The notes beneath the pieces are model-generated. The model ran no database searches, had not been told where the DNA came from, and was given only the letters and a program-made list of their open reading frames with translations. DNA of 64,000 nucleotides. Source: Halopiger goleimassiliensis (GTDB taxonomy: Archaea > Halobacteriota > Halobacteria > Halobacteriales > Natrialbaceae). This document shows positions 1 through 64,000 of the stretch, in pieces (position 1 is the first letter of the stretch; each line of letters starts with the position of its first letter). The stretch is taken from NCBI RefSeq assembly GCF_000455345.1, contig NZ_HG315690.1:2493360-2557359 (forward strand), read 5' to 3'. The position numbers and the translations under genes are program-made.

Positions 1-527
1 CGGAGGTCGGCGATCGCCGACGGGGCGTTCTGGAACAGCGACTCGAAGCGCCGCTTCTCGGTTTCGGTCTCCGCCCGGGCGGCCTCGAGTTCACGGGTCG
101 TCTCCTCGAGGTCGGCGATGGAGCGCTTGCGCCGGGCCTTCTCGTAGCCGACTGCCACACCGGCCGTTCCGCCGACGAGCGCGACGAACAGCGCCTGGAA
201 CAGCACCACGTCGGCCTCGATGGTGGCCTCCGGCGTCAGGTACTGGTGCGTCGCGTAGCCGCCGGAGGCCACTCCCGCGAGCACGTAGCCGGCCGCCGCG
301 TAGCCGCCGACGGTCGCCCGGTCGGTCGGCGACTCGAGGTTCGAGAGGGCGTAGGTGCCGACGGCACCGAACACGATCGAGAGGACGAGCAGCGACACCT
401 GGCCGAGCAGGGTCGCCAGTACCGGGGCGTCGTGGACGAGGAGGTGATACACCGAGAGGGCCAGCGAGACGACGACGATCGACGCGACGCCGCCGGTGCC
501 GAGCCACCCGGGGGCCCGTCCGTCCAT
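1..527 (-). CDS. Membrane sensor protein, probable PAS/histidine kinase, N-terminal part only
   Basis: The frame reads leftward from an ATG at 525-527 and leaves the window without a stop, so only the first ~175 residues are visible. They contain about four hydrophobic segments (roughly residues 12-32, 38-60, 73-90 and 108-126), then a charged coiled-coil-like linker rich in Glu and Arg, then FESLFQNAPSAIADL, which is the typical opening of a PAS domain. In haloarchaea this layout (membrane sensor, linker, PAS) is usually followed by a histidine kinase core; that part is inferred, since it lies outside the window. The gene is divergent from the ferritin-like gene to its right. Confidence 0.75.
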   Translation of the reverse strand, partial: MDGRAPGWLGTGGVASIVVVSLALSVYHLLVHDAPVLATLLGQVSLLVLSIVFGAVGTYALSNLESPTDRATVGGYAAAGYVLAGVASGGYATHQYLTPEATIEADVVLFQALFVALVGGTAGVAVGYEKARRKRSIADLEETTRELEAARAETETEKRRFESLFQNAPSAIADL

Positions 528-667
528 AGGCGGTATTCCTGCGGGGTGCAGTTATAAATTCGGCCGAACGGGACGTGACTAAAACCGGACGGTCGTTCAG
601 GTGCGGACGCGCCACGGGCCGCCGAGTGCAAGCCCGTCGTTTATCGAAGCCAGTGCTGTTCCAACTG

Positions 668-1177
668 ATGGATCACGCCATGAGCATCGACTCAACCGAG
701 GACCTCTTCGTCTCCGGACTGAAACACGCCTACCACACCGAACAGCGACTCGTCGACGCGCTCGACGAGCTCGAGCAGACGGCCTCGAACGAGGAACTCA
801 AGTCGGGCTTCGCCGAGCATCGCGAGGAAACCAAACAGCACATCGACCGCATCGAACAGGTGTTCGACCAGCTCGACGCCGACGCCGAGGCCGAGGAGGA
901 TCCCGTCGTCGAGGGGATGATCCAGGCCCACGAGGAGTTCATGGAGAAGGACCCCAGCGACGAGGCCATCGACCGGTTCAACATCGCCGCCGGACAGAAG
1001 GCCGAACACTACGAGATCGCCACCTACGGCAACCTCATCCCGATGGCCGACCAGATCGGGCTGGACGACGTCGCCGACACGCTGGAGGAGACGCTCCGGG
1101 AGGAGCAGGACGAACTCGAGACGCTCTCGGAGAAGGGCGAGCAGTTCGACTACGGCGAACTCGAAGCGACGGAGTAG
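668..1177 (+). CDS. Ferritin-like DUF892 (YciE/YciF-type) protein
   Basis: A 169-residue acidic helical protein. It matches the DUF892 ferritin-like family: DLFVSGLKHAYHTEQRLVDA near the N-terminus, a central helix with an EHREETKQHIDRIEQVF pattern, and a later GQKAEHYEIATYGNL segment. Glu and His residues in the helices suit a di-iron four-helix bundle; members are linked to stress responses, but the exact role here is unknown. Two in-frame ATGs (668 and 680) are possible; the second (MSIDSTEDLF) is closer to the usual family start. Confidence 0.85.
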   Translation: MDHAMSIDSTEDLFVSGLKHAYHTEQRLVDALDELEQTASNEELKSGFAEHREETKQHIDRIEQVFDQLDADAEAEEDPVVEGMIQAHEEFMEKDPSDEAIDRFNIAAGQKAEHYEIATYGNLIPMADQIGLDDVADTLEETLREEQDELETLSEKGEQFDYGELEATE

Positions 1178-1462
1178 CCCTCGAGTCGGTCTCGGATCGG
1201 GTCGCGAGGGTCGACCACGTCGACGATGAAGCGGTCGTCGTCCGGGATCCGAACGGGCACGTACTGATGCGTTCGAGGGAACCGTCCCAAACGGGACGCC
1301 CCGTCTGTTTGCGGTCGTGATCGACGCGCCGAGTCGGCACGACACACATGTGACAGATTCGGAACCTAAAAGTAGGGGTGAACGAGTTCGATAGACGATG
1401 GGCCGGGACGACCGAACTGCCGATTTCCGGAGCGAAGCTTCCTCAGAGCACGGCGGCTGTAC
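1178..1462. other. Intergenic stretch with a possible short coding remnant
   Basis: 285 bases without a convincing gene. On the minus strand (about 1180-1270) a short stretch translates as VPVRIPDDDRFIVDVVDPRD, which looks like real haloarchaeal protein but has no sensible start or partner, so it may be a fragment of a lost gene. The segment just before the protease gene is more AT-rich (cctaaaagtagg near 1366-1377) and may carry its promoter. Confidence 0.35.
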
Positions 1463-2911
1463 ATGACGAATACGCCAGAGTCCGATCTCGAGACGGATCC
1501 GCCGGCGTCCGAACTCGACCGTCTCGGTTCCCGAATCGAGTCCGACCTCGGACCGGCGTCCAGCCCGTTCAATCCCGTGGCCGAAGGGTCGGATCGGTTG
1601 GCGGTGGAGATCGCCGCAGAAACCGACGTTCGGGAGGTCTTTCGGATGATCGAAGCCGAACCGGACGTCACGGGCACGATCGCCGTCGTGAGGTTCGGAG
1701 GACACGCACAGTGGACGATCACCTGTGAAAACGGCGATATCGTCTCCGTCGAGTACGAAACCGACGACCACTGGCGTCCGCGACGAACCGTCGACGTGTG
1801 GTTCGCAGACAGTCTCGTCTTCGTCGGTATCGGTGTCGTTCTGGTCGGTCTCCTGACCGCCGTCCTCGGAGTCGCGGTCCCGACGCCGATGTCCGGTTCA
1901 AACGCACTTCTCGCGGTCGGACTCGGAGGGGTACTGTTACTGGCTGGTGTCCTGCTCCGGATACTGCGGGCGCTGCTGGGCTGGCATCGCTCGAATCTCC
2001 AGCTGTGGACGAACAAACGATACGATGTCGTCCCTGGCGAGTACGTTCCCGCCTTCGACGGGCTCCCACCGCGCGATCGTGCGGTCGTCGTGTCGATCGA
2101 GACGGCGAAAGAACGGGTCAACGATCTGCTGGCCGTGCCGCCAGCGATCGAGTCGCTCGTCGCTACGAGCGTGTTCGCGTATCTGCTCGTGGTCGCATAT
2201 CTGGCCGTCGGTCCACTGGCAGTGGTGCTGATCGGACTGTTCCCGTTCGTTTCGTTCGTCCTCTCCGTCGTGGTGATCCCCCGGTATCTGGTATCGATAA
2301 CGAGTGCGCCCGAATCGAACCAGCTCTATCACTTCCTCGACGAACTACACGAGGGCGACGGCGACCAGCCGCTCGTTCGTCTCATCGGCAACGCCGACGA
2401 TCCGATCGACGAACACCTGCCAGCGGCCTACCCGTGGGAAAACCTCGTCGTGTTACCGCGTCGGATCGTCGAGACGTTCGAGCCAGCGGAACTGAAGGCG
2501 GTCCTGGCCCACGAGTACGCCCACCTGCGTCACCACCCCGTCGAGTGGCACGCGATCGCAGTTGGAACCGCGTTCGTGCTTCCCGGTCTCGCGTTGCTCG
2601 TGACGCCCGTCGCGCCGACTGCAGCCCAGCTGTGGGCCGGATTGGTCGGCTACCTGCTCGCGGTCGAGGTGGGCAACCGGTTCGTCTGCCGTCGCTGGGA
2701 TCGGACGGCCGACGCGTTTGCAGCCGAACGGACCTCGCCGATAGCCGCCGCGACTGCCATCCTTCGGCTGACGGATCGGCCGGTCCTCGATTGGCCCCTG
2801 ACCGATCACGACACCTGGATCGATCAACGTACCGTGCCCGAAGCGCATTCGGCCCCCGGCCACCGGTTCGTGCGTCTCGTTCGGCTGGCGTCGAACTCGG
2901 ACGAGACGTGA
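1463..2911 (+). CDS. M48-like membrane metalloprotease
   Basis: A 482-residue protein. An N-terminal soluble region of ~110 residues is followed by two hydrophobic segments (about 113-165), a further pair near 230-275, a zinc-protease motif HEYAH at residues 350-354, and a final hydrophobic pair near 365-405. HExxH between transmembrane segments is the M48 (Ste24/HtpX) pattern, acting on membrane or surface proteins. The expected downstream E-x-x-A-D ligand block appears as D-R-T-A-D, so the third zinc ligand may be Asp instead of Glu. The family call rests on the motif and topology only. The ATG at 1463 starts the frame cleanly after an AT-richer spacer. Confidence 0.75.
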   Translation: MTNTPESDLETDPPASELDRLGSRIESDLGPASSPFNPVAEGSDRLAVEIAAETDVREVFRMIEAEPDVTGTIAVVRFGGHAQWTITCENGDIVSVEYETDDHWRPRRTVDVWFADSLVFVGIGVVLVGLLTAVLGVAVPTPMSGSNALLAVGLGGVLLLAGVLLRILRALLGWHRSNLQLWTNKRYDVVPGEYVPAFDGLPPRDRAVVVSIETAKERVNDLLAVPPAIESLVATSVFAYLLVVAYLAVGPLAVVLIGLFPFVSFVLSVVVIPRYLVSITSAPESNQLYHFLDELHEGDGDQPLVRLIGNADDPIDEHLPAAYPWENLVVLPRRIVETFEPAELKAVLAHEYAHLRHHPVEWHAIAVGTAFVLPGLALLVTPVAPTAAQLWAGLVGYLLAVEVGNRFVCRRWDRTADAFAAERTSPIAAATAILRLTDRPVLDWPLTDHDTWIDQRTVPEAHSAPGHRFVRLVRLASNSDET

Positions 2912-2956
2912 CCCTCGCGTCGCCTCCGTGCGATCGGTCCCCACGAACGCGCTTTC

Positions 2957-3799
2957 TTACGGCGGAACGAGTAGTTGCCCGTCCTCCTCGAGCATCGAGT
3001 CGCCGGCGACCGCCGCGTTGAAGGCGACGACCTCGGCGTACTCGTTCTCGTCCTCGTAGGTGCGGTTCGACGGCGACTCGTCCGTGATCCGGTCGATCAC
3101 GTCGTCGTACGCCTCGGCGGCGATCTCGCGTCCACCGGCGACGATCGCCTCGATCGTGGCCCGCTGGCGAACGTAGGGTCGGTGATCGGCGTCGACGGCC
3201 TGCGCTCGCTCGTCCGGACCCTCGTCCAACAGCTCGCGACCGCGCGATTCCGCACTTTCGATGACATGGAGCGGCGGGCCGGGGTAGTGAGTGAACGTGC
3301 GCTCCCGTTCGTCGAGCGCGGTCTCGATGATCGTCCCCGGCTCCGCGTCGAGCGGGACGGACTCGTTCTCGAGACCGGCCTTCGTGACGAGGGCGTCGAT
3401 CTCCGCTCCCTCGAGGCGGTCGCGGTCGGTGACGAGCGTCATCACCGCTTCGAATCGGACGAACGGTTCGAACACCGGCTCGCGCAGCCGATCGATTCGG
3501 TCGGCGAACTCCGCGGCTCCACCAGCGCGTGCGGCGTCGGCGACGAATCGCGCTTTCGTGAGTTCCGGCAGGAGATCGGCGTTCGGATCGGGAAAGCGGT
3601 CCCGGTCGATTCGGTCTTCGAGCGCGGCTGCGTACGCCTCATCGCCGACCAACTCCGGGGGGAACGGCCGCTCGCCGAACCGCTCGGTGGATGCGGAGGA
3701 CTCGAGTCGCTCGAGACAGCCCACGAGCGGCAGCGACAGCCCGCCGCCGGCGACGCTTCGGAGCAGCCGTCGCCGGCCTGGCGAGGAATCGTCCGGCAT
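2957..3799 (-). CDS. Tat-exported lipoprotein of unknown function
   Basis: 280 residues. The N-terminus has a twin-arginine signal (GRRRLLRSVAGGG), a short hydrophobic stretch and a lipobox LVGC with the cysteine near residue 28, so the protein should be exported folded and lipid-anchored on the outer face. The mature part is acidic and mostly helical, with no recognisable catalytic motif. I do not recognise the family. It is convergent with the protease gene to the left and is probably transcribed alone. Confidence 0.8.
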   Translation of the reverse strand: MPDDSSPGRRRLLRSVAGGGLSLPLVGCLERLESSASTERFGERPFPPELVGDEAYAAALEDRIDRDRFPDPNADLLPELTKARFVADAARAGGAAEFADRIDRLREPVFEPFVRFEAVMTLVTDRDRLEGAEIDALVTKAGLENESVPLDAEPGTIIETALDERERTFTHYPGPPLHVIESAESRGRELLDEGPDERAQAVDADHRPYVRQRATIEAIVAGGREIAAEAYDDVIDRITDESPSNRTYEDENEYAEVVAFNAAVAGDSMLEEDGQLLVPP

Positions 3800-3950
3800 G
3801 TGAGAGCGGTCTACTCGAAGGTAGAAAAGTAATACGACTGTCAGTACCGGGAACAGAACGGAGAGCGGGACAGCTACGTCGGTTGCCCCGTACCGAAGAG
3901 AGAACGCAGGCGTCGATGGAACCGGGGCGAACGTCGGACGGCCCGCCGAT

Positions 3951-4241
3951 TCAGAGTCGATCCGTGTTCACGTCCACGCCGGGCGGGGTCACCAGCAGGA
4001 AGCCCCGGAAGTGAACCAGGTTCCCGCCCGCCTCCTTGACGTCGCGGGCGAAGCCAGAGGCGAGTTCGTTGACTTCGCCATCGACGTTGAGGACGAGGAC
4101 GTTGCCCTTCGAGATCGACTCGAGCCACTCCTCGTCGGACGTCGTCCCGTCGAGGACGCCCAGTTCGATGCTGCCCTCGAGTTCGAGTTCCTCCTCGATG
4201 TGTTCCTCGGCCGTTCGCAGATCCAGGTCGAAGTCGCTCAT
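3951..4241 (-). CDS. Small conserved haloarchaeal protein (DUF5779-like)
   Basis: 96 residues from the ATG at 4239-4241 (MSDFDLDLRTAEEHIEEELE). The body, with VLDGTTSDEEWLESISKGNV and GGNLVHFRGFLLVTPPGVDV, looks like a compact alpha/beta protein common in haloarchaea; DUF5779 is my best recollection and is not certain. A longer frame upstream exists, but its arginine-rich composition is unlike real coding sequence here, so the inner ATG is preferred. Function unknown. Confidence 0.75.
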   Translation of the reverse strand: MSDFDLDLRTAEEHIEEELELEGSIELGVLDGTTSDEEWLESISKGNVLVLNVDGEVNELASGFARDVKEAGGNLVHFRGFLLVTPPGVDVNTDRL

Positions 4242-4262
4242 AGGGCGTGGGTCGAACCGGGA

Positions 4263-4513
4263 CGAGAAAAACGTTCGCCTCCGAACGTTTGCTCTGCGGG
4301 CGCGCCTTCGGCGCGCCCTCGGCAAAATCTCGAGAGAGCGAAGCTCTCTCGGACCTCGCAGGAGCGAAGCTCCCGCTTAGCTTCGATGAAAAGCCTTCGT
4401 CACCCCCTCGGCCCGCTCATTCACTGACTCACGGCTTCGCCGTTCGTCTCTCCGCGGCGCTTCGCGCCGCGCTTTCGTTCGCTCACCGCTGCGATGGTTC
4501 GCGCTCGGGGGGA
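4263..4513. repeat. Hairpin-rich intergenic island
   Basis: No gene. The stretch is a chain of short perfect inverted repeats with tiny loops: aacgttcg/cgaacgtt around 4270-4289, gggcgcgcc-ttc-ggcgcgccc at 4298-4318, gagagagc-gaa-gctctctc at 4332-4350, ggagc-gaa-gctcc at 4361-4373, then acggc-ttc-gccgt near 4431 and gcggcgc-ttc-gcgccgc near 4455. All share a GAA or TTC loop. It lies between two minus-strand genes, so it could end the ferritin-like transcript or act as a structured repeat. Confidence 0.7.
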
Positions 4514-4969
4514 CTAGTCCTGCGGGAACTCCTTCTGGAAGCCGCGGAACTCGGTGTGGTGGGCCTCCTCGTCGGCGAGGATCGAGACGGCGACGTCCTC
4601 GGTGACCGGATCGTTCGCCTCCGAGGCGGCCTCGTGGAGCGCGCGATACGTCTCGATCGCGTCGTCCTCGGCCTCGAGCACGCCCGCGATGACCGACTGG
4701 ACGTCCGTCGTGTCTTCGGGTGGTTGCAGGCTCGACTGGGTCGCCTCGAAGCCCGCCGATCCGGGGGGCGACTCGTCGAGTTGCTTCAGGCGCTCGCCGA
4801 GCATGCGGGCGTGGTCGAGTTCTTCCTGGACGTCCTCCTCGAGGCTCGCTTTGACCTCCTCGGCGTGGACGCCGTCGAGGACGATCGCGTTCGTCAGGTA
4901 GTTCATCACGGTCTCGAGTTCGTCGACGTAGGCCTCCGTCAGGAGGTCGGTGATCTCGTCGGTCGTCAT
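4514..4969 (-). CDS. Ferritin-like / rubrerythrin-type di-iron protein
   Basis: 151 residues from the ATG at 4967-4969. Two helical halves each carry ferritin-type ligands: an early AYVDELETVMNYLTNAIVLDG helix, EEDVQEELDHARMLGERL with an E..H pair, and later EDDAIETYRALHEAA and ADEEAHHTEFRGF. This is the E-(x)-ExxH layout of ferritin-like di-iron carboxylate proteins, which store or oxidise iron or reduce peroxide. An upstream in-frame start at 4999 would add ten residues unlike the family. It is divergent from the AsnC-TRASH regulator next door, whose TRASH domain is a metal-sensing type, so a shared metal link is plausible but inferred. Confidence 0.85.
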   Translation of the reverse strand: MTTDEITDLLTEAYVDELETVMNYLTNAIVLDGVHAEEVKASLEEDVQEELDHARMLGERLKQLDESPPGSAGFEATQSSLQPPEDTTDVQSVIAGVLEAEDDAIETYRALHEAASEANDPVTEDVAVSILADEEAHHTEFRGFQKEFPQD

Positions 4970-5089
4970 GCCGGGCCGGCCTACCACGAGCGGATACAAA
5001 ACGCTGACACGCGCTGTGGCAACCGTAGCCGCGCCATCTCGCGGGCCGATCGCGCTAGACTCTTCCCCGTACCGTCCCTATCGACGGCC

Positions 5090-5683
5090 ATGCGCGATCT
5101 GGACGAGACCGACCTCGAGATCCTCGACCTCCTCGCCGAGGACGCCCGCCGGCCCTACAGCGAAATCGCCGATCACGTCGGGCTGACCCCACCGGCCGTC
5201 TCCGATCGGATCGCCCGGCTGGAGGAGCAGGGCATCATCCAGGGCTTCACGATCGACGTCGACCGGGAGACGCTCCACGGCGAGACCCCGATCCTCGTCG
5301 AACTGGAGCCAGCGCCAGCGGCCGTGGCGACGGTCTACGACGCCGCCGCCGACCTCGAGGGAGTCGAGGCGGTCTTCGAGGGGATGGACGGCCGGGTGGT
5401 CGTCCACGCGACGGTTCCCGACCGGGACGTGCGCTCGTGGCTCGCGTCGGCGATCGACCTCGAGTCGATCGCCTCCTACGACGTGACCGTCCTCTCGCGA
5501 TCGGACCGGATCGTCGGCGTCTCGGCGAACGAGTTCTCCCTCGAGTGCGTCGTCTGCGGGAAGACCGTCACCGGCGACGGCGTGACGACCACGGTCGGCG
5601 GCGAGGTCAAGACGTTCTGCTGTCCCTCCTGCGAGGACCGCTACGTCAGCGAGTACGAAGCCCGCCGGGAGGAACTCGAGTGA
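5090..5683 (+). CDS. AsnC/Lrp-type regulator with C-terminal TRASH metal-binding domain
   Basis: 197 residues from ATG 5090. The N-terminus (DLDETDLEILDLLAEDARRP, then a winged-helix containing LTPPAVSDRIARLEEQGIIQ) is an Lrp/AsnC-family HTH. The middle resembles a ligand-binding alpha/beta domain. The C-terminus has Cys residues in CVVCGKTV...FCCPSCEDRY, the TRASH pattern used in archaeal metal-responsive regulators such as those beside copper ATPase genes. No copper pump is adjacent; the neighbour is a divergent ferritin-like gene. DNA-binding cytoplasmic regulator; the metal it senses cannot be told from sequence. Confidence 0.9.
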   Translation: MRDLDETDLEILDLLAEDARRPYSEIADHVGLTPPAVSDRIARLEEQGIIQGFTIDVDRETLHGETPILVELEPAPAAVATVYDAAADLEGVEAVFEGMDGRVVVHATVPDRDVRSWLASAIDLESIASYDVTVLSRSDRIVGVSANEFSLECVVCGKTVTGDGVTTTVGGEVKTFCCPSCEDRYVSEYEARREELE

Positions 5684-5977
5684 GCGATAGAACTCGGTCG
5701 ACGTGACGTTCTGGGCTACATTTCTTCATCTTGGGCTAAAATCCCCCTTGATAGTGAACGTTCGAAGTTCCGTCGTCGGTCGTGGTCCCTCGTGCTGACC
5801 GAACGTTCATCGAGGGGTGCGCGCGACCGACGCCGCGTTCGTTTCGGGCAATATCTGCGAAAACATAGGCCGTCGACCGACGATTGTAGGTCCGAACGAG
5901 CGGCCACCCCATATGATAATAAGTAATTTATTGACTATTAGGGCGTTGATGTCGTGCGGTTTTCTCCGAAGGCTGTG
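5684..5977. other. Upstream region of leuA with repeated GAACGTTC and a 15-bp palindrome
   Basis: No gene is convincing here; the short minus-strand frame at 5716-5907 is arginine-rich noise. The palindromic 8-mer GAACGTTC occurs at 5756-5763 and again at 5801-5808, and the flanking bases extend each pair into a 10-bp inverted repeat. A second symmetric site, TGTGATG-T-CATCACA, spans 5974-5988 and overlaps the start of the long leuA reading frame. The stretch around 5910-5945 is locally AT-rich. These are candidate operator sites for the branched-chain cluster; no regulator can be assigned. Confidence 0.45.
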
Positions 5978-5988
5978 ATGTCATCACA
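5974..5988. promoter_or_regulatory. Palindrome upstream of the leuA promoter
   Basis: TGTGATG-T-CATCACA is a perfect 7-bp inverted repeat around one base. It lies about 40 bp upstream of the TATA-like box at 6026-6033, a distance compatible with an activator or repressor site. No binding protein can be named. Confidence 0.45.
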
Positions 5989-7288
5989 TGACAGTCGTGC
6001 GCTCGAGGGTCGAAACAGCGCCAGATTTATATACGACGTCGCGCCTGGGATTCGATTACAATGTCTGAACAAGGCAACCCGTCCTCTGACACCAGTCAGG
6101 GGGGTCGAGTTCTTCCAGGGCACGTTAGATTCCACTGACGAAATAGAGTCAGCACGTGTCTTCGATACCACCCTCCGGGATGGTGAACAGTCGCCCGGAA
6201 CTTCGTTCTCGTACGACGATAAACGGCAGATCGCCGCGATCTTAGACGAGATGGGGACCCACGTCATCGAAGCGGGGTTCCCCGTCAACTCCGACGCGGA
6301 GTTCGAGGCCGTTCGTGACATCGCGTCCTCGACGTCGACGACCACCTGCGGGTTAGCCCGCGTCGTCGACGACGACATCGAAGCGGCGCTCGATTCCGGC
6401 GTCGAGATGGTCCACACCTTCGTGTCGACCAGCGACGTCCAGATCGAGGACTCGATGCACGCCACGCGAGACGAGGTCGTACAGCGCGCAGTCGAATCGG
6501 TCGAACGCGTCACGGAGGCGGGCGTGACCTGCATGTTCTCGCCGATGGACGCAACGCGAACCGACGAGGCGTTCCTGATCGACGTGATCGAGGCCGTCTC
6601 CGAGGTCGGCGTCGACTGGATCAACGTTCCCGACACCTGTGGCGTCGCCACGCCGAGTCGGTTCAAGGCAATGATCGAGAAGGTCTGTGCCCACACCGAC
6701 GCACGGGTCGACGTCCACACGCACGACGACTTCGGGCTGGCCACCGCCAACGCCTTGGCCGGCATCGAAGCCGGGGCCGACCAGGCCCAGGTGTCGGTCA
6801 ACTCCATCGGCGAACGCGCGGGCAACGCCGCCTACGAGGAGTTCGTGATGGCCGTCGAGTCGCTCTACCAGACCGACACGGGGATCGACACGACGCGCAT
6901 CACCGAACTCTCGGAGGTCGTCGCGGAGAAAAGCGACGTGCCGACCCCGGGCAACAAGCCGGTCGTCGGCGACAACGCCTTCTCCCACGAGAGCGGCATC
7001 CACGCCGCCGGCGTCATCGAGAACGCCGACACCTTCGAACCCGGCGTGATGACCCCCGAGATGGTCGGTGCCGAGCGCCGACTGGTCATGGGCAAACACA
7101 CCGGGACCCACTCGGTCCGCGAACGACTCGAGGAGCTGGGTTTCGAGCCGACCGACGAACAGGTCCGTGCGGTCACCCGCCGCGTCAAAGACTACGGCGC
7201 GGAGAAGCGACGGGTCACCGTCGACGACCTGGAACGGTTCGCGACCGAGGCCGGCGTCGAACGCCAGCAAGAGGAGGTGCGCGTCTAA
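5978..7288 (+). CDS. leuA: 2-isopropylmalate (or citramalate) synthase, catalytic-domain form, with an apparent N-terminal frameshift
   Basis: The conserved protein begins at RGVEFFQGTLDS and carries the synthase signatures VFDTTLRDGEQSPGTSF, the HTHDDFGLATAN metal-binding segment and NSIGERAGNAAYEEF. It condenses acetyl-CoA with 2-oxoisovalerate (LeuA) or pyruvate (CimA); sequence alone does not separate these. At ~400 residues it lacks the C-terminal LeuA regulatory domain. The intact frame can be opened at ATG 5978 (or GTG 5954), but that lies upstream of a good TATA box at 6026-6033. The ATG expected from that promoter is 6061, and it is out of frame: MSEQGNPSSDTSQ leads into the conserved frame only if one G is removed from the six-G run at 6099-6104. 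Either the sequence has an error there or the gene is frameshifted; see findings. Confidence 0.85.
   Translation: MSSHDSRALEGRNSARFIYDVAPGIRLQCLNKATRPLTPVRGVEFFQGTLDSTDEIESARVFDTTLRDGEQSPGTSFSYDDKRQIAAILDEMGTHVIEAGFPVNSDAEFEAVRDIASSTSTTTCGLARVVDDDIEAALDSGVEMVHTFVSTSDVQIEDSMHATRDEVVQRAVESVERVTEAGVTCMFSPMDATRTDEAFLIDVIEAVSEVGVDWINVPDTCGVATPSRFKAMIEKVCAHTDARVDVHTHDDFGLATANALAGIEAGADQAQVSVNSIGERAGNAAYEEFVMAVESLYQTDTGIDTTRITELSEVVAEKSDVPTPGNKPVVGDNAFSHESGIHAAGVIENADTFEPGVMTPEMVGAERRLVMGKHTGTHSVRERLEELGFEPTDEQVRAVTRRVKDYGAEKRRVTVDDLERFATEAGVERQQEEVRV
6026..6033 (+). promoter_or_regulatory. TATA-like box for leuA
   Basis: TTTATATA is followed about 28 bases later by ATG 6061, the spacing expected for a leaderless haloarchaeal transcript starting at or just before the ATG. 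A CGAAA run at 6011-6015 could serve as the upstream TFB-recognition element. Confidence 0.6.
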
Positions 7289-7605
7289 GGGATGTTCCCC
7301 CCGTTCGCTCACCGTCGCGAGCACCGGCTATCGCGTTCGAATCGCTGCCGGACTCGCAACAGTTATGCCGCTCCGGCGTACATCGTCACCACGAATGACG
7401 GTGCGCGCTCTGCTGTCGGTTCGCCCCACCGGGTTCGACAGCACCGCGTTCGCCTCGATTCGTATTGTAGGGGCGTCCTCGCCCCACCTATAGTACGTCG
7501 ACGCCTTCGGTCCGGATTCGCCGCATCGTTTTCAGCCACGACACCACCCCAGCAGATGACACCAGACCGATATCCCACGACCCGCGACGACGCGGGAGAG
7601 AATCG
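7289..7605. other. Leader region between leuA and ilvB
   Basis: 317 bases with no full gene. It contains a GGGGCG-tcct-CGCCCC hairpin at 7470-7485, followed by cctatag near 7487-7493, and an AT-richer stretch that could be a promoter for the ilv genes. Just before ilvB, a 17-codon frame (ATG 7556) stops at 7607-7609 and overlaps the ilvB start as ATGA. The peptide MTPDRYPTTRDDAGENR has no Leu, Ile or Val, so a classical attenuation leader is unlikely; translational coupling is possible. Confidence 0.45.
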
Positions 7606-9417
7606 ATGAGCGAACGCGCAACACCGGTGACACAACCAGACGCGGACGAACAGGGCGACGAGGAACCGATCACCGACAGCGCGGCACCCGACGCCGCGAC
7701 CGAGTCCGAGACGGACGCCGCGCCCGAACCCGTTACGACGGGCGCTGAGGCGGTCGTCCGCGCCCTCGAGAACGCGGGCGTGGAGTACGCCTTCGGCGTC
7801 CAGGGCGGGGCGATCATGCCCGTCTACGACTCGCTGTACGACTCCGAGGTCTACCACGTGACGATGGCCCACGAGCAGGGCGCGGCCCACGCGGCCGACG
7901 CCTACGGCATCGTCTCGGGCGACCCGGGCGTCTGTCTCGCGACCTCCGGCCCGGGGGCAACGAACCTCGTGACCGGAATCGCCGACGCCGACATGGACTC
8001 GGACCCGCTGGTCGCGCTGACCGGCCAGGTCCCGACGGAGTTCGTCGGCAACGACGCGTTCCAGGAGACGGACACGACGGGCGTCACGACGCCGATCACG
8101 AAGGACAACACCTTCGCGAGCGATCCCGACCGGGTCGGCGACGACGTGGGCGAGGCGTTCGCGCTCGCCCGCGAGGGCCGACCGGGACCGACGCTCGTGG
8201 ACCTGCCCAAGGACGTCACCAAGGCCGACACCGACCGCGAACCGGACGAACCGCGGACGCCCGACACCTACCACGTCCAGGAACGGGCCGACCCCGAGAT
8301 CGTCGCGGCCGCGGCCGAGCGAATCGAGAACGCCCGCAAGCCGGTCATGCTACTGGGCGGCGGCGTCATCAAGGGCGAGGCCAGCGACGTCTGCCGGGAG
8401 TTCGCCATCGAACACGAGATTCCGGTCATCACGACGATGCCCGGCCTCGGCTCGTTCCCCGAGGATCACGAACTCTCGCTCGAGATGGCGGGGATGCACG
8501 GCACCGGTTACGCCAACATGGCGATCACCCACTGCGATACGCTGCTCGCCGTCGGCACCCGGTTCGACGACCGCCTCACCGGCGGCATCGAGACCTTCGC
8601 GCCCGACGCGGAACTCATCCACGTCGACATCGACCCCGCCGAGATCAGCAAGAACATCCACGCGGACTACCCGCTGGTCGGCGACGCCGGCACGGTCGTC
8701 TCCCAGCTAGCGGAGGCGGTCGACTCCTCGCCCGAGGCCACGAAGTGGCGCGCCCAGTGCCAGCAGTGGAAGTCCGACTACTCGATGGCCTACGACGCGC
8801 CCGAGGACGAACCGATCCAGCCGGAGTTCGTCGTCGAAGCACTCGACGAGGCGACCGACGACGACACCATCGTGACGACCGGCGTCGGCCAACACCAGAT
8901 GTGGGCCTGCCAGTACTGGACCTTCACCGAGCCCCGCACGTGGGTCTCGAGCCACGGGCTGGGGACGATGGGGTACGGACTGCCGGCGGCCATCGGCGCG
9001 CGACTCGCGGCCGACGACGACCAGGACGTCGTCTGCGTCGACGGCGACGGCTCGTTCCTGATGACGATGCAGGAACTGTCCGTCGCGGTCCGTGAGAACT
9101 TAGACATCACCGTCGCGGTGCTCAACAACGAGTACATCGGGATGGTCCGCCAGTGGCAGGACGCCTTCTTCGAGGGCCGTCACGCCGCCTCGGACTACAA
9201 CTGGATGCCCGAGTTCGACAAACTCGCCGAGGCCTTCGGCACACAGGGGTACCGCATCGACGACTACGACGAGGTCGCCGACACCATCGAGGACGCCATC
9301 GCGTACGACGGCCCGTCGGTCATCGACGTCCACATCGACCCGCAGGCCAACGTCTACCCGATGGTGCCAAGCGGCGGCGACAACGGACAGTTCGCACTGA
9401 CGGAGGACCAGCTATGA
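7606..9417 (+). CDS. ilvB: Acetolactate synthase large subunit
   Basis: 603 residues. The enzyme joins two pyruvates (or pyruvate and 2-oxobutyrate) using thiamine diphosphate, the first common step to valine/leucine and isoleucine. Visible: an acidic N-terminal tail of ~45 residues, the GAEAVVRALENAGVEYAFG opening, the catalytic-Glu loop in MAHEQGAAHAADAYG, the GPGATN region, and the ThDP motif beginning GDGSFLMTMQEL near residue 480 and ending at NN (VLNNEYIGM). Length is normal for the family plus the tail. Its stop overlaps the ilvN start (ATGA), so the two subunits are probably translationally coupled. Confidence 0.97.
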   Translation: MSERATPVTQPDADEQGDEEPITDSAAPDAATESETDAAPEPVTTGAEAVVRALENAGVEYAFGVQGGAIMPVYDSLYDSEVYHVTMAHEQGAAHAADAYGIVSGDPGVCLATSGPGATNLVTGIADADMDSDPLVALTGQVPTEFVGNDAFQETDTTGVTTPITKDNTFASDPDRVGDDVGEAFALAREGRPGPTLVDLPKDVTKADTDREPDEPRTPDTYHVQERADPEIVAAAAERIENARKPVMLLGGGVIKGEASDVCREFAIEHEIPVITTMPGLGSFPEDHELSLEMAGMHGTGYANMAITHCDTLLAVGTRFDDRLTGGIETFAPDAELIHVDIDPAEISKNIHADYPLVGDAGTVVSQLAEAVDSSPEATKWRAQCQQWKSDYSMAYDAPEDEPIQPEFVVEALDEATDDDTIVTTGVGQHQMWACQYWTFTEPRTWVSSHGLGTMGYGLPAAIGARLAADDDQDVVCVDGDGSFLMTMQELSVAVRENLDITVAVLNNEYIGMVRQWQDAFFEGRHAASDYNWMPEFDKLAEAFGTQGYRIDDYDEVADTIEDAIAYDGPSVIDVHIDPQANVYPMVPSGGDNGQFALTEDQL

Positions 9418-10094
9418 GCGGAAACGAACGAAAGCGCGGACTCGAAGGACCGCCGCCGGAGGAGCGCCCGACGCCCGAGGGCCGGCGCAACAAGCAGGGC
9501 ATTCGCATCGACCCCGAGGTCGAGGCGACCCACGAACCGCGCCGGACGGTCATCTCCGCGCTGGTCGAACACGAACCCGGCGTGCTCTCGGACGTCTCGG
9601 GGCTGTTCTCGAGGCGACAGTTCAACATCGAGAGCCTGACGGTCGGGCCCACCGAGGACGAGGCGCTCGCGCGGATCACCCTCGTCGTCGAGGAGCCCGA
9701 CCCCGGGATCGAGCAGATCAAGAAGCAACTGCGGAAGCTGATCCCGGTCATCTCCGTCCAGGAGCTCGAGCCCGACGCGATGCGCCGGGAACTGGCGCTG
9801 ATCAAGGTCACCGCCGACCGGCCCGACCAGGTCGCCGCCGTCGCGGACATGTACGACGCGAAGACGGTCGACTCGAGCCCCAAGACGGCGACGTTCGAGG
9901 TGACCGGCAGCCGGCAGAAGATCGAGGCGGCGATCGACACCTTCGGCCAGTTCGGCATCCGCGAGATTTCCCGGACCGGGACGACGGCGCTGGCCCGCGG
10001 CACCGACGAGACGGCCGGGCCGACGCCCGCCGACGCGAGCGTACCGTCCGCCGACGAGGCGAACCAGTTTACGGAGACTGCAGACGATGACTGA
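9414..10094 (+). CDS. ilvN: Acetolactate synthase small (regulatory) subunit
   Basis: 226 residues from the ATG overlapping the ilvB stop. An N-terminal charged tail of ~40 residues precedes an ACT domain opening with [21 protein letters not shown] and [16 protein letters not shown], then the C-terminal IlvN domain ([17 protein letters not shown]...). It binds the large subunit and confers valine feedback inhibition in the family. The C-terminal tail is an acidic low-complexity extension. The ilvN stop lies 8 bases inside ilvC, so the genes are co-transcribed. Confidence 0.95.
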
Positions 10095-11139
10095 CGACTT
10101 CACCACCGAGATCTACTACGACGACGACGCGGACGTATCGACGCTGGACGACGAGACCGTGGCCGTGCTGGGCTACGGCAGCCAGGGCCACGCCCACGCG
10201 CTCAACCTGCACGACAGCGGCGTGGACGTGGTCGTCGGCCTCCGCGAGGACTCGTCCTCGCGGTCGGCCGCCGAAGCCGACGGCCTCGAGGTCGCGACGC
10301 CCGCGGAGGCGGTCGCACGGGCGACGTACGTCTCCGTCCTCGTGCCCGACACCGTCCAGCCGGCGGTCTACGAGAACGCGATCGAACCGAATCTCGAGGC
10401 AGGCGACACGCTCCAGTTCGCCCACGGGCTGAACATCCACTTCAACCAGATCGAACCGCCGGAGGACGTCGACGTGACGATGGTCGCGCCGAAGAGTCCG
10501 GGACATCTCGTCCGGCGCAACTACGAGAACGACGAGGGGACCCCCGGTCTGCTGGCGGTCTACCAGGATACGACTGGCGACGCCGAGGAGCGCGCCCTCG
10601 CGTACGCGAAGGGGATCGGCTGTACCCGCGCGGGCGTCATCGAGACGACGTTCCAGGAGGAGGTCGAGTCCGACCTCTTCGGCGAGCAGGCCGTCCTCTG
10701 TGGCGGCGTCACCGCGCTGGTCAAGCACGGCTACGAGACGCTCGTCGACGCGGGCTACTCGCCCGAGATCGCCTACTTCGAGTGTCTGAACGAGCTGAAA
10801 CTGATCGTCGACCTGATGTACGAGGGCGGGCTCGGCGAGATGTGGGACTCCGTGAGCGATACCGCCGAGTACGGCGGCCTCTCCCGGGGCGAAGAGATCG
10901 TCGACGAGACGGTCCGCGAGAACATGGAGGAGACCCTCGAGGAGATCCAGCAGGGCGAGTTCACCCGCGAGTGGGTGCTCGAGAACCAGGCCGGTCGCCC
11001 GAGCTACACGCAGCTTCGGGAAGCGGAGAAGAACCACGAGATCGAGGACGTCGGCGAGCGACTGCGCGAGCTGTTCGCGTGGGCAGCGGAACAGGAGACC
11101 GAAGACGACGACTCCGTCCGCGTGCAGGCGGACGACTGA
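10087..11139 (+). CDS. ilvC: Ketol-acid reductoisomerase
   Basis: 350 residues, the length of class I enzymes. It isomerises and reduces 2-acetolactate with NADPH. The Rossmann motif [10 protein letters not shown] is at residues 29-38; the following loop ([16 protein letters not shown]) is the cofactor-specificity region. Later blocks include [29 protein letters not shown] and [19 protein letters not shown], which hold the magnesium-binding acids. It overlaps ilvN and is followed by the small 91-aa gene after 27 bases. Confidence 0.97.
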
Positions 11140-11166
11140 CCGAAACAGGATACCGACCGACACACC

Positions 11167-11442
11167 ATGACAGACGACGACACGACAGACACGATGGCGG
11201 ACGTTAGCCACACCCACCCCTACACGGGGGAGACGGCTGGCCGACTGTTCAGTCGCGGCCCGACGGTCGCCGCCGATGGGGGGACCCCGGCCGGCGAGCG
11301 CGCCGCGACCGACGCGGAGGAACCGGACGAGGAACGAACGATGGCGGACGTCGATCACACGCCGCCGCACGACGCCGACGACGCGAACCGCGTGTTCGAA
11401 CGCGGGAAGCGTCGCTCCGGACCGGTAGAGGACGCAGAATGA
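11167..11442 (+). CDS. Small protein with an internal duplication, between ilvC and leuC
   Basis: 91 residues, very acidic and hydrophilic, no membrane segment. It is built of two related halves: [22 protein letters not shown] and [22 protein letters not shown] share a MADV-x-HT-x-P start and an (L/V)F-x-RG end. The linker between them is low-complexity. It sits inside the operon, and its stop overlaps the leuC start by 4 bases (ATGA), so it is surely co-expressed with the leucine genes. I do not know a function; a small partner of the dehydratase or reductoisomerase is one guess. Confidence 0.8.
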
Positions 11443-12860
11443 GCGAGGGTACACTGTACGACAAGGTCTGGGACCGCCACACGGTCACGACGCTGCCGAC
11501 GGGACAGGACCAGCTGTTCGTCGGCCTCCACCTCATCCACGAGGTAACCAGCCCGCAGGCCTTCGGCATGCTGCGCGAGCGGGACCTCGAGGTCGCCTAC
11601 CCCGAACTCACCCACGCGACCGTCGACCACATCGTGCCGACGGCCGACCAGTCCCGTCCCTACAGCGACGACGCGGCCGAGGAGATGATGTCCGAACTCG
11701 AGAAGAACGTCCGCGAAGCGGGCATCGACTTTTCGGACCCGACGACGGGCGACCAGGGCATCGTCCACGTCATCGGCCCCGAGCAGGGCCTCACACAACC
11801 GGGCAAGACGATCGTCTGTGGGGACAGCCACACCTCCACCCACGGGGCCTTCGGCGCGCTCGCGTTCGGAATCGGCACCAGCCAGATCCGGGACGTGCTC
11901 GCGACGGGCACCGTCGCCATGGAGAAACAGAAAGTACGGAAGATTCAGGTCGACGGCGAACTCGGCGAGGGCGTCGAGGCGAAAGACGTCATCCTCGAGA
12001 TCATCCGCCGACTCGGCACCGAGGGCGGCGTCGGCTACGTCTACGAGTACGCCGGCTCCGCCATCGAGTCGCTGGGCATGGAAGGACGGATGTCCATCTG
12101 TAACATGTCCATCGAGGGCGGGGCCCGCGCGGGCTACGTCAATCCCGACGAGACCACCTACGAGTGGCTCGCGGAGACCGACTACTTCCAGGAGAATCCC
12201 GACCGGTTCGAGGAACTGAAGCCCTACTGGGAGTCGATCCGATCGGACGAGGACGCCGAGTACGACGACGTCGTCACCATCGACGCCGACGAACTCGAGC
12301 CCGTCGTGACGTGGGGCACCACGCCCGGCCAGGGAATCGGCATCGCGGACCCCATCCCGGCCCCCGAGGACCTGCCCGCGGACAAGCAGGACACCGCGCG
12401 ACGCGCCCAGGAACACATGCGCGTCGAGCCCGGCGACACGATGGAGGGCTACGACATCGACGTCGCCTTCCTCGGCTCCTGTACGAACGCCCGTCTGCCG
12501 GACCTGCGACGGGCCGCGGCGATCGTCGAGGGCCGCGAGGTCCACGACGACGTCCGCGCGATGGTCGTCCCCGGCAGCCAGCGCGTCCAGGAGGCCGCCG
12601 AAGAAGAGGGCCTGCGCGAGGTCTTCGAGGAAGCCGGCTTCGAGTGGCGCAACGCCGGCTGTTCGATGTGTCTGGGCATGAACGAGGACCAGCTCGAGGG
12701 GGACGAGGCGTGTGCCTCCTCCTCGAACCGGAACTTCATCGGCCGCCAGGGCAGCAAGGACGGCCGCACCGTGTTGATGAACCCGCAGATGGTCGCCGCG
12801 GCGGCGATCGAAGGCGAGGTTACCGACGTTCGCGAGATGAAGGAGGTGCAGACGGTATGA
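11439..12860 (+). CDS. leuC: 3-isopropylmalate dehydratase large subunit
   Basis: 473 residues. With LeuD it isomerises 2- to 3-isopropylmalate. The aconitase-type 4Fe-4S ligands are visible: Cys348 in GSCTNARL and Cys408/Cys411 in CSMCLGMN. Other family blocks are [17 protein letters not shown] near the N-terminus and [23 protein letters not shown]. It lies in the cytoplasm, is coupled to the small gene before it, and its stop overlaps the leuD start (ATGA). Confidence 0.97.
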
Positions 12861-13588
12861 CGCGCGAGACCGACCAGCGGGAGGTCTCGGGACGAGCGAG
12901 CGGGGAGGAACGACCCGGGAGCGCCGCCGAGGTTCGGGAGGTCCGAACCGACGGCGGTGACGAAATCGAGATTCCGGAGGTCGACTACGTCTCGGGGTCG
13001 GGCATTCCGGTCCGCGGGAACGACATCGACACCGACCAGATCATCCCCGCACGGTTCATGAAGGTCGTCACCTTCGACGGCCTGGGCGAGTTCGCCTTCT
13101 TCGACCAGCGCTTCGACGAGAACGACGATCCGAAGGAGCACCCGTTCAACGAGGAGCAGTTCCAGGACTCCTCGGTGATGGTCGTCAACAGCAACTTCGG
13201 CTGTGGCTCCTCGCGCGAGCACGCGCCCCAGGCCCTGATGCGCTGGGGCATCGACGCGATCGTCGGCGAGAGCTTCGCCGAGATCTTCGCGGGCAACTGC
13301 CTCGCGCTCGGCATCCCGACCGTCACGGCCGACAGCGAGACCGTCGAGGAACTGCAGGACTGGGTCGACGAGCACCCCGACGAGGAGATCGAGATCGACG
13401 TCGAGAGCGAGACGGTCACCTACGGTGACACCACCATCGACGTCACCGTCGACGACGCCCAGCGCAAGGCGCTCGTCGAGGGCGTCTGGGACACCACCGC
13501 GCTGATGAAGTCCAACGCGGGCGAGGTGCGCAAGACGGCCCAGGACCTGCCGTACGTCGAGAACTCGGCGATTCCGGAAGCCGAGTGA
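12857..13588 (+). CDS. leuD: 3-isopropylmalate dehydratase small subunit
   Basis: 243 residues. The swivel domain of the dehydratase: [30 protein letters not shown] (active-site loop) and [14 protein letters not shown] are all typical. The first ~45 residues are an acidic/charged extension beyond the usual ~200-residue family length; an internal start nearer the conserved part is possible, but the ATG overlapping the leuC stop is the natural coupled start. After leuD the operon seems to end; a T-rich stretch (ctcgttttccgt) lies near 13640. Confidence 0.96.
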
Positions 13589-13711
13589 TTCCGTCGCTCG
13601 AAGACGGAGTCTCGGCGCTCGCCACGACTCGAGGCGCGCTCGTTTTCCGTAACTACAAGCGTCGTTTCACCTAGCGTAACGGATTATCCGGTCGCCCGAC
13701 AGGATAGGAGT

Positions 13712-15427
13712 ATGCCCTCCGATCGACGACGGTTCCTGACGCTCTGTACCGCCGCTTCGAGCGCCGCGCTGGCCGGCTGTTCGGCCGTCACGAACCGAAT
13801 CCCGTGGACCCGAAGCGGAGACGGCGTGGACGACTGGCAGTACTCGCCGCCCGAGGAATCCGACGGCTGGCACTTCGGGGGGACCGACGACGCCCTCGAG
13901 GTGAACGAGGAGGCAGCTACCGGGGGCGACGAAATGATCGGGCTGTCGGCCGGCGGCGCAGCGGACGTCGGGACCTTCAGACGGAACGTCTACGAGGGGT
14001 ACCTGCCGATTCCCGAGAGCATGGCCGACGAGGGGCTGTTCCACGAGTACTACTTCGACACCGGTGGCGACGGCTCCTGCGAGTCGCTGTTCTGTCCGAC
14101 GTACACGCCGGCGGCGTCGCCGGACCCGCTCTCGGGCGAGACCGAACGGTACCTCTCGGTCGGGCTGGACTCCGGGCTCTCGCAGTCGGCGTTCGAGCGG
14201 CCGCCGCTGAACCTCGTGATCGTCCTCGACATCTCGGGGTCGATGAGCGCGAGTTTCAGCGACTACTACTACGACGCCTACGGCAACGAACGCGAACCCG
14301 ACGGCGACACGAGTCGGCCGAAGATGGACGTCGCGAAGGACGCGCTGGTCGCGATGACCCGCCACCTCCGCCCGGAGGACCGGTTGGGCGTCGTCCTCTT
14401 CAATCAGGAGGCCCACCTGGCCAAACCCCTCCGCGCGGTCGAAGACACGGACATGGACGCCATCCGGGGCCACATCCGGGAGGACGTTCGAGCCACGGGT
14501 GGCACCAACGTCTCGGCCGGGATGGAACGCAGCGCGGACCTCGTCGCGGAGCACGTCGACGCGGACCGCGACGAGTACGAGACCCGTTCGGTCCTCATCA
14601 CCGACGCACAGACCAACGTGGGCGAGACCGACGCCGACGAACTCCGCGGGAGCCTCGAGGAAAACGCCGAAGCGGGCCACCACACGACGGTGATCGGCGT
14701 CGGCGTCGATTTCAACGCCGATCTGATCGACCAGATCACGGCCGTCCGCGGCGCGAACTACTACAGCGTCCACTCCGCGGACGAGTTCGAGGAACGCATG
14801 GACGAGGGGTTCGAGTACATGGTGACGCCGCTCGTGTACGACCTCTCGCTGGAACTCGAGGCCGAGGGCTACGAGATCAGCCGGGTGTACGGTTCGGACG
14901 CCGCCGACGAGGCGACCGGCGAACTGATGCGGGTCGAGACGCTGTTCCCGTCCGAGCGATCCGACGGCGAGGCGAAAGGCGGCGTCGTCCTCGTCCGGGT
15001 CGAGCGAACGAGCGTCGGGGCGGCGGACGACGCGGAACTGGCGCTCGAGGCCAGCTGGGAGACCCGCGCGGGCGAGGAGCGGTCGACGACCGAGACCGTC
15101 TCCCTGCCCGCCGGCGAGGAACAGTACGGCTCCGACGCGGTGCGGAAGGCGATCCTGCTGGCGCGAGAAGCCGACCTCCTGACGAACTGGACCGTCCACG
15201 AGCGCGAGGCGACGCTCGTCGAGGAGCGCGACGGCATCGCTACACCGCCCGCCGAGGACCGCCTCGGGAAGTGGGAACTGGAGTCGGACCCGCTGTCGGT
15301 GAGCCAGCCTTACGACGATCGCCTCGAGACGTTCCGGAACCACCTCGCGGCCGAGATGGACGCCATCGGCGACGAGACCCTCGAGCAGGAACGCGAACTG
15401 CTCGACGCGATCCTCGAGAGCGCCTGA
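13712..15427 (+). CDS. Tat-exported lipoprotein with a von Willebrand factor A domain
   Basis: 571 residues. Signal: twin arginines (DRRRFLTLC), hydrophobic stretch, lipobox LAGC, so it should be lipid-anchored outside the cell. A vWA domain starts near residue 170 with the MIDAS motif DISGSMS and continues with ALVAMTRHLRPEDRLGVVLF and a GGTNVSAGMERS block (the conserved Thr region). The C-terminal ~200 residues form a beta-rich region as in YfbK/inter-alpha-trypsin-inhibitor-like proteins. Likely a divalent-cation-dependent adhesion or assembly protein; partner unknown. Its last 33 bases recur almost exactly at 18172-18204. Confidence 0.88.
   Translation: MPSDRRRFLTLCTAASSAALAGCSAVTNRIPWTRSGDGVDDWQYSPPEESDGWHFGGTDDALEVNEEAATGGDEMIGLSAGGAADVGTFRRNVYEGYLPIPESMADEGLFHEYYFDTGGDGSCESLFCPTYTPAASPDPLSGETERYLSVGLDSGLSQSAFERPPLNLVIVLDISGSMSASFSDYYYDAYGNEREPDGDTSRPKMDVAKDALVAMTRHLRPEDRLGVVLFNQEAHLAKPLRAVEDTDMDAIRGHIREDVRATGGTNVSAGMERSADLVAEHVDADRDEYETRSVLITDAQTNVGETDADELRGSLEENAEAGHHTTVIGVGVDFNADLIDQITAVRGANYYSVHSADEFEERMDEGFEYMVTPLVYDLSLELEAEGYEISRVYGSDAADEATGELMRVETLFPSERSDGEAKGGVVLVRVERTSVGAADDAELALEASWETRAGEERSTTETVSLPAGEEQYGSDAVRKAILLAREADLLTNWTVHEREATLVEERDGIATPPAEDRLGKWELESDPLSVSQPYDDRLETFRNHLAAEMDAIGDETLEQERELLDAILESA
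15395..15427 (+). repeat. 33-bp direct repeat, copy 1 (3' end of the vWA gene)
   Basis: The last 33 bases of the vWA gene, coding for ELLDAILESA plus stop, match 18172-18204 at 31 of 33 positions. The two copies enclose ~2.7 kb that includes a decayed gene and the two GIDE-like genes. Confidence 0.6.
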
Positions 15428-15684
15428 CCGCGTCGAGACTCGACACAGACGATGCTGCAGTCGGTTCCGGACTGGTGTCTCTCTGTCTGGCTCTCGATTC
15501 GATCGTTGCTGGCGTCGGATTCGGGGCTTTTGAGGTGGCTTCCACTCGAGTGGCTATCGGCCAGAGTACCGTCGGTATAACATCCGGAAAACGGTATCTC
15601 GCCCTCCGAGTGGCTCTCAGTGCGTGTATCCTCGTCCGATGGTGATCATGGTCATCGTCTCGGTCAGCCGTACCTCACATCGGA
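15428..15684. other. Gap after the vWA gene, no intact gene
   Basis: About 260 bases. All frames are broken. A short hydrophobic frame from ATG 15640 (MVIMVIVSVS...) might be what is left of a signal peptide belonging to the remnant just downstream; this is weak. Confidence 0.3.
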
Positions 15685-16071
15685 GTGGTCGTTGAGTCCG
15701 TTGGTGCGACCGCGGTGCAGGACGCCGATGAGAGGCAATCCTCGAGGACGCCGAATCGCTCGCGGTCGCGGTCACGGACGCCCACTACGAGGTCGGAATC
15801 GAGAGCGCACCCGTCGCGGCGACCGCCCGGTACGGCACCTACACGGCCTCGTACGTCGTCGGCGGCACGTACCGTCTCGAGTCGGTCCCCCCTCGGTACG
15901 CACGACCTCCGCGTGAGTGCCTGGATACGTGTCGATGAGGAACGGTCGGTCGATCTGTCGGCCGACGACGTCGAGACGTTCTCGCTGTGGGGCGACGGGC
16001 GGTCTCGGTCACTATACGACCACGGATCGCGAACCATCGGTGACGCCACGGTTACAGTCGAGCGAGGATAG
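15685..16071 (+). pseudogene. Decayed paralogue of the downstream surface protein (carboxypeptidase-regulatory-like domain)
   Basis: Two frames must be joined to read a protein. From 15732 one frame gives EAILEDAESLAVAVTDAHYE, then the domain core through GTYTASYVVGGTYRLESVP; after the six-C run at 15887-15892 the neighbouring frame continues as LGTHDLRVSAWIRVDEERSV and on to the stop at 16069-16071. This parallels the gene at 18307: VADAHFGDGI, GTYRLENVPTGTDYALSV and the region that follows. Removing one C restores the reading. Upstream, a further shift near 15731 joins it to VVESVGATAVQDADE. Either a true pseudogene or a gene with sequencing errors in homopolymers. Confidence 0.7.
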
Positions 16072-16134
16072 GGCGACGTTCGAGGCCGCCTCGACGTCGA
16101 CAGTTTCTTGCGTCGACAGGTTCCGCTACCGACC

Positions 16135-16989
16135 ATGCCGATCGTCGCCCTGGGGAGAGCCGTGGAGTTCCTCGCTCCGGCCGTCGTGGGACTGGTCGTC
16201 GCGCTGGTGGGACTCGTCTTCGTCGGGCTCCTCCTGTTTATCGTCGGGATCGGCCTGCTGCGGATCGTCGACGGCACTCGCGGCCTCTACACCCGGGCGC
16301 ACGTGTCGACGACCGACCCGCTCGAGCCGGGCGATGCGCCCACCTCGGGACACGCGACCGTCGTCGGCCGGGCCATCCCGGCCCCGGACGGCCCGTCAGC
16401 GGCACCGTTCTCCGGCCGCGATGCGCTGGGCCACCGGTATCGCATCCGCCAGCGGACCGACGGGGTCGGCTGGTGGACCGTCGCGGACGGCGGCGAGACG
16501 GGCCGGTTCCTGCTCGAGGGACCGACCGGACGGGTTCTCGTCGAGGGTCGGGGAGCGGCACCCGACGGCATCGAGCGTCAGCAGGTTGCTGCTCACGACC
16601 CGGACGAATCGTTCGACGTCGAGGCGCGGGGCAGACTCGAGGCGTCCGCGGCGTTCGACCCCGACCTCGTCCCCCACGTCGTCGGCGAGAGCGTCAGCGA
16701 TCCGCGCCAGTACGAGGAGGGGCGACTCGAGCCCGGACAGGAGGTCTACGTCTACGGAGTCTGTCGCGACGACCACACCTACGACGCCCGGATCGACGCC
16801 GACGAGTCGGTAGCGTTCGTCGTCGACGACGACCCACCGGCGGACGCGCTGGCGGACCACGGCGTCACGTGGCGCGGGAGCCTCGGGAAGGTACTGCAGG
16901 GCGGTCTCGCGGTCGCCGTCGGCGGGTTCTTCCTGTACGTTATCGTCGTCGGCATCGGGGGCGAACTGCTCGCGTTCGCCGGCTTCTGA
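16135..16989 (+). CDS. Membrane protein with a GIDE-like domain (paralogue 1)
   Basis: 284 residues from ATG 16135. A long hydrophobic N-terminal segment (about residues 11-45) anchors it; a middle soluble domain with APDGPSAAPFSGRDALGHRY, WWTVADGGETGRFLLEGPTG and EEGRLEPGQEVYVYGV follows; a last transmembrane segment is near residues 258-278. The middle pattern resembles the GIDE/MUL1 family domain, which is also found in prokaryotic membrane proteins of unknown role; here there is no RING finger. The next gene is a shorter relative. No enzymatic function is claimed. Confidence 0.75.
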   Translation: MPIVALGRAVEFLAPAVVGLVVALVGLVFVGLLLFIVGIGLLRIVDGTRGLYTRAHVSTTDPLEPGDAPTSGHATVVGRAIPAPDGPSAAPFSGRDALGHRYRIRQRTDGVGWWTVADGGETGRFLLEGPTGRVLVEGRGAAPDGIERQQVAAHDPDESFDVEARGRLEASAAFDPDLVPHVVGESVSDPRQYEEGRLEPGQEVYVYGVCRDDHTYDARIDADESVAFVVDDDPPADALADHGVTWRGSLGKVLQGGLAVAVGGFFLYVIVVGIGGELLAFAGF

Positions 16990-17075
16990 CGGAATCCTGG
17001 AGTACAGCGGAAGGGGCGTCCGACCCACGGGGATCGATAGGAATTCCTAAGTGTTCGGTGGCGGACACCACGAGT

Positions 17076-17831
17076 ATGTCGACCAGGGCCGTGCTCGCCG
17101 GGCTGGTGTTCACCGCGGTGGGGGCCGTACTCGGCGGGCTCGGCGTTCGAGACCTCCGCCGGAGTCGGTCGATCGCCGCGAGCGACCCGGTTCCGATACG
17201 TGACGCCGCCGACGCCAGCGGCCGCGTCGAGTTCGAAGGCGTCGCGCGGGCGGGCAATCCCTTCGATGCACCGTTCTCGGGTGAGAAGGCCATAGTCGCC
17301 ACGTACCGCGTCGAGGAGCGCCACTCGAGCGGGAGCGACGACGACGAGAGGTGGCGGACCGTCGCGAGCGGGACGATCGAACGCCCGTTCGTCGTCGCGG
17401 ACGACACCGGCCGCATCACGGTCGACCCGGACGGCGCGACGATCGATCCTGACGGCCAGCCGCGGGTCGAATCCGTCGAGGACGGCGGGACGCTCTCCGA
17501 CGCGATCAGACTGCGGCTCTCGGCGCTCACCGACGAGATCGACGACTTCGAGTCGATTCTGCCCGACAGAAGGCGTCGACGGTACGCGGAGGGGGTTATC
17601 CGGCCCGGCGATGACGTCCACGTTTACGGCGGGCAAACGGAGCGAGTCGAGCGCGAAGGGGTCGACGCGACGGTCACGACCGCCGCCGGAGACCACTACC
17701 GGATCACCGCCGGCGACGAGTCCGACGCCGTCTCCGCAGCGTCTCGTAGCGGTATCTGGAAGATCGGCATCGGGCTGTTCGCCGGTTTACTGGGGCTGTT
17801 TTTCGTCTATGCGTCGCTGGGAGGGAGCTAG
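17076..17831 (+). CDS. Membrane protein with a GIDE-like domain (paralogue 2)
   Basis: 251 residues from ATG 17076. An N-terminal segment (residues 5-24) and a C-terminal one (about 226-246) are hydrophobic. The soluble middle shares the layout of the gene before it: NPFDAPFSGEKAIVATYRVE, ERWRTVASGTIERPFVVADD-TG, and RYAEGVIRPGDDVHVYGG. The two are diverged tandem relatives. A short AT-richer spacer separates them, so each may have its own promoter. Function unknown. Confidence 0.75.
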   Translation: MSTRAVLAGLVFTAVGAVLGGLGVRDLRRSRSIAASDPVPIRDAADASGRVEFEGVARAGNPFDAPFSGEKAIVATYRVEERHSSGSDDDERWRTVASGTIERPFVVADDTGRITVDPDGATIDPDGQPRVESVEDGGTLSDAIRLRLSALTDEIDDFESILPDRRRRRYAEGVIRPGDDVHVYGGQTERVEREGVDATVTTAAGDHYRITAGDESDAVSAASRSGIWKIGIGLFAGLLGLFFVYASLGGS

Positions 17832-17893
17832 CTACCAGGGACGACGATCGGCGTTCGAACCCGTCCACGAAGGTCGGTCGACTGTACCCCCGT

Positions 17894-18235
17894 TCAGACC
17901 GGCTGCTGCGTCGCGCCGGCTTCGATCCACTCGAGTCGACCGTCGGTCGGTCCGTTCGTCGCCAGTACGTGGCCGGTGCGTCCGAGAGGAACGACTCCGG
18001 AAGCGCTTCGCGCTCGGAGGCGTCGGCGACCGTCTCGAGAACGTCGACGGCCTCGGCTGCCGCATCGACGTCGTCATAATGGGTCGGGGCGAGACGCGTC
18101 ACGACTGTCGCGACTCGACCGGCAACGGTCTCGGTGCCGGCGAGCGTTTCGATCCGAGGTCGGTCGGACCCGAACTGCTCGATACGATCCTCGAGAGCGC
18201 CTGACGACGGTCGGCCCGCTCGTTCGCCTACGAAT
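17894..18235 (-). pseudogene. Frameshifted remnant of an unidentified gene
   Basis: On the minus strand two frames read as plausible haloarchaeal protein. The first gives GALEDRIEQFGSDRP..., then VVTRLAPTHYDDVDAAAEAV and DASEREALPESF; a shift near 17975-17990 leads to GRTGHVLATNGPTDGRLEWI and the stop at 17894-17896. Codon third positions are GC-rich in both. No credible start codon is found upstream, so the gene appears broken at both the start and the middle. I do not recognise the family. Confidence 0.5.
18172..18204 (+). repeat. 33-bp direct repeat, copy 2
   Basis: 31 of 33 bases match the end of the vWA gene at 15395-15427 (differences at two adjacent-codon positions only). The copy lies antisense within the decayed minus-strand remnant and has no gene of its own on the plus strand. 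Confidence 0.6.
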
Positions 18236-18306
18236 CGACGTCGCTCGGGCCCGCGGAACCGAGGTAATAGCCACGCTTAACCGCGCCGACTCGCTTCGGT
18301 CGGGTA

Positions 18307-19323
18307 ATGTCGCGCTCGTGGATCGATCGGTCCGATCGGTGGGTCGTCCCGTCGGTGGTGTTCGTCCTCGCAGTGTTCGTCGCCGCCGTTTCGGCCGGAT
18401 CGCTGGCGGCCGTTCCGGTCGCAACCGCCGGGCAGGCCGACGACGGCACCGGCGCGTCGTCGACGATCGAGGGGACCGTAACCGACGCCGAAACGGGCGA
18501 TCCGATCCCGAACGCGAGCGTCGAGGTCGTCGCCGACGGCCGGATCCACGAGACGGCGACCGACGCCGACGGCCGGTACGCGGTTTCCGACGTCACCGGC
18601 GATCGAGAGGTCGCCGTCCTCGTCGAGCGCGAGGGGTACGAGTCGGTCACCGAGACCCGAACCGTTCCCGCCGACGAGACGACGACCGTCGACGTCTCGC
18701 TCGCCGGTCGGGGAACCATCGAGGTCGACGTGGCGGACGCTCACTTCGGCGACGGGATCGGCGAGGCGACCGTCGAGGCGACGGCGAGCGGATCGACGGG
18801 GACGTACGCTGGAACCCACGTCGGGAACGGAACCTACCGCCTCGAGAACGTGCCGACGGGAACCGACTACGCGCTGTCGGTCGGCGCGCCGGGGTACGTC
18901 GGCGAGGTGCTGCCCGTCGCCGTCGACGGCGAGCGGGTCGACGAAGCGGTGACGCTCCGGGGGAACGCCGCCCTCGAGGTGATCGTCGAAACGGAAGACG
19001 GCGAACTGGTCGTGGACGCGTCCGTCTCGGTCGAACGCGACGGGGGCGCGAGGTTCGAGGTCCCGCCGTCGGCCGGCGACCGGGGAACGTTCGAGATCAC
19101 CGTTCCCGGAACCGGCGAATCGTACGTGGTCGAAGCCGACGCGCCCGAGTTCGAATCGACCGCCGTCGAGGCGTCGCCGGTCGAGCGCGGCGAGACCGTG
19201 CGGACGACGGTCGCACTGACGGCACCGGTCCCGTTCCCCCTCGTCGGAACGGCGGTGATCGTCTCGATGCTGTGTGCCGTCGTCGGTGGCGCGTACGTGT
19301 GGCGTCAGTCGCTCGAATCGTAG
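18307..19323 (+). CDS. Secreted/surface protein with carboxypeptidase-regulatory-like repeats and a C-terminal membrane anchor
   Basis: 338 residues from ATG 18307. A signal peptide (hydrophobic core about residues 15-40) is followed by three beta-sandwich repeats. The first shows the carboxypeptidase-regulatory-like signature: IEGTVTDAETGDPIPNASVE, then TDADGRYAVSDV. The second is IEVDVADAHFGDGIGEATVE with GTYRLENVPTG, and the third starts ALEVIVETEDGEL. A C-terminal transmembrane helix (about 310-330) and two positive/short residues end it. It is likely anchored in the membrane with the repeats outside. The decayed gene at 15685 is a relative of the second repeat. Confidence 0.82.
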   Translation: MSRSWIDRSDRWVVPSVVFVLAVFVAAVSAGSLAAVPVATAGQADDGTGASSTIEGTVTDAETGDPIPNASVEVVADGRIHETATDADGRYAVSDVTGDREVAVLVEREGYESVTETRTVPADETTTVDVSLAGRGTIEVDVADAHFGDGIGEATVEATASGSTGTYAGTHVGNGTYRLENVPTGTDYALSVGAPGYVGEVLPVAVDGERVDEAVTLRGNAALEVIVETEDGELVVDASVSVERDGGARFEVPPSAGDRGTFEITVPGTGESYVVEADAPEFESTAVEASPVERGETVRTTVALTAPVPFPLVGTAVIVSMLCAVVGGAYVWRQSLES

Positions 19324-19386
19324 CGGTGTGAATTCGGGGACTGGCGTATCGATACCCTCTTTTCCCCCGCCGGGAGACGTTGTGGC

Positions 19387-20367
19387 ATGACACACGAGAT
19401 CGCCGTCATCCCGGGCGACGGAATCGGGCAGGAAGTCACCCCCGCCGCCGTCGAGGTGCTCGAGGCGCTCGAGTTGGACCTCGCGTTCGTCGAGGCCGAG
19501 GCGGGCGACGCCGTGAAGGAAGAGACGGGCGAGGCGCTTCCGCAGGAGACCTACGACCTCGCCGCCGAGGCCGACGCGACGCTGTTCGGGGCCGTCGGCG
19601 AGACGGCCGCCGACGTGATCCTGCCCCTGCGTGAGGCGGTCGACTCCTTCGTCAACGTCCGGCCCGCGAAGGCCTACCCCGGCGTGGACGCCCTGCGGCC
19701 CGAGACCGACCTCGTGTTCCTTCGGGAGAACACTGAGGGCGTCTACGCCGGCCACGAGGATCGGCTGACCGACGACGTCTCGACGCTCACCCGCGTCGTC
19801 ACGAAGTTGGCCTCCCGAGAACTCGCCGAGTTCGCCTGCGAATACGTCGACGGCGACGACCACGACGGCTTCACGATCGCTCACAAGGCGAACGTGATGC
19901 GCGAGACGGACGGCCTGTTCCTCGAGACCGTCGAGTCCGTCGCCGACGAGCGCGGCGTCGAGACCGACGACGTGCTGATGGACGCCTTCGCGACGCGCGT
20001 CTGTCTCGACCCCACGCAGTTCGACGTCGTCGTCTGCCCCAACCTCGCCGGCGACGTCCTCTCGGACCTCGCGGCGGGCCTCGTCGGCGGGCTCGGCCTC
20101 CTGCCCAGCGCCAACGTCGGTCACGAGCGAGGGCTGTTCGAACCCGTCCACGGCTCCGCGCCCGACATCGCGGGCGAGGGGATCGCCAACCCCGCCGCGA
20201 CGATCGTCTCCGCGGCGATGTTGCTCGAGTACCTCGGCTACGACGAGGAAGCCGACGCGGTCCACGCGGCCGTCGAAACGACGCTCGAGGAGGGGCCGCG
20301 GACGCCGGACCTCGGCGGCGACGCCTCCACGGAGGACGTGACCGAAGCGATCGTCGATCGGCTGTAG
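19387..20367 (+). CDS. leuB: 3-isopropylmalate dehydrogenase
   Basis: 326 residues, slightly shorter than bacterial LeuB. It oxidatively decarboxylates 3-isopropylmalate with NAD. Family blocks: [20 protein letters not shown], the substrate Arg/loop in [12 protein letters not shown] and [25 protein letters not shown], the Mg-binding [20 protein letters not shown], and the NAD-binding [20 protein letters not shown]. Homoisocitrate or isocitrate dehydrogenases share these motifs, but the leucine context supports LeuB. It stands apart from leuCD, so it probably has its own promoter in the 63-base gap before it. Confidence 0.95.
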
Positions 20368-20919
20368 TCCGGGTCGACTGGGGCGTTTCCCGACGGACAG
20401 TAGCCGTTTCGGAAGGTGTATCCGGGCCTTCGTCGATACCGTCGTCGATCAGGGCACGTGCTTACTGAACAGGGTTTTGGAAATCTATAGAGGTAAACTG
20501 AAGCGCTCTGCTACCGTGGACACGGAGAGTAGCCACGCCGCTCACGGGTCACTTCGTTCCCCGTTCGCCTTCTCGAGGAGTTCGCTTCGCTCACTCCTCG
20601 TCCTCCCCAGCCGATTCGCTCCGTTTCACTCCGCTCACCCACTGTCAGAGCAAGCTCTGACAAGCCTTCGCTCACTTCGTTCGCGAAGACCTCGCACGAT
20701 GTCGTCGGGCAGCCTCGCAGTCGCTCACGGGTCGCACTGCTCCCCGTTCGCGTTTCGAGGTGCTCCCGGAGGTCGCACCTCGCTTCGCTCGGCTGGCCGA
20801 CAGCGCGCGCCACCGCGGATAGATTGGCTTCTTACGAGAAACTACATTGCCTTACCGAACGTCGTATCGAACGTTGCAAAACCGGTACGCGAACTGCACG
20901 TTTGCGCTCTTTCGTCCGA
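20368..20919. repeat. Gene-free stretch with hairpin-rich dispersed repeat, copy 1
   Basis: No gene. From about 20507 to 20830 the sequence is a mosaic of short inverted repeats such as tcagagc-aa-gctctga at 20645-20660, and of phrases built on ctcacgggtcac and ccccgttcg. Read on the minus strand, it matches the plus strand at 33420-33640: gaatcggctgggga, gcgaacggggaacg, gtgacccgtgagcggcgtgg and gtccacggtagcaga occur in the same order. A more AT-rich piece (ggttttggaaatctatagagg, 20473-20493) lies at its left edge. Confidence 0.7.
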
Positions 20920-21708
20920 TCACTCCGACCTGTCCGGCCGAAACACGCGCGCTCGAGCGTCGGTGGAGACGCCGTAGGTCGCCTCCTCGACGGAATCCGG
21001 AATCGACGTGTCGTCGTACCGGGCCTCGAGCGACGCGGTGACGGCCTCGCGGACGCAGGCGCGAGCGGCCGCGCCGACCGGGGTCGCACTACCCGAAAAG
21101 GCCGCGGGCGTACCGTCCGGATCGTGACCGGCGACGACGGCGTCCGTCGTAGTGCCGGGGAAGCCGGTCCGCGCGAGTAGCGTCGCGGCCTTCGCCTCCG
21201 CGGCGACGGCCACAAGGTTCGCCAGCGCCCCGTCGGGCAGGGATCGGGTCGTTCCGACGAGGACGTTGACGGTTCCGACGGGACTCGAGTCGCCGTCTGC
21301 CGCGTCGGGATCGCCGTCGGCGGTATCGGTCTCGTCCGGGAGCGACCCGCCTGGGGGATCCATCGGGAGCGCCGCAGGGTTCGAGAGGCCGACCGTGGCG
21401 TAGGCCGTGACCGGCCCGCAGCGCGCGCCGCGAGCGTGAGCGACATCGACGCCGGTGAGCAGCGCCGGTCCCCGAGCCGCGTCCGTTCGTCGGGAATCCG
21501 CGAGGAACCCCGCTCGCTCGAGGCGTTCGGTCACGTAGGCCGCCAGATCCGTTCGGTTCCAGCCCTCGGGGACCGAGAGGTTGTACGCGCAGTCGGCCCG
21601 TACGCGGCCGCCGTTCGCGCCGGTCGAGAGCCACTCGGTCCCCGGACGCGCGATCCGGAGGACGCCGTCGCGAACGAGCGCGTCGTAGCCGGGATCGCCG
21701 TCGCTCAT
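20920..21708 (-). CDS. cbiZ: Adenosylcobinamide amidohydrolase
   Basis: 262 residues. CbiZ cleaves the aminopropanol arm from adenosylcobinamide to give adenosylcobyric acid, the archaeal route for salvaging incomplete corrinoids. Family features: WLSTGANGGRVRADCAYNLS near the N-terminus, LLTGVDVAHARGARCGPVTA, GTVNVLVGTTRSLPDGALAN and AEAKAATLLARTG. A variable acidic loop (about residues 125-145) is inserted. It is the last gene of the cobamide operon; its ATG overlaps the cobD stop by 4 bases. Confidence 0.92.
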   Translation of the reverse strand: MSDGDPGYDALVRDGVLRIARPGTEWLSTGANGGRVRADCAYNLSVPEGWNRTDLAAYVTERLERAGFLADSRRTDAARGPALLTGVDVAHARGARCGPVTAYATVGLSNPAALPMDPPGGSLPDETDTADGDPDAADGDSSPVGTVNVLVGTTRSLPDGALANLVAVAAEAKAATLLARTGFPGTTTDAVVAGHDPDGTPAAFSGSATPVGAAARACVREAVTASLEARYDDTSIPDSVEEATYGVSTDARARVFRPDRSE

Positions 21709-22754
21709 GCGTCGGAGACGCCGAGCGCCGCGAGCAGTCGATCGTTCGCCTCGCGGTCCTTGATCGCGACCCGGACGTGTGAGTCCAGCCCGCGGAACGT
21801 CGTCGCGTCGCGGATCGCCACGCCCGCCTCGCGGGCCGACGCGACGACCGCCGAGACGTCGCGGTCCCCGACGTCACAGCAGAGGTAGGGGGCGTCCGAA
21901 GGGACGACGTCGAACCGCCCCTCGAGGGCCGCGCGAACGCGGTCGCGCTCGCTGGCGACGCGCTCGCGCGTCTCGCGGACGAACGACTCCTGTCGGAGAC
22001 AGTACGCGCCCACCTCGGCCGCCGGCGTGCCGAGCGACCACGCCCGGCGGGCCGACTCGAGCGCCTCGCGCCGATCACCGAAGGCCACCACGTAGCCGGC
22101 GCGCAGGCCGGGGAGGCCGTACAGTTTCGTCAGCGAGCGTGCGACGATCACGGATTCGCGCTCGAGCGTCGCCGCCGAGGGCAGGTCGGTGTAGCCGAGG
22201 AACGCCTCGTCGACGAGGACCGTCGTCCCGGCCTCCGCACAGCGGTCGACGAACGCCTCGAGCGCGCCCGGATCGGCCGCCTCGCCGGTCGGGTTGTTCG
22301 GCGTGCAGACGACGGCCAGCGCGCAGTCCTCGAGCAGGGCGATCTCGTCCGCGGATCGCGTGCCGACCGAGAGCAGTTCGTCGTACCGGACGAACCGCGC
22401 CGTCGCGCCCTGGAGTCGGGCCTCGCGGGCGTACTCGCCGAAACTGGGGTACGGGAGCAGGACCTCGTCGCCCGGCTCGAGCGTGACCGCCATCGCGAGT
22501 CTGATCGCGTCCAGTCCACCGGCCGTCGGGACGACCGCCGACTCCGGACAGCCGATCGCGTCGGCCGCCGCCGCACGGAAGTCGGGGTAGTCGTCGTCGG
22601 GATAGCGCCGGGCGGACTCGAGCGCGTCGGCGTAGACCTCGGCGACGCCGTCGGGCGTCCGCGGGTTGGTGTTGGCCGAGAAGTCGAGGAGGTCGGGATC
22701 GGTCTCGCCGCCGTGGGGAACCCGCGGCGTGTTCCGGACGGACTCAGGGTCCAC
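21705..22754 (-). CDS. cobD: L-threonine-O-3-phosphate decarboxylase (PLP enzyme)
   Basis: 349 residues if the GTG at 22752-22754 is used, giving (M)DPESVRNTPRVPHGGETDP, the usual family opening. Upstream in-frame starts (GTG 22760, ATG 22775) would only extend into the preceding gene. It is a fold-type I aminotransferase relative: FSANTNPRTPDG, the VCTPNNPTGE block, VDEAFLGYTD, and the PLP-lysine region SLTKLYGLPGLRAGY. It makes (R)-1-aminopropan-2-ol phosphate for the nucleotide-loop arm. Histidinol-phosphate aminotransferase is the closest alternative, but the operon settles it. Confidence 0.88.
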   Translation of the reverse strand: MDPESVRNTPRVPHGGETDPDLLDFSANTNPRTPDGVAEVYADALESARRYPDDDYPDFRAAAADAIGCPESAVVPTAGGLDAIRLAMAVTLEPGDEVLLPYPSFGEYAREARLQGATARFVRYDELLSVGTRSADEIALLEDCALAVVCTPNNPTGEAADPGALEAFVDRCAEAGTTVLVDEAFLGYTDLPSAATLERESVIVARSLTKLYGLPGLRAGYVVAFGDRREALESARRAWSLGTPAAEVGAYCLRQESFVRETRERVASERDRVRAALEGRFDVVPSDAPYLCCDVGDRDVSAVVASAREAGVAIRDATTFRGLDSHVRVAIKDREANDRLLAALGVSDA

Positions 22755-23826
22755 GATCACCCTCCATCGGTCCATCTGCGGCCGCATCGGCATCCACCGG
22801 CCCGTCGGCGTCCGCGTCGATATCCGTCGATCCGCCGGCTTCGGCGTCGATACCCAGCCGTTCACAGACGGCCGCGAACCGATCGCGAACCGCGGTCATC
22901 TCGCCGTCGGGAACGAGCGAGAGCGCACCGCCCATCGCGACGCCCTCTTTCGCCTCGCCCGCACAGTAGCGCGCCATCGCGACGTGATCGCGCTCGTCGA
23001 AGCCGGGGTCGGTCACCACGAGGTCGCAGTCGAGTCGGTCGCAGTCGGCCGGGAGGTCGTCGCCGCGCTCGTCGGCCACGAACGAGGTCGTCGCGATCGT
23101 CAGGTCGGCCTCGACGCCGGCGTGACGCAGGAGGGCGGCGACGGCGACCATCTGCGTGCCGCCGGCGAGCGTCACGTCCGTGCCGGTCTCCAGCGCGCCG
23201 GCGGCGATACCGGCGACCGTCGGCTGAACCGGATCGCCGACCGCGCGGATCGCCTCGAGCGGCTCTCCCTCGCAGGATCCGGGCTCGAGGTCGCTTTCCT
23301 CGAGGGCCTCGTCGACGACCCGATGCTTACGCTCGAGGGGGTTGTCGGGCAGCGACGAGGAGACGGTCGCCGGTTCGCCCAGCGCCGTCAGGACGCCGAG
23401 CGCGGTCGTCGTCCCGCCGGGGACCGTCTCGCCGATCAGCAGACGATCGTCGGGGAGGCTCGAGCCGAACGCGTGGGCGCGGTCGTAGATTCCGGCGGCG
23501 TCGGGGACGGCGACGGGGTCGCGGATATCCGCACCCGGGTCGACGTCGAGGTCGACCGTCGGCGCGCCCGTCGGCCGGGAGAGTCCCGCGTCGACGACCG
23601 TCAGGTCGAAGCCGACGACCTCGCGGACGGCGCGGGCGACCGCCGCGGGCGTCGGACAGCCCGACGGCGAGACCGGCGTCACGGGCGCGAGCGTCGGCCG
23701 GCCGTACGCGAGGATCTCGACGTCCGCCGACGGCGTGTGGGCCATCAGCTCCGGGGCCGCACCCGCGGCGCTGATGCCGTCGATCAGGGCCGTCTCCGTC
23801 GTCCCGGCGGGGAGCACTACGCGCAC
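22744..23826 (-). CDS. cobT: CobT-like nicotinate-nucleotide--base phosphoribosyltransferase
   Basis: 360 residues. Matches the archaeal branch of the NaMN:DMB phosphoribosyltransferase family: FGSSLPDDRLLIGETVPGGT, TVAGIAAGALETGTDVTLAG-GTQM and YCAGEAKEGVAMGGAL. It activates the lower-ligand base as an alpha-ribotide. The last ~35 residues are an Asp/Ala-rich tail (DADADGPVDADAAADGP) typical of haloarchaeal low-complexity ends. Overlaps cobY by 10 bases at its start and cobD by 11 at its end. The base used by the organism cannot be read from sequence. Confidence 0.87.
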   Translation of the reverse strand: MRVVLPAGTTETALIDGISAAGAAPELMAHTPSADVEILAYGRPTLAPVTPVSPSGCPTPAAVARAVREVVGFDLTVVDAGLSRPTGAPTVDLDVDPGADIRDPVAVPDAAGIYDRAHAFGSSLPDDRLLIGETVPGGTTTALGVLTALGEPATVSSSLPDNPLERKHRVVDEALEESDLEPGSCEGEPLEAIRAVGDPVQPTVAGIAAGALETGTDVTLAGGTQMVAVAALLRHAGVEADLTIATTSFVADERGDDLPADCDRLDCDLVVTDPGFDERDHVAMARYCAGEAKEGVAMGGALSLVPDGEMTAVRDRFAAVCERLGIDAEAGGSTDIDADADGPVDADAAADGPMEGDRGP

Positions 23827-24428
23827 GGGTCCCCCTCCGATCGGCGTCGCTGCAGGTGGCTCGCCGCTACGCGGGCGTCGGTGCGTCTGTTCACGTTCAC
23901 CGCGAGTCGCGGATCGTAGTGGATGGCTGTCATGGTTTCGTCACTGCTGCCGACGACGTTGATCCCCGTCGGCGCGAGGTGGGGTGCCCCCTCGAGCGTG
24001 GCATCGACGCCGACGCCGAGGCGACGTTTCAGCGCGACCGGAACGCAGACCGTCCGCGAGGCGTCGCGTTCGCCGTGAAACGCGAGGATTCGATCGACGA
24101 CCGTCGCCTCGAGCAGCGGCAGGTCGGCGGCGACGGTGAGCACCGGCGGCTCGACGGCGGGACGCTCGAGGACCGCCCCGAGGTCGGCGACGTAGCCCTC
24201 GCCGGCCGTCTCGACGGTCGTCACGGTTGGCGCGTCGTCCTGCTCGAGGTGGGCACGCGTTTCGGGCGCGTTCGGCGAGACGGCGGCGTAGATAGTCTCG
24301 ACGCGACTGGCTGCGAGCGCCTCGCGGACGCGATCGACCATCGCCACGCCGTCGATCGGGTGTAGCGGTTTCTCGTGAGGGCTCTCGAGCCGCGAGCCCT
24401 CGCCGCCGCACATCAGAATAGCGTCCAC
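23817..24428 (-). CDS. cobY: GTP:adenosylcobinamide-phosphate guanylyltransferase
   Basis: 203 residues. CobY is the archaeal, non-orthologous replacement of bacterial CobU. The nucleotidyltransferase opening MDAILMCGGEGSRLESPHEK has the GG-x-G-x-R and Lys signature; LTVAADLPLLEATVVDRIL supplies the metal-binding Asp. It attaches GMP to adenosylcobinamide phosphate. It overlaps cobS by 16 bases and cobT by 10, so it is translated within the operon. Confidence 0.92.
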   Translation of the reverse strand: MDAILMCGGEGSRLESPHEKPLHPIDGVAMVDRVREALAASRVETIYAAVSPNAPETRAHLEQDDAPTVTTVETAGEGYVADLGAVLERPAVEPPVLTVAADLPLLEATVVDRILAFHGERDASRTVCVPVALKRRLGVGVDATLEGAPHLAPTGINVVGSSDETMTAIHYDPRLAVNVNRRTDARVAASHLQRRRSEGDPCA

Positions 24429-25174
24429 GCGATCACCCCCGCGTGGACGCCGACGACGCGTCCGATCTCGTTCGCTGCGCCGAAGATATCGCCGTTGATC
24501 CCCCCGAGATGGTGGTTCGCCCAGACCCAGGGGAGGCCGATCCCCGCGACGGCGGCGACGAGTGCGACCGCGGCAGCGGGGTGGGGCCAGGTCAGTACCG
24601 CCGCGGGCAGGGCCAGGACCGCAGGCGCGACGAGCGACGCAGGACTGGCACCCTCGGTGAACTGCCGGCCCATCCCCTCGTAGCTCGCCCGGCCGAAACA
24701 GGCCATCGCGGCCATCCCGAGCTTTGCGCCGACCTCGGCCGCGACGGCGACGCCGACCGCTGTGACCGCGGCGAGGGAGGCCAGCGAGAGGCCCGCCAGC
24801 GCCAGTCCGGCCACCACGACGGCGATCGCCAGGATCGCCCCGACGCCCGTCGTGGTGTCTTTCAGCACCTCCCGGCGGCGTTCGACATCGCCGTGGACGA
24901 CGAGCGCGTCGCCGAGGTCCGCGACGCCGTCGAGGTGGTGGATCCCCGTCACGGCGTACACCGCGAGCAGGTAGGCGAACGCGACCGTCGGCTCGGGGAG
25001 CGAATCGATCGCGAGCAGCGGAAGCGCCGCCAGCCCGCCTGCGACGTAGCCGACGACGGGAAACGCCGCGGGCGTCGTCCGGAGCGCGTCCCAGTCGCCG
25101 TCCCGGAACGGGACGGGGAGCCGCGTCAGAAATCCCAACCCGCCGCGGATCGCGCCGAGCGAGCGCCCGATCAC
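24413..25174 (-). CDS. cobS: Adenosylcobinamide-GDP ribazoletransferase (cobalamin synthase)
   Basis: 253 residues, membrane protein with about six hydrophobic segments. It joins AdoCbi-GDP to the alpha-ribazole phosphate at the membrane. Signature pieces: GGLGFLTRLPVPF at the start, the metal/substrate motif IHHLDGVADLGDAL, GVGAILAIAVVVAGLAL, and the late GGINGDIFGAANEIGRV. 25 bases separate it from cbiB upstream, and it overlaps cobY downstream. Confidence 0.95.
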   Translation of the reverse strand: MIGRSLGAIRGGLGFLTRLPVPFRDGDWDALRTTPAAFPVVGYVAGGLAALPLLAIDSLPEPTVAFAYLLAVYAVTGIHHLDGVADLGDALVVHGDVERRREVLKDTTTGVGAILAIAVVVAGLALAGLSLASLAAVTAVGVAVAAEVGAKLGMAAMACFGRASYEGMGRQFTEGASPASLVAPAVLALPAAVLTWPHPAAAVALVAAVAGIGLPWVWANHHLGGINGDIFGAANEIGRVVGVHAGVIAWTLF

Positions 25175-25199
25175 GGGGCCACCTCCGCGAGGCGTTCGG

Positions 25200-26183
25200 T
25201 CACGCTCTCACCCCCATCGACTCGAGCGTCGTCGTAGCCGCGGACGCGATCGTAGGCGCGACGGCGTCCGAGAGCGCCGCGAGGGCGACGGCGACGAGCA
25301 CCGCGACGACAGCGGCCCGGCCGACGATCGTCACGGCCCGTTCGCCGTCGGCAACCGTCGGGAGCGGTGCCTCGGGATTCAGCTCGTAGACGCCCGGCTT
25401 CGAGAGCCGAACCGAGAGCACGCAGGCGAGCGTCGCCATCGGCCACCCCGAGTTCGGCGACGGCGGCGCTCGAGCCCACCGACGGGCGCGCCACAGCGCC
25501 CGGGGACTCCCGGCGGCGACGGCGATGGCGACCGCGGTCACTCTCGCTGGGAGCCACATCACGAGGTCGTCGAGGCGCGCGCTGGCCGTCCCGTGGGGCT
25601 TGTCGGGGTAGCCGAGCATCGAATCGAGCGTGTTGACGCCCTTGACCCAGGCGGCGACGCCGGCGGCCGCGGGCAGGGACAGCGGCGCGAGCAGCGCGAA
25701 CGGGAGCAACGTCGCGACCAGCCCGTCGGCGAGGTTCTCGGCCGCGCTCTCGACGGCCGCGCTCCGGAGTTCCGCCGGCGAGAGCGCGGAGGCGTCCCGG
25801 CCCACGAGCCCGCGGACCTTCTCGCGGGCCGTCTCGAGGTCGCCGTCGGTCGCCGCGAGGACGGTCTCGGTCAACTCGAGCAGCGAGCGGAGGCTGATCG
25901 TCACGAAGAGCACGAGACCAGCCAGGACGGCCCCCAGCAGTGGATCGAGCGCGAGGCCGAAGGCGACGAGCCCTCCGGCGGCGAGGGCGGGGACGAGCGG
26001 GACAGCGAGCGCGATCCCTACTCCGACGAGGCGCTGTCCGCGATCGGTTTCGACCCACTCGCGGTCGAGCGCGCCGACGAAGTGGCCGAACCACGCCACC
26101 GGGTGGACGGCGTTCCGGGGTTCGGCGAGCAACAGGTCGAGGCTGAAGGCCAACCCCAGCAGCGCGAGCGTCGTGATCGTCAC
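25200..26183 (-). CDS. cbiB: Adenosylcobinamide-phosphate synthase
   Basis: 327 residues from the GTG at 26181-26183. Membrane protein of the CbiB/CobD family: SLDLLLAEPRNAVHPVAWFG near the N-terminus, ESAAENLADGLVATLLPFAL in the middle, GVAAWVKGVNTLDSMLGY and the PARVTAVAIAVAAG block. It amidates adenosylcobyric acid with aminopropanol phosphate (product of CobD), so it sits between CbiZ and CobY in the pathway. The GTG start overlaps the stop of a 19-codon frame as GTGA. Confidence 0.93.
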   Translation of the reverse strand: MTITTLALLGLAFSLDLLLAEPRNAVHPVAWFGHFVGALDREWVETDRGQRLVGVGIALAVPLVPALAAGGLVAFGLALDPLLGAVLAGLVLFVTISLRSLLELTETVLAATDGDLETAREKVRGLVGRDASALSPAELRSAAVESAAENLADGLVATLLPFALLAPLSLPAAAGVAAWVKGVNTLDSMLGYPDKPHGTASARLDDLVMWLPARVTAVAIAVAAGSPRALWRARRWARAPPSPNSGWPMATLACVLSVRLSKPGVYELNPEAPLPTVADGERAVTIVGRAAVVAVLVAVALAALSDAVAPTIASAATTTLESMGVRA

Positions 26184-26239
26184 GGTCGTACCTCCGCTGG
26201 CGTCCGCGTTCGGTACAGGATCGCGTCGACACGTGTCAT
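26180..26239 (-). other. Possible 19-aa bridging minigene in the cobamide operon
   Basis: A short frame (ATG 26237-26239) encodes MTRVDAILYRTRTPAEVRP. Its start overlaps the HAD stop as ATGA, and its stop overlaps the cbiB start as GTGA, filling the 52-base gap exactly. This arrangement suits translational reinitiation along the operon. It may also be chance; no homology is claimed. Confidence 0.3.
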
Positions 26240-26916
26240 CGCCCCCGCTCCTCCGCGTCCGTCGGTCCGTTCGGGTTCACTGGTCCGTCCGCGAGCGTCG
26301 CCAGCCGGTCAGGTACCGCCTCGAGCGGCGTCTCCTCGAGCAGGACGGCAGTGCCGCCCACCTGCTCGATCCCGCCGTCGGTTCGCGGATCGTCGCCCAC
26401 GTGTACGAGATCGGCGGGCGCGACGCCGAGTTGGTCGGCCGTCTCCGCGAAGATTTCGGGCGCGGGTTTGCGCCAGCCACAGCCGACGCTCGAGACGACG
26501 GCGTCGAAATCATTGCGCCCGAACGCGGCCCGGACGAGCGTCCGGCCGACGAGTTCTGGGACGCTGCAGTTCGAACAGATGGCGACGGGACCGTACTCGC
26601 GGGCGGCCTCGATGGCCGCGATCGCGCCGGATCGCGTCTCGACCGTCGGGTCGAACGCCGAGACGACGGCCCGTCTGGCCGCGTTCCCGGTCCCCGCGAG
26701 GTCGACCCCGCGACTCGCGAGCGCGCGGGCGACGTGTGCCGGCAGCGGCACCTCCGCGCCCTCGGGGGCGTCGACGTGTCGCTCGCGGTAGGCCGTCTCC
26801 CAGTCGTCGGGGACTGGCACGTCGCGGCGCTCGAGTTCGCGCGCGACCGCCGCGGCCGGATCGTCGGGCCGGTCGACGGTCACGAGCGTCCCGAAGAGGT
26901 CGAACGATACTCCCAC
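26236..26916 (-). CDS. HAD-superfamily hydrolase in the cobamide operon
   Basis: 226 residues. Motif I reads SFDLFGTLV, motif II ICSNCS, motif III the Lys in GWRKPAPEIF, and motif IV HVGDDPRTDGG. So the HAD fold with nucleophile Asp6 is intact, but the usual +2 Asp acid/base is a Phe, as in haloacid-dehalogenase-type members. It is the first gene of the cobamide operon. The operon lacks a recognised alpha-ribazole or AdoCbl-phosphate phosphatase (CobC/CobZ), so this protein could fill the role; the missing +2 Asp speaks somewhat against a standard phosphatase. Inference only. Confidence 0.85.
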   Translation of the reverse strand: MGVSFDLFGTLVTVDRPDDPAAAVARELERRDVPVPDDWETAYRERHVDAPEGAEVPLPAHVARALASRGVDLAGTGNAARRAVVSAFDPTVETRSGAIAAIEAAREYGPVAICSNCSVPELVGRTLVRAAFGRNDFDAVVSSVGCGWRKPAPEIFAETADQLGVAPADLVHVGDDPRTDGGIEQVGGTAVLLEETPLEAVPDRLATLADGPVNPNGPTDAEERGR

Positions 26917-27055
26917 GTTCGTGTACCTAGCCCAAGTTGACTTTAGGGTCGCGGTTCGTGCAGCGTTACTCCGTTCGCGACACGATCGAGAGGAGTCTGC
27001 TGTGGTTCAACTCACACTCGTTTGCGGTCCGTGATCCGAACACCTCCGCACGGCG

Positions 27056-28261
27056 TTACTCGAGCGGGATCACGTTCGACTCGAGGTCTCGTGGGTAGTA
27101 GGTGAGGCGGTCGATGCCATCCTCGGTGATCGCGATCGTGTCGGAGTGGCGGTAGCCGTACGTGTCGGTGTAGAGGCCGGGTTCGATCGTCCAGACGTGA
27201 CCCGGTTGCATCACGGCGTCGTCCGCGTCGTAGGTCGTGTGGTCGCTCTCACAGTGGTCGGCCCAGCCTCGGTCGATGTACGGCGGTTCGTGGCCGCCGA
27301 GGCCGATGTTGTGGCCGACGTGGTGCTGGGCGAGGTCGGCGACGCCCTGTTCCTCGAAGTAGATGCGAACAACCCGATCCACCTCGGCGATGGGGACGCC
27401 CGGGCCGAGCGCGTCGATCGCGATCTCCTGGGCTTCCTTCATGACCTCGAAGTAGTGGGCCTGCTCGTCGGTCGGTTCGCCGAGGAACATCGTCCGCTCG
27501 AGTTCGGAGCGGTAGCCGTCGACGTTCGCGGTCGCCCCCGTGATCAGGACGTCGCCGGCCTCGAGCCGCCGGTTCGCGGTGTGGCCGTGCGGGAGTCGCG
27601 TCTGCTCGCCCGTGATGTACCCCGCGTGGACGGGGCCGTCGCCGCGGGTCCGGGGCACGTACCGGTCGCCGAGCGCGTCGAGCATCGCCCGCGAGGCGTC
27701 CATCGACGCCCGCTGGCTCACCGTCGCCGGATGCGCACCGGGTTCGGTGTAGTCGGCGAGGTAGCGATGGCCCAGGTTCGCCCACCGGGCGGACTCGCGG
27801 ATCAACTCGACCTCGAGGTCGGACTTCTCCCAGCGCATCCGCGAGACCCACTCCTGGGTCTCCCCCTCGAGGAACTCGGACAGCGGCGGTCCCTGGTAGC
27901 CCATCACCCCCGGCGCGCCGTCGGCGTCGGCCGCGACGCGCTCGACGTCGAGGGCCTCGAGCATCCCGTACGCAGTACGGATCGGTTCGCCGCCCGGATA
28001 GTCGTCGTAGTGGTAGACGTCCTCGATACGGGGGTTCTGGCTCACTCGCTCGACCTCGAGTCGGGGGACAGTGATCGCGACGTGTTCGTCGGTCACCGCG
28101 AGGACGACGGGTCGTTCGGTCTGGATGTGGCCGAAGCCGGTCAGGTACTCGATGCTGGTCGCGCCGAACCAGACGCCCGCGTCGGCGTCAGTCTCGGCGA
28201 GTCGGTCGCGAACGGCCGCGAGCCGTCGCTCGAAGGCGTCGGCCGGAACGTGCGTGGCCAT
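27056..28261 (-). CDS. M24-family (Xaa-Pro peptidase/creatinase-like) protein with altered metal ligands
   Basis: 401 residues with an N-terminal creatinase-like domain (about 1-150) and a pita-bread catalytic domain. The HxxIGLGGHEPP and WTIEPGLY blocks keep His and one Glu. The other usual ligands differ: the two Asp of D-x-G...Y-x-x-D-x-T-R appear as ITGATANVDGYRSELERT (Thr/Asn and Glu), and the final E of R-x-E-D appears as YRHSDTIAIT (Ser). The protein may not bind two metals, so peptidase activity is uncertain; creatinase, a metal-free hydrolase of the same fold, is an alternative model. Single-gene unit. Confidence 0.85.
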   Translation of the reverse strand: MATHVPADAFERRLAAVRDRLAETDADAGVWFGATSIEYLTGFGHIQTERPVVLAVTDEHVAITVPRLEVERVSQNPRIEDVYHYDDYPGGEPIRTAYGMLEALDVERVAADADGAPGVMGYQGPPLSEFLEGETQEWVSRMRWEKSDLEVELIRESARWANLGHRYLADYTEPGAHPATVSQRASMDASRAMLDALGDRYVPRTRGDGPVHAGYITGEQTRLPHGHTANRRLEAGDVLITGATANVDGYRSELERTMFLGEPTDEQAHYFEVMKEAQEIAIDALGPGVPIAEVDRVVRIYFEEQGVADLAQHHVGHNIGLGGHEPPYIDRGWADHCESDHTTYDADDAVMQPGHVWTIEPGLYTDTYGYRHSDTIAITEDGIDRLTYYPRDLESNVIPLE

Positions 28262-28317
28262 ACGACTATCGGCGGGGAGATGCGGGAAAAACGTTCAGGT
28301 AACGGAACCCGGGACGC

Positions 28318-28929
28318 TCAGTCGAGGCGCGCGAACGCGAGGTTGCCGGAGATGTTCTTGATGTAGATGTCGACCACGTCGCCCTCTTCGGCACCGGGGA
28401 CGAAGATCGTGTACTCGCCTTTCTCGGCGACGCCGTCGCCCTTGCGGCCGGTACCGGTGATCTCGACGGTGTAGGTCTTGCCCTCCTCGACGGCCTCCTG
28501 CTGCTGTTGCTGCTGGCTGCTCGCCGAGCGCTTCGTGACCGGTCGGAAGGCACCACAGGCGTCGCAACGAAGCATGGGCGTGCGGTCCTCGCGGACGAGG
28601 CGGGTGTCCGGCAGGCCACACTCCGAACAGAGGACGTACTCGTCGACGTAGGCGTCGACGGCGGCGTCGAAGTCCTGCTCGGAGAAGGTGCCGTTGTAGC
28701 GACCGCGGCCGTCCTCGAGTTTGCCGCTGGTCCCCATCTCACGCTGGACGAACCGGTGGAGGTGTTCGGCCTCCCGCGAGAGGGTGTCGGCGATCTCGCC
28801 GAGGTTCGTGAATCGCGTGAACGCGCCGTCTTTCTGCGTCTCGGCGTCCGGAATCTGGAGTCGCTGTTCGTCGCCCCCGATGTCGGGAACGTCCTCCATC
28901 GCACGGTCGAGACTCGATTCGTAATCCAT
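28318..28929 (-). CDS. Translation initiation factor aIF2 beta subunit fused to a TRAM domain
   Basis: 203 residues. The first ~135 are aIF2-beta: NLGEIADTLSREAEHLHRFV, REMGTSGKLEDGRGRYNGTF, and a zinc ribbon with CSECGLPDTRL...RCDACG (CxxC twice). It belongs to the eIF2-like complex that brings initiator tRNA to the ribosome. After a glutamine run (SSQQQQQQEAVEEG) a C-terminal TRAM domain (GKTYTVEITGTGRKGDGVAE ... IKNISGNLAFARLD) is attached, an RNA-binding addition seen in haloarchaea. The Q run is coded by a short trinucleotide repeat near 28496-28520. Confidence 0.93.
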   Translation of the reverse strand: MDYESSLDRAMEDVPDIGGDEQRLQIPDAETQKDGAFTRFTNLGEIADTLSREAEHLHRFVQREMGTSGKLEDGRGRYNGTFSEQDFDAAVDAYVDEYVLCSECGLPDTRLVREDRTPMLRCDACGAFRPVTKRSASSQQQQQQEAVEEGKTYTVEITGTGRKGDGVAEKGEYTIFVPGAEEGDVVDIYIKNISGNLAFARLD

Positions 28930-29040
28930 ACGCGAGGGAAGGCGACCGGGACGTAAATCGGTTCTGCTATCGCAATCGGGGGACGAGGCGGAGATCGTCG
29001 TGATCGATCTCGCGATGGTTTCGAGCGGATCGCCACCGCG

Positions 29041-29427
29041 TCAGAGCGAGTCGCTGCCCCGTTCGCTCGGCGAGCCCTGTTTCTCCTCGTCCAGCGCCGT
29101 GAGGTCGCGCTCCGGGTTGGCCTCGTTCGGACTGCCGGCCTGGCCCGTGAGCTCGCCGTAGACCGCCTCGCGGACCTCTTCGGGACTCTCGTACTCTTCG
29201 CCCGCCAGGCGATCGAAGACGTGACCGAGGGTCTCCGTCTCGTTGGGCAGGTCGATCGGTTCGCTCCCGTACTCGGCGGCGATCTCCTCGCTCGTGACGG
29301 GGTACTCGAGTTCGCCGAGGTCGCGCTCGACCGTCTCGAGGATCGACTCCGTCTCGTCGGCGCGGTCGGATTTGCGCTGCTCCGCCCGATCCTGTGCGCG
29401 GTCGCGGCTGGGGCCGTCCTGGCTCAT
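29041..29427 (-). CDS. Small acidic haloarchaeal protein (DUF5789-like)
   Basis: 128 residues from the ATG at 29425-29427 (MSQDGPSRDRAQ); an upstream start would add only nine residues. The core LGELEYPVTSEEIAAEYGSE plus PNETETLGHVFDRLAGEEYE looks like the DUF5789 type of winged-helix-like proteins of haloarchaea, from memory. No membrane segment, no catalytic motif. Function unknown; it lies downstream of aIF2-beta in reverse order, and linkage is not evident. Confidence 0.75.
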   Translation of the reverse strand: MSQDGPSRDRAQDRAEQRKSDRADETESILETVERDLGELEYPVTSEEIAAEYGSEPIDLPNETETLGHVFDRLAGEEYESPEEVREAVYGELTGQAGSPNEANPERDLTALDEEKQGSPSERGSDSL

Positions 29428-29678
29428 GGGCGGCGCTACCGCCAGCCACCGCAAAAGGGTCCGGCCGGCGTCTGCGGGTTCGGCCGGGACTCCGCTCGAT
29501 CCCTGACTTCAATGGCCTGCGTACTGTCCAGCGACCGTTTATGTGGTTTCGATCCCAAGCCATTGGTGACCCTGGCTCGCGGTGGCGCGTTGCCCGACGG
29601 CTACCCGTTTTCCAGGGTCACTCTCGCTCTCGAGCGGCGCGTCCGTACGGCAGTGCCAGCGGCATCGGTGGCCCTCGT

Positions 29679-30305
29679 TCACTCGCCACCGAGATAGCCG
29701 ATCGCCTCCGCGTCGCTCACCTGCCCGAACTCGCGGTAGTACTGCCCGACAGCGCGGAACTCCCCGGGTGTCCGGAGCGCGATCACCATGTCGGCCTCCG
29801 CCTCGAGTTCTTCGACCGACCGCGGGGAGCCGACGGGCACTGCCAGGGTGACCGATCCGGCACCCGCCTCCCGCACCTGCCGGAGACAGGCCGTCGCGGT
29901 CGCGCCGGTCGCCACGCCGTCGTCGACCACGACCACGTCCAGCCCCTCGAGGTCGGGCAGTCCCGGCTCGTCGCGGTAGCGGTCGGCCTTCTCGCTGGCG
30001 TTTTCGGCCTCCTCCTCGCGGACCGACTCGAGGTAGTCGTCGCCCACGCCGAGTCGATCGATCAGGTTGTCGTTGTACCGGACGCTGCCGTCGCTGGCGA
30101 CCGCGCCCAGCGCCAGTTCGGGGTTGTCCGGTGCCCCCATCTTCCGGGCGACGACGACGTCCAGTTCCGCGTCGAGGGCGTCCGCAACGGGCCGGGCGAC
30201 GGGCAACGCGCCCCGCGGAATCCCGAGGACGACGTCGGCTGCGAGGTCGCGGCGCTCGAGTTCGGTCGCCAGTCGGCGGCCGGCGTCGGTTCGGTCCTCG
30301 AACAT
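29679..30305 (-). CDS. Phosphoribosyltransferase-domain protein
   Basis: 208 residues. The PRPP-binding motif VVVVDDGVATGATA is seen around residues 122-135, and VVLGIPRGALPVARPVADAL at the front is the flexible loop region of type I PRTases. It could act on a purine/pyrimidine base or be one of the unassigned PRTase-like proteins (often fused to dienelactone hydrolase in bacteria); substrate not predictable. It is divergent from the NnrD-like gene. Confidence 0.88.
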   Translation of the reverse strand: MFEDRTDAGRRLATELERRDLAADVVLGIPRGALPVARPVADALDAELDVVVARKMGAPDNPELALGAVASDGSVRYNDNLIDRLGVGDDYLESVREEEAENASEKADRYRDEPGLPDLEGLDVVVVDDGVATGATATACLRQVREAGAGSVTLAVPVGSPRSVEELEAEADMVIALRTPGEFRAVGQYYREFGQVSDAEAIGYLGGE

Positions 30306-30425
30306 GGGTCGTCGTACGCGATCCGTACACTACGGTTTGACGTGGCACACGACGGGCGTCCGGCGGCGGGAGACGCCGGAACACGCCTGCCCAACGGCTA
30401 CCGGTCCGCCGACGAACCCCCGAGT

Positions 30426-31199
30426 ATGGAGCGGCTCCAGCGAACCCTCTCGAACGTCTCGGAGGGCGACAACGACAACGGGCGCGTCGGCATCGTCGCG
30501 GGTGCGATCGAGTACCCGAACCAGCCGGCGCTCGTCGGCCGCGCGGCACTGCGTACCGGCTCCGATCACGTCAGGGTGTTCGTCGCCGACCCGATCTACG
30601 AGATCGTCGCGAGCCACGACCCGAACCTGCTGGTCGACCGCTACGCGGGCGAACAGTTCGAGGCGAGCGCGGTCGAGCGCACCCGCGAGATAAGCGACTG
30701 GGCCGACACCCTCGTGATCGGTCCCGGCCTGGTCGACGCCGACGAGACGGCGATCCACGAGGCGGTCGACTGCGTCGACGTGCCGACCGTCGTCGACGCG
30801 CTCGCGATCGATCCCGTGCTCGGGGCCGACCTCTCGAACGCCGTCCTCACGCCGAGCAGCGCCGAGGTCGGCCCGATCGAGGACCGCTACGGCTCGCTCG
30901 AGGAATTCACGACCGGGACCGGCGCGGTCGTCGCGCTGACCGGCGACGTCGACGAGATCGTCGCCGACGGCGAACGCGTCGAGAACGAGACGGGGACCTC
31001 GGCGCTGACCGTCGCGGGCACGGGCGATACGCTGGTCGGGATCGTCGCGTCGCTGCTCGGCCAGGGGATGGACCGCGCCGAGGCGGCCGAACTCGGGGCG
31101 TGGATCCTCGGCAAGACGGGCGAACTCGCCACGGCGGAGCACGGCCCCGGCGTCGTCGCCACCGACGTGATCGAGCGAGTTCCGGACACGATCAGGTGA
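30426..31199 (+). CDS. Stand-alone NAD(P)H-hydrate dehydratase-like protein (YjeF C-terminal domain)
   Basis: 257 residues of the ribokinase-like ADP-dependent dehydratase fold: GRVGIVAGAIEYPNQPALVG at the start, VIGPGLVD, VDALAIDP, VLTPSSAEVGPI and the ATP/ADP-site motif TVAGTGDTLVGIVASLLGQG with the catalytic Asp. The usual epimerase (YjeF N-terminal) half is absent. It would repair hydrated NAD(P)H; because the LTPH block has Ser for His, a different substrate is possible. Followed after 72 bases by a methyltransferase gene. Confidence 0.8.
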   Translation: MERLQRTLSNVSEGDNDNGRVGIVAGAIEYPNQPALVGRAALRTGSDHVRVFVADPIYEIVASHDPNLLVDRYAGEQFEASAVERTREISDWADTLVIGPGLVDADETAIHEAVDCVDVPTVVDALAIDPVLGADLSNAVLTPSSAEVGPIEDRYGSLEEFTTGTGAVVALTGDVDEIVADGERVENETGTSALTVAGTGDTLVGIVASLLGQGMDRAEAAELGAWILGKTGELATAEHGPGVVATDVIERVPDTIR

Positions 31200-31271
31200 T
31201 CGATCGCGCGCCACTCGTGGAGAGACGCCACCCCGGCAAACCTTACGCGTCCGCTCGTGGTACCGCCGCGT

Positions 31272-31991
31272 ATGTCGCAGTCGACCACCCGCTCCGCGAA
31301 TCGGAGCGACGACACCGATCCCGGCCGCGAGATCGATCATCCGCTGTTCGCCGTCCTCTACGACCTGTTGCCCCAGTCGCTGGTGGTCGCGCCCCACCGG
31401 GAGTACCTCGCACGGGACCTCTCCGGGCGGGTGCTCGAGCTCGGCTGCGGGACCGGCGACCAGTTTCCCTACGTCGCCGCCAGCGCGGCGGACGACCTCG
31501 AGTATCACGCGATCGAGCCCGACCCGAACATGCGAAAGCGGGCGATCAGCGCCGCCCACGACGCTGGACTGGCGGTCGACCTCCGCGACGCCCGGGCGGA
31601 GTCGCTTCCCTACCCCGACGACGCGTTCGACGCCGTGGTCTCCGGGGCCGTCTTCTGCACCGTGCAGGACCCGGCAGCGGCCCTCGCGGAGGTCGCCCGC
31701 GTGCTGAAACCCGGCGGCGAGTTTCGCTTCCTCGAGCACGTCCGCGCCGACGGCTGGCGTGCGCGGGGACAGGACCTCCTGACGCCGCTCTGGGAGCGAG
31801 TCGCCGGCGGCTGTCACCTGAACCGGAACACGGTCGATCGGTTCGTCGCGCACGACGCGTTCGCGGTTGAGGACGCCGAGCGCATCGGCCTCGGCGTCTT
31901 TCCGGTACGCCCCGTCGTCCGCGGTCGACTACGACGACGCCGCGAGGGAGTGGTGGATTTATCGGACCTCGCGCCCGCGGTGGGAACGTGA
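31272..31991 (+). CDS. Class I SAM-dependent methyltransferase
   Basis: 239 residues from ATG 31272. The SAM-binding motif VLELGCGTGDQFPYV is near residue 55, EPDPNMRKRA (motif II) follows, then LPYPDDAFDAVVSGAVFCTV and VARVLKPGGEFRFLEHVRAD, a UbiE/methyltransferase-11 layout. The substrate cannot be told. Its TGA overlaps the GTG start of the aminotransferase gene, so the two are translated together. Confidence 0.85.
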   Translation: MSQSTTRSANRSDDTDPGREIDHPLFAVLYDLLPQSLVVAPHREYLARDLSGRVLELGCGTGDQFPYVAASAADDLEYHAIEPDPNMRKRAISAAHDAGLAVDLRDARAESLPYPDDAFDAVVSGAVFCTVQDPAAALAEVARVLKPGGEFRFLEHVRADGWRARGQDLLTPLWERVAGGCHLNRNTVDRFVAHDAFAVEDAERIGLGVFPVRPVVRGRLRRRREGVVDLSDLAPAVGT

Positions 31992-33103
31992 GCGACGAGC
32001 GACTGCGGATGACGCCGGGGCCGACCGAGGTTCCCGCCGCCGTCCGCGAACGGATGGCCGAACCGCAACCGAACCCGGACGTCGAGTCGGCGTTCTTCGA
32101 CCGGTACCGCGCGCTGACCGACGACCTCGAGACCATTTACGCGGCCGACGCCGACGGCGACCCGAGCGACGCCGACCGCGACGTCGTCGTGCTGGGCGGC
32201 GAGGGGATCCTCGGCCTGGAGGCGGCCGTCGCGTCGCTGGTCGAGGACGGCACCCGCGTCCTCTGTCTCTCGAACGGGCGCTACGGCGAGGGGTTCGCCG
32301 ACTTCGTGACGGACTACGGCGGCGAGGCCGTCACCCTCGAGGTCCCCTGGCAGGAGACGCTCGAGGCCGACCCGGTTCGCGACCGCCTCGAGCGCGCGGC
32401 CGACGAGGGCGAACCGTTCGACGTGGCGACGATGGTCCACTGCGAGACGCCGACGGGGACGCTGAACGACCTCGAGCCGATCCTCGACGCGCTCGACGAG
32501 CACGAGGTCGTCAGCGTCGTCGACGCGGTCTCCTCGCTCGGCGGCACGCCCGTTCCGACCGGGAAGGTCGACGTCTGTCTCGGCGCGAGCCAGAAGTGTC
32601 TCAGCGCGCCGCCGGGGCTGACCACCTGCGCCGTCAGCGACCGGGCCTGGGAACGCATCGCGTCCGTCGAGAACCGGACGTACTACGCCGACCTCGAGCC
32701 CTGGCGAACCGCCGCCGACGAGGAGTGGTTCCCCTACACCCACCTGACGGCGAACCTCGCTGGCCTCGAGGCCGCCGTCGACCGCCTGCTCGAGGAGGGA
32801 CTCGACTCGGTCTTCGAACGCCACGAACGGGCTGCGAGCCGCTGTCGGGAGCGGGCCGCGGACCTCGGCCTCGAGACCTATCCGGAGCGGGAGGCCGACG
32901 CCTCGCCGACCGTGACCGCGCTCGCGGTCGACGGCCGGGCGAGTGACCTCCAGCAAGCCATGCACGAGGACCACGGGATCGTCCTCACGACCGGCCTCGG
33001 CGACCTCGAGGACGACATCCTGCGGGTCGGGCACATGGGAGAGAACGCCCGCGTCGATCGCGTCGAGCGGACGATGGACGCGCTCGAGGCCGTACTCGAG
33101 TAG
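31988..33103 (+). CDS. Class V aminotransferase (alanine/serine--glyoxylate type)
   Basis: 371 residues beginning at GTG 31988, overlapping the methyltransferase stop. MTPGPTEVPAAVRERMAEPQ is the classic opening of the alanine-glyoxylate/serine-glyoxylate group; the PLP lysine lies in CLGASQKCLSAPPGLTTCAV, preceded by VVDAVSSLGGTPVPTGKVDV. C-terminal HMGENARVDRVERTMDALEA fits too. It transfers an amino group from Ala or Ser to a keto acid; real substrates are unknown. The odd-looking spacing with the methyltransferase may mean a shared pathway. Confidence 0.9.
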   Translation: MSDERLRMTPGPTEVPAAVRERMAEPQPNPDVESAFFDRYRALTDDLETIYAADADGDPSDADRDVVVLGGEGILGLEAAVASLVEDGTRVLCLSNGRYGEGFADFVTDYGGEAVTLEVPWQETLEADPVRDRLERAADEGEPFDVATMVHCETPTGTLNDLEPILDALDEHEVVSVVDAVSSLGGTPVPTGKVDVCLGASQKCLSAPPGLTTCAVSDRAWERIASVENRTYYADLEPWRTAADEEWFPYTHLTANLAGLEAAVDRLLEEGLDSVFERHERAASRCRERAADLGLETYPEREADASPTVTALAVDGRASDLQQAMHEDHGIVLTTGLGDLEDDILRVGHMGENARVDRVERTMDALEAVLE

Positions 33104-33758
33104 GGTCGGCCAGCCAGCCTTGCTTACGTAGTAGACTTCGGGGGGTGCTCGGGAGGATCAAACACCCGTCGAGATTCCGTCCTGGCGCGCGCTGTCGTCC
33201 GGTCCAGGGAAGCGAGGGATGAGCGGAGCGAATCCCTCGAAGGGCGAACGGGGAACGCAGTGACCCGTGAGCACCTGCGAGACCGGACGACCAAGCCGTG
33301 GAGGGATGAACGAGCGACTAGTGCGGGACCGAGGTCCCGCATACCATGCGAACGGGCAGAGCGCGGCGCTACGCGCCGCGATGTCGGGGCGGCGCAGCCG
33401 CCCCGCCGTGCCCGTGAGCAGACGACGGGAGCGAGTGAATCGGCTGGGGAGTGCGAGGCGCGAACGGAGTGAGCGCCTCGAAACGCGAACGGGGAACGAA
33501 CGCGAGGGATGAGCGAAGCGAATCCCTCGGAGACCGAACGGGGAACGCAGTGACCCGTGAGCAAGTGACCCGTGAGCAAGTGACCCGTGAGCGGCGTGGC
33601 CACTCCTCGAGTCCACGGTAGCAGAACGGTTCATTTCACCGAAATTCTCTCGCGAACACTCCAGGCAATAAGTGCCCCAGGATACCACAGAGCGACGTCG
33701 TACGAAGCCGGAACGTGCAGGTGGAACCGTTTCCCGCCGGTCAGGCGTAGGCGTCGAT
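33104..33758. repeat. Gene-free stretch with hairpin-rich dispersed repeat, copy 2
   Basis: 650 bases without a gene. It is a patchwork of inverted repeats and of phrases such as cgaacggggaacg, gtgacccgtgagc and gagcgaagcgaatccctcg. The part 33420-33640 matches the minus strand of 20507-20650 in the same order of motifs, ending in gtccacggtagcagaacgg. Long reading frames across it (for example at 33158-33892 on the minus strand) are Arg/Ser-rich and are by-products of the repeat. The last ~100 bases may hold the promoter for the small membrane gene at 33759. Confidence 0.7.
33551..33595 (+). repeat. 15-bp tandem repeat, three units
   Basis: The unit TGACCCGTGAGCAAG occurs at 33551-33565 and 33566-33580 exactly, and at 33581-33595 with the last four bases changed to GGC-type ends. 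It lies within the larger hairpin repeat, whose other copy near 20540 has a single unit. Confidence 0.8.
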
Positions 33759-34037
33759 ATGTCCGACCCCGACCGGGAGCCAACCGAGAAACCGACCCGC
33801 GACAGGGAGGAGGCCGAAGACGAGGGCCAGTGGATGGCTCGTAACTGGCTCGGGATCGCCGCGGTCTCGATACTGGGACTGTTGCTCATCATGGTCGCGA
33901 TGATGCAGGCGACCGGGCTGATGGACGTGTTCGGGCCGGTTGCCGAGACCGAAACCCAGCAGTGGGCCGCGTTCGGCGCGCTCGTGGTCGTCTGGCTGGC
34001 GCTCGCCGGCTGGAGCTGGCGGGCGATCGCGGGCTAA
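33759..34037 (+). CDS. Small membrane protein, two transmembrane segments
   Basis: 92 residues from ATG 33759. A charged N-terminal tail of ~25 residues (MSDPDREPTEKPTRDREEAE) precedes two hydrophobic segments (about 30-48 and 70-90). No family motif recognised. Composition and codon use match neighbours, so it is likely a real gene of unknown function. Confidence 0.7.
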   Translation: MSDPDREPTEKPTRDREEAEDEGQWMARNWLGIAAVSILGLLLIMVAMMQATGLMDVFGPVAETETQQWAAFGALVVVWLALAGWSWRAIAG

Positions 34038-34137
34038 GCGGGTGTGAGGGCTCGAGGGCGCTACCCGCCCGCTACCGCGGCGGTGGCGCTCGAGTCCGTC
34101 GAACGCGTCGGACTACTGTAACGAAGCGATCCGATCG

Positions 34138-34434
34138 TCACCGACAGTACGACCAGTCCCGGGGTCCGTCTTCGTTCTCCGCGGATGTGGGCCGGTTGTC
34201 GTCGGGGAAACACGCCTCGCTGCAGTAGTGGGTCTCGACGGTGGTTCGGTCGGTCCTGACGATCCGGCTGAGTCGGTACTCCCGCGGGCCGATCCTCGCG
34301 CCGCATGTCTCGCAGCGATCGGCGGCAGCGTCGGCGTCAGCGGGTTCGGACTCGAGGCTCGAATCGGCGGGCTCGTCGGGGTCGCTCGGAGGAAGTCGGG
34401 AGACCGTCGGCGGGTCGGCGTTCGAATCCACCAT
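34138..34434 (-). CDS. Small zinc-finger-like protein
   Basis: 98 residues from the ATG at 34432-34434. The first half is an Asp/Glu/Ser-rich tail; the second has CETCGARIGPREYRLSRIV followed by ETHYCSEACFPDDNRP, that is CxxC ... CxxxC, the pattern of a treble-clef/zinc-ribbon fold common in haloarchaeal small proteins. A longer frame upstream (to 34548) is possible but starts in non-conserved sequence. Function unknown, possibly protein- or nucleic-acid-binding. Confidence 0.7.
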   Translation of the reverse strand: MVDSNADPPTVSRLPPSDPDEPADSSLESEPADADAAADRCETCGARIGPREYRLSRIVRTDRTTVETHYCSEACFPDDNRPTSAENEDGPRDWSYCR

Positions 34435-34716
34435 ACGCGGACCTCCACGACGCGCCGTAAATAGGTCAGCACGACTGTCAGTTACTGATGACAGTATCGC
34501 GTCGCTGACGCTCTTCGATTCGAACCCGTCGGAACCGGATTCTTGCACTCGGTTCCGGTCGTCGGACGAGTCGCCGATGACGGGGCATGGGAGGGCGAAC
34601 CGCCGGCATGGTGGACGGAACGGTCGGACGACTCGAGCGACGGTGTGGTAGGTGCACCCGTAGCACCCCTGAAGCGGAACAAAACCCGTTTAGTCGGGCC
34701 GCTCGAGGGACGGATA

Positions 34717-35916
34717 ATGAGTACGAGTTACCGGATCGGGCTGGTCGGCAAACCCTCCGTCGGCAAGTCCTCCTTCTTCAACGCGGCGACGATGAACGAC
34801 GTGCCCGAGGGCGCGTACCCGTTCACGACGATCGATCCCAGCGTCGGCGAGGCCTACGTCCGCGTCGAGTGTGCAGCCCCCGAGTTCGACGAGGAGTGTA
34901 CCCCCAACGTGGGCTACTGCGACTACGGCACGCGGTTCGTCCCGACGAAACTCGTCGACGTCGCCGGCCTGATCCCCGGCGCGCACGAGGGCGCAGGCCT
35001 GGGCAACCAGTTCCTGACCGACCTCAACGAGACGGACGTGCTCGTCCACGTCGTCGACTTCTCCGGCCAGACCGACCTCGAGGGCGAGGCCACCGAGGAC
35101 CACGATCCCCGGGAAGACATCGACTTCCTCGAGGCGGAACTCGACCAGTGGTACCTCGACGTCCTCGAGAAGGGCATCGAGCGCTACGAATCGGGCTACA
35201 CCACGGAGGACGACGCCATCGAGGAAGAACTCGCGGAACAGATGAGCGCGTTCAAGACCAACGAGGACGAGATCAAGCGGCTCATCCGCAGGACGGACGT
35301 CGGCTTCGACCCCGAAGAGTGGGAGGACGAGGACAAACTCGAGTTGGCCCGCGAAATTCGGAAGGAGACCAAGCCGATGGTGATCGCGGCGAACAAGATG
35401 GACCTCCCGGCGGCACAGGAGAACTACGAAGCGATCACGTCGGATCCGGAGTACGACCACCTCACGTTCGTCCCCTGTAGCGCACACGCCGAGAAGGCCC
35501 TGAAGTCGGCGGACAAGGCCGGTGTCGTCGACTACCGGCCGGGCGACGCAGACTTCGAGATCACGGGCGACGTCTCGGGCGAACAGGAGCAGGGACTCGA
35601 GCAGATTCGGGCGTTCCTCGAGGAGTACGGCGCGACGGGCGTCCAGGCCGCCCTCGAGACGGCGCTGTTCGACGTGCTGGGCGTCGTCCCCGTCTTCCCC
35701 GGCGGCGCGAACGGCCTCGGGAACGAACGCGGCGAGGTGCTGCCCGACTGTTACCTGATCCCGCCGGGATCGACGGCGGAGGACTTCGCGTACAGCCTCC
35801 ACTCCGACATCGGCGACGGCTTCCTCCACGCGATCGACTGTCGGAGCAACCGCCAACTCGGGGCCGACTACGAGGTCGAACCCCGGGACGTGATCGAAGT
35901 AATCACGACGAACTGA
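34717..35916 (+). CDS. ychF: YchF/Obg-related GTPase/ATPase with TGS-like end
   Basis: 399 residues. G1 motif GLVGKPSVGKSS (8-19), G3 DVAGLIPGAHEGAGLGNQF, NKMD-type motif AANKMDLPAA and a late TGS-like region (PGSTAEDFAYSLHSDIGDGF...). This is the YchF/OLA1-type translational P-loop protein, universally conserved, that binds ribosomes and often prefers ATP. Length fits the archaeal form. Preceded by a short non-coding gap with the likely promoter. Confidence 0.93.
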   Translation: MSTSYRIGLVGKPSVGKSSFFNAATMNDVPEGAYPFTTIDPSVGEAYVRVECAAPEFDEECTPNVGYCDYGTRFVPTKLVDVAGLIPGAHEGAGLGNQFLTDLNETDVLVHVVDFSGQTDLEGEATEDHDPREDIDFLEAELDQWYLDVLEKGIERYESGYTTEDDAIEEELAEQMSAFKTNEDEIKRLIRRTDVGFDPEEWEDEDKLELAREIRKETKPMVIAANKMDLPAAQENYEAITSDPEYDHLTFVPCSAHAEKALKSADKAGVVDYRPGDADFEITGDVSGEQEQGLEQIRAFLEEYGATGVQAALETALFDVLGVVPVFPGGANGLGNERGEVLPDCYLIPPGSTAEDFAYSLHSDIGDGFLHAIDCRSNRQLGADYEVEPRDVIEVITTN

Positions 35917-35946
35917 CCCCCAGTCCGTCGCACGCGGGTCCGTCGA

Positions 35947-36606
35947 TCACTCCGCAGGCTGTCGTTCGTCGGTGGGGTGGAGTTCCTCGTCGACCAGCGT
36001 CTCGTAGGCCCGTCGGAACCGCTCGGAGAGCGCCTGGTGGGAGATGTCCAGTTCGTCGGCCAGTTCCTCCATCGACACCTGGCGGGGGATCTCGAAGTAG
36101 CCGTGTTTCAGCGCCGCCTCGAGCGCCTCCCGCTGCTGAGGGGTCAGTCGCGTGTCCGGTTCGGTGCCGTCGGTGACGTCGCTGACCCGCCGCAGGTCCA
36201 CGTTGACGCCGTCGTCGACGAGCCGATCGTAGGCGCTGGTGAGCGCGTCACGGTCGGGGAACCGAACCCGGACCTGCCACCAGCCGTTCGATCCCCAGGT
36301 CTCGAGCAGCGAACCGCCGTCCTCGAGGATCGGATCGCAGAGTTGCGGAATGCCGTCCCCCTCGGTGAACCCCACGTCGTACAACAGACGGGTTCCCGTC
36401 TCGACGAGCAGGTCGTACTCCGTGACGTCGGAATCGGCGTCGAACGCCGACTCGATGGCGTCGCGGTCGACGCCGGAGACCCACAGACAGGGGTTGGTCT
36501 TCGACACCGACGACTCGAGTTCGAACGTCGCGTCCGGTGCGTGCTCGAAGGCCGTCGCCAGTGTCGTCTCCGACGCAGGAAGCCGGAGCTCGGCTATCGT
36601 CGACAT
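35947..36606 (-). CDS. Bat-type HTH-10 transcriptional regulator
   Basis: 219 residues from ATG 36604-36606. The C-terminus carries the HTH-10 signature TRLTPQQREALEAALKHGYF, then RQVSMEELADELDISHQALS, the bacterio-opsin-activator DNA-binding domain. The N-terminal ~145 residues form the sensor-like domain seen in many of these proteins (ESSVSKTNPCLWVSGVDRD ...). A cytoplasmic regulator with unknown targets; divergence from YchF does not suggest a link. A nine-residue longer start is possible. Confidence 0.9.
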   Translation of the reverse strand: MSTIAELRLPASETTLATAFEHAPDATFELESSVSKTNPCLWVSGVDRDAIESAFDADSDVTEYDLLVETGTRLLYDVGFTEGDGIPQLCDPILEDGGSLLETWGSNGWWQVRVRFPDRDALTSAYDRLVDDGVNVDLRRVSDVTDGTEPDTRLTPQQREALEAALKHGYFEIPRQVSMEELADELDISHQALSERFRRAYETLVDEELHPTDERQPAE

Positions 36607-36702
36607 CACCCGTGGTACACCACCGAACCCCATAAATCGCAGTTCGCGGGGAACTGACTGTCAACGCCGTTGATATCGGCCGTCCACCCGTCGGCCGAAT
36701 CG

Positions 36703-38640
36703 TCACGTCGCGTCGAGGTCCTCGAGCGCGCGCTCGAGGGTTCCCACGTCGTCCTTGCCCGTCCGGTCGGGATTCGCGAGGACGCGCACGGGTTGACTGC
36801 CCAGCGAGACGAATCCCATCTCGAGGTCGGCTGCCGTCTCGGCGAGGCCGAGCGCCACGTCGGCGTCCCCAGCGAGGACCTTCCGCGCGGGACTCTCGTG
36901 GGCACGCAACGCCACCTCGAAGCCGTCGATGGAATCGGTGAGCGCGGCCCGGTCGGCGTCGCGTTCGGCCGCGAGGTCCTCGAGCGCTCGCTCGAGGCTC
37001 GTCCGCAGTCCCGAGTCGGTCGTCCGGTTGACGAAGCGCAGGTCGCGGTCGACGAGGTCGGTGAGGCCGTCGATCCCTGCTGGATTCCCCTGTGGGACCA
37101 CCAGTCCCCACTCGCGCTCCCAGCGCCCGAGTTCGGCGGCGTCGATCGCGCGCCTATCGGCGCGCTCCGATTCGGCGGCTGTCGCCGCCCCGACCTCCCG
37201 CTCGAGCGGTCCGGCGACGACTGCGACGTCCGGCGTTTCCTCCCGGAGCCGCCGAAGCCCCGGTCGCGAGCCGACGGGGAGGTACCGGGGCCGCTCGAGG
37301 CGGTCGAGCAGGCGATTCAGCGTCGGATCGTCCTCGCCGACGCCCAGCAGGGTCGGCGGCCGGACGTCCGGGGAGAACAGGCGGACCGTGACGGATTCGC
37401 CCGCCTCGAGGTAGTCCGTGTCGGGGTCGACCTCGACGACGCCGTCCGCGTGCGCGAGGCTCGTCGTCGCACCGCTGCCCTTGTCGACGGGGTAGACCAG
37501 CGTCTCGCCTGCGGCGTCACCCGCCTCTTCGCCCCCCCCAGCCCCGGTTTCGACGAGGCCGACGGGCATCAACCGGAGGCGGCCTTCGTCGTAGCGTTCC
37601 TGGCGGGCCATCCGTCCCGTCACGGTAGCGGTCTCGGGTTCGGGGAGTCCGGCGGCCTCGCGGATCGCCGGTGCGACGAACGTCCGGAAGACCATCATCG
37701 CGGAGACCGGATAGCCGGGGAGGCCCACGTACGCCGAGTCGTCCAACCGGCCGACGAGCATCGGCTTGCCGGGTTTGACGCGGACGCCGTGGAGGAGCAG
37801 TTCACCCTGCTCCTCGATCACGCGGTAGATGACGTCGACGGCGCTGGCGCTGGTCGACCCCGAGGAGAGTACGAGGTCGCACTCCGCGGCGGCCTCCCGG
37901 AGGACCCGCTCCATCTCGTCCTGGTCGTCGCCCGCGTGGGGGTAGAGGACGGCCTCGCCGCCGGCGTCCTCGACGCCCGCCGCGATCGTGTAGCTGTTGA
38001 CGTCGTAGATCTCGCCGCTCGCGCTCTCGAGGTCCTCCCCGGGCCGGACGAGTTCGTCGCCGGTCGAGACGATGCCGACTGTCGGCGGCGCGCGGACGGG
38101 CACCTCGTCGATCCCGAGCGCGGAGAGCAGGCCGATGTCGCGGGGCGTGATCCGGGTCCCCGGCCCGAGCGCGCGTTCCCCCGCCGCGACGTCCGCGCCG
38201 GCGAACATCACGTTGTCGCCGGGCGCGACCGCCGTGCGGATCAGCACCGTCTCTCCGTCGTCCGCCGTATCCGTTCGTTCCACGGGTACCATCGCGTCCG
38301 CGCCCGGGGGCATCACCGCTCCGGTCGAGATCTCGACCGCCTGCCCCGTCTCGAGGTCGACCGCGGGTTCCTCGCCGGCGTGGACTTCACCGACGACCTC
38401 GAGGCGTGCGGGATCGGCCTCGTCCGCCCCGAAGGTATCCCGCGCCCGGAGCGCGTAGCCGTCCAGGCTCGCCCGGTCGAACCCCGGCACGTCGCGGTCG
38501 GCGTCCAGTCGCTCGGCGAGCACCCGTCCTCGTGCCTCCTCGAGGGAAACGCGTTCGACGCCGCCGGCGAGCGCCAGCGAGTCGATCGCCTCGCGGGCCG
38601 CCGCGGGCGAGGCGAGGTCGCGAAACTCCTTGCGGTTCAT
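36703..38640 (-). CDS. moeA: Molybdopterin molybdenumtransferase MoeA fused to a periplasmic-binding-like domain
   Basis: 645 residues. Residues 1-~410 are MoeA: REAIDSLALAGGVERVSLEE, DVPGFDRASLDGYALRARDT, GAVMPPGADAMVPVERTD, STGDELVRPGEDL and VKPGKPMLVGRL. The remaining ~230 residues (from about LLGVGEDDPTLNRLLDRL) are a solute-binding/LysR-substrate-like domain, an addition common in archaeal MoeA that might sense molybdate or tungstate. The enzyme inserts Mo into adenylylated molybdopterin. Upstream reading continues in frame to 39168 but runs into the MATE gene and is not coding; ATG 38640 matches the family start. Confidence 0.93.
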   Translation of the reverse strand: MNRKEFRDLASPAAAREAIDSLALAGGVERVSLEEARGRVLAERLDADRDVPGFDRASLDGYALRARDTFGADEADPARLEVVGEVHAGEEPAVDLETGQAVEISTGAVMPPGADAMVPVERTDTADDGETVLIRTAVAPGDNVMFAGADVAAGERALGPGTRITPRDIGLLSALGIDEVPVRAPPTVGIVSTGDELVRPGEDLESASGEIYDVNSYTIAAGVEDAGGEAVLYPHAGDDQDEMERVLREAAAECDLVLSSGSTSASAVDVIYRVIEEQGELLLHGVRVKPGKPMLVGRLDDSAYVGLPGYPVSAMMVFRTFVAPAIREAAGLPEPETATVTGRMARQERYDEGRLRLMPVGLVETGAGGGEEAGDAAGETLVYPVDKGSGATTSLAHADGVVEVDPDTDYLEAGESVTVRLFSPDVRPPTLLGVGEDDPTLNRLLDRLERPRYLPVGSRPGLRRLREETPDVAVVAGPLEREVGAATAAESERADRRAIDAAELGRWEREWGLVVPQGNPAGIDGLTDLVDRDLRFVNRTTDSGLRTSLERALEDLAAERDADRAALTDSIDGFEVALRAHESPARKVLAGDADVALGLAETAADLEMGFVSLGSQPVRVLANPDRTGKDDVGTLERALEDLDAT

Positions 38641-38881
38641 ACCGGCAGTTGGTGGCGGGGGCTCAAAAACGTCGGTCGAACGGGGCCGCCGTCCGGCCGA
38701 ACGGATCGGATTCGGTGGTCCGTTTGCAAGCTGATCGGGGCCTCGATCCGGCCGGATTTCTCCGCTAGCTGTTAGAATGGATGGTGAACGATAGTGGTGT
38801 ATTCGCGCCTGAATGTGCGAATCGATCCCGATAGGGTCCGGAATATGAAGTGTTTTTGCCGCGCGGGACGAACGGACGAGC

Positions 38882-40360
38882 GTGGCTTTTCGTCCGGAAT
38901 CGATCCCGAACCCGATCCGGTGGCTCCTGCTCGCGGTGGGCGTCCTGCTCGCGCGCGTCGGCGTCGTCGACCGCCGTCGCGCCGAGCGGACGACCGACCT
39001 CGCCTGGCCGCGGATCGTCACGGGGATCGCGCGCATGTCCAAGTCCGCGGCCGACGTGGCGATGGTCGGGGTAGCCCTCGGGCCGGCGGCCATCGGCGGG
39101 GTCGGCCTCGCGACGCCGTACTGGGGGCTGGCCTTCGCGGTCGGCGGCGGCATCGCCGGTGCGACCATCGGGCTGGTCTCCCAGCGCTACAGCGGCGGGA
39201 CCGCCCGGGGCGTCTCGCTGGCGGTGACGACAAGCGCCGTCGTCGTCGCGACGGTCACGGTGCCGCTTGCCGCCCTCTACTGGACGGCCCCCGACCTCCT
39301 GATCCGGCTGGTCGGGGACGACGCCGCCTCGATCGCCTTCGGCGCGGACTACCTCCGAGTCGTCGCGCTCGGCGTCCCCTTCGCCGCGTTGAACCTCATC
39401 GGGAGCCGGACGCTCGTCGGTGCCGACGACGCCTGGACGCCGATGATGCTGCGGGCCGGCGGCGCGGTCGTCAACGTCGCGCTCAACGCCGTCCTGATCT
39501 TCGTCCTCGAGATGGGCGTCGTCGGCGCGGCGATCGGTACCGTCGTCGCCAACGTCGTCGTGCTCGCGGCCTTCGTCGTCGGCTTCACCCGCGGCCGCCT
39601 GCCGCTGATCGGCGCGTTTCCGGTGACCGTCTCCCTCGCGTGGCCGCCGATCACGGTCGGCGAGGTCCGCGACGTGGTCTCCATCGGGACGCCGCTCGCA
39701 CTGACGAACGTCGCGCGTCGCGGCGCGCAGTTCCCAATGCTCGCGATCGTCGCCCTGTTCGGCCCGAACGTCCTCGCGGCCTACGTCGTCGCCCGCCGCG
39801 TCCGGGACCTGATGGACACGCCGGGCTGGGGCTTCTCGCTGGCCTCGAGTAGCCTCGTCGGCCAGGAACTGGGTACCGGCGACGAGCGCGACGCCGACAG
39901 CTACGGCCGCGAGGTGCTCTGGTTCGGCACGAGCGTCTACCTCGTCAGCGGGGCACTCGTGTTCGTCTTCGCCGAGCAGGTGGGCCGCGTCTTCGTCGAC
40001 GATCCGTCGATCCTGCCGCTGGTGACGACGTTCATCGCGGTCGCGTGCGTCAGCGTCGTCTTCCGGGGCGTCAGCGGCGGCGCGACCGGCCCGCTGCGAG
40101 CCAGCGGCGACACCCGGTGGCCGTTCTACGGCCAGGTACTCGGCCTCTACGTCGCCGCTCTGCCCGTCGCGCTGGCCGGTGCCATCTCGATCCCGCTGCC
40201 GGGCCTCGCAAGCGTGACGCCGCTCGGAATCGAGGCGCTGTACGCCGCGTTGATCCTCGAGACGCTCGTCCCGGCCGTCGTCACCTACCACCGGTTCGCG
40301 AGCGGCCACTGGAAGGCGATCAGTCGGTCCTACCGCCCCGGTTCCTCGGCGAGCGACTAG
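38882..40360 (+). CDS. MATE-family efflux transporter
   Basis: 492 residues from GTG 38882, with twelve or so hydrophobic segments. NorM/DinF-type features: the first helix region with MSKSAADVAMVGVALGPAAI, SQRYSGGTARGVSLAV, and the repeat of the fold in the second half, GPNVLAAYVVARRVRDLMDT and SLVGQELGTGDERDADSYGR. These proteins export cationic drugs or metabolites using Na+ or H+ gradients; the substrate here is unknown. Divergent from moeA across a 240-bp gap that should hold both promoters. Confidence 0.9.
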   Translation: MAFRPESIPNPIRWLLLAVGVLLARVGVVDRRRAERTTDLAWPRIVTGIARMSKSAADVAMVGVALGPAAIGGVGLATPYWGLAFAVGGGIAGATIGLVSQRYSGGTARGVSLAVTTSAVVVATVTVPLAALYWTAPDLLIRLVGDDAASIAFGADYLRVVALGVPFAALNLIGSRTLVGADDAWTPMMLRAGGAVVNVALNAVLIFVLEMGVVGAAIGTVVANVVVLAAFVVGFTRGRLPLIGAFPVTVSLAWPPITVGEVRDVVSIGTPLALTNVARRGAQFPMLAIVALFGPNVLAAYVVARRVRDLMDTPGWGFSLASSSLVGQELGTGDERDADSYGREVLWFGTSVYLVSGALVFVFAEQVGRVFVDDPSILPLVTTFIAVACVSVVFRGVSGGATGPLRASGDTRWPFYGQVLGLYVAALPVALAGAISIPLPGLASVTPLGIEALYAALILETLVPAVVTYHRFASGHWKAISRSYRPGSSASD

Positions 40361-40468
40361 CTGCGGGCTACCCGAAAACCCGCTCGATAGGAGTCCAACG
40401 ACCAAGCCGGCGGAATCCTGCCGACGAGAGCGGACGGTGTTTCTGACCGTCGTCGCAATAGATGTCTT

Positions 40469-40487
40469 TTTCACGTCGAACGTGAAA
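40469..40487. promoter_or_regulatory. Perfect palindrome just before the gene at 40497
   Basis: TTTCACGT-cga-ACGTGAAA is an 8-bp perfect inverted repeat with a 3-base centre, ending 9 bases before the ATG. Its position at the expected transcription start makes it a good repressor-site candidate; the regulator is unknown. Confidence 0.5.
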
Positions 40488-40496
40488 CGTTGTGGT

Positions 40497-40820
40497 ATGG
40501 CTACGCATGGCTTTCAGCGCGGTGACGGGGCGGGACGATCCCTCCCGGACGCCATCCCGTTCGATCTGGCGTACTCCTCCCGGCTGAGCTGGGAGCTTGG
40601 CTCACGGATCGTCGACGACGACGAGACGAGCCGCCGCGGCGAGTGGCTCCAGACCGACGGGCCGTGGCTGCTCTCGATCTTCCAGGTGACCGAAAACACC
40701 GTCGTCATGCGCGTGGAGACCCCGGTCGGGCGGGAACGGTTCTACGGCGTCGCCCAGCAGGACCTCGAGGCGGCGCTGCCGGAACTCGAGTCGGCGTCGA
40801 ACTGGCACCGACGGGCGTAG
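40497..40820 (+). CDS. Conserved small haloarchaeal protein of unknown function
   Basis: 107 residues from ATG 40497. Contains SLPDAIPFDLAYSSRLSWEL and TDGPWLLSIFQVTENTVVMR, with no membrane segment and no enzyme motif that I recognise. Predicted mixed alpha/beta. The palindrome right before it (40469-40487) hints at a regulated single gene. Followed by a serine hydrolase after 73 bases. Confidence 0.7.
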   Translation: MATHGFQRGDGAGRSLPDAIPFDLAYSSRLSWELGSRIVDDDETSRRGEWLQTDGPWLLSIFQVTENTVVMRVETPVGRERFYGVAQQDLEAALPELESASNWHRRA

Positions 40821-40893
40821 CCCGACTGCGCACGATCCGTCGCGTACACCCGGCGGGGGAACGATTACAATCGATCCGCTGGTTGCTCGAGGT

Positions 40894-42024
40894 ATGCCAC
40901 GGCTCGACGCGACGGATCGGGACCGTATCGCCGCGCTGTTCGATCGCCACCTCGAACTGGGACTCCACCACGGTGCCCAACTGGCCGTCTACGTCGACGG
41001 CGAGCCGGTACTGGACCTGGCGGGCGGCCTGACGGGGCCGGATGGCGAGCCGACGACGCCGGCGCAGCGTCACGTCCTCTTCTCCTCGACGAAGCCCTAC
41101 GCCGCGGTCACGCTCCACAGTCTCGTCGAGGACGGCGAACTCGACTACGACGACCGGGTCGTCGAACACTGGCCCGAGTTCGCGGACGCAGGTACCGAGA
41201 AGGCCGAGATCACCGTCCGGCAGGTCTTGAGTCACACGGCAGGGCTCACGCAGGGAGCGATCGACGAGCGGCCGGATCTGTGGTCGGACTGGGAGGCCTG
41301 CGTCGAGACGCTCGAGTCGATGGACCCCGTCTATCCGCCGGGCGAGCGCGCCGCCTACCACCCGCTGACGTTCGGCTGGCTGGTGGGCGAACTCGTGCGT
41401 CGCGTCTCCGGGACGCCGATCGAGGAAGCCGCCATGCAACGCGTCTTCGACCCGCTGGGCATGGACGACACCGGTATCGGCCTTCGCGACGACGAGGACG
41501 ACGACGTGGCCGAACTCGTCGCCTTCGAGGCGTTCGATCGCTGTCGCGACCCGGGGGAGGGGCTGGGCGATCACACCGAGGTCGCCGCGCCGTTCAACAC
41601 CGAGGCGATCCACCGCGCGGTCATCCCGGCCGCGACCGGCATCGGCACCGCCCGCGACATGGCGCGGTTCTACGCCTGCCTCGCCAACGGCGGCGAACTC
41701 GAGGGGATGCGAATTCTCTCGGAGGAGATCGTCGAGGAGATGACGGCGCTCGAGGCCGAGACCGACGCCGACGGCACGCTGGGTCGGCCGGGGCGATTCG
41801 CGCTCGGCTTCTGGAAGGGTGGGACGACAGCCGATCCCTACGGCTCGCTGACCCCCGAGCGCGTCTTCGGACACGCGGGGCTGGGCAGCAGCGTCGGCTG
41901 GGCCGACCCCGACCTGAACGTCGGCTTCTCGTACGTCACCAACGGGGTTCGCGAGGGGTCGTACGAACACGTCGCTCGCGTCCGGCAGCTCGCCGACGCC
42001 GTCCGGACGGCCTTGCTGCGGTAG
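40894..42024 (+). CDS. Serine hydrolase of the beta-lactamase (class C-like/EstB) family
   Basis: 376 residues. The SxxK motif appears as SSTK (in HVLFSSTKPYAAVTLHSLVE); a Tyr-containing second motif is in AAYHPLTFGWLVGELVRR (Y-H instead of Y-x-N), and a late HAGLGSSVGWADPDLNVGFS replaces the KTG box. These are typical of esterase/DD-peptidase-like members of the family. No signal peptide, so cytoplasmic; substrate unknown, and antibiotic resistance is not implied. Confidence 0.88.
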   Translation: MPRLDATDRDRIAALFDRHLELGLHHGAQLAVYVDGEPVLDLAGGLTGPDGEPTTPAQRHVLFSSTKPYAAVTLHSLVEDGELDYDDRVVEHWPEFADAGTEKAEITVRQVLSHTAGLTQGAIDERPDLWSDWEACVETLESMDPVYPPGERAAYHPLTFGWLVGELVRRVSGTPIEEAAMQRVFDPLGMDDTGIGLRDDEDDDVAELVAFEAFDRCRDPGEGLGDHTEVAAPFNTEAIHRAVIPAATGIGTARDMARFYACLANGGELEGMRILSEEIVEEMTALEAETDADGTLGRPGRFALGFWKGGTTADPYGSLTPERVFGHAGLGSSVGWADPDLNVGFSYVTNGVREGSYEHVARVRQLADAVRTALLR

Positions 42025-42063
42025 TCCGACAGCTACAGGGGACGTTCCGTCGTCCCCTCGCAT

Positions 42064-42282
42064 ATGGGACGGAAGCGACGACTCCTGGCGGCGCTCGCGG
42101 GCGCGTTCTGGACGGCGACGGGGTTTTCCCACGTCGTTGCCACGTCCGCGGGCCGGCAATCGGACCGCATCGAGTGGACCGAACGCCGCAACCTCTTCCT
42201 GCTGTGTGCGAGCCTCGCAACCAACGCGCTGGCCTTCAGCGTGGCGTATGGCTATCTCCGGTCGGCGCTGAGACGCCCGTAA
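42064..42282 (+). CDS. Small hydrophobic protein of unknown function
   Basis: 72 residues: RKRRLLAALAGAFWTATGFS at the start and RRNLFLLCASLATNALAFSV near the end form two short hydrophobic segments. Positive residues flank both ends. Codon use resembles neighbours. No family recognised. Confidence 0.55.
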   Translation: MGRKRRLLAALAGAFWTATGFSHVVATSAGRQSDRIEWTERRNLFLLCASLATNALAFSVAYGYLRSALRRP

Positions 42283-42390
42283 GCGGTCTCGAGAGACGAG
42301 ACGCCGACAGCGGAGGCCGAGAGACGCGATCACTCCCCCGACGAAACCCCGTAGCGATGACATTTTACCGGCGGACCGCGAAGGCGGCGT

Positions 42391-42831
42391 ATGGGGTTCG
42401 ACGCCAAGGAGTTCGTCGCCGACGACCTCTGGCTCCTGATCGGGATGGTCACCTTCGGGCTCGTCGCACTGGTGGGACTCACCGGCATCGAGGCGCTCGC
42501 CAGTGCGATCGCGATCGTCGGCTGGTTCGTGCTCGTGCCGCTGTTTCTGTTCTGGGGCGAGGAGCTGGCCGAACTGCTGGTAGCGGACCGCGACGAACGG
42601 GACGCGAGCGACGACGAGCGATCCGACGACGCGCTCGAGGCGCTCAAACGCCAGTACGCCGAAGGGAAGATCGACGACCGCGAGTTCGAACGCCGCCTCG
42701 AGCGCCTCGTCGGCGTCGACGACGCGCTCGCGGACGTGTTCGAGGACGAGTCGAACGAGATCACGCGAGACGACGCGCTCGAGGCCCGAGACGGCGACCG
42801 ACGTGACCGAGCGTTCGAACGGGAGCGATAG
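42391..42831 (+). CDS. Membrane protein with a SHOCT domain
   Basis: 146 residues. Two hydrophobic segments (about residues 13-32 and 36-56), then a charged linker, then DALEALKRQYAEGKIDDREF, which is the SHOCT (short C-terminal) helix pattern with R-x-Y-A-x-G-x-I-x-D-x-E-F. The tail is highly acidic/basic mixed. SHOCT domains usually mediate oligomerisation; the role here is unknown. Confidence 0.85.
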   Translation: MGFDAKEFVADDLWLLIGMVTFGLVALVGLTGIEALASAIAIVGWFVLVPLFLFWGEELAELLVADRDERDASDDERSDDALEALKRQYAEGKIDDREFERRLERLVGVDDALADVFEDESNEITRDDALEARDGDRRDRAFERER

Positions 42832-42899
42832 CCGCCACTACGGAAGACGTACTCCGGTGGCGAAAAGCGGTGAACGATGGCAGGCGCGGGCGTCGCCGA

Positions 42900-43169
42900 T
42901 CAGGCACCCGCTGACTCGAGCGCCTCTTCGATGTCCTCGCGCTGGGTTACGCCGACGAACCGTTCGACGACGCCGTCGTCGTTCTCGATGATGAGGGTCG
43001 GCAGCGAGCGGACCTGGTACTCGTTGGCGACGTCCTGTTGTTCGTCGACGTTGATCTTCTCCACTTCGAAACGCCCCTCCCAGTCGTCCTCGAGCTCCTC
43101 GAGGATCGGGTCCTGGGTCTTGCAGGGGCCACACCAGTCAGCGTAGAAGTCCTTGAGTGTGACAGTCAT
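42900..43169 (-). CDS. Thioredoxin-fold protein
   Basis: 89 residues from ATG 43167-43169 (a start at 43178 would add MNR). The active site WCGPC spans residues 12-16 and SLPTLIIENDDG provides the cis-Pro loop. Slightly shorter than a standard ~105-residue thioredoxin because it lacks the first strand/helix. Cytosolic disulfide reductase; electron donor unknown. Confidence 0.9.
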   Translation of the reverse strand: MTVTLKDFYADWCGPCKTQDPILEELEDDWEGRFEVEKINVDEQQDVANEYQVRSLPTLIIENDDGVVERFVGVTQREDIEEALESAGA

Positions 43170-43344
43170 GCGGTTCATCGCTAGTTGCCACGCGCCGCGC
43201 ATAAGGGTTTCCCAGTCGGTTTTCTATGGTACGGCGACACGTCTCGTCGGGCACCGACGCCGCCCGACGACAACGGTGGGGATCGTTCTCAGACGGTGGC
43301 TAGCACCCCCCGGGAATTTATCGGCGTGAGTCGAACCTCGAGCC

Positions 43345-43989
43345 ATGTACGATACCGTACTGGTGCCGACGGACGGCAGCGAGGCCGCGACGCGGGCCGT
43401 CGAACAGGGACTCGCCATCGCCGACCGGTTCGACGCCACGGTACACGTCCTGTTCGTCGCCGACGTGGACGAGCGGACGCCCTGGGACCTCTCGGAGAGC
43501 CAGCCGGCCGAATCGATGCGAGAATACGGCCGGAACCTCACCGACGGCGTCGCCGAGCAGGCACCCGCGGACCTCGAGGTCGTCCCCGTCGTCGAAGCGG
43601 GCGACCCCCGGGAGGAGATCCTCGCGTACGCCGACGAACACGGCGTCGACGTGATCGTGATGGGGACTCGCGGGCTGAGCGGCATCGATCGCTTCCTGCT
43701 GGGCAGCGTCGCCGAACACGTGATGCGAAACGCCGAGTGTTCGGTCCTCGTCACCCGCGCCGACGACGACGAGCGACCGGTCGAGACGGCCACGGCGGCG
43801 CTCGAGGTCGCCCGAGCGGAACTCGAATCGGCCGAACGCATCGATGCCGAGACGCTACGGATCGACGACGACCCACACGAGATGGGCGGCTACTGGATCG
43901 TCAGCGCCGAAACGGACGAACGGGCGTTCAACGTCCACATCTCGAGGGCGACCGGGACCGCGCGAATCGCCGACGTGACCGGGGAGTAG
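43345..43989 (+). CDS. Universal stress protein with a C-terminal extension
   Basis: 214 residues. Residues 1-145 are a UspA domain: YDTVLVPTDGSEAATRAVEQ at the start and VIVMGTRGLSGIDRFLLGSV plus AECSVLVTR at the end (the G-2x-G-9x-G-S ATP-binding motif). A further ~70 residues follow, with IDAETLRIDDDPHEMGG and AFNVHISRATGTARIADVTG, an extra alpha/beta piece not usual in Usp proteins; it might be a small PepSY-like or lipid-anchoring domain but is unassigned. First of four Usp genes in this window. Confidence 0.88.
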   Translation: MYDTVLVPTDGSEAATRAVEQGLAIADRFDATVHVLFVADVDERTPWDLSESQPAESMREYGRNLTDGVAEQAPADLEVVPVVEAGDPREEILAYADEHGVDVIVMGTRGLSGIDRFLLGSVAEHVMRNAECSVLVTRADDDERPVETATAALEVARAELESAERIDAETLRIDDDPHEMGGYWIVSAETDERAFNVHISRATGTARIADVTGE

Positions 43990-44170
43990 CGTGTCGGTGG
44001 CTGAAACCGACCCGGGTTCTGCCCGCTCGCAGTTCGGTCGGCCTCGCGAACGCCCCGTCGTATACTAGCAGCCACCAGTCAGTACCCACCCGATCGCGTC
44101 CCGACGCCCCTCGCGGAACGCGACCCCATCTCGAGTGTGATCGGCGTGTACAGTGGGTTGTCCGGGAGTA

Positions 44171-46396
44171 TCACCCGTCCGGATCGAGGGTCGACAGCGT
44201 GAACCCCCAGGTCACGTCGACGTCGTCGTCGCCGAACCCCTGTTCGAACGCGTACCCGTCGCCGTCGCGTGGCTCGTCCGTTTCGGGGTGAGTGGTAACG
44301 ACGAACCGTCTGGTACTCGTCTCGCCGGGATCGAACGCCGTCGTGGCTCCGCCCCAGGCGATCGACTCGTGGGGGAGGAATGCGGGCTCCCACCAGCCGG
44401 CGTCGGTACGGTCGACGAATCCGGGTGCGAACGTCTCCGCAGGGAGGAGCACGAGCCGGCGGCCCTCGGGTCCGAGACCGACGGTGGAGCCGAACGGCCA
44501 GCGCCCTATCGACGCGATCAGCGACCGGTCGTCCGTGACGTTCTCGAACGTGATCTCGATCAGGCCCGGGTGGGTGTCGGTGACCGGCTCCAGTACGTCG
44601 ACCGTGAACTCGCCCATGAACGCCTCCGGGAGGTCGACCTCGTCCGCGACTGCGAGATCGTGAACGACCTCACCCGGGGCCGTGCTATCGCCCGCGAGTT
44701 CGACGGTTCCCGTGATCTCGAGTTCCCACCCGTCGTGATCGGTTCCCCATTCCCCCGGAGTGAGGACGTGGCTAACGGAAAATTCGTACGTCCCCGGACG
44801 GATTCCGTGGGTTTCGTCGGAGAGCGTGTAGCTCTCGCTCACCGTCTCGCCCGGCGAAATCGCCGTCGAGAGACCGATGCTGTTCACCATCCCGACCCCG
44901 CGGTGCGGAGTCGTGTGTACGTAGCCGCTCTCCTCGTACGCCGACGTCCAGGCGACGAGCCTGTGCCCTTGCTTCTCGTCGTGGAGCCTGAAGATCCCGA
45001 ACGGCTCCGGCGCGCCGGTGGTAAACCGCAGCGGTTCGTCGCCCTCGTTCGTCACGGCGAGCGTCACCGACACGTCCTCGTCCGCGTCGATCCGATCGCC
45101 CTCGATCGCGAACGAGACGTCCACGGGGGCGTCCTCGTTCACCGCGACGTCCCACTCCGCGTCGACGTCGAAACCGCCCATACCGAACGGGAAATCGCTG
45201 CCGACGTAGCACGGTTCCGGTGGCGTTACACTTCGATCCGGGATCGGTTCCGCGTCCGATTGCCAGACGCCGGCCCGGCCGTCCCCCGACCCGATCGCCA
45301 CCAACCGACCGCCGACGCTCACGTAGAGGGTCCCGTCGGCGACGGCGGGGCTGCCCACCGGCCACTGGAACCGAAGCCACCACTCGATCTCGCCCGTCTC
45401 GCAATCGAGCGCGTAAACTCGATAGCGGGTAGCGACGTAGACGGTCTCCGCGGTAGCGACGACGCTTCCGGCCTCCAGCGCGTCGTCGTCTCGACGCCAC
45501 TCGACGTCCCCGGTCGCCGCGTCGACCGCGAGCGCCCGCGATACCCACTGTTCCCCGTCCTGCTGTCGACCCGTGAGGTAGAGCGTTCCGTCGATCGTCG
45601 CGGCGTCGGTGGCCCGGAAGTTCCCCTCGAGCGTCCACTTGCGGTCCCCGGTCGCGGCGTCGTGGGCGAACAGGCCCCCCCGCGTGGCGGTGAACACCAT
45701 CCCATCCGAGACGGTCGGTGGACTCCCGGCGCGATCGATCGTCTCCTCCCACTCGGTGTCGCCGCTCTCCGCCTCGAGGGCAACCAGGTTGTCGTTGCCG
45801 ACGACGAAGACGCGGCCGTCGGCTACTGTCGGTGCCGTTAGCGTGTGAACGTCGCGACGCCAGCGTTGCTCACCGTCGTCGGTCTCGAGCGCGACGACGG
45901 GGCCGCCGCCACCGGAGCAGGCGTAGACGGTGTCCCCGTCGAGGGCGAGGCCGCGCGTCGTGTCCGTCGGGTCGGTCCACACCTGCTCTCCCGTCTCCGC
46001 GTCGAGCGCGTAGACGCCGCCCGCCGACGCGTACACGGTTCCGTCTCCGACAGCGATCGCTCGTTCGACGTCGTCGTCGATCGGTGCTTGCCACTGTCGT
46101 TCGCCGGTGGTTCGATCGAACGCGAAGATGGCCTGGTTCCGGAGACCACTACCGACGTACACCGTCCCGTCCTCGATAACCGGGGCGGTGGTGAGTCCCC
46201 ACGTATCGCTCCACCAGCGTACTCGGCCGCCACCGGCCGGACCGGACGCGGTTGCAGCGCCGGTGTGTGCGGCGTCGGCCTGGAACTGCGACCAGTCACC
46301 AGGTAGTTCGTCGGAGCCCTCGACGTCACCGAGACAACCGACGAGCAGGCCGGCGGTTCCGGCGCTCGCCCCAGCAAGGAAGGTTCTGCGGCGCAT
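44171..46396 (-). CDS. Tat-exported lipoprotein: PQQ-type beta-propeller plus two copies of a shared C-terminal domain
   Basis: 741 residues. Signal RRRTFLAGASAGTAGLLVGC with lipobox LVGC. Residues ~35-400 are a WD/PQQ-like propeller with repeated blades such as AIFAFDRTTGERQW, VYALDAETGEQVW, LVALEAESGDTEW and VYALDCETGEIEW. The C-terminal part has two related beta domains: PFGIFRLHDEKQGHRLVAWT with YEESGYVH, and a second PFGSTVGLGPEGRRLVLLPA with DRTDAGWWEP. A homologous domain closes the lipoprotein at 52219. A cell-surface binding or assembly protein; BamB-like roles exist in bacteria, but nothing is proven here. Confidence 0.88.
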   Translation of the reverse strand: MRRRTFLAGASAGTAGLLVGCLGDVEGSDELPGDWSQFQADAAHTGAATASGPAGGGRVRWWSDTWGLTTAPVIEDGTVYVGSGLRNQAIFAFDRTTGERQWQAPIDDDVERAIAVGDGTVYASAGGVYALDAETGEQVWTDPTDTTRGLALDGDTVYACSGGGGPVVALETDDGEQRWRRDVHTLTAPTVADGRVFVVGNDNLVALEAESGDTEWEETIDRAGSPPTVSDGMVFTATRGGLFAHDAATGDRKWTLEGNFRATDAATIDGTLYLTGRQQDGEQWVSRALAVDAATGDVEWRRDDDALEAGSVVATAETVYVATRYRVYALDCETGEIEWWLRFQWPVGSPAVADGTLYVSVGGRLVAIGSGDGRAGVWQSDAEPIPDRSVTPPEPCYVGSDFPFGMGGFDVDAEWDVAVNEDAPVDVSFAIEGDRIDADEDVSVTLAVTNEGDEPLRFTTGAPEPFGIFRLHDEKQGHRLVAWTSAYEESGYVHTTPHRGVGMVNSIGLSTAISPGETVSESYTLSDETHGIRPGTYEFSVSHVLTPGEWGTDHDGWELEITGTVELAGDSTAPGEVVHDLAVADEVDLPEAFMGEFTVDVLEPVTDTHPGLIEITFENVTDDRSLIASIGRWPFGSTVGLGPEGRRLVLLPAETFAPGFVDRTDAGWWEPAFLPHESIAWGGATTAFDPGETSTRRFVVTTHPETDEPRDGDGYAFEQGFGDDDVDVTWGFTLSTLDPDG

Positions 46397-46588
46397 ACGT
46401 TACACCGACATGTTCGTCTCATAAGTTGTTTCTGAAGGCTCAAACGACGATTGTACCTTGCGTACTACTACCACAACGCATCTCGGCCGACTCGAGTCGA
46501 CGCGGGCTGGAAACTCCGTTCGTCGATTGCCGAACGAAAATCGCCGCGGTACGACGTGATCGGTGAGACCGTTCGAGCAACCCCGTCG

Positions 46589-48127
46589 TCACTCGAGCCA
46601 GTCGACGAACGACCCCTCGAGCAGCGTCTCGCGCTGGCGCTCGACGTACGTTCGTTGCATCGCCGTGATCGCCTCGGCGAGCGAGGCACCCGACTCGAGG
46701 TGGTCGCGGATCCGGCGTCGCTTCCACGCGGCCGGCGTCGTTTCGCGCTCGAGACGGCCCTCGAGCGGGGCGAGGTAGCGGTCGATCGCCGCCGAGCCGA
46801 TGCCGCGGGTCTCGAGGCCGTCCCTGGCCGCCGCGAGCAGTTCGTCGTAGATGCGCTCGCGGTCGGTCGTCCGATCGCCGTCGGCGTCGATCCAGACGAA
46901 CTCGGCGTCGAACCCGTCCCGCACCGCGTTGTAGAAGTTCTCGCGGGCCCGCTCCCACTCGAGGGTCGCGACGGGGTGTTCGCGTCGCGGGAGGCTCTCG
47001 AGCAGGCCGGCGACGGCCGCGAGGAAGGCGACGCTGTCCCGGACCGTCGGCTGGGCCGGCAACGGGCGGAACTCGATGCGGGCGTTCGCCGCCGACTCGG
47101 AAGGCGCGTCGAAGACCGGCCGGATCCACCGCCAGTAGCTGCCGTGTTTGTACCGCAGGTGGCGGTACCGATCGTCGAACCGATCCCGGGGCGCGAGTTC
47201 GGTCGGCACGATCGGCGGATCCTCGGCGATGCGGTCGACTGCCTCCTCGACCGTCTCGAGGTCCCGGGGGAACCGAACCTTCGCCGGCGGCCCGTCGGCC
47301 GGGTTCGACGCGTCGTCGGTCGGGTTCATCACGCGCTCGAACACCGGAATGCGGTGTTCCATCCAGCCGTCCGCGAGGACATCTCCCCCGGTCGCGTCCG
47401 CGTCGTAGAAGTCCGGCGGGAACACCGGGGAGTTGACGCCCAGCGCCAGCAACGGTCCCGCGACCCGGATCGCGTACCGAAAGTACTCCGGCAGATCCGG
47501 CGCGTGGGGGACCTGGTAGTGGGGCTGGATGGAGGTGATGAGCGACTCGAGGCCGACCGTCTCCGCCGAACAGTCGACGTGTGGTGCCTCGAGTACCATC
47601 CCGGCCGGATAGTCGGCGTTGCTCATCGCCTGGTAGCGCGCGACGCCGCTCATATTCGTCGAGATCGTCAGGCCGTCGCGCTCGACGGTGTCGGTGAGGT
47701 AGTCGCGCGCCGATTCGCCTGTCGGCGGGACCGTCCAGAGGCCGTCGCTCACGAGGTCGATCCCCTCGGAGCGGGTCTTTGCCCGAGCGGCCGCGAGCCG
47801 CGCCTGTACCTCCCGTTGCTGGGCGGCCAGGCCGTACTCGTTCAGCGGCTGGGGGCTCGTGTTCATCTCGGCGTTGTGCAGCCCCATCTCCGCGTCGAAC
47901 CCGATGAACGACAGCAGCCACCGGGGGACCCGCGCCAGCGAGGCGTCGTTCCGGTCGACGCCGTAGAACTCGTACTCGAGGCCGACGATAGCCTGCGGAT
48001 TGTCGAACCGGCCGTCGCGAAGGTCCTCTTTGAGCCGTCTCGCCTCGGCGTCGACGCGCTCGCCGAAGCGCTCGGGGTCGGTCCCGATCGTCTCCCTGAC
48101 GTCGTCGACGAGGTCCGAGTCGATCAT
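46589..48127 (-). CDS. GCS2-like carboxylate-amine ligase (glutamate--cysteine ligase superfamily)
   Basis: 512 residues from ATG 48125-48127. The opening GLEYEFYGVDRNDASLARVP and NAEMNTSPQPLNEYGLAAQQ fit the GCS2-type N-terminal domain that binds ATP and amino acid; later parts hold SIQPHYQVPHAP, YKHGSYWRWIRPVFDAPSES and ARIEFRPLPAQP. Haloarchaea make gamma-glutamylcysteine with a related enzyme, but that protein is shorter (about 360 residues), so a different amide-bond product is possible. Substrates unknown. Confidence 0.7.
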   Translation of the reverse strand: MIDSDLVDDVRETIGTDPERFGERVDAEARRLKEDLRDGRFDNPQAIVGLEYEFYGVDRNDASLARVPRWLLSFIGFDAEMGLHNAEMNTSPQPLNEYGLAAQQREVQARLAAARAKTRSEGIDLVSDGLWTVPPTGESARDYLTDTVERDGLTISTNMSGVARYQAMSNADYPAGMVLEAPHVDCSAETVGLESLITSIQPHYQVPHAPDLPEYFRYAIRVAGPLLALGVNSPVFPPDFYDADATGGDVLADGWMEHRIPVFERVMNPTDDASNPADGPPAKVRFPRDLETVEEAVDRIAEDPPIVPTELAPRDRFDDRYRHLRYKHGSYWRWIRPVFDAPSESAANARIEFRPLPAQPTVRDSVAFLAAVAGLLESLPRREHPVATLEWERARENFYNAVRDGFDAEFVWIDADGDRTTDRERIYDELLAAARDGLETRGIGSAAIDRYLAPLEGRLERETTPAAWKRRRIRDHLESGASLAEAITAMQRTYVERQRETLLEGSFVDWLE

Positions 48128-48318
48128 GGCCCTCACTCCGTTCGTTGGTGCGAATCGATATTCAACGTATTCGTCGCGTCCGGACGGACGGGGCCATCAG
48201 GCCCGTCGACTGGATCGAGGAGTCGGTTTCGAGTCAGCCGTCAGTTCGGGTCCTCGAGGATGTGCCGGAGCGCGATCGCGGTCGAAAGGTTTAGTTCGGG
48301 GCTCACGTAATAGCGGAT

Positions 48319-48480
48319 ATGGATCGAGGACAGAACACTGGCGGCCTCATGTCCAGTGCCGGACTCGTCCGGTACTTCGACTCCGAGGACTCGAACGCGA
48401 TTCACATCAACCCCAAGACGGTCATCGCGACCGGCGTCATGCTGGGCGTTCTCGTCCAGTTGCTGACGTTCGTCGCGTAG
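48319..48480 (+). CDS. secG: Preprotein translocase subunit Sec61-beta (SecG)
   Basis: 53 residues, too short for usual ORF cut-offs: starts [20 protein letters not shown], then [20 protein letters not shown] and a single C-terminal transmembrane helix ([13 protein letters not shown]). This is the archaeal Sec61-beta pattern: an unstructured N-terminus with SAGL(V/I)RYFD, a positively charged turn, then the tail anchor. It associates with SecYE. Divergent from the GCS2-like gene; the AT-richer gap holds the promoter. Confidence 0.92.
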
Positions 48481-48560
48481 CCCGATCGATAGTCCCCGTT
48501 CTCTCAGCTCGTTTCGGTAACGATAGCCGTTGCTGTCTGTAGCAGCCACTGAAAGCCGAT

Positions 48561-48644
48561 GTATACTCGACCGAACGAGGCTGTGCGTGTATACTCGACC
48601 GAACGAGGCTGTGCGTGTATACTCGACCGAACGAGGCTGTGCGA
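48561..48644 (+). repeat. 28-bp tandem repeat, three units
   Basis: The unit starts GTATACTCGACCGAACGAGG and ends CTGTGCGT. Copies lie at 48561-48588, 48589-48616 and 48617-48644, the last differing only in its final base. There are no spacers, so it is not a CRISPR array. It sits in the gene-free stretch 48481-48770 after Sec61-beta. The GTATAC in each unit could give repeated promoter or protein-binding sites. Confidence 0.9.
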
Positions 48645-48770
48645 TCGGTTGTAATTCGTATCTGTTGTTTAGAGTACGCTCTCACGAGTCAGTCGGCCGT
48701 TCGAGCCTGGCAGAACGTCGAGTGAACGCTCGCCGACAGCCGCAAGGCGTCGTCGGACCGGCGACCGGCT

Positions 48771-49916
48771 TCAGGCTTCGTCGAACCGGTAGACGTGGTT
48801 GACGTCGGCCACGTAGAGCGACCCGCCGGCGATCACCGGTTCGCAGTTCGGGGTACTGCCGATCGTCTCGTGCCACTGCTCGTCGCCCGTGTCGCAGTCG
48901 AGGGCGTGGACGTGACCGTCGCCGCCCTCGACAGCGGTGACGTAGGCCGTCTCGTCGGCGACGGTGACGGCGTGCCCGATGTCCCTCTCGTCGTCGATCC
49001 CGAGGTCGAACTCCCAGTCGAGAGTGGCATCCGCTTCGGCGTCGATGGCGATCACGCGGCAGTCCCGCAGACCGACGTACACCGTTTCGCCGTCCCACGC
49101 GGGGTTCATCCACGCATGCGCTCCGTAGCTATCCGTCTCCCACAGCGTCTCACCGGTCTCGGGATCGACGGCACCGACGCGGTCGTCCACGAAGTAGAGT
49201 TCGTCGTCGGTGGCGATCGGACGACGTGTGCTCGGGGCCGTTCGTTCGGACCACTGCCGCTCGCCGCTCTCGAGGTCCACCGCACGCGCCCGGACGGACC
49301 TGTGGTTGAAGTAGGTCGTCCCGTCGACCACGACGGGATCGGTCCACGTGTTGTCGTCCGACTGCGTCCGCCACCGTTCGGAGCCGTCGTCGGCGTTCAG
49401 GGCGAGCAACGTCCCGTCCCAGATTCCCGCGAGCACGGTTCCCTCGGCCACGGTGAGCGATCCGTGGACGGGGTTGTCGGTCTCTGTGTCCCACAACTCC
49501 TCGCCGTCCTCGGTGTCGAACGCGCGGACGCCTGCCTCGGTGCCGACGTAGAGCTGACCATCTACGACGGCCGGCGCAGCGCTGTTGGTCGCGGGCAGAT
49601 CGGCCGACCACTCCGTGGAGCCGTCGTCCAGGGCGACGCGGTGGGCGTTCTCCCGCCCGGCGACGAACGCCCCGCCGTCCGCAACGACGAGTCCGCGCTT
49701 GGTTCCCACCTCGGATTCCCACCGCTGCTCCACGTCCGACGTCGGACCGGCGGCGTCCGTCGATCCAGTGTTTCGGAGGTCGTGACCGGCCATCGGCCAC
49801 TGGCCGCCGGCGACGCCGCCGTCCCCGGTGCTGCCGCTGAGGCACCCGGCGACGCCGAGCGCACACGCTGTTCCCCCCAGGCGTAACAACTCCCGTCGAT
49901 CGTACTGCGGCACCAT
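48771..49916 (-). CDS. Tat-exported lipoprotein with a PQQ-type beta-propeller
   Basis: 381 residues from ATG 49914-49916 (longer starts are possible). Signal: DRRELLRLGGTACALGVAGC with lipobox VAGC. The rest is a beta-propeller with blade ends such as HRVALDDGSTEWSADLP, VRAFDTEDGEELWDTETD, LLALNADDGSERWRTQSD and VHALDCDTGDEQWHETIG. No extra C-terminal domain, unlike the protein at 44171. Extracellular, membrane-anchored; binding partner unknown. Relative of the propeller proteins at 44171 and 60582. Confidence 0.88.
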   Translation of the reverse strand: MVPQYDRRELLRLGGTACALGVAGCLSGSTGDGGVAGGQWPMAGHDLRNTGSTDAAGPTSDVEQRWESEVGTKRGLVVADGGAFVAGRENAHRVALDDGSTEWSADLPATNSAAPAVVDGQLYVGTEAGVRAFDTEDGEELWDTETDNPVHGSLTVAEGTVLAGIWDGTLLALNADDGSERWRTQSDDNTWTDPVVVDGTTYFNHRSVRARAVDLESGERQWSERTAPSTRRPIATDDELYFVDDRVGAVDPETGETLWETDSYGAHAWMNPAWDGETVYVGLRDCRVIAIDAEADATLDWEFDLGIDDERDIGHAVTVADETAYVTAVEGGDGHVHALDCDTGDEQWHETIGSTPNCEPVIAGGSLYVADVNHVYRFDEA

Positions 49917-50169
49917 AGTCAGGACAATTGACATCTTCAATAATAAGCTAGGTGGTTACAGACGATAACAGACAGGAATGTAATAGGGCGATACGTTTCG
50001 CGTATCACCTCGGGATTCGAATATCGGTTCAAGAAGGGTTCTTCCGCCCGTTCTGGAAGAGGTGATATCACACTCGGTCGCCGACCCGGACGGGATCGGC
50101 CTCCAGCTCGTCGCCGCGTGACGACCGCACGACGCGCACTTTTTGAGCCACCCGTTCCTACGGCCGCGC
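49917..50169. other. Intergenic, AT-rich gap before pdxT
   Basis: About 250 bases. AT-rich near 49925-49965. A small hairpin GATACG-tttcg-CGTATC lies at 49990-50006. It probably holds the divergent promoters of the propeller gene and pdxT. No gene seen. Confidence 0.4.
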
Positions 50170-50787
50170 ATGGTACTGACAGCGGGCGTCGTCGCCGTTC
50201 AGGGCGACGTCGACGAACACGCCGACGCCATCGACCGCGCCGCCCGCGAACGCGGCCTCGAGGTCGAGATCCGGGAGATCCGCGACGCCGGGATCGTTCC
50301 CGACTGCGATCTGCTCGCGATGCCCGGCGGCGAGTCGACGACCATCTCGCGGCTGCTCCACCGCGGGGGGATCGCCCCCGAGATCCGCGCGCACGTCGCC
50401 GCGGACAAGCCGCTGCTGGCGACCTGCGCCGGGCTGATCGTCGCCTCGAGCGATCCGAACGACGATCGGGTCGACGAACTCGGCCTGCTCGACGTCGGCG
50501 TCGAGCGCAACGCCTTCGGCCGCCAGAAGGACAGCTTCGAGGCCCCGCTCGACGTCGCGGGACTCGACGAGCCCTACCCGGCGGTGTTCATCCGCGCGCC
50601 GGCCATCGAGTCGGTCGGCGACGCCGCGGTGCTGGCGACCTGGGACGACCGTCCCGTCGCGGTCCGGGACGGTCCGGTCGTCGGTACCGCATTCCACCCC
50701 GAGTTGACCCCAGACAGCCGGGTTCACGACCTGGCCTTCTTCGGGAACGACGACGCGACGGTGCCGGCGCTCGAGGACGCCGCGTAG
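50170..50787 (+). CDS. pdxT: Pyridoxal 5'-phosphate synthase glutaminase subunit
   Basis: 205 residues from ATG 50170. PdxT releases ammonia from glutamine and passes it to PdxS. Class I glutaminase features: GVVAVQGDVDEHADA at the start, GGES at residues 53-56, the catalytic Cys86 in LLATCAGLIVASS, and FHPELTPDSRVHDLAFF with the catalytic His-x-Glu pair. PdxS is not in the window. Single gene with its own upstream gap. Confidence 0.95.
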   Translation: MVLTAGVVAVQGDVDEHADAIDRAARERGLEVEIREIRDAGIVPDCDLLAMPGGESTTISRLLHRGGIAPEIRAHVAADKPLLATCAGLIVASSDPNDDRVDELGLLDVGVERNAFGRQKDSFEAPLDVAGLDEPYPAVFIRAPAIESVGDAAVLATWDDRPVAVRDGPVVGTAFHPELTPDSRVHDLAFFGNDDATVPALEDAA

Positions 50788-50804
50788 CCGCCGGTCAGGA
50801 AATC

Positions 50805-51227
50805 CTATCGATGAGCCTGCAGGAACGCCTCGAGTTCCGGGACCGCGTCCGTGGGGTCGCGATACTCGGTCACCGAGACGGCGTCGTTGCCCCGGATCAT
50901 CGCCGAGAGGTCGTGGTCCGCGTCGGGGCGATAGAGACAGTGAACGGGTGTCTCCCAGGCGACCGCTCGCCCGACCTCGTAGCCGACGCCGAGGCTGGGG
51001 GTCGTCACTTCGGCCACCACGACGTCGGCCTGCCGGAGCCAGGCGACGTCCTGGTCGTGGATCTCGTCGTCGGTGAGGCCCGCTTCCGCCTCTTTCTCCT
51101 GGACGTTCTCCGTCCCGACGTGTTCCGTCAGCACCGTACCGTGGTCCTCGAGGACGTCGATCAGGCGCGCGTAGATATCGACGTCGGAGCGACCGCCCCG
51201 GATCGACCCGCTGAAGAAGATGTCCAT
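50805..51227 (-). CDS. Nucleoside 2-deoxyribosyltransferase-like protein (Rcl/DNPH1 type)
   Basis: 140 residues from ATG 51225-51227 (MAG could precede). MDIFFSGSIRGGRSDVDIYA is the typical start of this family, and DQDVAWLRQADVVVAEVTTP SLGVGYE supplies the catalytic Glu region. Members hydrolyse 2-deoxynucleoside 5-monophosphates or transfer deoxyribose. The convergent position next to pdxT gives no functional clue. Confidence 0.85.
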   Translation of the reverse strand: MDIFFSGSIRGGRSDVDIYARLIDVLEDHGTVLTEHVGTENVQEKEAEAGLTDDEIHDQDVAWLRQADVVVAEVTTPSLGVGYEVGRAVAWETPVHCLYRPDADHDLSAMIRGNDAVSVTEYRDPTDAVPELEAFLQAHR

Positions 51228-51394
51228 GCCGGCCATCTGGCTCTCGTCGGCTAATTATCGTTTCGATCCGATCGCCTCGCAGCCGACGCGTGACGGGCGA
51301 GCGGGCGGATTCGCACGGAAGCGGCCGGCGAACGCGTCCGTGCATGCATTCGCGACCGGACATGTTTTTCATCTTCGCCCCCGTCGGTCCGGAT

Positions 51395-51862
51395 ATGCAA
51401 GCGTCGATAGACGCGGTCCGCGTCGCGGGAACCCCCCAGGGCCCGGTGCCGGTGGTCGTCCTGGCGGTGGAGGGAGAGGACGACGTCGTGCCGATCTTCA
51501 TCGGCTTCAACGAGGCGACCAGCATCGCCCGCGGCCTCGAGGCCGAGGACATCGGGCGGCCGCTGACCCACGACCTCCTGCTGGACGTGATGGAGGAACT
51601 GGGCAGTCGGATCGACCGCGTCGTCGTCAGCGAGATCGCCGAGCGTGAGGACGGACAGGGCGGAACCTACATCGCCGACCTCCACGTCGAGACCCCCCGC
51701 GGCGAGACGGTGATCGACGCCCGGCCCAGCGACTCGCTGGCGCTGGCGGCCCGCACCAACGCCGAAATCGAGATCACCGAGGACGTCTTCGAGGACGGCC
51801 GAGACGACAGCGAGAAGTTCGACCAGTTGGAAGACATCCGCAACGTCTCCGGTGAACTGTAA
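51395..51862 (+). CDS. Bifunctional nuclease family (DUF151) protein
   Basis: 155 residues from ATG 51395. Core DUF151 pattern: VVPIFIGFNEATSIARGLEA near residues 30-50, RPLTHDLLLDVMEELGSRID, and VIDARPSDSLALAARTNAEI. Plant and bacterial relatives are described as bifunctional nucleases; in archaea the role is unproved. The stop overlaps the hisE start (TAATG), so the two are co-translated, suggesting a joint unit; direct pathway link unknown. Confidence 0.88.
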   Translation: MQASIDAVRVAGTPQGPVPVVVLAVEGEDDVVPIFIGFNEATSIARGLEAEDIGRPLTHDLLLDVMEELGSRIDRVVVSEIAEREDGQGGTYIADLHVETPRGETVIDARPSDSLALAARTNAEIEITEDVFEDGRDDSEKFDQLEDIRNVSGEL

Positions 51863-52146
51863 TGGACGACACGCTCGAGGAGTTGTTCGACGTCATCGAG
51901 GATCGCAAGGAACGCCTGCCCGAGGACTCCTACACCGCCTCGCTCTTTACCCACGAGAAAGGCGAGAACGCCGTGCTCGAGAAACTCGGCGAGGAGACCA
52001 CCGAACTCGTCCTCGCGGCCAAGGACGACGATTCCGACGAGATCGCCTACGAGAGCGCCGACATCGTCTATCACCTCCTCGTGCTCCTCTCGATGAAGGG
52101 GATGGAGCTCGAGGACCTCGAGGCCGAACTCGAGGCTCGTCGCTGA
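51862..52146 (+). CDS. hisE: Phosphoribosyl-ATP pyrophosphatase
   Basis: 94 residues: LEELFDVIEDRKERLPEDSY, SLFTHEKGENAVLEKLGEET and DIVYHLLVLLSMKGMELEDL are the HisE (MazG-like) helices with the Glu/Asp magnesium ligands. It performs the second step of histidine synthesis, cleaving PR-ATP to PR-AMP. Other his genes are not here; dispersal of his genes is common in haloarchaea. Confidence 0.93.
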   Translation: MDDTLEELFDVIEDRKERLPEDSYTASLFTHEKGENAVLEKLGEETTELVLAAKDDDSDEIAYESADIVYHLLVLLSMKGMELEDLEAELEARR

Positions 52147-52218
52147 TCGTCGTTCGGCTTTTCACGCTCGTCTCCTGTTCGCACAAAACACATTAGCGGC
52201 GCGCCCGAACGGACCGGT

Positions 52219-53688
52219 ATGCAGCGACGAACGGTCCTCGCGACGGCCGGCCTCGCGGTAGTCGCCGGCTGTCTCTCCGAGCCCTCCCCCTCCGAGACCG
52301 AATCCCCCACCGCCGAGAACGACCCCTCCGAGTCCGAGCGCGACGATTCCGAGAAAGAGACAGACGCCGACGAAGACGGGGCTCCCGACACCGACGACGA
52401 ACCCTCGACGTTCGACGCGACGCTCTCGTTCCCGTCGTACGTCCTCGGGATGGACGAGCAGTTCGCCGACGAGGCGAGACCGAACCAGATCGTCGCCCTC
52501 GAGGACCTCGAGGCCCCCGCCGCTGACGCCGTCGAGGCGGCCATCGACGACGGCAGCTACGAGACCGAGACGGCCGACGACGACCTGCTCGAGGGACTGT
52601 TCGGCCTCCAGTACGTCGACCGCAACGGGACGGTCTACGACGTCGAGTACACCATGCCCGAATACGTCGTCTCGGGGCACGACGTGGCCGAGAGCGAGGT
52701 CGATCCCGACCGAACGATCTCCGCGATGGACGACACCATTCGCATGCTCGGCGTCGACAACCGCGAGATCGTCACGGCAGTCAACACCGTTCTCGAGTCG
52801 TTCCGGGGACCGAACGGCGAGGGCGGCGCGAGCGGTCACGACTACCGGGCGACCGTGCTGGACGAGCACCTCGAGTCGTTCCTCGAGGAGTACGACTACG
52901 TCGCCTACCCGGACGACGGCGAAGACGGCCGCGAACCCGAGGGGTACGTCGAACTCGAACTCGACCACGAGGATCCGGGGCCGCCCTACACCGTCACCGC
53001 CTCGCGGATTGCGGACGAGCAACGGTACGGCCGCCCGGTGGTCGACGTCGGGACCTACCCCGACCCGGCCGCCGACGCGCTCCGCGTCGCCGCCGACCGC
53101 CGATCCCTCCGGACGGACGAACGCCCCGAAGGGATCGACGTCGCGCTCGAGGACGACGCCTACGTCCGAATCGACGGCGACGTCTACGATCCCACGCTCG
53201 AGACCGTCGACCACGACGCCGTACCGGTCTCGCTCGAGATCACGGACGTCGACCCCGAGGAGCGGACGTTCACGCTCGAGGTCGGGTCCGACGGAGAACC
53301 GGCGACCCTGTTCGGTGGCGCACCGAAGCCGTTCGGCGTCCTCGGCGCGCGGCCGGTCGGAGATGGGGACGGCGATGCGAACGACGGCCGGGCGATCCTC
53401 TGGACCGACAGCTACGAGGAAAGCGGCCACGTCCACGTCGGCGAGCGCGACGACGAACCCACCATCGGCGTCAACGACATCGGCATCACCACTCTCCTCG
53501 AGCCCGGCGACCCGATGCGCGAGACCTACGAGGTCCGCGAGGAGTGGGGCTTCGAGGCCGGCCGCTACCGACTTGAGGACGCACTGTCCGTCGAGTGGGG
53601 CGGCGACCTCGAAGGCCTCGGCGACGGCACCGCGTCCTCGACGTACCCCTTCGTGGTCTCGCTGACAGTCCCCCCGTTCGAGTCGTAA
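52219..53688 (+). CDS. Tat-type lipoprotein sharing its C-terminal domain with the 44171 propeller protein
   Basis: 489 residues. Signal: QRRTVLATAGLAVVAGC with the lipobox VAGC, then an acidic Ser/Glu/Asp-rich tether (residues ~20-60). The middle has no motif I recognise. The last ~140 residues contain PKPFGVLGARPVG, then AILWTDSYEESGHVH, VNDIGITTLLEPGDPMRETY and RYRLEDALSVEWGG, which parallel PFGIFRLHDEKQ, AWTSAYEESGYVH and GLSTAISPGETVSESY of the lipoprotein at 44171. Surface protein of unknown role. Confidence 0.85.
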   Translation: MQRRTVLATAGLAVVAGCLSEPSPSETESPTAENDPSESERDDSEKETDADEDGAPDTDDEPSTFDATLSFPSYVLGMDEQFADEARPNQIVALEDLEAPAADAVEAAIDDGSYETETADDDLLEGLFGLQYVDRNGTVYDVEYTMPEYVVSGHDVAESEVDPDRTISAMDDTIRMLGVDNREIVTAVNTVLESFRGPNGEGGASGHDYRATVLDEHLESFLEEYDYVAYPDDGEDGREPEGYVELELDHEDPGPPYTVTASRIADEQRYGRPVVDVGTYPDPAADALRVAADRRSLRTDERPEGIDVALEDDAYVRIDGDVYDPTLETVDHDAVPVSLEITDVDPEERTFTLEVGSDGEPATLFGGAPKPFGVLGARPVGDGDGDANDGRAILWTDSYEESGHVHVGERDDEPTIGVNDIGITTLLEPGDPMRETYEVREEWGFEAGRYRLEDALSVEWGGDLEGLGDGTASSTYPFVVSLTVPPFES

Positions 53689-53760
53689 TACGGCAGACCG
53701 GCGGGATCCTTGCACTCGCCCCGCACACGTTGATACGCGTGTTTGGAGGGAGTGCACCGT

Positions 53761-54105
53761 ATGGCGCTCCAACAGATCGACCACGCGGACGACCACATGC
53801 AGGAGTGTATCGACAACTGCCTCGAGGCGACGCAGGTCTGCGAGTGGTGTGCCGACGCCTGCGCTGACGAGGAGGGGATGGCCCGTTGTATCCGCCTCTG
53901 TCGGGACGTCGCCGATGTCGCGTCGCTGCACGCCCGATTCATGGCCCGCGACTCCGGCTACCACCGGGAACTCGGCGAACTCTGTGCAGACCTCTGCGAG
54001 GAGTGTGCCGAGGAGTGCGAACAGCACGATTACGAGCACTGTCAGGCCTGCGCGGAGGTCCTGCCGAAGTGTGCCGAAAGCTGTCGGGAGATGGCCTCGG
54101 CCTGA
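53761..54105 (+). CDS. Cysteine-rich four-helix-bundle copper-binding protein (DUF326 type)
   Basis: 114 residues with 15 cysteines (16, 20, 27, 30, 34, 43, 47, 75, 79, 82, 86, 94, 97, 104, 108) at helical spacings, plus several His and Met. This resembles the DUF326 / Csp-type helical bundles that can store many Cu(I) ions in their core. No signal peptide, so a cytosolic store or chaperone. Start ATG 53761; a start at 53743 would add six residues. Confidence 0.85.
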   Translation: MALQQIDHADDHMQECIDNCLEATQVCEWCADACADEEGMARCIRLCRDVADVASLHARFMARDSGYHRELGELCADLCEECAEECEQHDYEHCQACAEVLPKCAESCREMASA

Positions 54106-54136
54106 TCGAGGAACGACGCCCGGAGCCGGCGCGTCT

Positions 54137-54217
54137 CGGGGCAGTGGCGAACGTCCCGAGGCGGTGACGCGCCTTCCGAGGTGGTGATACGCGTCCCGAG
54201 GCAGTGGCGTTCGGTCC
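54137..54217 (+). repeat. 20-bp imperfect tandem repeat, four units
   Basis: Units at 54137-54156, 54157-54176, 54177-54196 and 54197-54217 share the frame C-GAGG-C-(A/G)-GTG-(G/A)-C-G and a CG-rich second half. They lie in the gap between the copper-binding protein and the phosphatase-like gene. Possible leader or regulatory array; the match is imperfect. Confidence 0.6.
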
Positions 54218-54372
54218 GATAACCGCGTGCTTCCGGTACGTCGCCTGCCGATTCTCGTACCCCAGCGATTCGGCGTCCGAACGCGCCGGGAGTCAGACGC
54301 CGATCGTGACCCGGAACTCGGCACCTGCACAGCGGCGGGACGGGCACGTAGCGCTCAGTGTGATCCCAGACG

Positions 54373-55617
54373 ATGGTTCGATCACGATCACGACGGGAGA
54401 TTGTCCGGACGTCCGGAGCCGCGCTCGCATTCGGACTCGCGGGGTGTTCGGGCCCCGGTTCCTCGGATCGGAGTCCCGCCGAACCGGCGGCCCCGTTTTC
54501 GACCCTGATCGCCACGTGGCGCGGTCACGATCCGGCCACGACGGTCACGCTTCAGTGGCTCGCGCCAGCCGCCGGCCGCGACGAGTCGGTTCCGGTCACC
54601 CTCCAACGAGCGGACGGCAGCGGCGACGCGACGGCCCGGACGGACGTGACGCCGTTCGGGGACTCGGATCTGCACCGTCACCGGGCCGACGTGTCCGGAC
54701 TGGAGCCGGGGACGCGGTACCGCGTCGGTATCGACGACTCGGAGCCGGAGGTCGCCGTCCGGACGGCCCCCGAAGCGGTCACCGAGCCCGTGACGTTCGC
54801 CGCGGGCGGGGACGTCGGAACCTCGTCGAACGTCCCCCCGCTGCACCGGCAGGCGGCGTCCTGGGATCCCCTGTTCGCCGTCGTGGGGGGCGACCTGGCG
54901 TACGCCGACGGCCGAGACGAGAGCCGGTGGATCACCTTCCTCGAGCACTGGCACGAATACGTCCGGGCCGGCGACCGCCTCGTCCCGCTGGTCGCCGCCA
55001 TCGGTAACCACGAGGTTCGGGACGGGATGGACGAGTCGCCGGACGCAGCGCCCTTTTTCTATACGCTCTTCGACAATCCGCACCGCGAGCACGCCTACTG
55101 GACGCTGGATATCGGGGACGCGCTCTCGATCGTGATCCTGGACTCGGGCCACACGGCCGACGTCGCGGGCGACCAGACGGCGTGGCTCGAGGACGCCCTG
55201 GCCGACCGGACGGACCGCGACCACCTGCTGGCCGCCTATCACGTCCCTATCTATCCGTCGGTTAGACCGATCGACCACCGTGGCCGGGAGGAGATGCGCG
55301 AACGCTGGGTGCCCCTGCTGGACGAGTACGACGTCGACGTCGCCTTCGAACACGACGATCACGCGTACAAACGCACGCGGCCGCTCGAGGGGGGCGAGCC
55401 GAACCCCGACGACGGCGTGGTGTACCTCGGCGACGGCGCGTGGGGACAGGGCACCCGCGACGTACACTCGCCGGACGAACGCCCGTACCTCGAGGTGAGC
55501 GAGAGCGAACGCCACGTGATACGCGCGGACCTCTCTCCCGACGGCTCGAGGCGGTTTCGCGCGGTCGATCCCGACGGAACTCGCCTCGACCAGTTCGCAT
55601 CCGATGCGTCGTCCTGA
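54373..55617 (+). CDS. Tat-exported purple-acid-phosphatase-like metallophosphoesterase
   Basis: 414 residues. Signal: SRREIVRTSGAALAFGLAGC with lipobox LAGC. An N-terminal FN3-like beta domain (LIATWRGHDPATTVTLQWLA ... LEPGTRYRVGID) leads into the metallophosphatase domain: AAGGDVG (first Asp), VVGGDLAYADG, AAIGNHEVRD, the YHVPIYPSVRP region and EHDDHAYKRTRP (in place of GHxH). This order matches purple acid phosphatases. Extracellular phosphate release from esters is likely; substrate unknown. Confidence 0.88.
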   Translation: MVRSRSRREIVRTSGAALAFGLAGCSGPGSSDRSPAEPAAPFSTLIATWRGHDPATTVTLQWLAPAAGRDESVPVTLQRADGSGDATARTDVTPFGDSDLHRHRADVSGLEPGTRYRVGIDDSEPEVAVRTAPEAVTEPVTFAAGGDVGTSSNVPPLHRQAASWDPLFAVVGGDLAYADGRDESRWITFLEHWHEYVRAGDRLVPLVAAIGNHEVRDGMDESPDAAPFFYTLFDNPHREHAYWTLDIGDALSIVILDSGHTADVAGDQTAWLEDALADRTDRDHLLAAYHVPIYPSVRPIDHRGREEMRERWVPLLDEYDVDVAFEHDDHAYKRTRPLEGGEPNPDDGVVYLGDGAWGQGTRDVHSPDERPYLEVSESERHVIRADLSPDGSRRFRAVDPDGTRLDQFASDASS

Positions 55618-55706
55618 CGGCCTGCAGTCGAGCGTCAGGCGCGTCTTCACGGACTCGAGTGAGCGGTAGACGACCGACGCGCGAGCCGTCCGGCCATCAC
55701 CGGCCG

Positions 55707-56099
55707 TCAGCCCCCTGCCCCCGAACCGGCCTGTTGACAGCGCTCGACCCACAGCCGTTCGTACGCCTCGGGACCGACGACGCGGCCGGCGAAGTCGGCC
55801 ACCGTTTCGACGCCCTCCGACTGACACCACTCGATGCACTGCCGGTAGACGTCGAAATCGTACTCGGTCCGGACCGCCGCGTCGCGCTCGAGCGCCAGCG
55901 TCTCCGAACCGGCCAGGAACGCCGCGAACGCCCGCGTGTGGCCGTCCGAGAGGTACCACTCGCCGTCGTGTTCGAACGCGGGCACCGTCCCGTAGTTCGG
56001 GTCGTCGCAATCGAACCAGTCGAGAACGGCCGCTAGCTTCTCGCTCGAGAGGTACAACTGGGTGGGTCGGACGTCCTCGATCGGTAGCGTTCGGGCCAT
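55707..56099 (-). CDS. ParB/Srx-superfamily-like protein
   Basis: 130 residues from ATG 56097-56099. TLPIEDVRPTQLYLSSEKLA precedes the segment VPAFEHDGEWYLSDGHTRAF, where DGHTRA resembles the ParB/sulfiredoxin loop (GxH-R). No HTH of a full ParB is present. It may bind nucleotides; the function is unknown. Divergent from the YrdC gene 61 bases away. Confidence 0.6.
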   Translation of the reverse strand: MARTLPIEDVRPTQLYLSSEKLAAVLDWFDCDDPNYGTVPAFEHDGEWYLSDGHTRAFAAFLAGSETLALERDAAVRTEYDFDVYRQCIEWCQSEGVETVADFAGRVVGPEAYERLWVERCQQAGSGAGG

Positions 56100-56160
56100 C
56101 GTCCGCTCGTGCTCGCGGCGTGACGGTATACTTTTGGCCACAACGGCGCGACCAACGCGT

Positions 56161-56754
56161 ATGGACGAGGCGGAACTCGAGCGCGCGGCGGAAGCGATTC
56201 GGGAGGGCGATCTCGTGGTCTACCCGACCGAGACGGTGTACGGACTGGGTGCGGACGCGCTCGACCCCGACGCGGTCGAACGCGTCTTCGCGGTCAAGGG
56301 GCGCGACCGGACGAAACCCGTCTCCTTCGCCGTCCCGAGCTTCGAGGCAGCAATCGAAGCGGGCTACGTCGCGGCGACCGAGCGGGAACGCGCGTTCGCC
56401 GACGAATTCCTGCCGGGTCCCGTGACACTGCTGTGTGAGCGACTGGCGCCGATTCCGGACGTCCTTACCGCGGGTCGGGACCGCGTCGGCGTCCGCGTGC
56501 CCGACTGGGAGCCGACCCTCGCACTGCTCGAGGGGGCCGGGCGACCGGTCACGTCGACCAGCGCGAACGTCAGCGGGGAGCCGAGCGCCCGCCGCGTCGA
56601 CGAGGTGAGTCCCGACGTCCGGGACGAGGCGGTCGTCCTCGACGGCGGCGAGACGCCCGGCACCGAGAGCACCGTCGTCGACGCCTCGAGCGGCGAGATC
56701 CACCGCCGCGGTGCGCAGGCCGACGCGATCGAGGCCTGGCTCGAAGACGCCTGA
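56161..56754 (+). CDS. L-threonylcarbamoyladenylate synthase (Sua5/YrdC/YciO family)
   Basis: 197 residues from ATG 56161. VVYPTETVYGLGADALDPDA opens the YrdC fold; RVFAVKGRDRTKPVSFAVPS follows, and GRPVTSTSANVSGEPSARRV is the conserved STSAN block; PGTESTVVDASSGEIHRRG ends it. It makes threonylcarbamoyl-AMP for the tRNA t6A modification. The Sua5 C-terminal domain is missing, as in YrdC-type proteins. A YciO-like paralogue remains possible. Confidence 0.9.
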   Translation: MDEAELERAAEAIREGDLVVYPTETVYGLGADALDPDAVERVFAVKGRDRTKPVSFAVPSFEAAIEAGYVAATERERAFADEFLPGPVTLLCERLAPIPDVLTAGRDRVGVRVPDWEPTLALLEGAGRPVTSTSANVSGEPSARRVDEVSPDVRDEAVVLDGGETPGTESTVVDASSGEIHRRGAQADAIEAWLEDA

Positions 56755-56817
56755 CTGCCACTCTCACCTCGCCGGCCAACGGGGGCGTTTGATAATGGCT
56801 GACGTGGTCGGTGGCGT

Positions 56818-57402
56818 ATGGCCAGTACCGACCCCGGCGACGCGCCCCGGACGCTCGTCTGTTACGGCTCGAGCGAGGGACAGACCCGGAAGATCGCTAC
56901 CCGGATGGCGTCGGTGCTCGAGTCGGCGGGCCACCGCGTCCGACTGGTCGACGCCGCCGAGCGCCCGATCGATCTCGACGTCGGCGCTTACGACGGCGTG
57001 CTCGTCGGCGCGTCGATCCACGCGGGCCGCCACCAGACCGCCGTCCGGGAGTTCGTCCGCGCCCACACCGGCGTGCTCAACCGCGTCCCCTCCGGGTTCG
57101 TCTCGGTTAGCCTCACGGCGGCCCACGAAGACCCCGCAGAACGCGCTCCGGCCGAGGAACTGCTCGAGGGCTTTCTCGAGGAGACCGGCTGGAACCCCGA
57201 CGCCACGCTGACGGTCGCGGGCGCGCTGAAGTACAGCCAGTACGGCCGATTCAAACGGTTTCTCATGCGTCGAATCGCCGGGAAGGCGGGCGGCGACACC
57301 GACACGTCGCGGGACTACGAGTACACCGACTGGGAGGACGTCGACGCGTTCGCCCGCGAGTTCGCGACGCTGCTCGAGTCGGCCGCCGGGTCGACGGGCT
57401 GA
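56818..57402 (+). CDS. Flavodoxin-domain protein, HemG-like
   Basis: 194 residues. LVCYGSSEGQTRKIATRMAS is the FMN phosphate-binding loop; VLVGASIHAGRHQTAVREFV and GALKYSQYGRFKRFLMRRIA are blocks shared with HemG, the menaquinone-linked protoporphyrinogen oxidase. The final YEYTDWEDVDAFAREFA is the usual end. In haem-synthesising haloarchaea the role may differ, since several use the alternative siroheme route. Confidence 0.85.
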   Translation: MASTDPGDAPRTLVCYGSSEGQTRKIATRMASVLESAGHRVRLVDAAERPIDLDVGAYDGVLVGASIHAGRHQTAVREFVRAHTGVLNRVPSGFVSVSLTAAHEDPAERAPAEELLEGFLEETGWNPDATLTVAGALKYSQYGRFKRFLMRRIAGKAGGDTDTSRDYEYTDWEDVDAFAREFATLLESAAGSTG

Positions 57403-57453
57403 GGCGGCGGCCAAGGAGCAGGCTTTTCGTTCGCGATCCGAAAAGTATTACCG

Positions 57454-58155
57454 ATGAGTTCGGTCGAGACCCCCCACGAGACCGGTCGCGGTTTCGGTCT
57501 CTCGAGTCGCGAGTTGCAGGTGATCGGCGGCGCGAGCGGCCTGATGGCGATCACCGTCGCGCTGATGTACGTCTTCGTCGCGACGCCGCTGGCGACGATC
57601 AACGACTCCCTGTTCCGGACCGCGCCGATCGTCGGCGTGCTCGTCTACGGCGCGGCGCTGTTCGTCGGCGAACTGATCGCCGAACGGGGCATCAAGAGCA
57701 ACGATATAGGAATCGCCTTCGTCGGGACCACGATCCTGGTCTTCGCGTTCGCCGTCTTCGGGGCCGGCGTCCTCTCGTACGCCCCGCGAGCGTTGCAACT
57801 GACGATTCTCGGCGTGACGGCGATCGTCACCGCCGTCCTGACGGCCCTGATCTCGGGGTACGTCTACGCCCGCTCGACGACGTTCGAACACTGGGGCCGG
57901 TACGCCAACGTGGCCTTCATCGGCGGCCTGGTCGTCATCCTCGTCGGTTCGTTCGTCCTGCAACCGCTGTTGCTGGTCGGGTTCGTCCTGATCTTCCTCG
58001 GCTTCCTGTTGCGACTCGGCTACGAGATCTGGCAGGTCCGCGACAGGCGCGACGCCTCGATCGGTCTCCAGACCCTCGGCGTCTACATCGCCGTCGCCGG
58101 CGTCTTCGTCCACGTCCTCCAGCTCGTGATGCGGTACGTGCTCTCGCAGGAGTAG
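57454..58155 (+). CDS. Seven-segment membrane protein of unknown function
   Basis: 233 residues with about seven hydrophobic segments. After a 20-residue soluble start, segments lie near 27-47, 60-78, 87-107, 110-135, 148-164, 166-187 and 207-230. Ends such as SIGLQTLGVYIAVAGVFVHV recall Bax-inhibitor-1-like (YccA) proteins, but the match is not decisive. No catalytic motif. Confidence 0.65.
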   Translation: MSSVETPHETGRGFGLSSRELQVIGGASGLMAITVALMYVFVATPLATINDSLFRTAPIVGVLVYGAALFVGELIAERGIKSNDIGIAFVGTTILVFAFAVFGAGVLSYAPRALQLTILGVTAIVTAVLTALISGYVYARSTTFEHWGRYANVAFIGGLVVILVGSFVLQPLLLVGFVLIFLGFLLRLGYEIWQVRDRRDASIGLQTLGVYIAVAGVFVHVLQLVMRYVLSQE

Positions 58156-58164
58156 GAGACGCAG

Positions 58165-59394
58165 CTACGCGGTTTCGTTCGCCTCTTCCTCGGACTCGAC
58201 GACCTCACGGAACGCGTCGAGAATCACCCGTTTCGTCACCGCGCCGCGGGTCACCCAGTGGTTCGCGTAATCGAGCATGTCGTCGTAGATCTCGGGCTTG
58301 CAGCCCGCGGCCTTCGGGTGGCCGCCGCCGTTGACCTTGCCCGCGACCTCGTGGCAGCGTTCGAACGCGTCCGTGCCGCGAATGGAGGCGGAGCCGGCGG
58401 GTTTGACGATCACCGACGCGTCGGCCCCCTGCTCGCGCATCGCCTCGGCGACCTCGTTCTGCGAACAGCGGCCGTAGGTGATGCCGACCGTGTAGTCGCC
58501 GATCTCGCGGAACTCCGCCCGGGAGACCGCCTGCTCGATCAGCGCCTCCTTCTCCTCGCGGCGCTCGGCGATGTACTCCCGGACCCACTCCGGCAGGTCG
58601 ACGCCGTACTCGCGGACGACCTCGACGTACTCCGCGGGATCGGTCCAGTAGGCGTAATCGGCCAGGTCGTCGCTGCGCGGATCTTCGCGCAGCCAGAGGT
58701 CGTGATCGCGCGTGACGGCGGCCAGTTCCTCGTACATCGGCGAGAAGTCGTACTCGAGCGAGCGATAGACGACGTCGGCGGAACACTCCTCGTCGGAGTC
58801 GCCGATCACGAGGTCGACGCCGGCCGCCTGCACCGACTCGGCGACCGCGTCGTCCCACTGGTGGTGATCGTACCACGCGACCGAGTCGGCGGTCGCTACG
58901 GCCGCCTCGAGTTCCTCCTCGACGTACTCGTACTTATCGGGGGCGAGGTCACACACGTAGAGATCGAGGCCGTCGTCGCCGTACTCGGCGACGCGAGCCA
59001 GCGCGTCCTCGACGTCGTGCGGGCTGGCGGGGAGCAGCGCGACGCGGTGGGGCGTGGATTCGGGCTCCGGAAGCGGGTCGTCGCTCTCGGCCGCGAGCGT
59101 CGGGTCGGCCGCCACGTCGTCGACGGCGTCGGCAACGGCCTCGTCCTCGCCGACCTCCTCGGGCTCGGGGACGTTCCGGACGTCGTCGTAGGCCTCGCGG
59201 AGCAACGCGACGCAGGCCAGGCCGTCGGCGTCCGGGTCGGCGACGACGGCCACCCCGGCCCCCTCGAGCGCCGCGGCGGCCTGTTCGTCCTCGACGTCTT
59301 CCTCGAGCGAATCGGGCAGGAAGAAGCCGGTGCCCGGGAGCACCGATTTCCGGGCGATCGGGAGCTCCCCGCTGTCGATGAGTTCGTCGTCCAT
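58165..59394 (-). CDS. DHH-family phosphoesterase
   Basis: 409 residues from ATG 59392-59394. DHH motifs: VVADPDADGLACVALL near the N-terminus, VAWYDHHQWDDA with the family DHH, DSDEECSADVV, and the C-terminal DHHA1 signature KVNGGGHPKAAGCKPEI. A large Asp/Glu-rich insertion (about residues 80-120) separates motifs. Related archaeal proteins degrade short oligonucleotides or cyclic dinucleotides; the substrate is unknown. Convergent with the membrane protein gene to its left. Confidence 0.88.
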   Translation of the reverse strand: MDDELIDSGELPIARKSVLPGTGFFLPDSLEEDVEDEQAAAALEGAGVAVVADPDADGLACVALLREAYDDVRNVPEPEEVGEDEAVADAVDDVAADPTLAAESDDPLPEPESTPHRVALLPASPHDVEDALARVAEYGDDGLDLYVCDLAPDKYEYVEEELEAAVATADSVAWYDHHQWDDAVAESVQAAGVDLVIGDSDEECSADVVYRSLEYDFSPMYEELAAVTRDHDLWLREDPRSDDLADYAYWTDPAEYVEVVREYGVDLPEWVREYIAERREEKEALIEQAVSRAEFREIGDYTVGITYGRCSQNEVAEAMREQGADASVIVKPAGSASIRGTDAFERCHEVAGKVNGGGHPKAAGCKPEIYDDMLDYANHWVTRGAVTKRVILDAFREVVESEEEANETA

Positions 59395-59446
59395 GTCGAG
59401 AAATCCGGGTCGAGGCGGGAAGTAACCGCCGGTCTCCGGGCGACCG

Positions 59447-59920
59447 TCAGGCGTTCGCAATCGATTCCTCGTCCGCCGCGGCCCCGGCGTCGTCGGCAGG
59501 CTCGAGTTGCCGGACCGTCAACACGGGAACCGGCGAGGTGCGGACGACGCGTTCGGCGACGCTGCCCAGCAGGAGGCGGTTCTCGCCGTGGCGGCCGCGG
59601 GTACCGGTCGCGACGAGGTCCGCGTCGACCTCGCGGGCGTACTCACAGATTTCGACGGCCGGACGGCCGTCGCGGACCGCCGTCCGTACCTCCCTGTCGG
59701 TGCGGTCCTCGACGGTGGCCAGGGCGGCGTCGGCGGTCGTCTCGAGGGCGGTCCGGAGTTCCGTCCGCAGTTGTTCCGGGGAAGCGTCGACCTCGCTGGC
59801 GTCGACGACCGAGAGGGCGTGGACCTCGGCGTCGAACCGCTCGGCGAGGTCGAGGGCGACGTCGACGGCCCGTTGCACGCTGTCCGAGCCGTCGGTTGCG
59901 ACCACGACCGTATCGAACAT
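59447..59920 (-). CDS. Universal stress protein
   Basis: 157 residues. FDTVVVATDGSDSVQRAVDV and DLVATGTRGRHGENRLLLGS-VAERVVRTSPVPVLTVR give the complete UspA fold with the ATP-binding G-2x-G-9x-G-S pattern. A short acidic tail follows. Divergent from the Usp gene at 60031. Confidence 0.92.
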   Translation of the reverse strand: MFDTVVVATDGSDSVQRAVDVALDLAERFDAEVHALSVVDASEVDASPEQLRTELRTALETTADAALATVEDRTDREVRTAVRDGRPAVEICEYAREVDADLVATGTRGRHGENRLLLGSVAERVVRTSPVPVLTVRQLEPADDAGAAADEESIANA

Positions 59921-60030
59921 GCGCGGTGGTTGTCGGCCCGGCGGCTTAAACGCTCGCCGTCACTGGCGAGTACCGCTCCCGACCGGGGCACAGCAGGAGG
60001 TTTTTCCCGTCCCGCGACAGAGTGACGGGT

Positions 60031-60489
60031 ATGGACGACAGCGCGCCGGTCGCCGTCGACACCGTCCTCGCGCCGGTCGACGGCAGCGACGAGTCCGCCA
60101 CCGCCATCGAGTACGCCGTCGCCATCGCCGACCGGTACGACGCCTCGGTCCACGCGCTGTTCGTGCTCGGTCGCGGACTCGTCGAAGGCATGAACGCCGG
60201 CACCGTCGACGCGGACGACGTCGCGACCAACACGCGGGAGTTCTTCGAGGGCGTCCGCCGGATCGCCGACGAGGAGGGCGTCCCGCTGTCGACGTCGGTC
60301 GACGACGGCTACTCCCCGCGGATCAAGACGCGTCACCCGGGTAACGTCGTGCTCGACACCGCCGACGTCATCGACGCCGACTTCATCGTACTCCCCCGCG
60401 AGACCGTCGGCGACCCCGCCACGGAGGTGCTCGAGCAGGCCGCCGAGTACGTACTCGCGTACGCGAGCCAGCCCGTGTTGTCCGTGTAG
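60031..60489 (+). CDS. Universal stress protein, atypical ATP-binding loop
   Basis: 152 residues from ATG 60031. VDTVLAPVDGSDESATAIEY is a UspA start; the later NVVLDTADVIDADFIVLPRE-TVGDPATEVLEQAAEYVL lacks the usual glycine-rich G-x-x-G loop, and a Pro-rich turn takes its place. It may not bind ATP. Divergent to the other Usp gene, so both may share a control region in the 110-bp gap. Confidence 0.85.
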   Translation: MDDSAPVAVDTVLAPVDGSDESATAIEYAVAIADRYDASVHALFVLGRGLVEGMNAGTVDADDVATNTREFFEGVRRIADEEGVPLSTSVDDGYSPRIKTRHPGNVVLDTADVIDADFIVLPRETVGDPATEVLEQAAEYVLAYASQPVLSV

Positions 60490-60581
60490 GGGATGTTATC
60501 GTCCGCACAGGGACGGTGACGGCGGACGCGTGGTCGACTCGAGGAGGAAGACTTTTGACAGCCGTCCGAAACGTATCGACC

Positions 60582-61769
60582 ATGCCCCTCCAGACGCGCC
60601 GCCGTCTGCTCGAGTTGACCGGCGCGGCCGTCGCCGGCGGCCTCCTCGCCGGCTGTACCACCCGCGGAGCCTCGGCCGACGAACTGGAATCGATCGGGGG
60701 AGCGTGGCCCGTCGACGGTGCCGACGACGGTCGGACTCGCACCGTCGAGGACGCGCCCACCGACCCCGATGTGGTCTGGACGACCGACCTCGAGGGCGCT
60801 CGCTCGGCCGGAACGTCGTCGGTCGCCGACGAGCGCTGTTACGTGCCGGTCGACGCCGTCTCGGACCTGAACCGCCACCGACACCGGCTACACGCGCTGG
60901 ACGCGCGGACCGGCGAGGAGCGCTGGCGGGTGCCGCTCCGGGCGGAACTCAACGGACCGCCGGCGGTCGAGGCCGGTCGGATCGTCGTCAGCGGTCGTCC
61001 GGAGACAGAGCGGGGCCGAATCGCCGCGTTCGGCGAGCGCTACGGCGACGAGGAGTGGCTCTACGACGTCGACGCTCGCGTGACGGCCCCGCCGACGATC
61101 GGCGTCACGACGGTGTACTGTCCCGACTGGGCGGGTCGGGTCCACGCGCTCTCGATCGTGGACGGGGCCGTCCGCTGGTCCCGGTCCATCGGGGACGACG
61201 GGAACCGGCAGTTCGCCGGGCCAGCGGCCATCGACGACGACACGCTGTATCTGGGCGCACAGAGCGGACGGACCGGCGTGATCGCCGTCGACGCCGAGAC
61301 CGGCGACGAACTGTGGTCCCGGTCGACGGGTCCGGTGACCGCCGGACCGGTCGTCGACGGCGACCTCGTCGTCGTCCAATCGCACTCGCTCGTCTCGGCG
61401 TTCGACGCCGACGGCACCGAACGGTGGGAGTACAACGTTCCCGAGGCCCGTAGCACCCCTGGCTCGTACCCCCTCGCGGTGGACGACCGCCACGTCTACG
61501 TCGCGACTCGAGACCGCCTCCACGCGATCGATCGCCGCGGCGAACGGGCGTGGGCGTACGACACGACCGCCGACGCGACCGGTCCGCCGACGGTCGCCGG
61601 AGACGCGGTCCTCCTCGCCGAAGACGGCCAGCTGACGGCCGTTTCGCGAGCGACCGGCGACGCGGAGTGGACCGTCGACACCGACGGAACCGGGCCGGTG
61701 GTCACGACGCCGGGAGGGATCTTCGTGCGCACCCCGAACGGACGGGTCACGGCCCTGGGAACGGCCTAA
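60582..61769 (+). CDS. Tat-exported lipoprotein with a PQQ-type beta-propeller
   Basis: 395 residues from ATG 60582. Signal: TRRRLLELTGAAVAGGLLAGC with lipobox LAGC. Propeller blades end in LHALDARTGEERW, VHALSIVDGAVRW, VIAVDAETGDELW and LVSAFDADGTERW. No extra domain. Third propeller lipoprotein in this window (with 44171 and 48771); these may compete for or share partners at the cell surface. Confidence 0.88.
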   Translation: MPLQTRRRLLELTGAAVAGGLLAGCTTRGASADELESIGGAWPVDGADDGRTRTVEDAPTDPDVVWTTDLEGARSAGTSSVADERCYVPVDAVSDLNRHRHRLHALDARTGEERWRVPLRAELNGPPAVEAGRIVVSGRPETERGRIAAFGERYGDEEWLYDVDARVTAPPTIGVTTVYCPDWAGRVHALSIVDGAVRWSRSIGDDGNRQFAGPAAIDDDTLYLGAQSGRTGVIAVDAETGDELWSRSTGPVTAGPVVDGDLVVVQSHSLVSAFDADGTERWEYNVPEARSTPGSYPLAVDDRHVYVATRDRLHAIDRRGERAWAYDTTADATGPPTVAGDAVLLAEDGQLTAVSRATGDAEWTVDTDGTGPVVTTPGGIFVRTPNGRVTALGTA

Positions 61770-61806
61770 CGTGGGTCGAGGGCGGTGGCTCGAGCGGCGG
61801 CCTCGA

Positions 61807-62382
61807 CTACTCCGCTTCGCCGAGCCGGATCGCCATCTCCTGTTCGAAGCTCTCGGTGCCGGTCGCCTCGAAGCCGACCCGTTCGTAGAGGGCGATCGCC
61901 GGATTGTTCCACCGCTCGACGGTCAGCCAGACGCGTTCGATGCCGCTCTCGGCGGCGTGGCCGAGCAGCCCCTCGAGCAGTTGCGTCCCGATGCCCGCGC
62001 GCTGGTAGGCCTGGAGGACGAAGATCGCGAGTTCCCACTCGACGTCGCTGCGGTGCTCGATCGCGGACGGATCCTCGGTATCGGGGACGAGCATCGCGTG
62101 GCCGATCACGTCGCCGTCGTGGCGGGCGACGACGTTGACGCTGGACTCGCCGATGGCCTCGAGCCAGTCACGGATCCGTTCCTCGCCCGTCGGGGGGATC
62201 CCCTGGGCGCGGTCCTCGGGGTCGAACTGGACGTACATCGCGACGACGTCCTCGAGCGCCTCGTCGGCGAACTCCTCGAGGGCCTCGATCGTGATCGTGC
62301 GCCCCTCGCGATCCTCGAACGTAGTCGGCGGTGCCGGAAACGGTCCCGAGGGGTCGTCCGGGTACGTTCGCGCTCCGCTCAT
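61807..62382 (-). CDS. GNAT-family N-acetyltransferase
   Basis: 191 residues from ATG 62380-62382. GEERIRDWLEAIGESSVNVV leads into a GNAT core: GDVIGHAMLVPD, WELAIFVLQAYQRAGIGTQLLEGLLGHA (the Q/R-x-x-G-x-G/A acetyl-CoA motif) and ALYERVGFEATGTE. Substrate unknown. The next gene downstream in reading direction is only two bases from its start (62385), with which it probably forms a pair in the order usp-GNAT. Confidence 0.88.
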   Translation of the reverse strand: MSGARTYPDDPSGPFPAPPTTFEDREGRTITIEALEEFADEALEDVVAMYVQFDPEDRAQGIPPTGEERIRDWLEAIGESSVNVVARHDGDVIGHAMLVPDTEDPSAIEHRSDVEWELAIFVLQAYQRAGIGTQLLEGLLGHAAESGIERVWLTVERWNNPAIALYERVGFEATGTESFEQEMAIRLGEAE

Positions 62383-62384
62383 CG

Positions 62385-62753
62385 TTATCGCACCAGCTTG
62401 ACGGTCGTCGGCGCGTTCAACAGGACGAACTCGGCGATCGGTCCGAGCTGGATCTTCCCCATCGGCGACAGCGTCCCCCCGCCGATCACCAGTTGATCGA
62501 ACTCGCCCTGTTCGGCGTAATCGACCAGCGCACTGCCGGGGTCCCCCTCGAGCGTGACGAGTTCGGCCTCGACGTCGGCCTCCGCGAGCAACTCCTCGGC
62601 CTCCTCGTACATCTCGGCTTGCGATCGTTTCGCTTCGGGTTTCTCGACGACGGCGACGGTCAGATCGTCCCCGACAGCCTCGGTCCGCTCGATGGTCTGT
62701 CGGAGCGTCTTGATCGACTCGTCGCTGCCGCCGAGACCCACTAACACGTTCAT
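62385..62753 (-). CDS. Universal stress protein (small, variant)
   Basis: 122 residues from ATG 62751-62753. MNVLVGLGGSDESIKTLRQT is a UspA start with G in place of Asp after V-x-x; the end GEFDQLVIGGGTLSPMGKIQ LGPIAEFVLLNAPTTVKLV keeps part of the ATP-loop layout. Shorter than the other three. Immediately upstream of the GNAT gene with 2-base spacing, so co-transcribed. Confidence 0.85.
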   Translation of the reverse strand: MNVLVGLGGSDESIKTLRQTIERTEAVGDDLTVAVVEKPEAKRSQAEMYEEAEELLAEADVEAELVTLEGDPGSALVDYAEQGEFDQLVIGGGTLSPMGKIQLGPIAEFVLLNAPTTVKLVR

Positions 62754-63272
62754 ATCCACAGATGTGAGCCGATGGACGAAAATCGTTGCGCCGCTCGATC
62801 GGCGCGTCCGACGAGTCACCGGCCGCAGTCGAGAAAGCGCGTCGCTCGCGGACGATCGGTCGGCCCTCGAGCGCGTGGAGCGCTCGAGGAAAACAGCTCA
62901 AAAACGGCAGCCACAAGCGCGTATCGCGGCATGCACACAGGGTTCCGGCCTCGATGGGCTGAGGACCTCTCGGGTTGCGTTGGTGTCGTCGGTCGTATTC
63001 GTCGTCACCACCTCACCACCAGATAACACAATCCCACCTCCGACCTTCAACGGGCCGTTTGTTTTCTAAATGCCCCAAATACGTTTCTTATTCGAATTCG
63101 TTGTGCCGGACAATCGGTGTCGGTTCGGAATCGATCACCGACGGCTCGAATCGACCGGGGCATTGCGCCGTGGGCTCCCTGGGACCGCTCGAGCGGCGGC
63201 GTCGCCGTGACCGATTCACACACGTTGCGGATGACGACGCCGTTAAGACCGTGTGGTGAGTACGTCGAACGA
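62754..63272. other. Gene-free stretch before the AAA+ ATPase gene
   Basis: 519 bases, no convincing gene; several short frames are arginine-rich noise. An AT-rich patch (tttgttttctaaatgcccc, near 63060-63080, and acgtttcttattcg near 63081-63094) may be the promoter of the ATPase gene or of a leader. The left part carries the promoter for the usp-GNAT pair. Confidence 0.45.
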
Positions 63273-64000
63273 ATGAGTGATGCGGCACTCGACGTCGTCG
63301 AGTTTCTGCTTACGACGAGCGTCTACTCCGACGACAGGACCTTGGACGAGAACGACCTGCCGCCGTCGTACCGACAGGTGTACTGGACCGGCGGGGTCGA
63401 CAGCGACGACGACGGCGACGGGCGCTCGAGCCCCGCCGGCATCAGTCGGCCGCTGTCGGTGACGACGACGACCGCACGCGAGGCGACCGGCGTCGCCCAG
63501 CCCTGGGAGACGGTCTCGGACCTGATGTTCACCGAGCGCGACGAGTTCTCCGGCTCCCTGACGCTGGCCGATCGGGGGATGGCCGAACGGTGGTTCGCCG
63601 AGCGCGCAGACGACGAACGCCTGCTCGAGAACCCGACGCTCGCGAAACACTACGCGGACCACGAGGAGTTCGAGTTCGACGCCACCCACGAGGAAGCACG
63701 CGAGCGCAACCGGCCGATCCAGGCTGACCGCGTCTGGATCGACGGATTGCTCGATGAGTACTTCGACGAGGAGGAAGACGAGGAGATGCTCGACCTCGTC
63801 GAGGTGCGCGCGCCCGAGGAGGTCGACGTCACGCTCGACGAACTCGTGCTGACGGCCGATCAGGAGAACGAACTCGACAAGATCTCGAAGGCGATCGAAC
63901 ACCGCGACTACCTCTCCCAGATCGGCCTGCGCGAGATCGGCAAACTGCTGTTCGTCGGCCCTCCCGGAACGGGGAAAACGTCGACGGCCCAGGCGCTGGC
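63273..64000 (+). CDS. AAA+ ATPase, N-terminal part (runs off the window)
   Basis: About 242 residues visible from ATG 63273; no stop before the end. The Walker A motif GPPGTGKTS lies at residues 229-237, and the segment LDKISKAIEHRDYLSQIGLR just before is the usual lead-in to an AAA+ core. The N-terminal region is acidic with RPIQADRVWIDGLLDEYFDE and VDVTLDELVLTADQENELD, a domain I do not recognise. Haloarchaea have several Cdc48- and proteasome-like AAA proteins; the specific type cannot be told here. Confidence 0.85.
   Translation, partial: MSDAALDVVEFLLTTSVYSDDRTLDENDLPPSYRQVYWTGGVDSDDDGDGRSSPAGISRPLSVTTTTAREATGVAQPWETVSDLMFTERDEFSGSLTLADRGMAERWFAERADDERLLENPTLAKHYADHEEFEFDATHEEARERNRPIQADRVWIDGLLDEYFDEEEDEEMLDLVEVRAPEEVDVTLDELVLTADQENELDKISKAIEHRDYLSQIGLREIGKLLFVGPPGTGKTSTAQAL

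Follow-up and report, generated by a model that had tools for sequence, protein, structure and literature searches.

Two inverted repeats in Halopiger goleimassiliensis belong to an intergenic, multicopy family with a conserved fold, possibly a non-autonomous mobile element

The 64,000-nucleotide stretch of the Halopiger goleimassiliensis genome analysed here (the window) carries two hairpin-rich repeats in opposite orientation, some 13 kb apart. A preliminary description, made from the letters of the window, proposed that the two might recombine and invert the DNA between them, or that they belong to a non-coding mobile (MITE-like) family. The question raised by this locus is what kind of element the two copies represent.

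The two copies in the window

All four motifs named in the preliminary description were recovered when both stretches were read and compared, in the order and on the strands given there. A repeat search aligned the copies in inverted orientation over three segments: 20492-20554 with 33578-33640 (63 nt, 87%), 20573-20621 with 33433-33481 (49 nt, 80%) and 20695-20819 with 33176-33300 (125 nt, 71%). The inverted pair is real, but the elements are longer than was first described and are only two of at least 46. Both copies are intergenic and contain no supported gene, as had been claimed. Copy 1 lies between Iso_dh (leuB-like, 19387-20367, plus) and cbiZ (20920-21708, minus). The neighbours of copy 2 are an aminotransferase gene (31988-33103, plus) and a short predicted gene at 33759 (plus), for which a Pfam search found no match. 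Genes were called with a simple codon-bias finder, whose whole-window run wrongly chose an antisense frame over the leuB-like gene. The parts of the two copies are as follows, with P0 to P4 denoting the helices of the family fold described below.

33124..33695, plus: copy 2, whole element (limits inferred from family flanks, not mapped)
33181-33624, plus: copy 2 core (from sequence)
33181..33194, plus: copy 2, 5′ strand of P0 and P1 (sequence and family fold)
33195..33291, plus: copy 2, P2 arm, TCGTCCGGTC...GACCGGACGA (sequence and minimum-energy fold of copy 2)
33212-33240 and 33244-33272, plus: two inserted hairpin modules of the copy 2 P2 arm (sequence and minimum-energy fold)
33305..33441, plus: copy 2, P3 arm, GATGAACGAGCGA...AGCGAGTGAATC (family pattern and family pairs)
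33445..33609, plus: copy 2, P4 strands TGGGGAG and CTCCTCG (family pattern and family fold)
33549..33592, plus: 15-bp unit AGTGACCCGTGAGCA in 2.9 tandem copies (sequence)
33593..33624, plus: copy 2, conserved 3′ core GGCGTGGCCACTCCTCGAGTCCACGGTAGCAG, including the P0 strand CCAC (sequence)
20438..20874, minus: copy 1, whole element (limits inferred from family flanks, not mapped)
20508..20814, minus: copy 1 core, from GGTGGCGCG (20814) to GTAGCAG (20508), arms with inserted hairpins (sequence)

In copy 2 the 5′ strand of P0 is degenerate (CCTGG, against GGTGG in the family) and the P1 strand is CGCGCG. The P3 arm alternates G.A tandems with two-pair steps and carries an insert of ~98 nt in its loop; this assignment follows the family pattern, the minimum-energy fold of copy 2 pairing the arm differently. 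The two P4 strands are separated by hairpin modules that total ~140 nt. Folded as a single sequence, copy 2 shows the arm hairpins and not the whole family fold. Pattern and family model each find two copies within the window. Copy 1 is matched by the model at 20494-20655 (E 7.9e-6) and 20658-20812 (E 1.5e-6), and both copies score weakly (E 1e-6 to 1e-4) because of their inserts. Weak model matches were also seen elsewhere in the window, at 41340-41439 (E 0.015) and 18231-18387 (E 0.44).

Other copies of the family have such inserts too. The core of the shortest copies measures ~140 nt and is lengthened by hairpin modules to ~440 nt in copy 2; depending on the copy, 5′ motif and 3′ core stand ~106 to ~460 nt apart. 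The same modules, for example those like GCGAGGGATGAGCGAAGCGAATCCCTCG and CGAACGGGGAACGCAGTGACCCGTGAGC, recur in different copies and arms. The 15-bp unit, described at first as tripled in copy 2, is indeed present there about three times (33549-33592, 2.9 copies), against ~2 copies in L002 and ~7 in L010. Arms would thus enlarge by insertion of hairpin modules and by tandem duplication, which may be why the window copies share the order of their motifs and differ in length. Beyond the core, pairs of family members stay similar for no more than 69 nt on the upstream side and 87 nt on the downstream side, 50-60 nt being usual.

Copy number and distribution

The genome-wide search proposed in the preliminary description was run. 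With copy 2 as a BLAST query, 81 matches were found in its own genome (E<=1). A 23-base pattern from the 3′ part of the element gave 49 matches at up to three mismatches and its reversed control none, so that the sharing goes far beyond chance. These 49 matches represent 47 copies, since two are second matches in a duplicated tail. Extraction yielded 48 rows, of which two are duplicated tails (L041+1568 and L068+2587), leaving 46 copies; a further copy, at C1:1094.8 kb, escaped extraction and was recovered by the model (E 3.7e-28). Some counts below are out of 45 because they leave aside L062, a copy among the 46 in which the 5′ motif could not be recognised. The model gave 63 matches in this genome at E<=0.001, expanded copies being matched more than once. 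All 46 extracted copies sit between called genes. The family is thus intergenic and non-coding, with at least 46 copies in a genome of 3.9 Mb.

The pattern detected the element in 25 of 391 Halobacteria genomes, from 7 of 86 genera, all in the family of the window; the reversed pattern matched once, in one genome. Model R1, scoring at most seven candidates per genome, had matches at E<=0.001 in 167 of the 391 genomes and 48 of the 86 genera. Seventy-five of the 167 belong to the same family as Halopiger, and the best match outside it has E 3.5e-15. Searched singly, three relatives gave 46, 42 and 49 model matches, and eight genomes from other families between 4 and 85 (E<=1e-4). Seventeen sequences from other families have the invariant words GCGAGGGA and TCGG.TGGGGAGG in common. 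RNAalifold on these 17 alone returned P1, P2 and P3 again, with 14 of 20 pairs covarying, a result short of full independence because R1 picked the loci.

No Rfam family reached its gathering score in the 64-kb window; at E<=5 there were three chance-level matches in L146, none of them over the core, and none in L031 or L129. A tRNA and tmRNA search was likewise negative. The element was not matched in the phage records searched, which leaves viral carriage without support. Three plasmid records do match, none with an annotated feature at the match. Within the parts of the literature that our search brought up, no paper was recognised as describing this haloarchaeal element.

A conserved, covarying fold

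Thirty sequences, 15 from H. goleimassiliensis and 15 from relatives, were aligned (alignment A1), these being the shorter ones of 38 candidates. RNAalifold gave a closing stem P0 (GTGG/CCAC), an arm P1-P2, and helices P3 and P4. The fold comprises 37 pairs, 17 of which change on both sides. Of all cells, 95.7% are paired, compared with 30-48% when partners are slid, and none of 500 shuffles reached the observed values. P0 and P4 show few changes, or changes confined to one side, and are therefore supported by conservation rather than covariation. In P3, pairs come in twos between G.A tandems, whose columns (68, 69, 72, 73, 89, 90, 93 and 94) are invariant or nearly so (27-30 of 30 sequences); the tip of P2 has one G.A tandem step. 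Tandem G.A pairs are sheared and stable. An H-type pseudoknot combining GGGGA/TCCCC with GTGG/CCAC, which competes with the nested model, is a less well supported alternative: it pairs 92.5% of cells for the structure overall, against 95.7% for the nested model, and its own two helices have no both-side changes.

The 1110 paired cells consist of 917 Watson-Crick, 145 G.U, 6 A.C and 42 other combinations. The preponderance of G.U over A.C (145 to 6) identifies the folding strand as plus in copy 2 and minus in copy 1, and it is on this strand that, judging by the sequences, selection appears to act. The strand more likely folds as RNA than as DNA. RNA folding of two short copies gave z of -2.3 and -2.6 relative to dinucleotide shuffles; their reverse strands gave weaker energies and similar z (-2.4 and -2.0). 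Folded as single-stranded DNA, the one copy tested was not clearly better than shuffles (z -1.0).

Orthologous sites give a measure of what has been kept. At eight single-copy sites in three relatives (14 comparisons), core identity is 88.9%, against 79.1 and 77.9% in the two 60-nt flanks and 87-94% in the DNA further out. With doublets included, 26 comparisons of 12 elements from 10 places gave 87.7% for the core and 77.7 and 74.3% for the flanks, the 3′ flank of a doublet member overlapping its partner. As the ends have decayed and the core has not, we infer that the folded strand has been under selection. Gene conversion among copies could also have left cores more alike than flanks. Some orthologous elements look replaced, with core identities of 70-75% (L286/L311/L331, L277/L318 and L327). 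Across 12 orthologous elements, 144 paired positions differ: in 47 the pair is kept by changes on both sides, in 51 it is kept with a change on one side, and in 46 it is broken; this count (98 kept, 46 broken) leans towards the model, to which the alignment was fitted.

Mobility, gene context and competing explanations

A closer look at the element ends bears on how the family spread. The end motif GTGTCRTAGAATCGNT occurs five times in the H. goleimassiliensis genome at up to one mismatch, always at an element end and correctly oriented. When up to three mismatches are allowed, 5 of 45 copies carry it at the 5′ end and 6 of 45 at the 3′ end, against means of 0.15-0.2 in shuffles, and none has it in the wrong orientation. 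Both ends are present in one of the 45, a 273-bp copy at C1:97132-97404 that has no transposase gene and is the one copy with an exact 9-bp repeat, TCCCCACTC, directly outside each end. Gapped local alignment of element flanks in search of terminal repeats gave scores mostly within the shuffled range. Among 131 copies from relatives the motif was not enriched (three at the 5′ end, one at the 3′ end, one in the wrong orientation).

The motif itself is present in 32 of 391 genomes, its reversed control in none. In genome G090 it bounds an insertion sequence of 1070 bp (L267:451-1520) with ends GAGCGTGTCATAGAAACG and GAGCGTGTCATAGAATCG, which encodes a 336-aa DDE_Tnp_1 transposase (E 2e-19). This transposase reaches no NCBIfam cut-off, and the insertion sequence has no target duplication. 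At up to one mismatch H. goleimassiliensis contains no insertion sequence with these ends, and the family therefore looks immobile there now. When 34 end-motif loci were given to R1, six contained the core: five from H. goleimassiliensis, two of these being the same copy, and L252, in which the motif adjoins the core in the wrong orientation. The end motif thus seems to belong to a wider group of insertion sequences. An occupied site was found in Natrinema zhouii (L085), where a copy lies before the aminotransferase gene in a stretch of ~358-373 bp that measures 17-34 bp in three other Natrinema; the occupied and the three empty sites are too diverged to give exact ends. Of 51 haloarchaeal loci given to R1 (four of 55 having been excluded), only L085 had strong matches, two in number.

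The MITE-like proposal of the preliminary description is therefore supported within H. goleimassiliensis, where dispersed intergenic copies, oriented terminal inverted repeats and, at the one copy with both ends, a 9-bp target duplication are found, and is not extended to the relatives, where the end motif is not enriched. The site occupied in one Natrinema and empty in three others also speaks for mobility. The conserved, covarying core fold, common to other families of the class, had not been foreseen. Our preferred explanation, to which we assign a probability of roughly 0.55, is a non-coding, non-autonomous mobile repeat of haloarchaea that combines spread as DNA, by a DDE transposase acting in trans, with a selected folded core. 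The element, judging by the 273-bp copy, would have a folding core of ~140 nt and, on either side of it, a flank that ends in a terminal inverted repeat like GAGCGTGTCRTAGAATCG. In the Halopiger lineage a transposase of the DDE (PF01609) type may have acted in trans on the terminal repeats, with insertion into intergenic DNA and duplication of a 9-bp target. Selection would maintain the folded strand, which is most likely transcribed into RNA; either copies that do not fold would fail to multiply, or resident copies would be of use to the host. With both ends in one copy and no enrichment in relatives, the case for the DDE route comes from H. goleimassiliensis. Several observations run against this explanation. 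Copies in H. goleimassiliensis have a strand bias of 35:12, which is not expected of DDE transposition. The orientation of the motif in L252, the missing target duplication in L267 and the possible gene conversion noted above point the same way.

An alternative is a domesticated element, whose copies would resemble bacterial REP/BIME repeats in serving the host as structured intergenic boundaries. Such boundaries might define where transcripts end, guide the processing of RNA, affect supercoiling or bind protein; we consider this rather unlikely. Of the four settings, convergent gaps come up most often: counted relative to the element, the 46 copies of H. goleimassiliensis lie in 18 convergent, 12 --, 11 ++ and 5 divergent settings, and 58 single loci from relatives, some of them one place in several genomes, in 21 convergent, 14 ++, 14 -- and 9 divergent; these are raw counts, uncorrected for background. 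The relatives' context rests on 86 of 109 matches, 23 having been excluded as partial or as repeats of one place. It includes 14 loci with close pairs, 13 of which are inverted doublets with facing 3′ ends. Such doublets, the mosaic modules, and a core more conserved than its flanks at orthologous sites would all suit a host role. However, the family shows no orientation preference relative to genes despite a strand-specific fold, and the 63 model matches of H. goleimassiliensis include no facing doublet within 500 bp. Neighbours also vary: the 92 neighbouring genes match 125 Pfam families, each of them at most three times, with no transposase among the 25 families listed of the 125. A strand-specific 3′-UTR or terminator of the upstream gene was ruled out, ++ and -- settings being equally common. 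Given balanced settings and varied neighbours, we see neither a strand-specific mRNA role nor a link to cargo.

Less probable again is a palindromic element (PATE) of IS200/IS605 descent, for which a Y1 transposase would recognise the hairpins and move the element in the form of single-stranded DNA. The family is hairpin-rich, dispersed and without coding capacity, PATEs are known in Haloquadratum (PMC3119063), and the strand bias would fit insertion tied to replication. However, PATEs are described there as lacking terminal inverted repeats and target duplications, whereas H. goleimassiliensis has such repeats and, at one copy, a target duplication; and the copy that was folded as single-stranded DNA did not clearly outdo its shuffles. 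In relatives, a close doublet looks rearranged on the scale of a few hundred bp (L278/L296 against L325). Inversion of the 13 kb by the window copies, for which one might cite their inverted orientation and that small-scale doublet, is very improbable, as the family has at least 46 copies and the longest word identical in these two is 23 nt.

The preferred mobile repeat with a folded core can be set beside known systems. MITEs are short, non-coding, multicopy and intergenic, share terminal inverted repeats with an insertion sequence, create target duplications and can form a stable transcript fold (PMC10969869); these traits recall the element described here, in which a target duplication is seen at the one copy with both ends. 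MITEs are typically AT-rich, whereas core matches of the haloarchaeal element have 56-71% GC; moreover, most copies lack ends, and the core fold covaries, is found in much of the class and does not rest on terminal repeats. Bacterial REP/BIME and REPIN sequences are likewise intergenic and mosaic and occur singly or as inverted doublets (PMC3116915, PMC3733652). They are palindromes of 20-40 bp, unlike a ~140 nt core with P0-P4, and the haloarchaeal element shares its terminal repeats with a DDE insertion sequence. Haloquadratum walsbyi has further transposase-free haloarchaeal repeats, its PATEs and SMRs (PMC3119063); PATEs are related to IS605-type ends, and SMRs differ in being 80-110 bp long and inserting into other mobile elements.

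Tentatively, and somewhat short of even odds, the whole could be read as a class of structured RNAs that is present in a large part of the Halobacteria, with 40 or more copies in some genomes, carried by transposition, selected copy by copy and absent from Rfam as searched. Its signature would be helices built in alternation from tandem G.A pairs and steps of two Watson-Crick pairs. If true, this would make the family an archaeal interspersed mosaic element of functional RNA, and a host or mobile-element protein would read the G.A helices.

Taken together, the data define a haloarchaeal repeat family with a searchable model, and the alternating G.A helix offers an unusual, testable structural motif. 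Copies of the element open spurious reading frames, by which annotation can be misled. Since copy number, fold and orthologous sites can all be measured, it can be tested directly on this family whether dispersed archaeal repeats represent selfish DNA or functional RNA, or combine the two.

Orientation of the copies

The copies of the element are unevenly distributed between the strands of its own genome (contigs C1 and C2 together), with 35 on the forward strand and 12 on the reverse (binomial p ~0.001). The first 1.5 Mb of C1 has 13 pattern matches to the element, of which 12 lie on the forward strand. Among the matches listed for G383 and G146 (family f6), close pairs are often head to head ([-][+]), whereas those of the window's family are tail to tail.

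A doublet that differs between relatives and a probable related small element

A facing doublet present in two relatives (locus L278 in G192, L296 in G106) is matched in a third, G025 (L325), by one copy, with a core like that of the left doublet partner but in the position of the right. This difference appears to be a small rearrangement or conversion within the doublet.

At L250:1497-1880 the terminal motif is present with an inverted partner 384 bp further, and the core is absent; related sequence forms the start of L247. The insertion-sequence group to which the terminal motif belongs thus apparently includes this further small element.

Reading frames within the elements

Two frames are opened by the elements in the window:

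20477-20977, plus strand, encoding a low-complexity peptide
33158-33892, minus strand, encoding a low-complexity peptide

The peptides contain stretches such as HGSLRSPF, and annotation may mistake such frames for genes.
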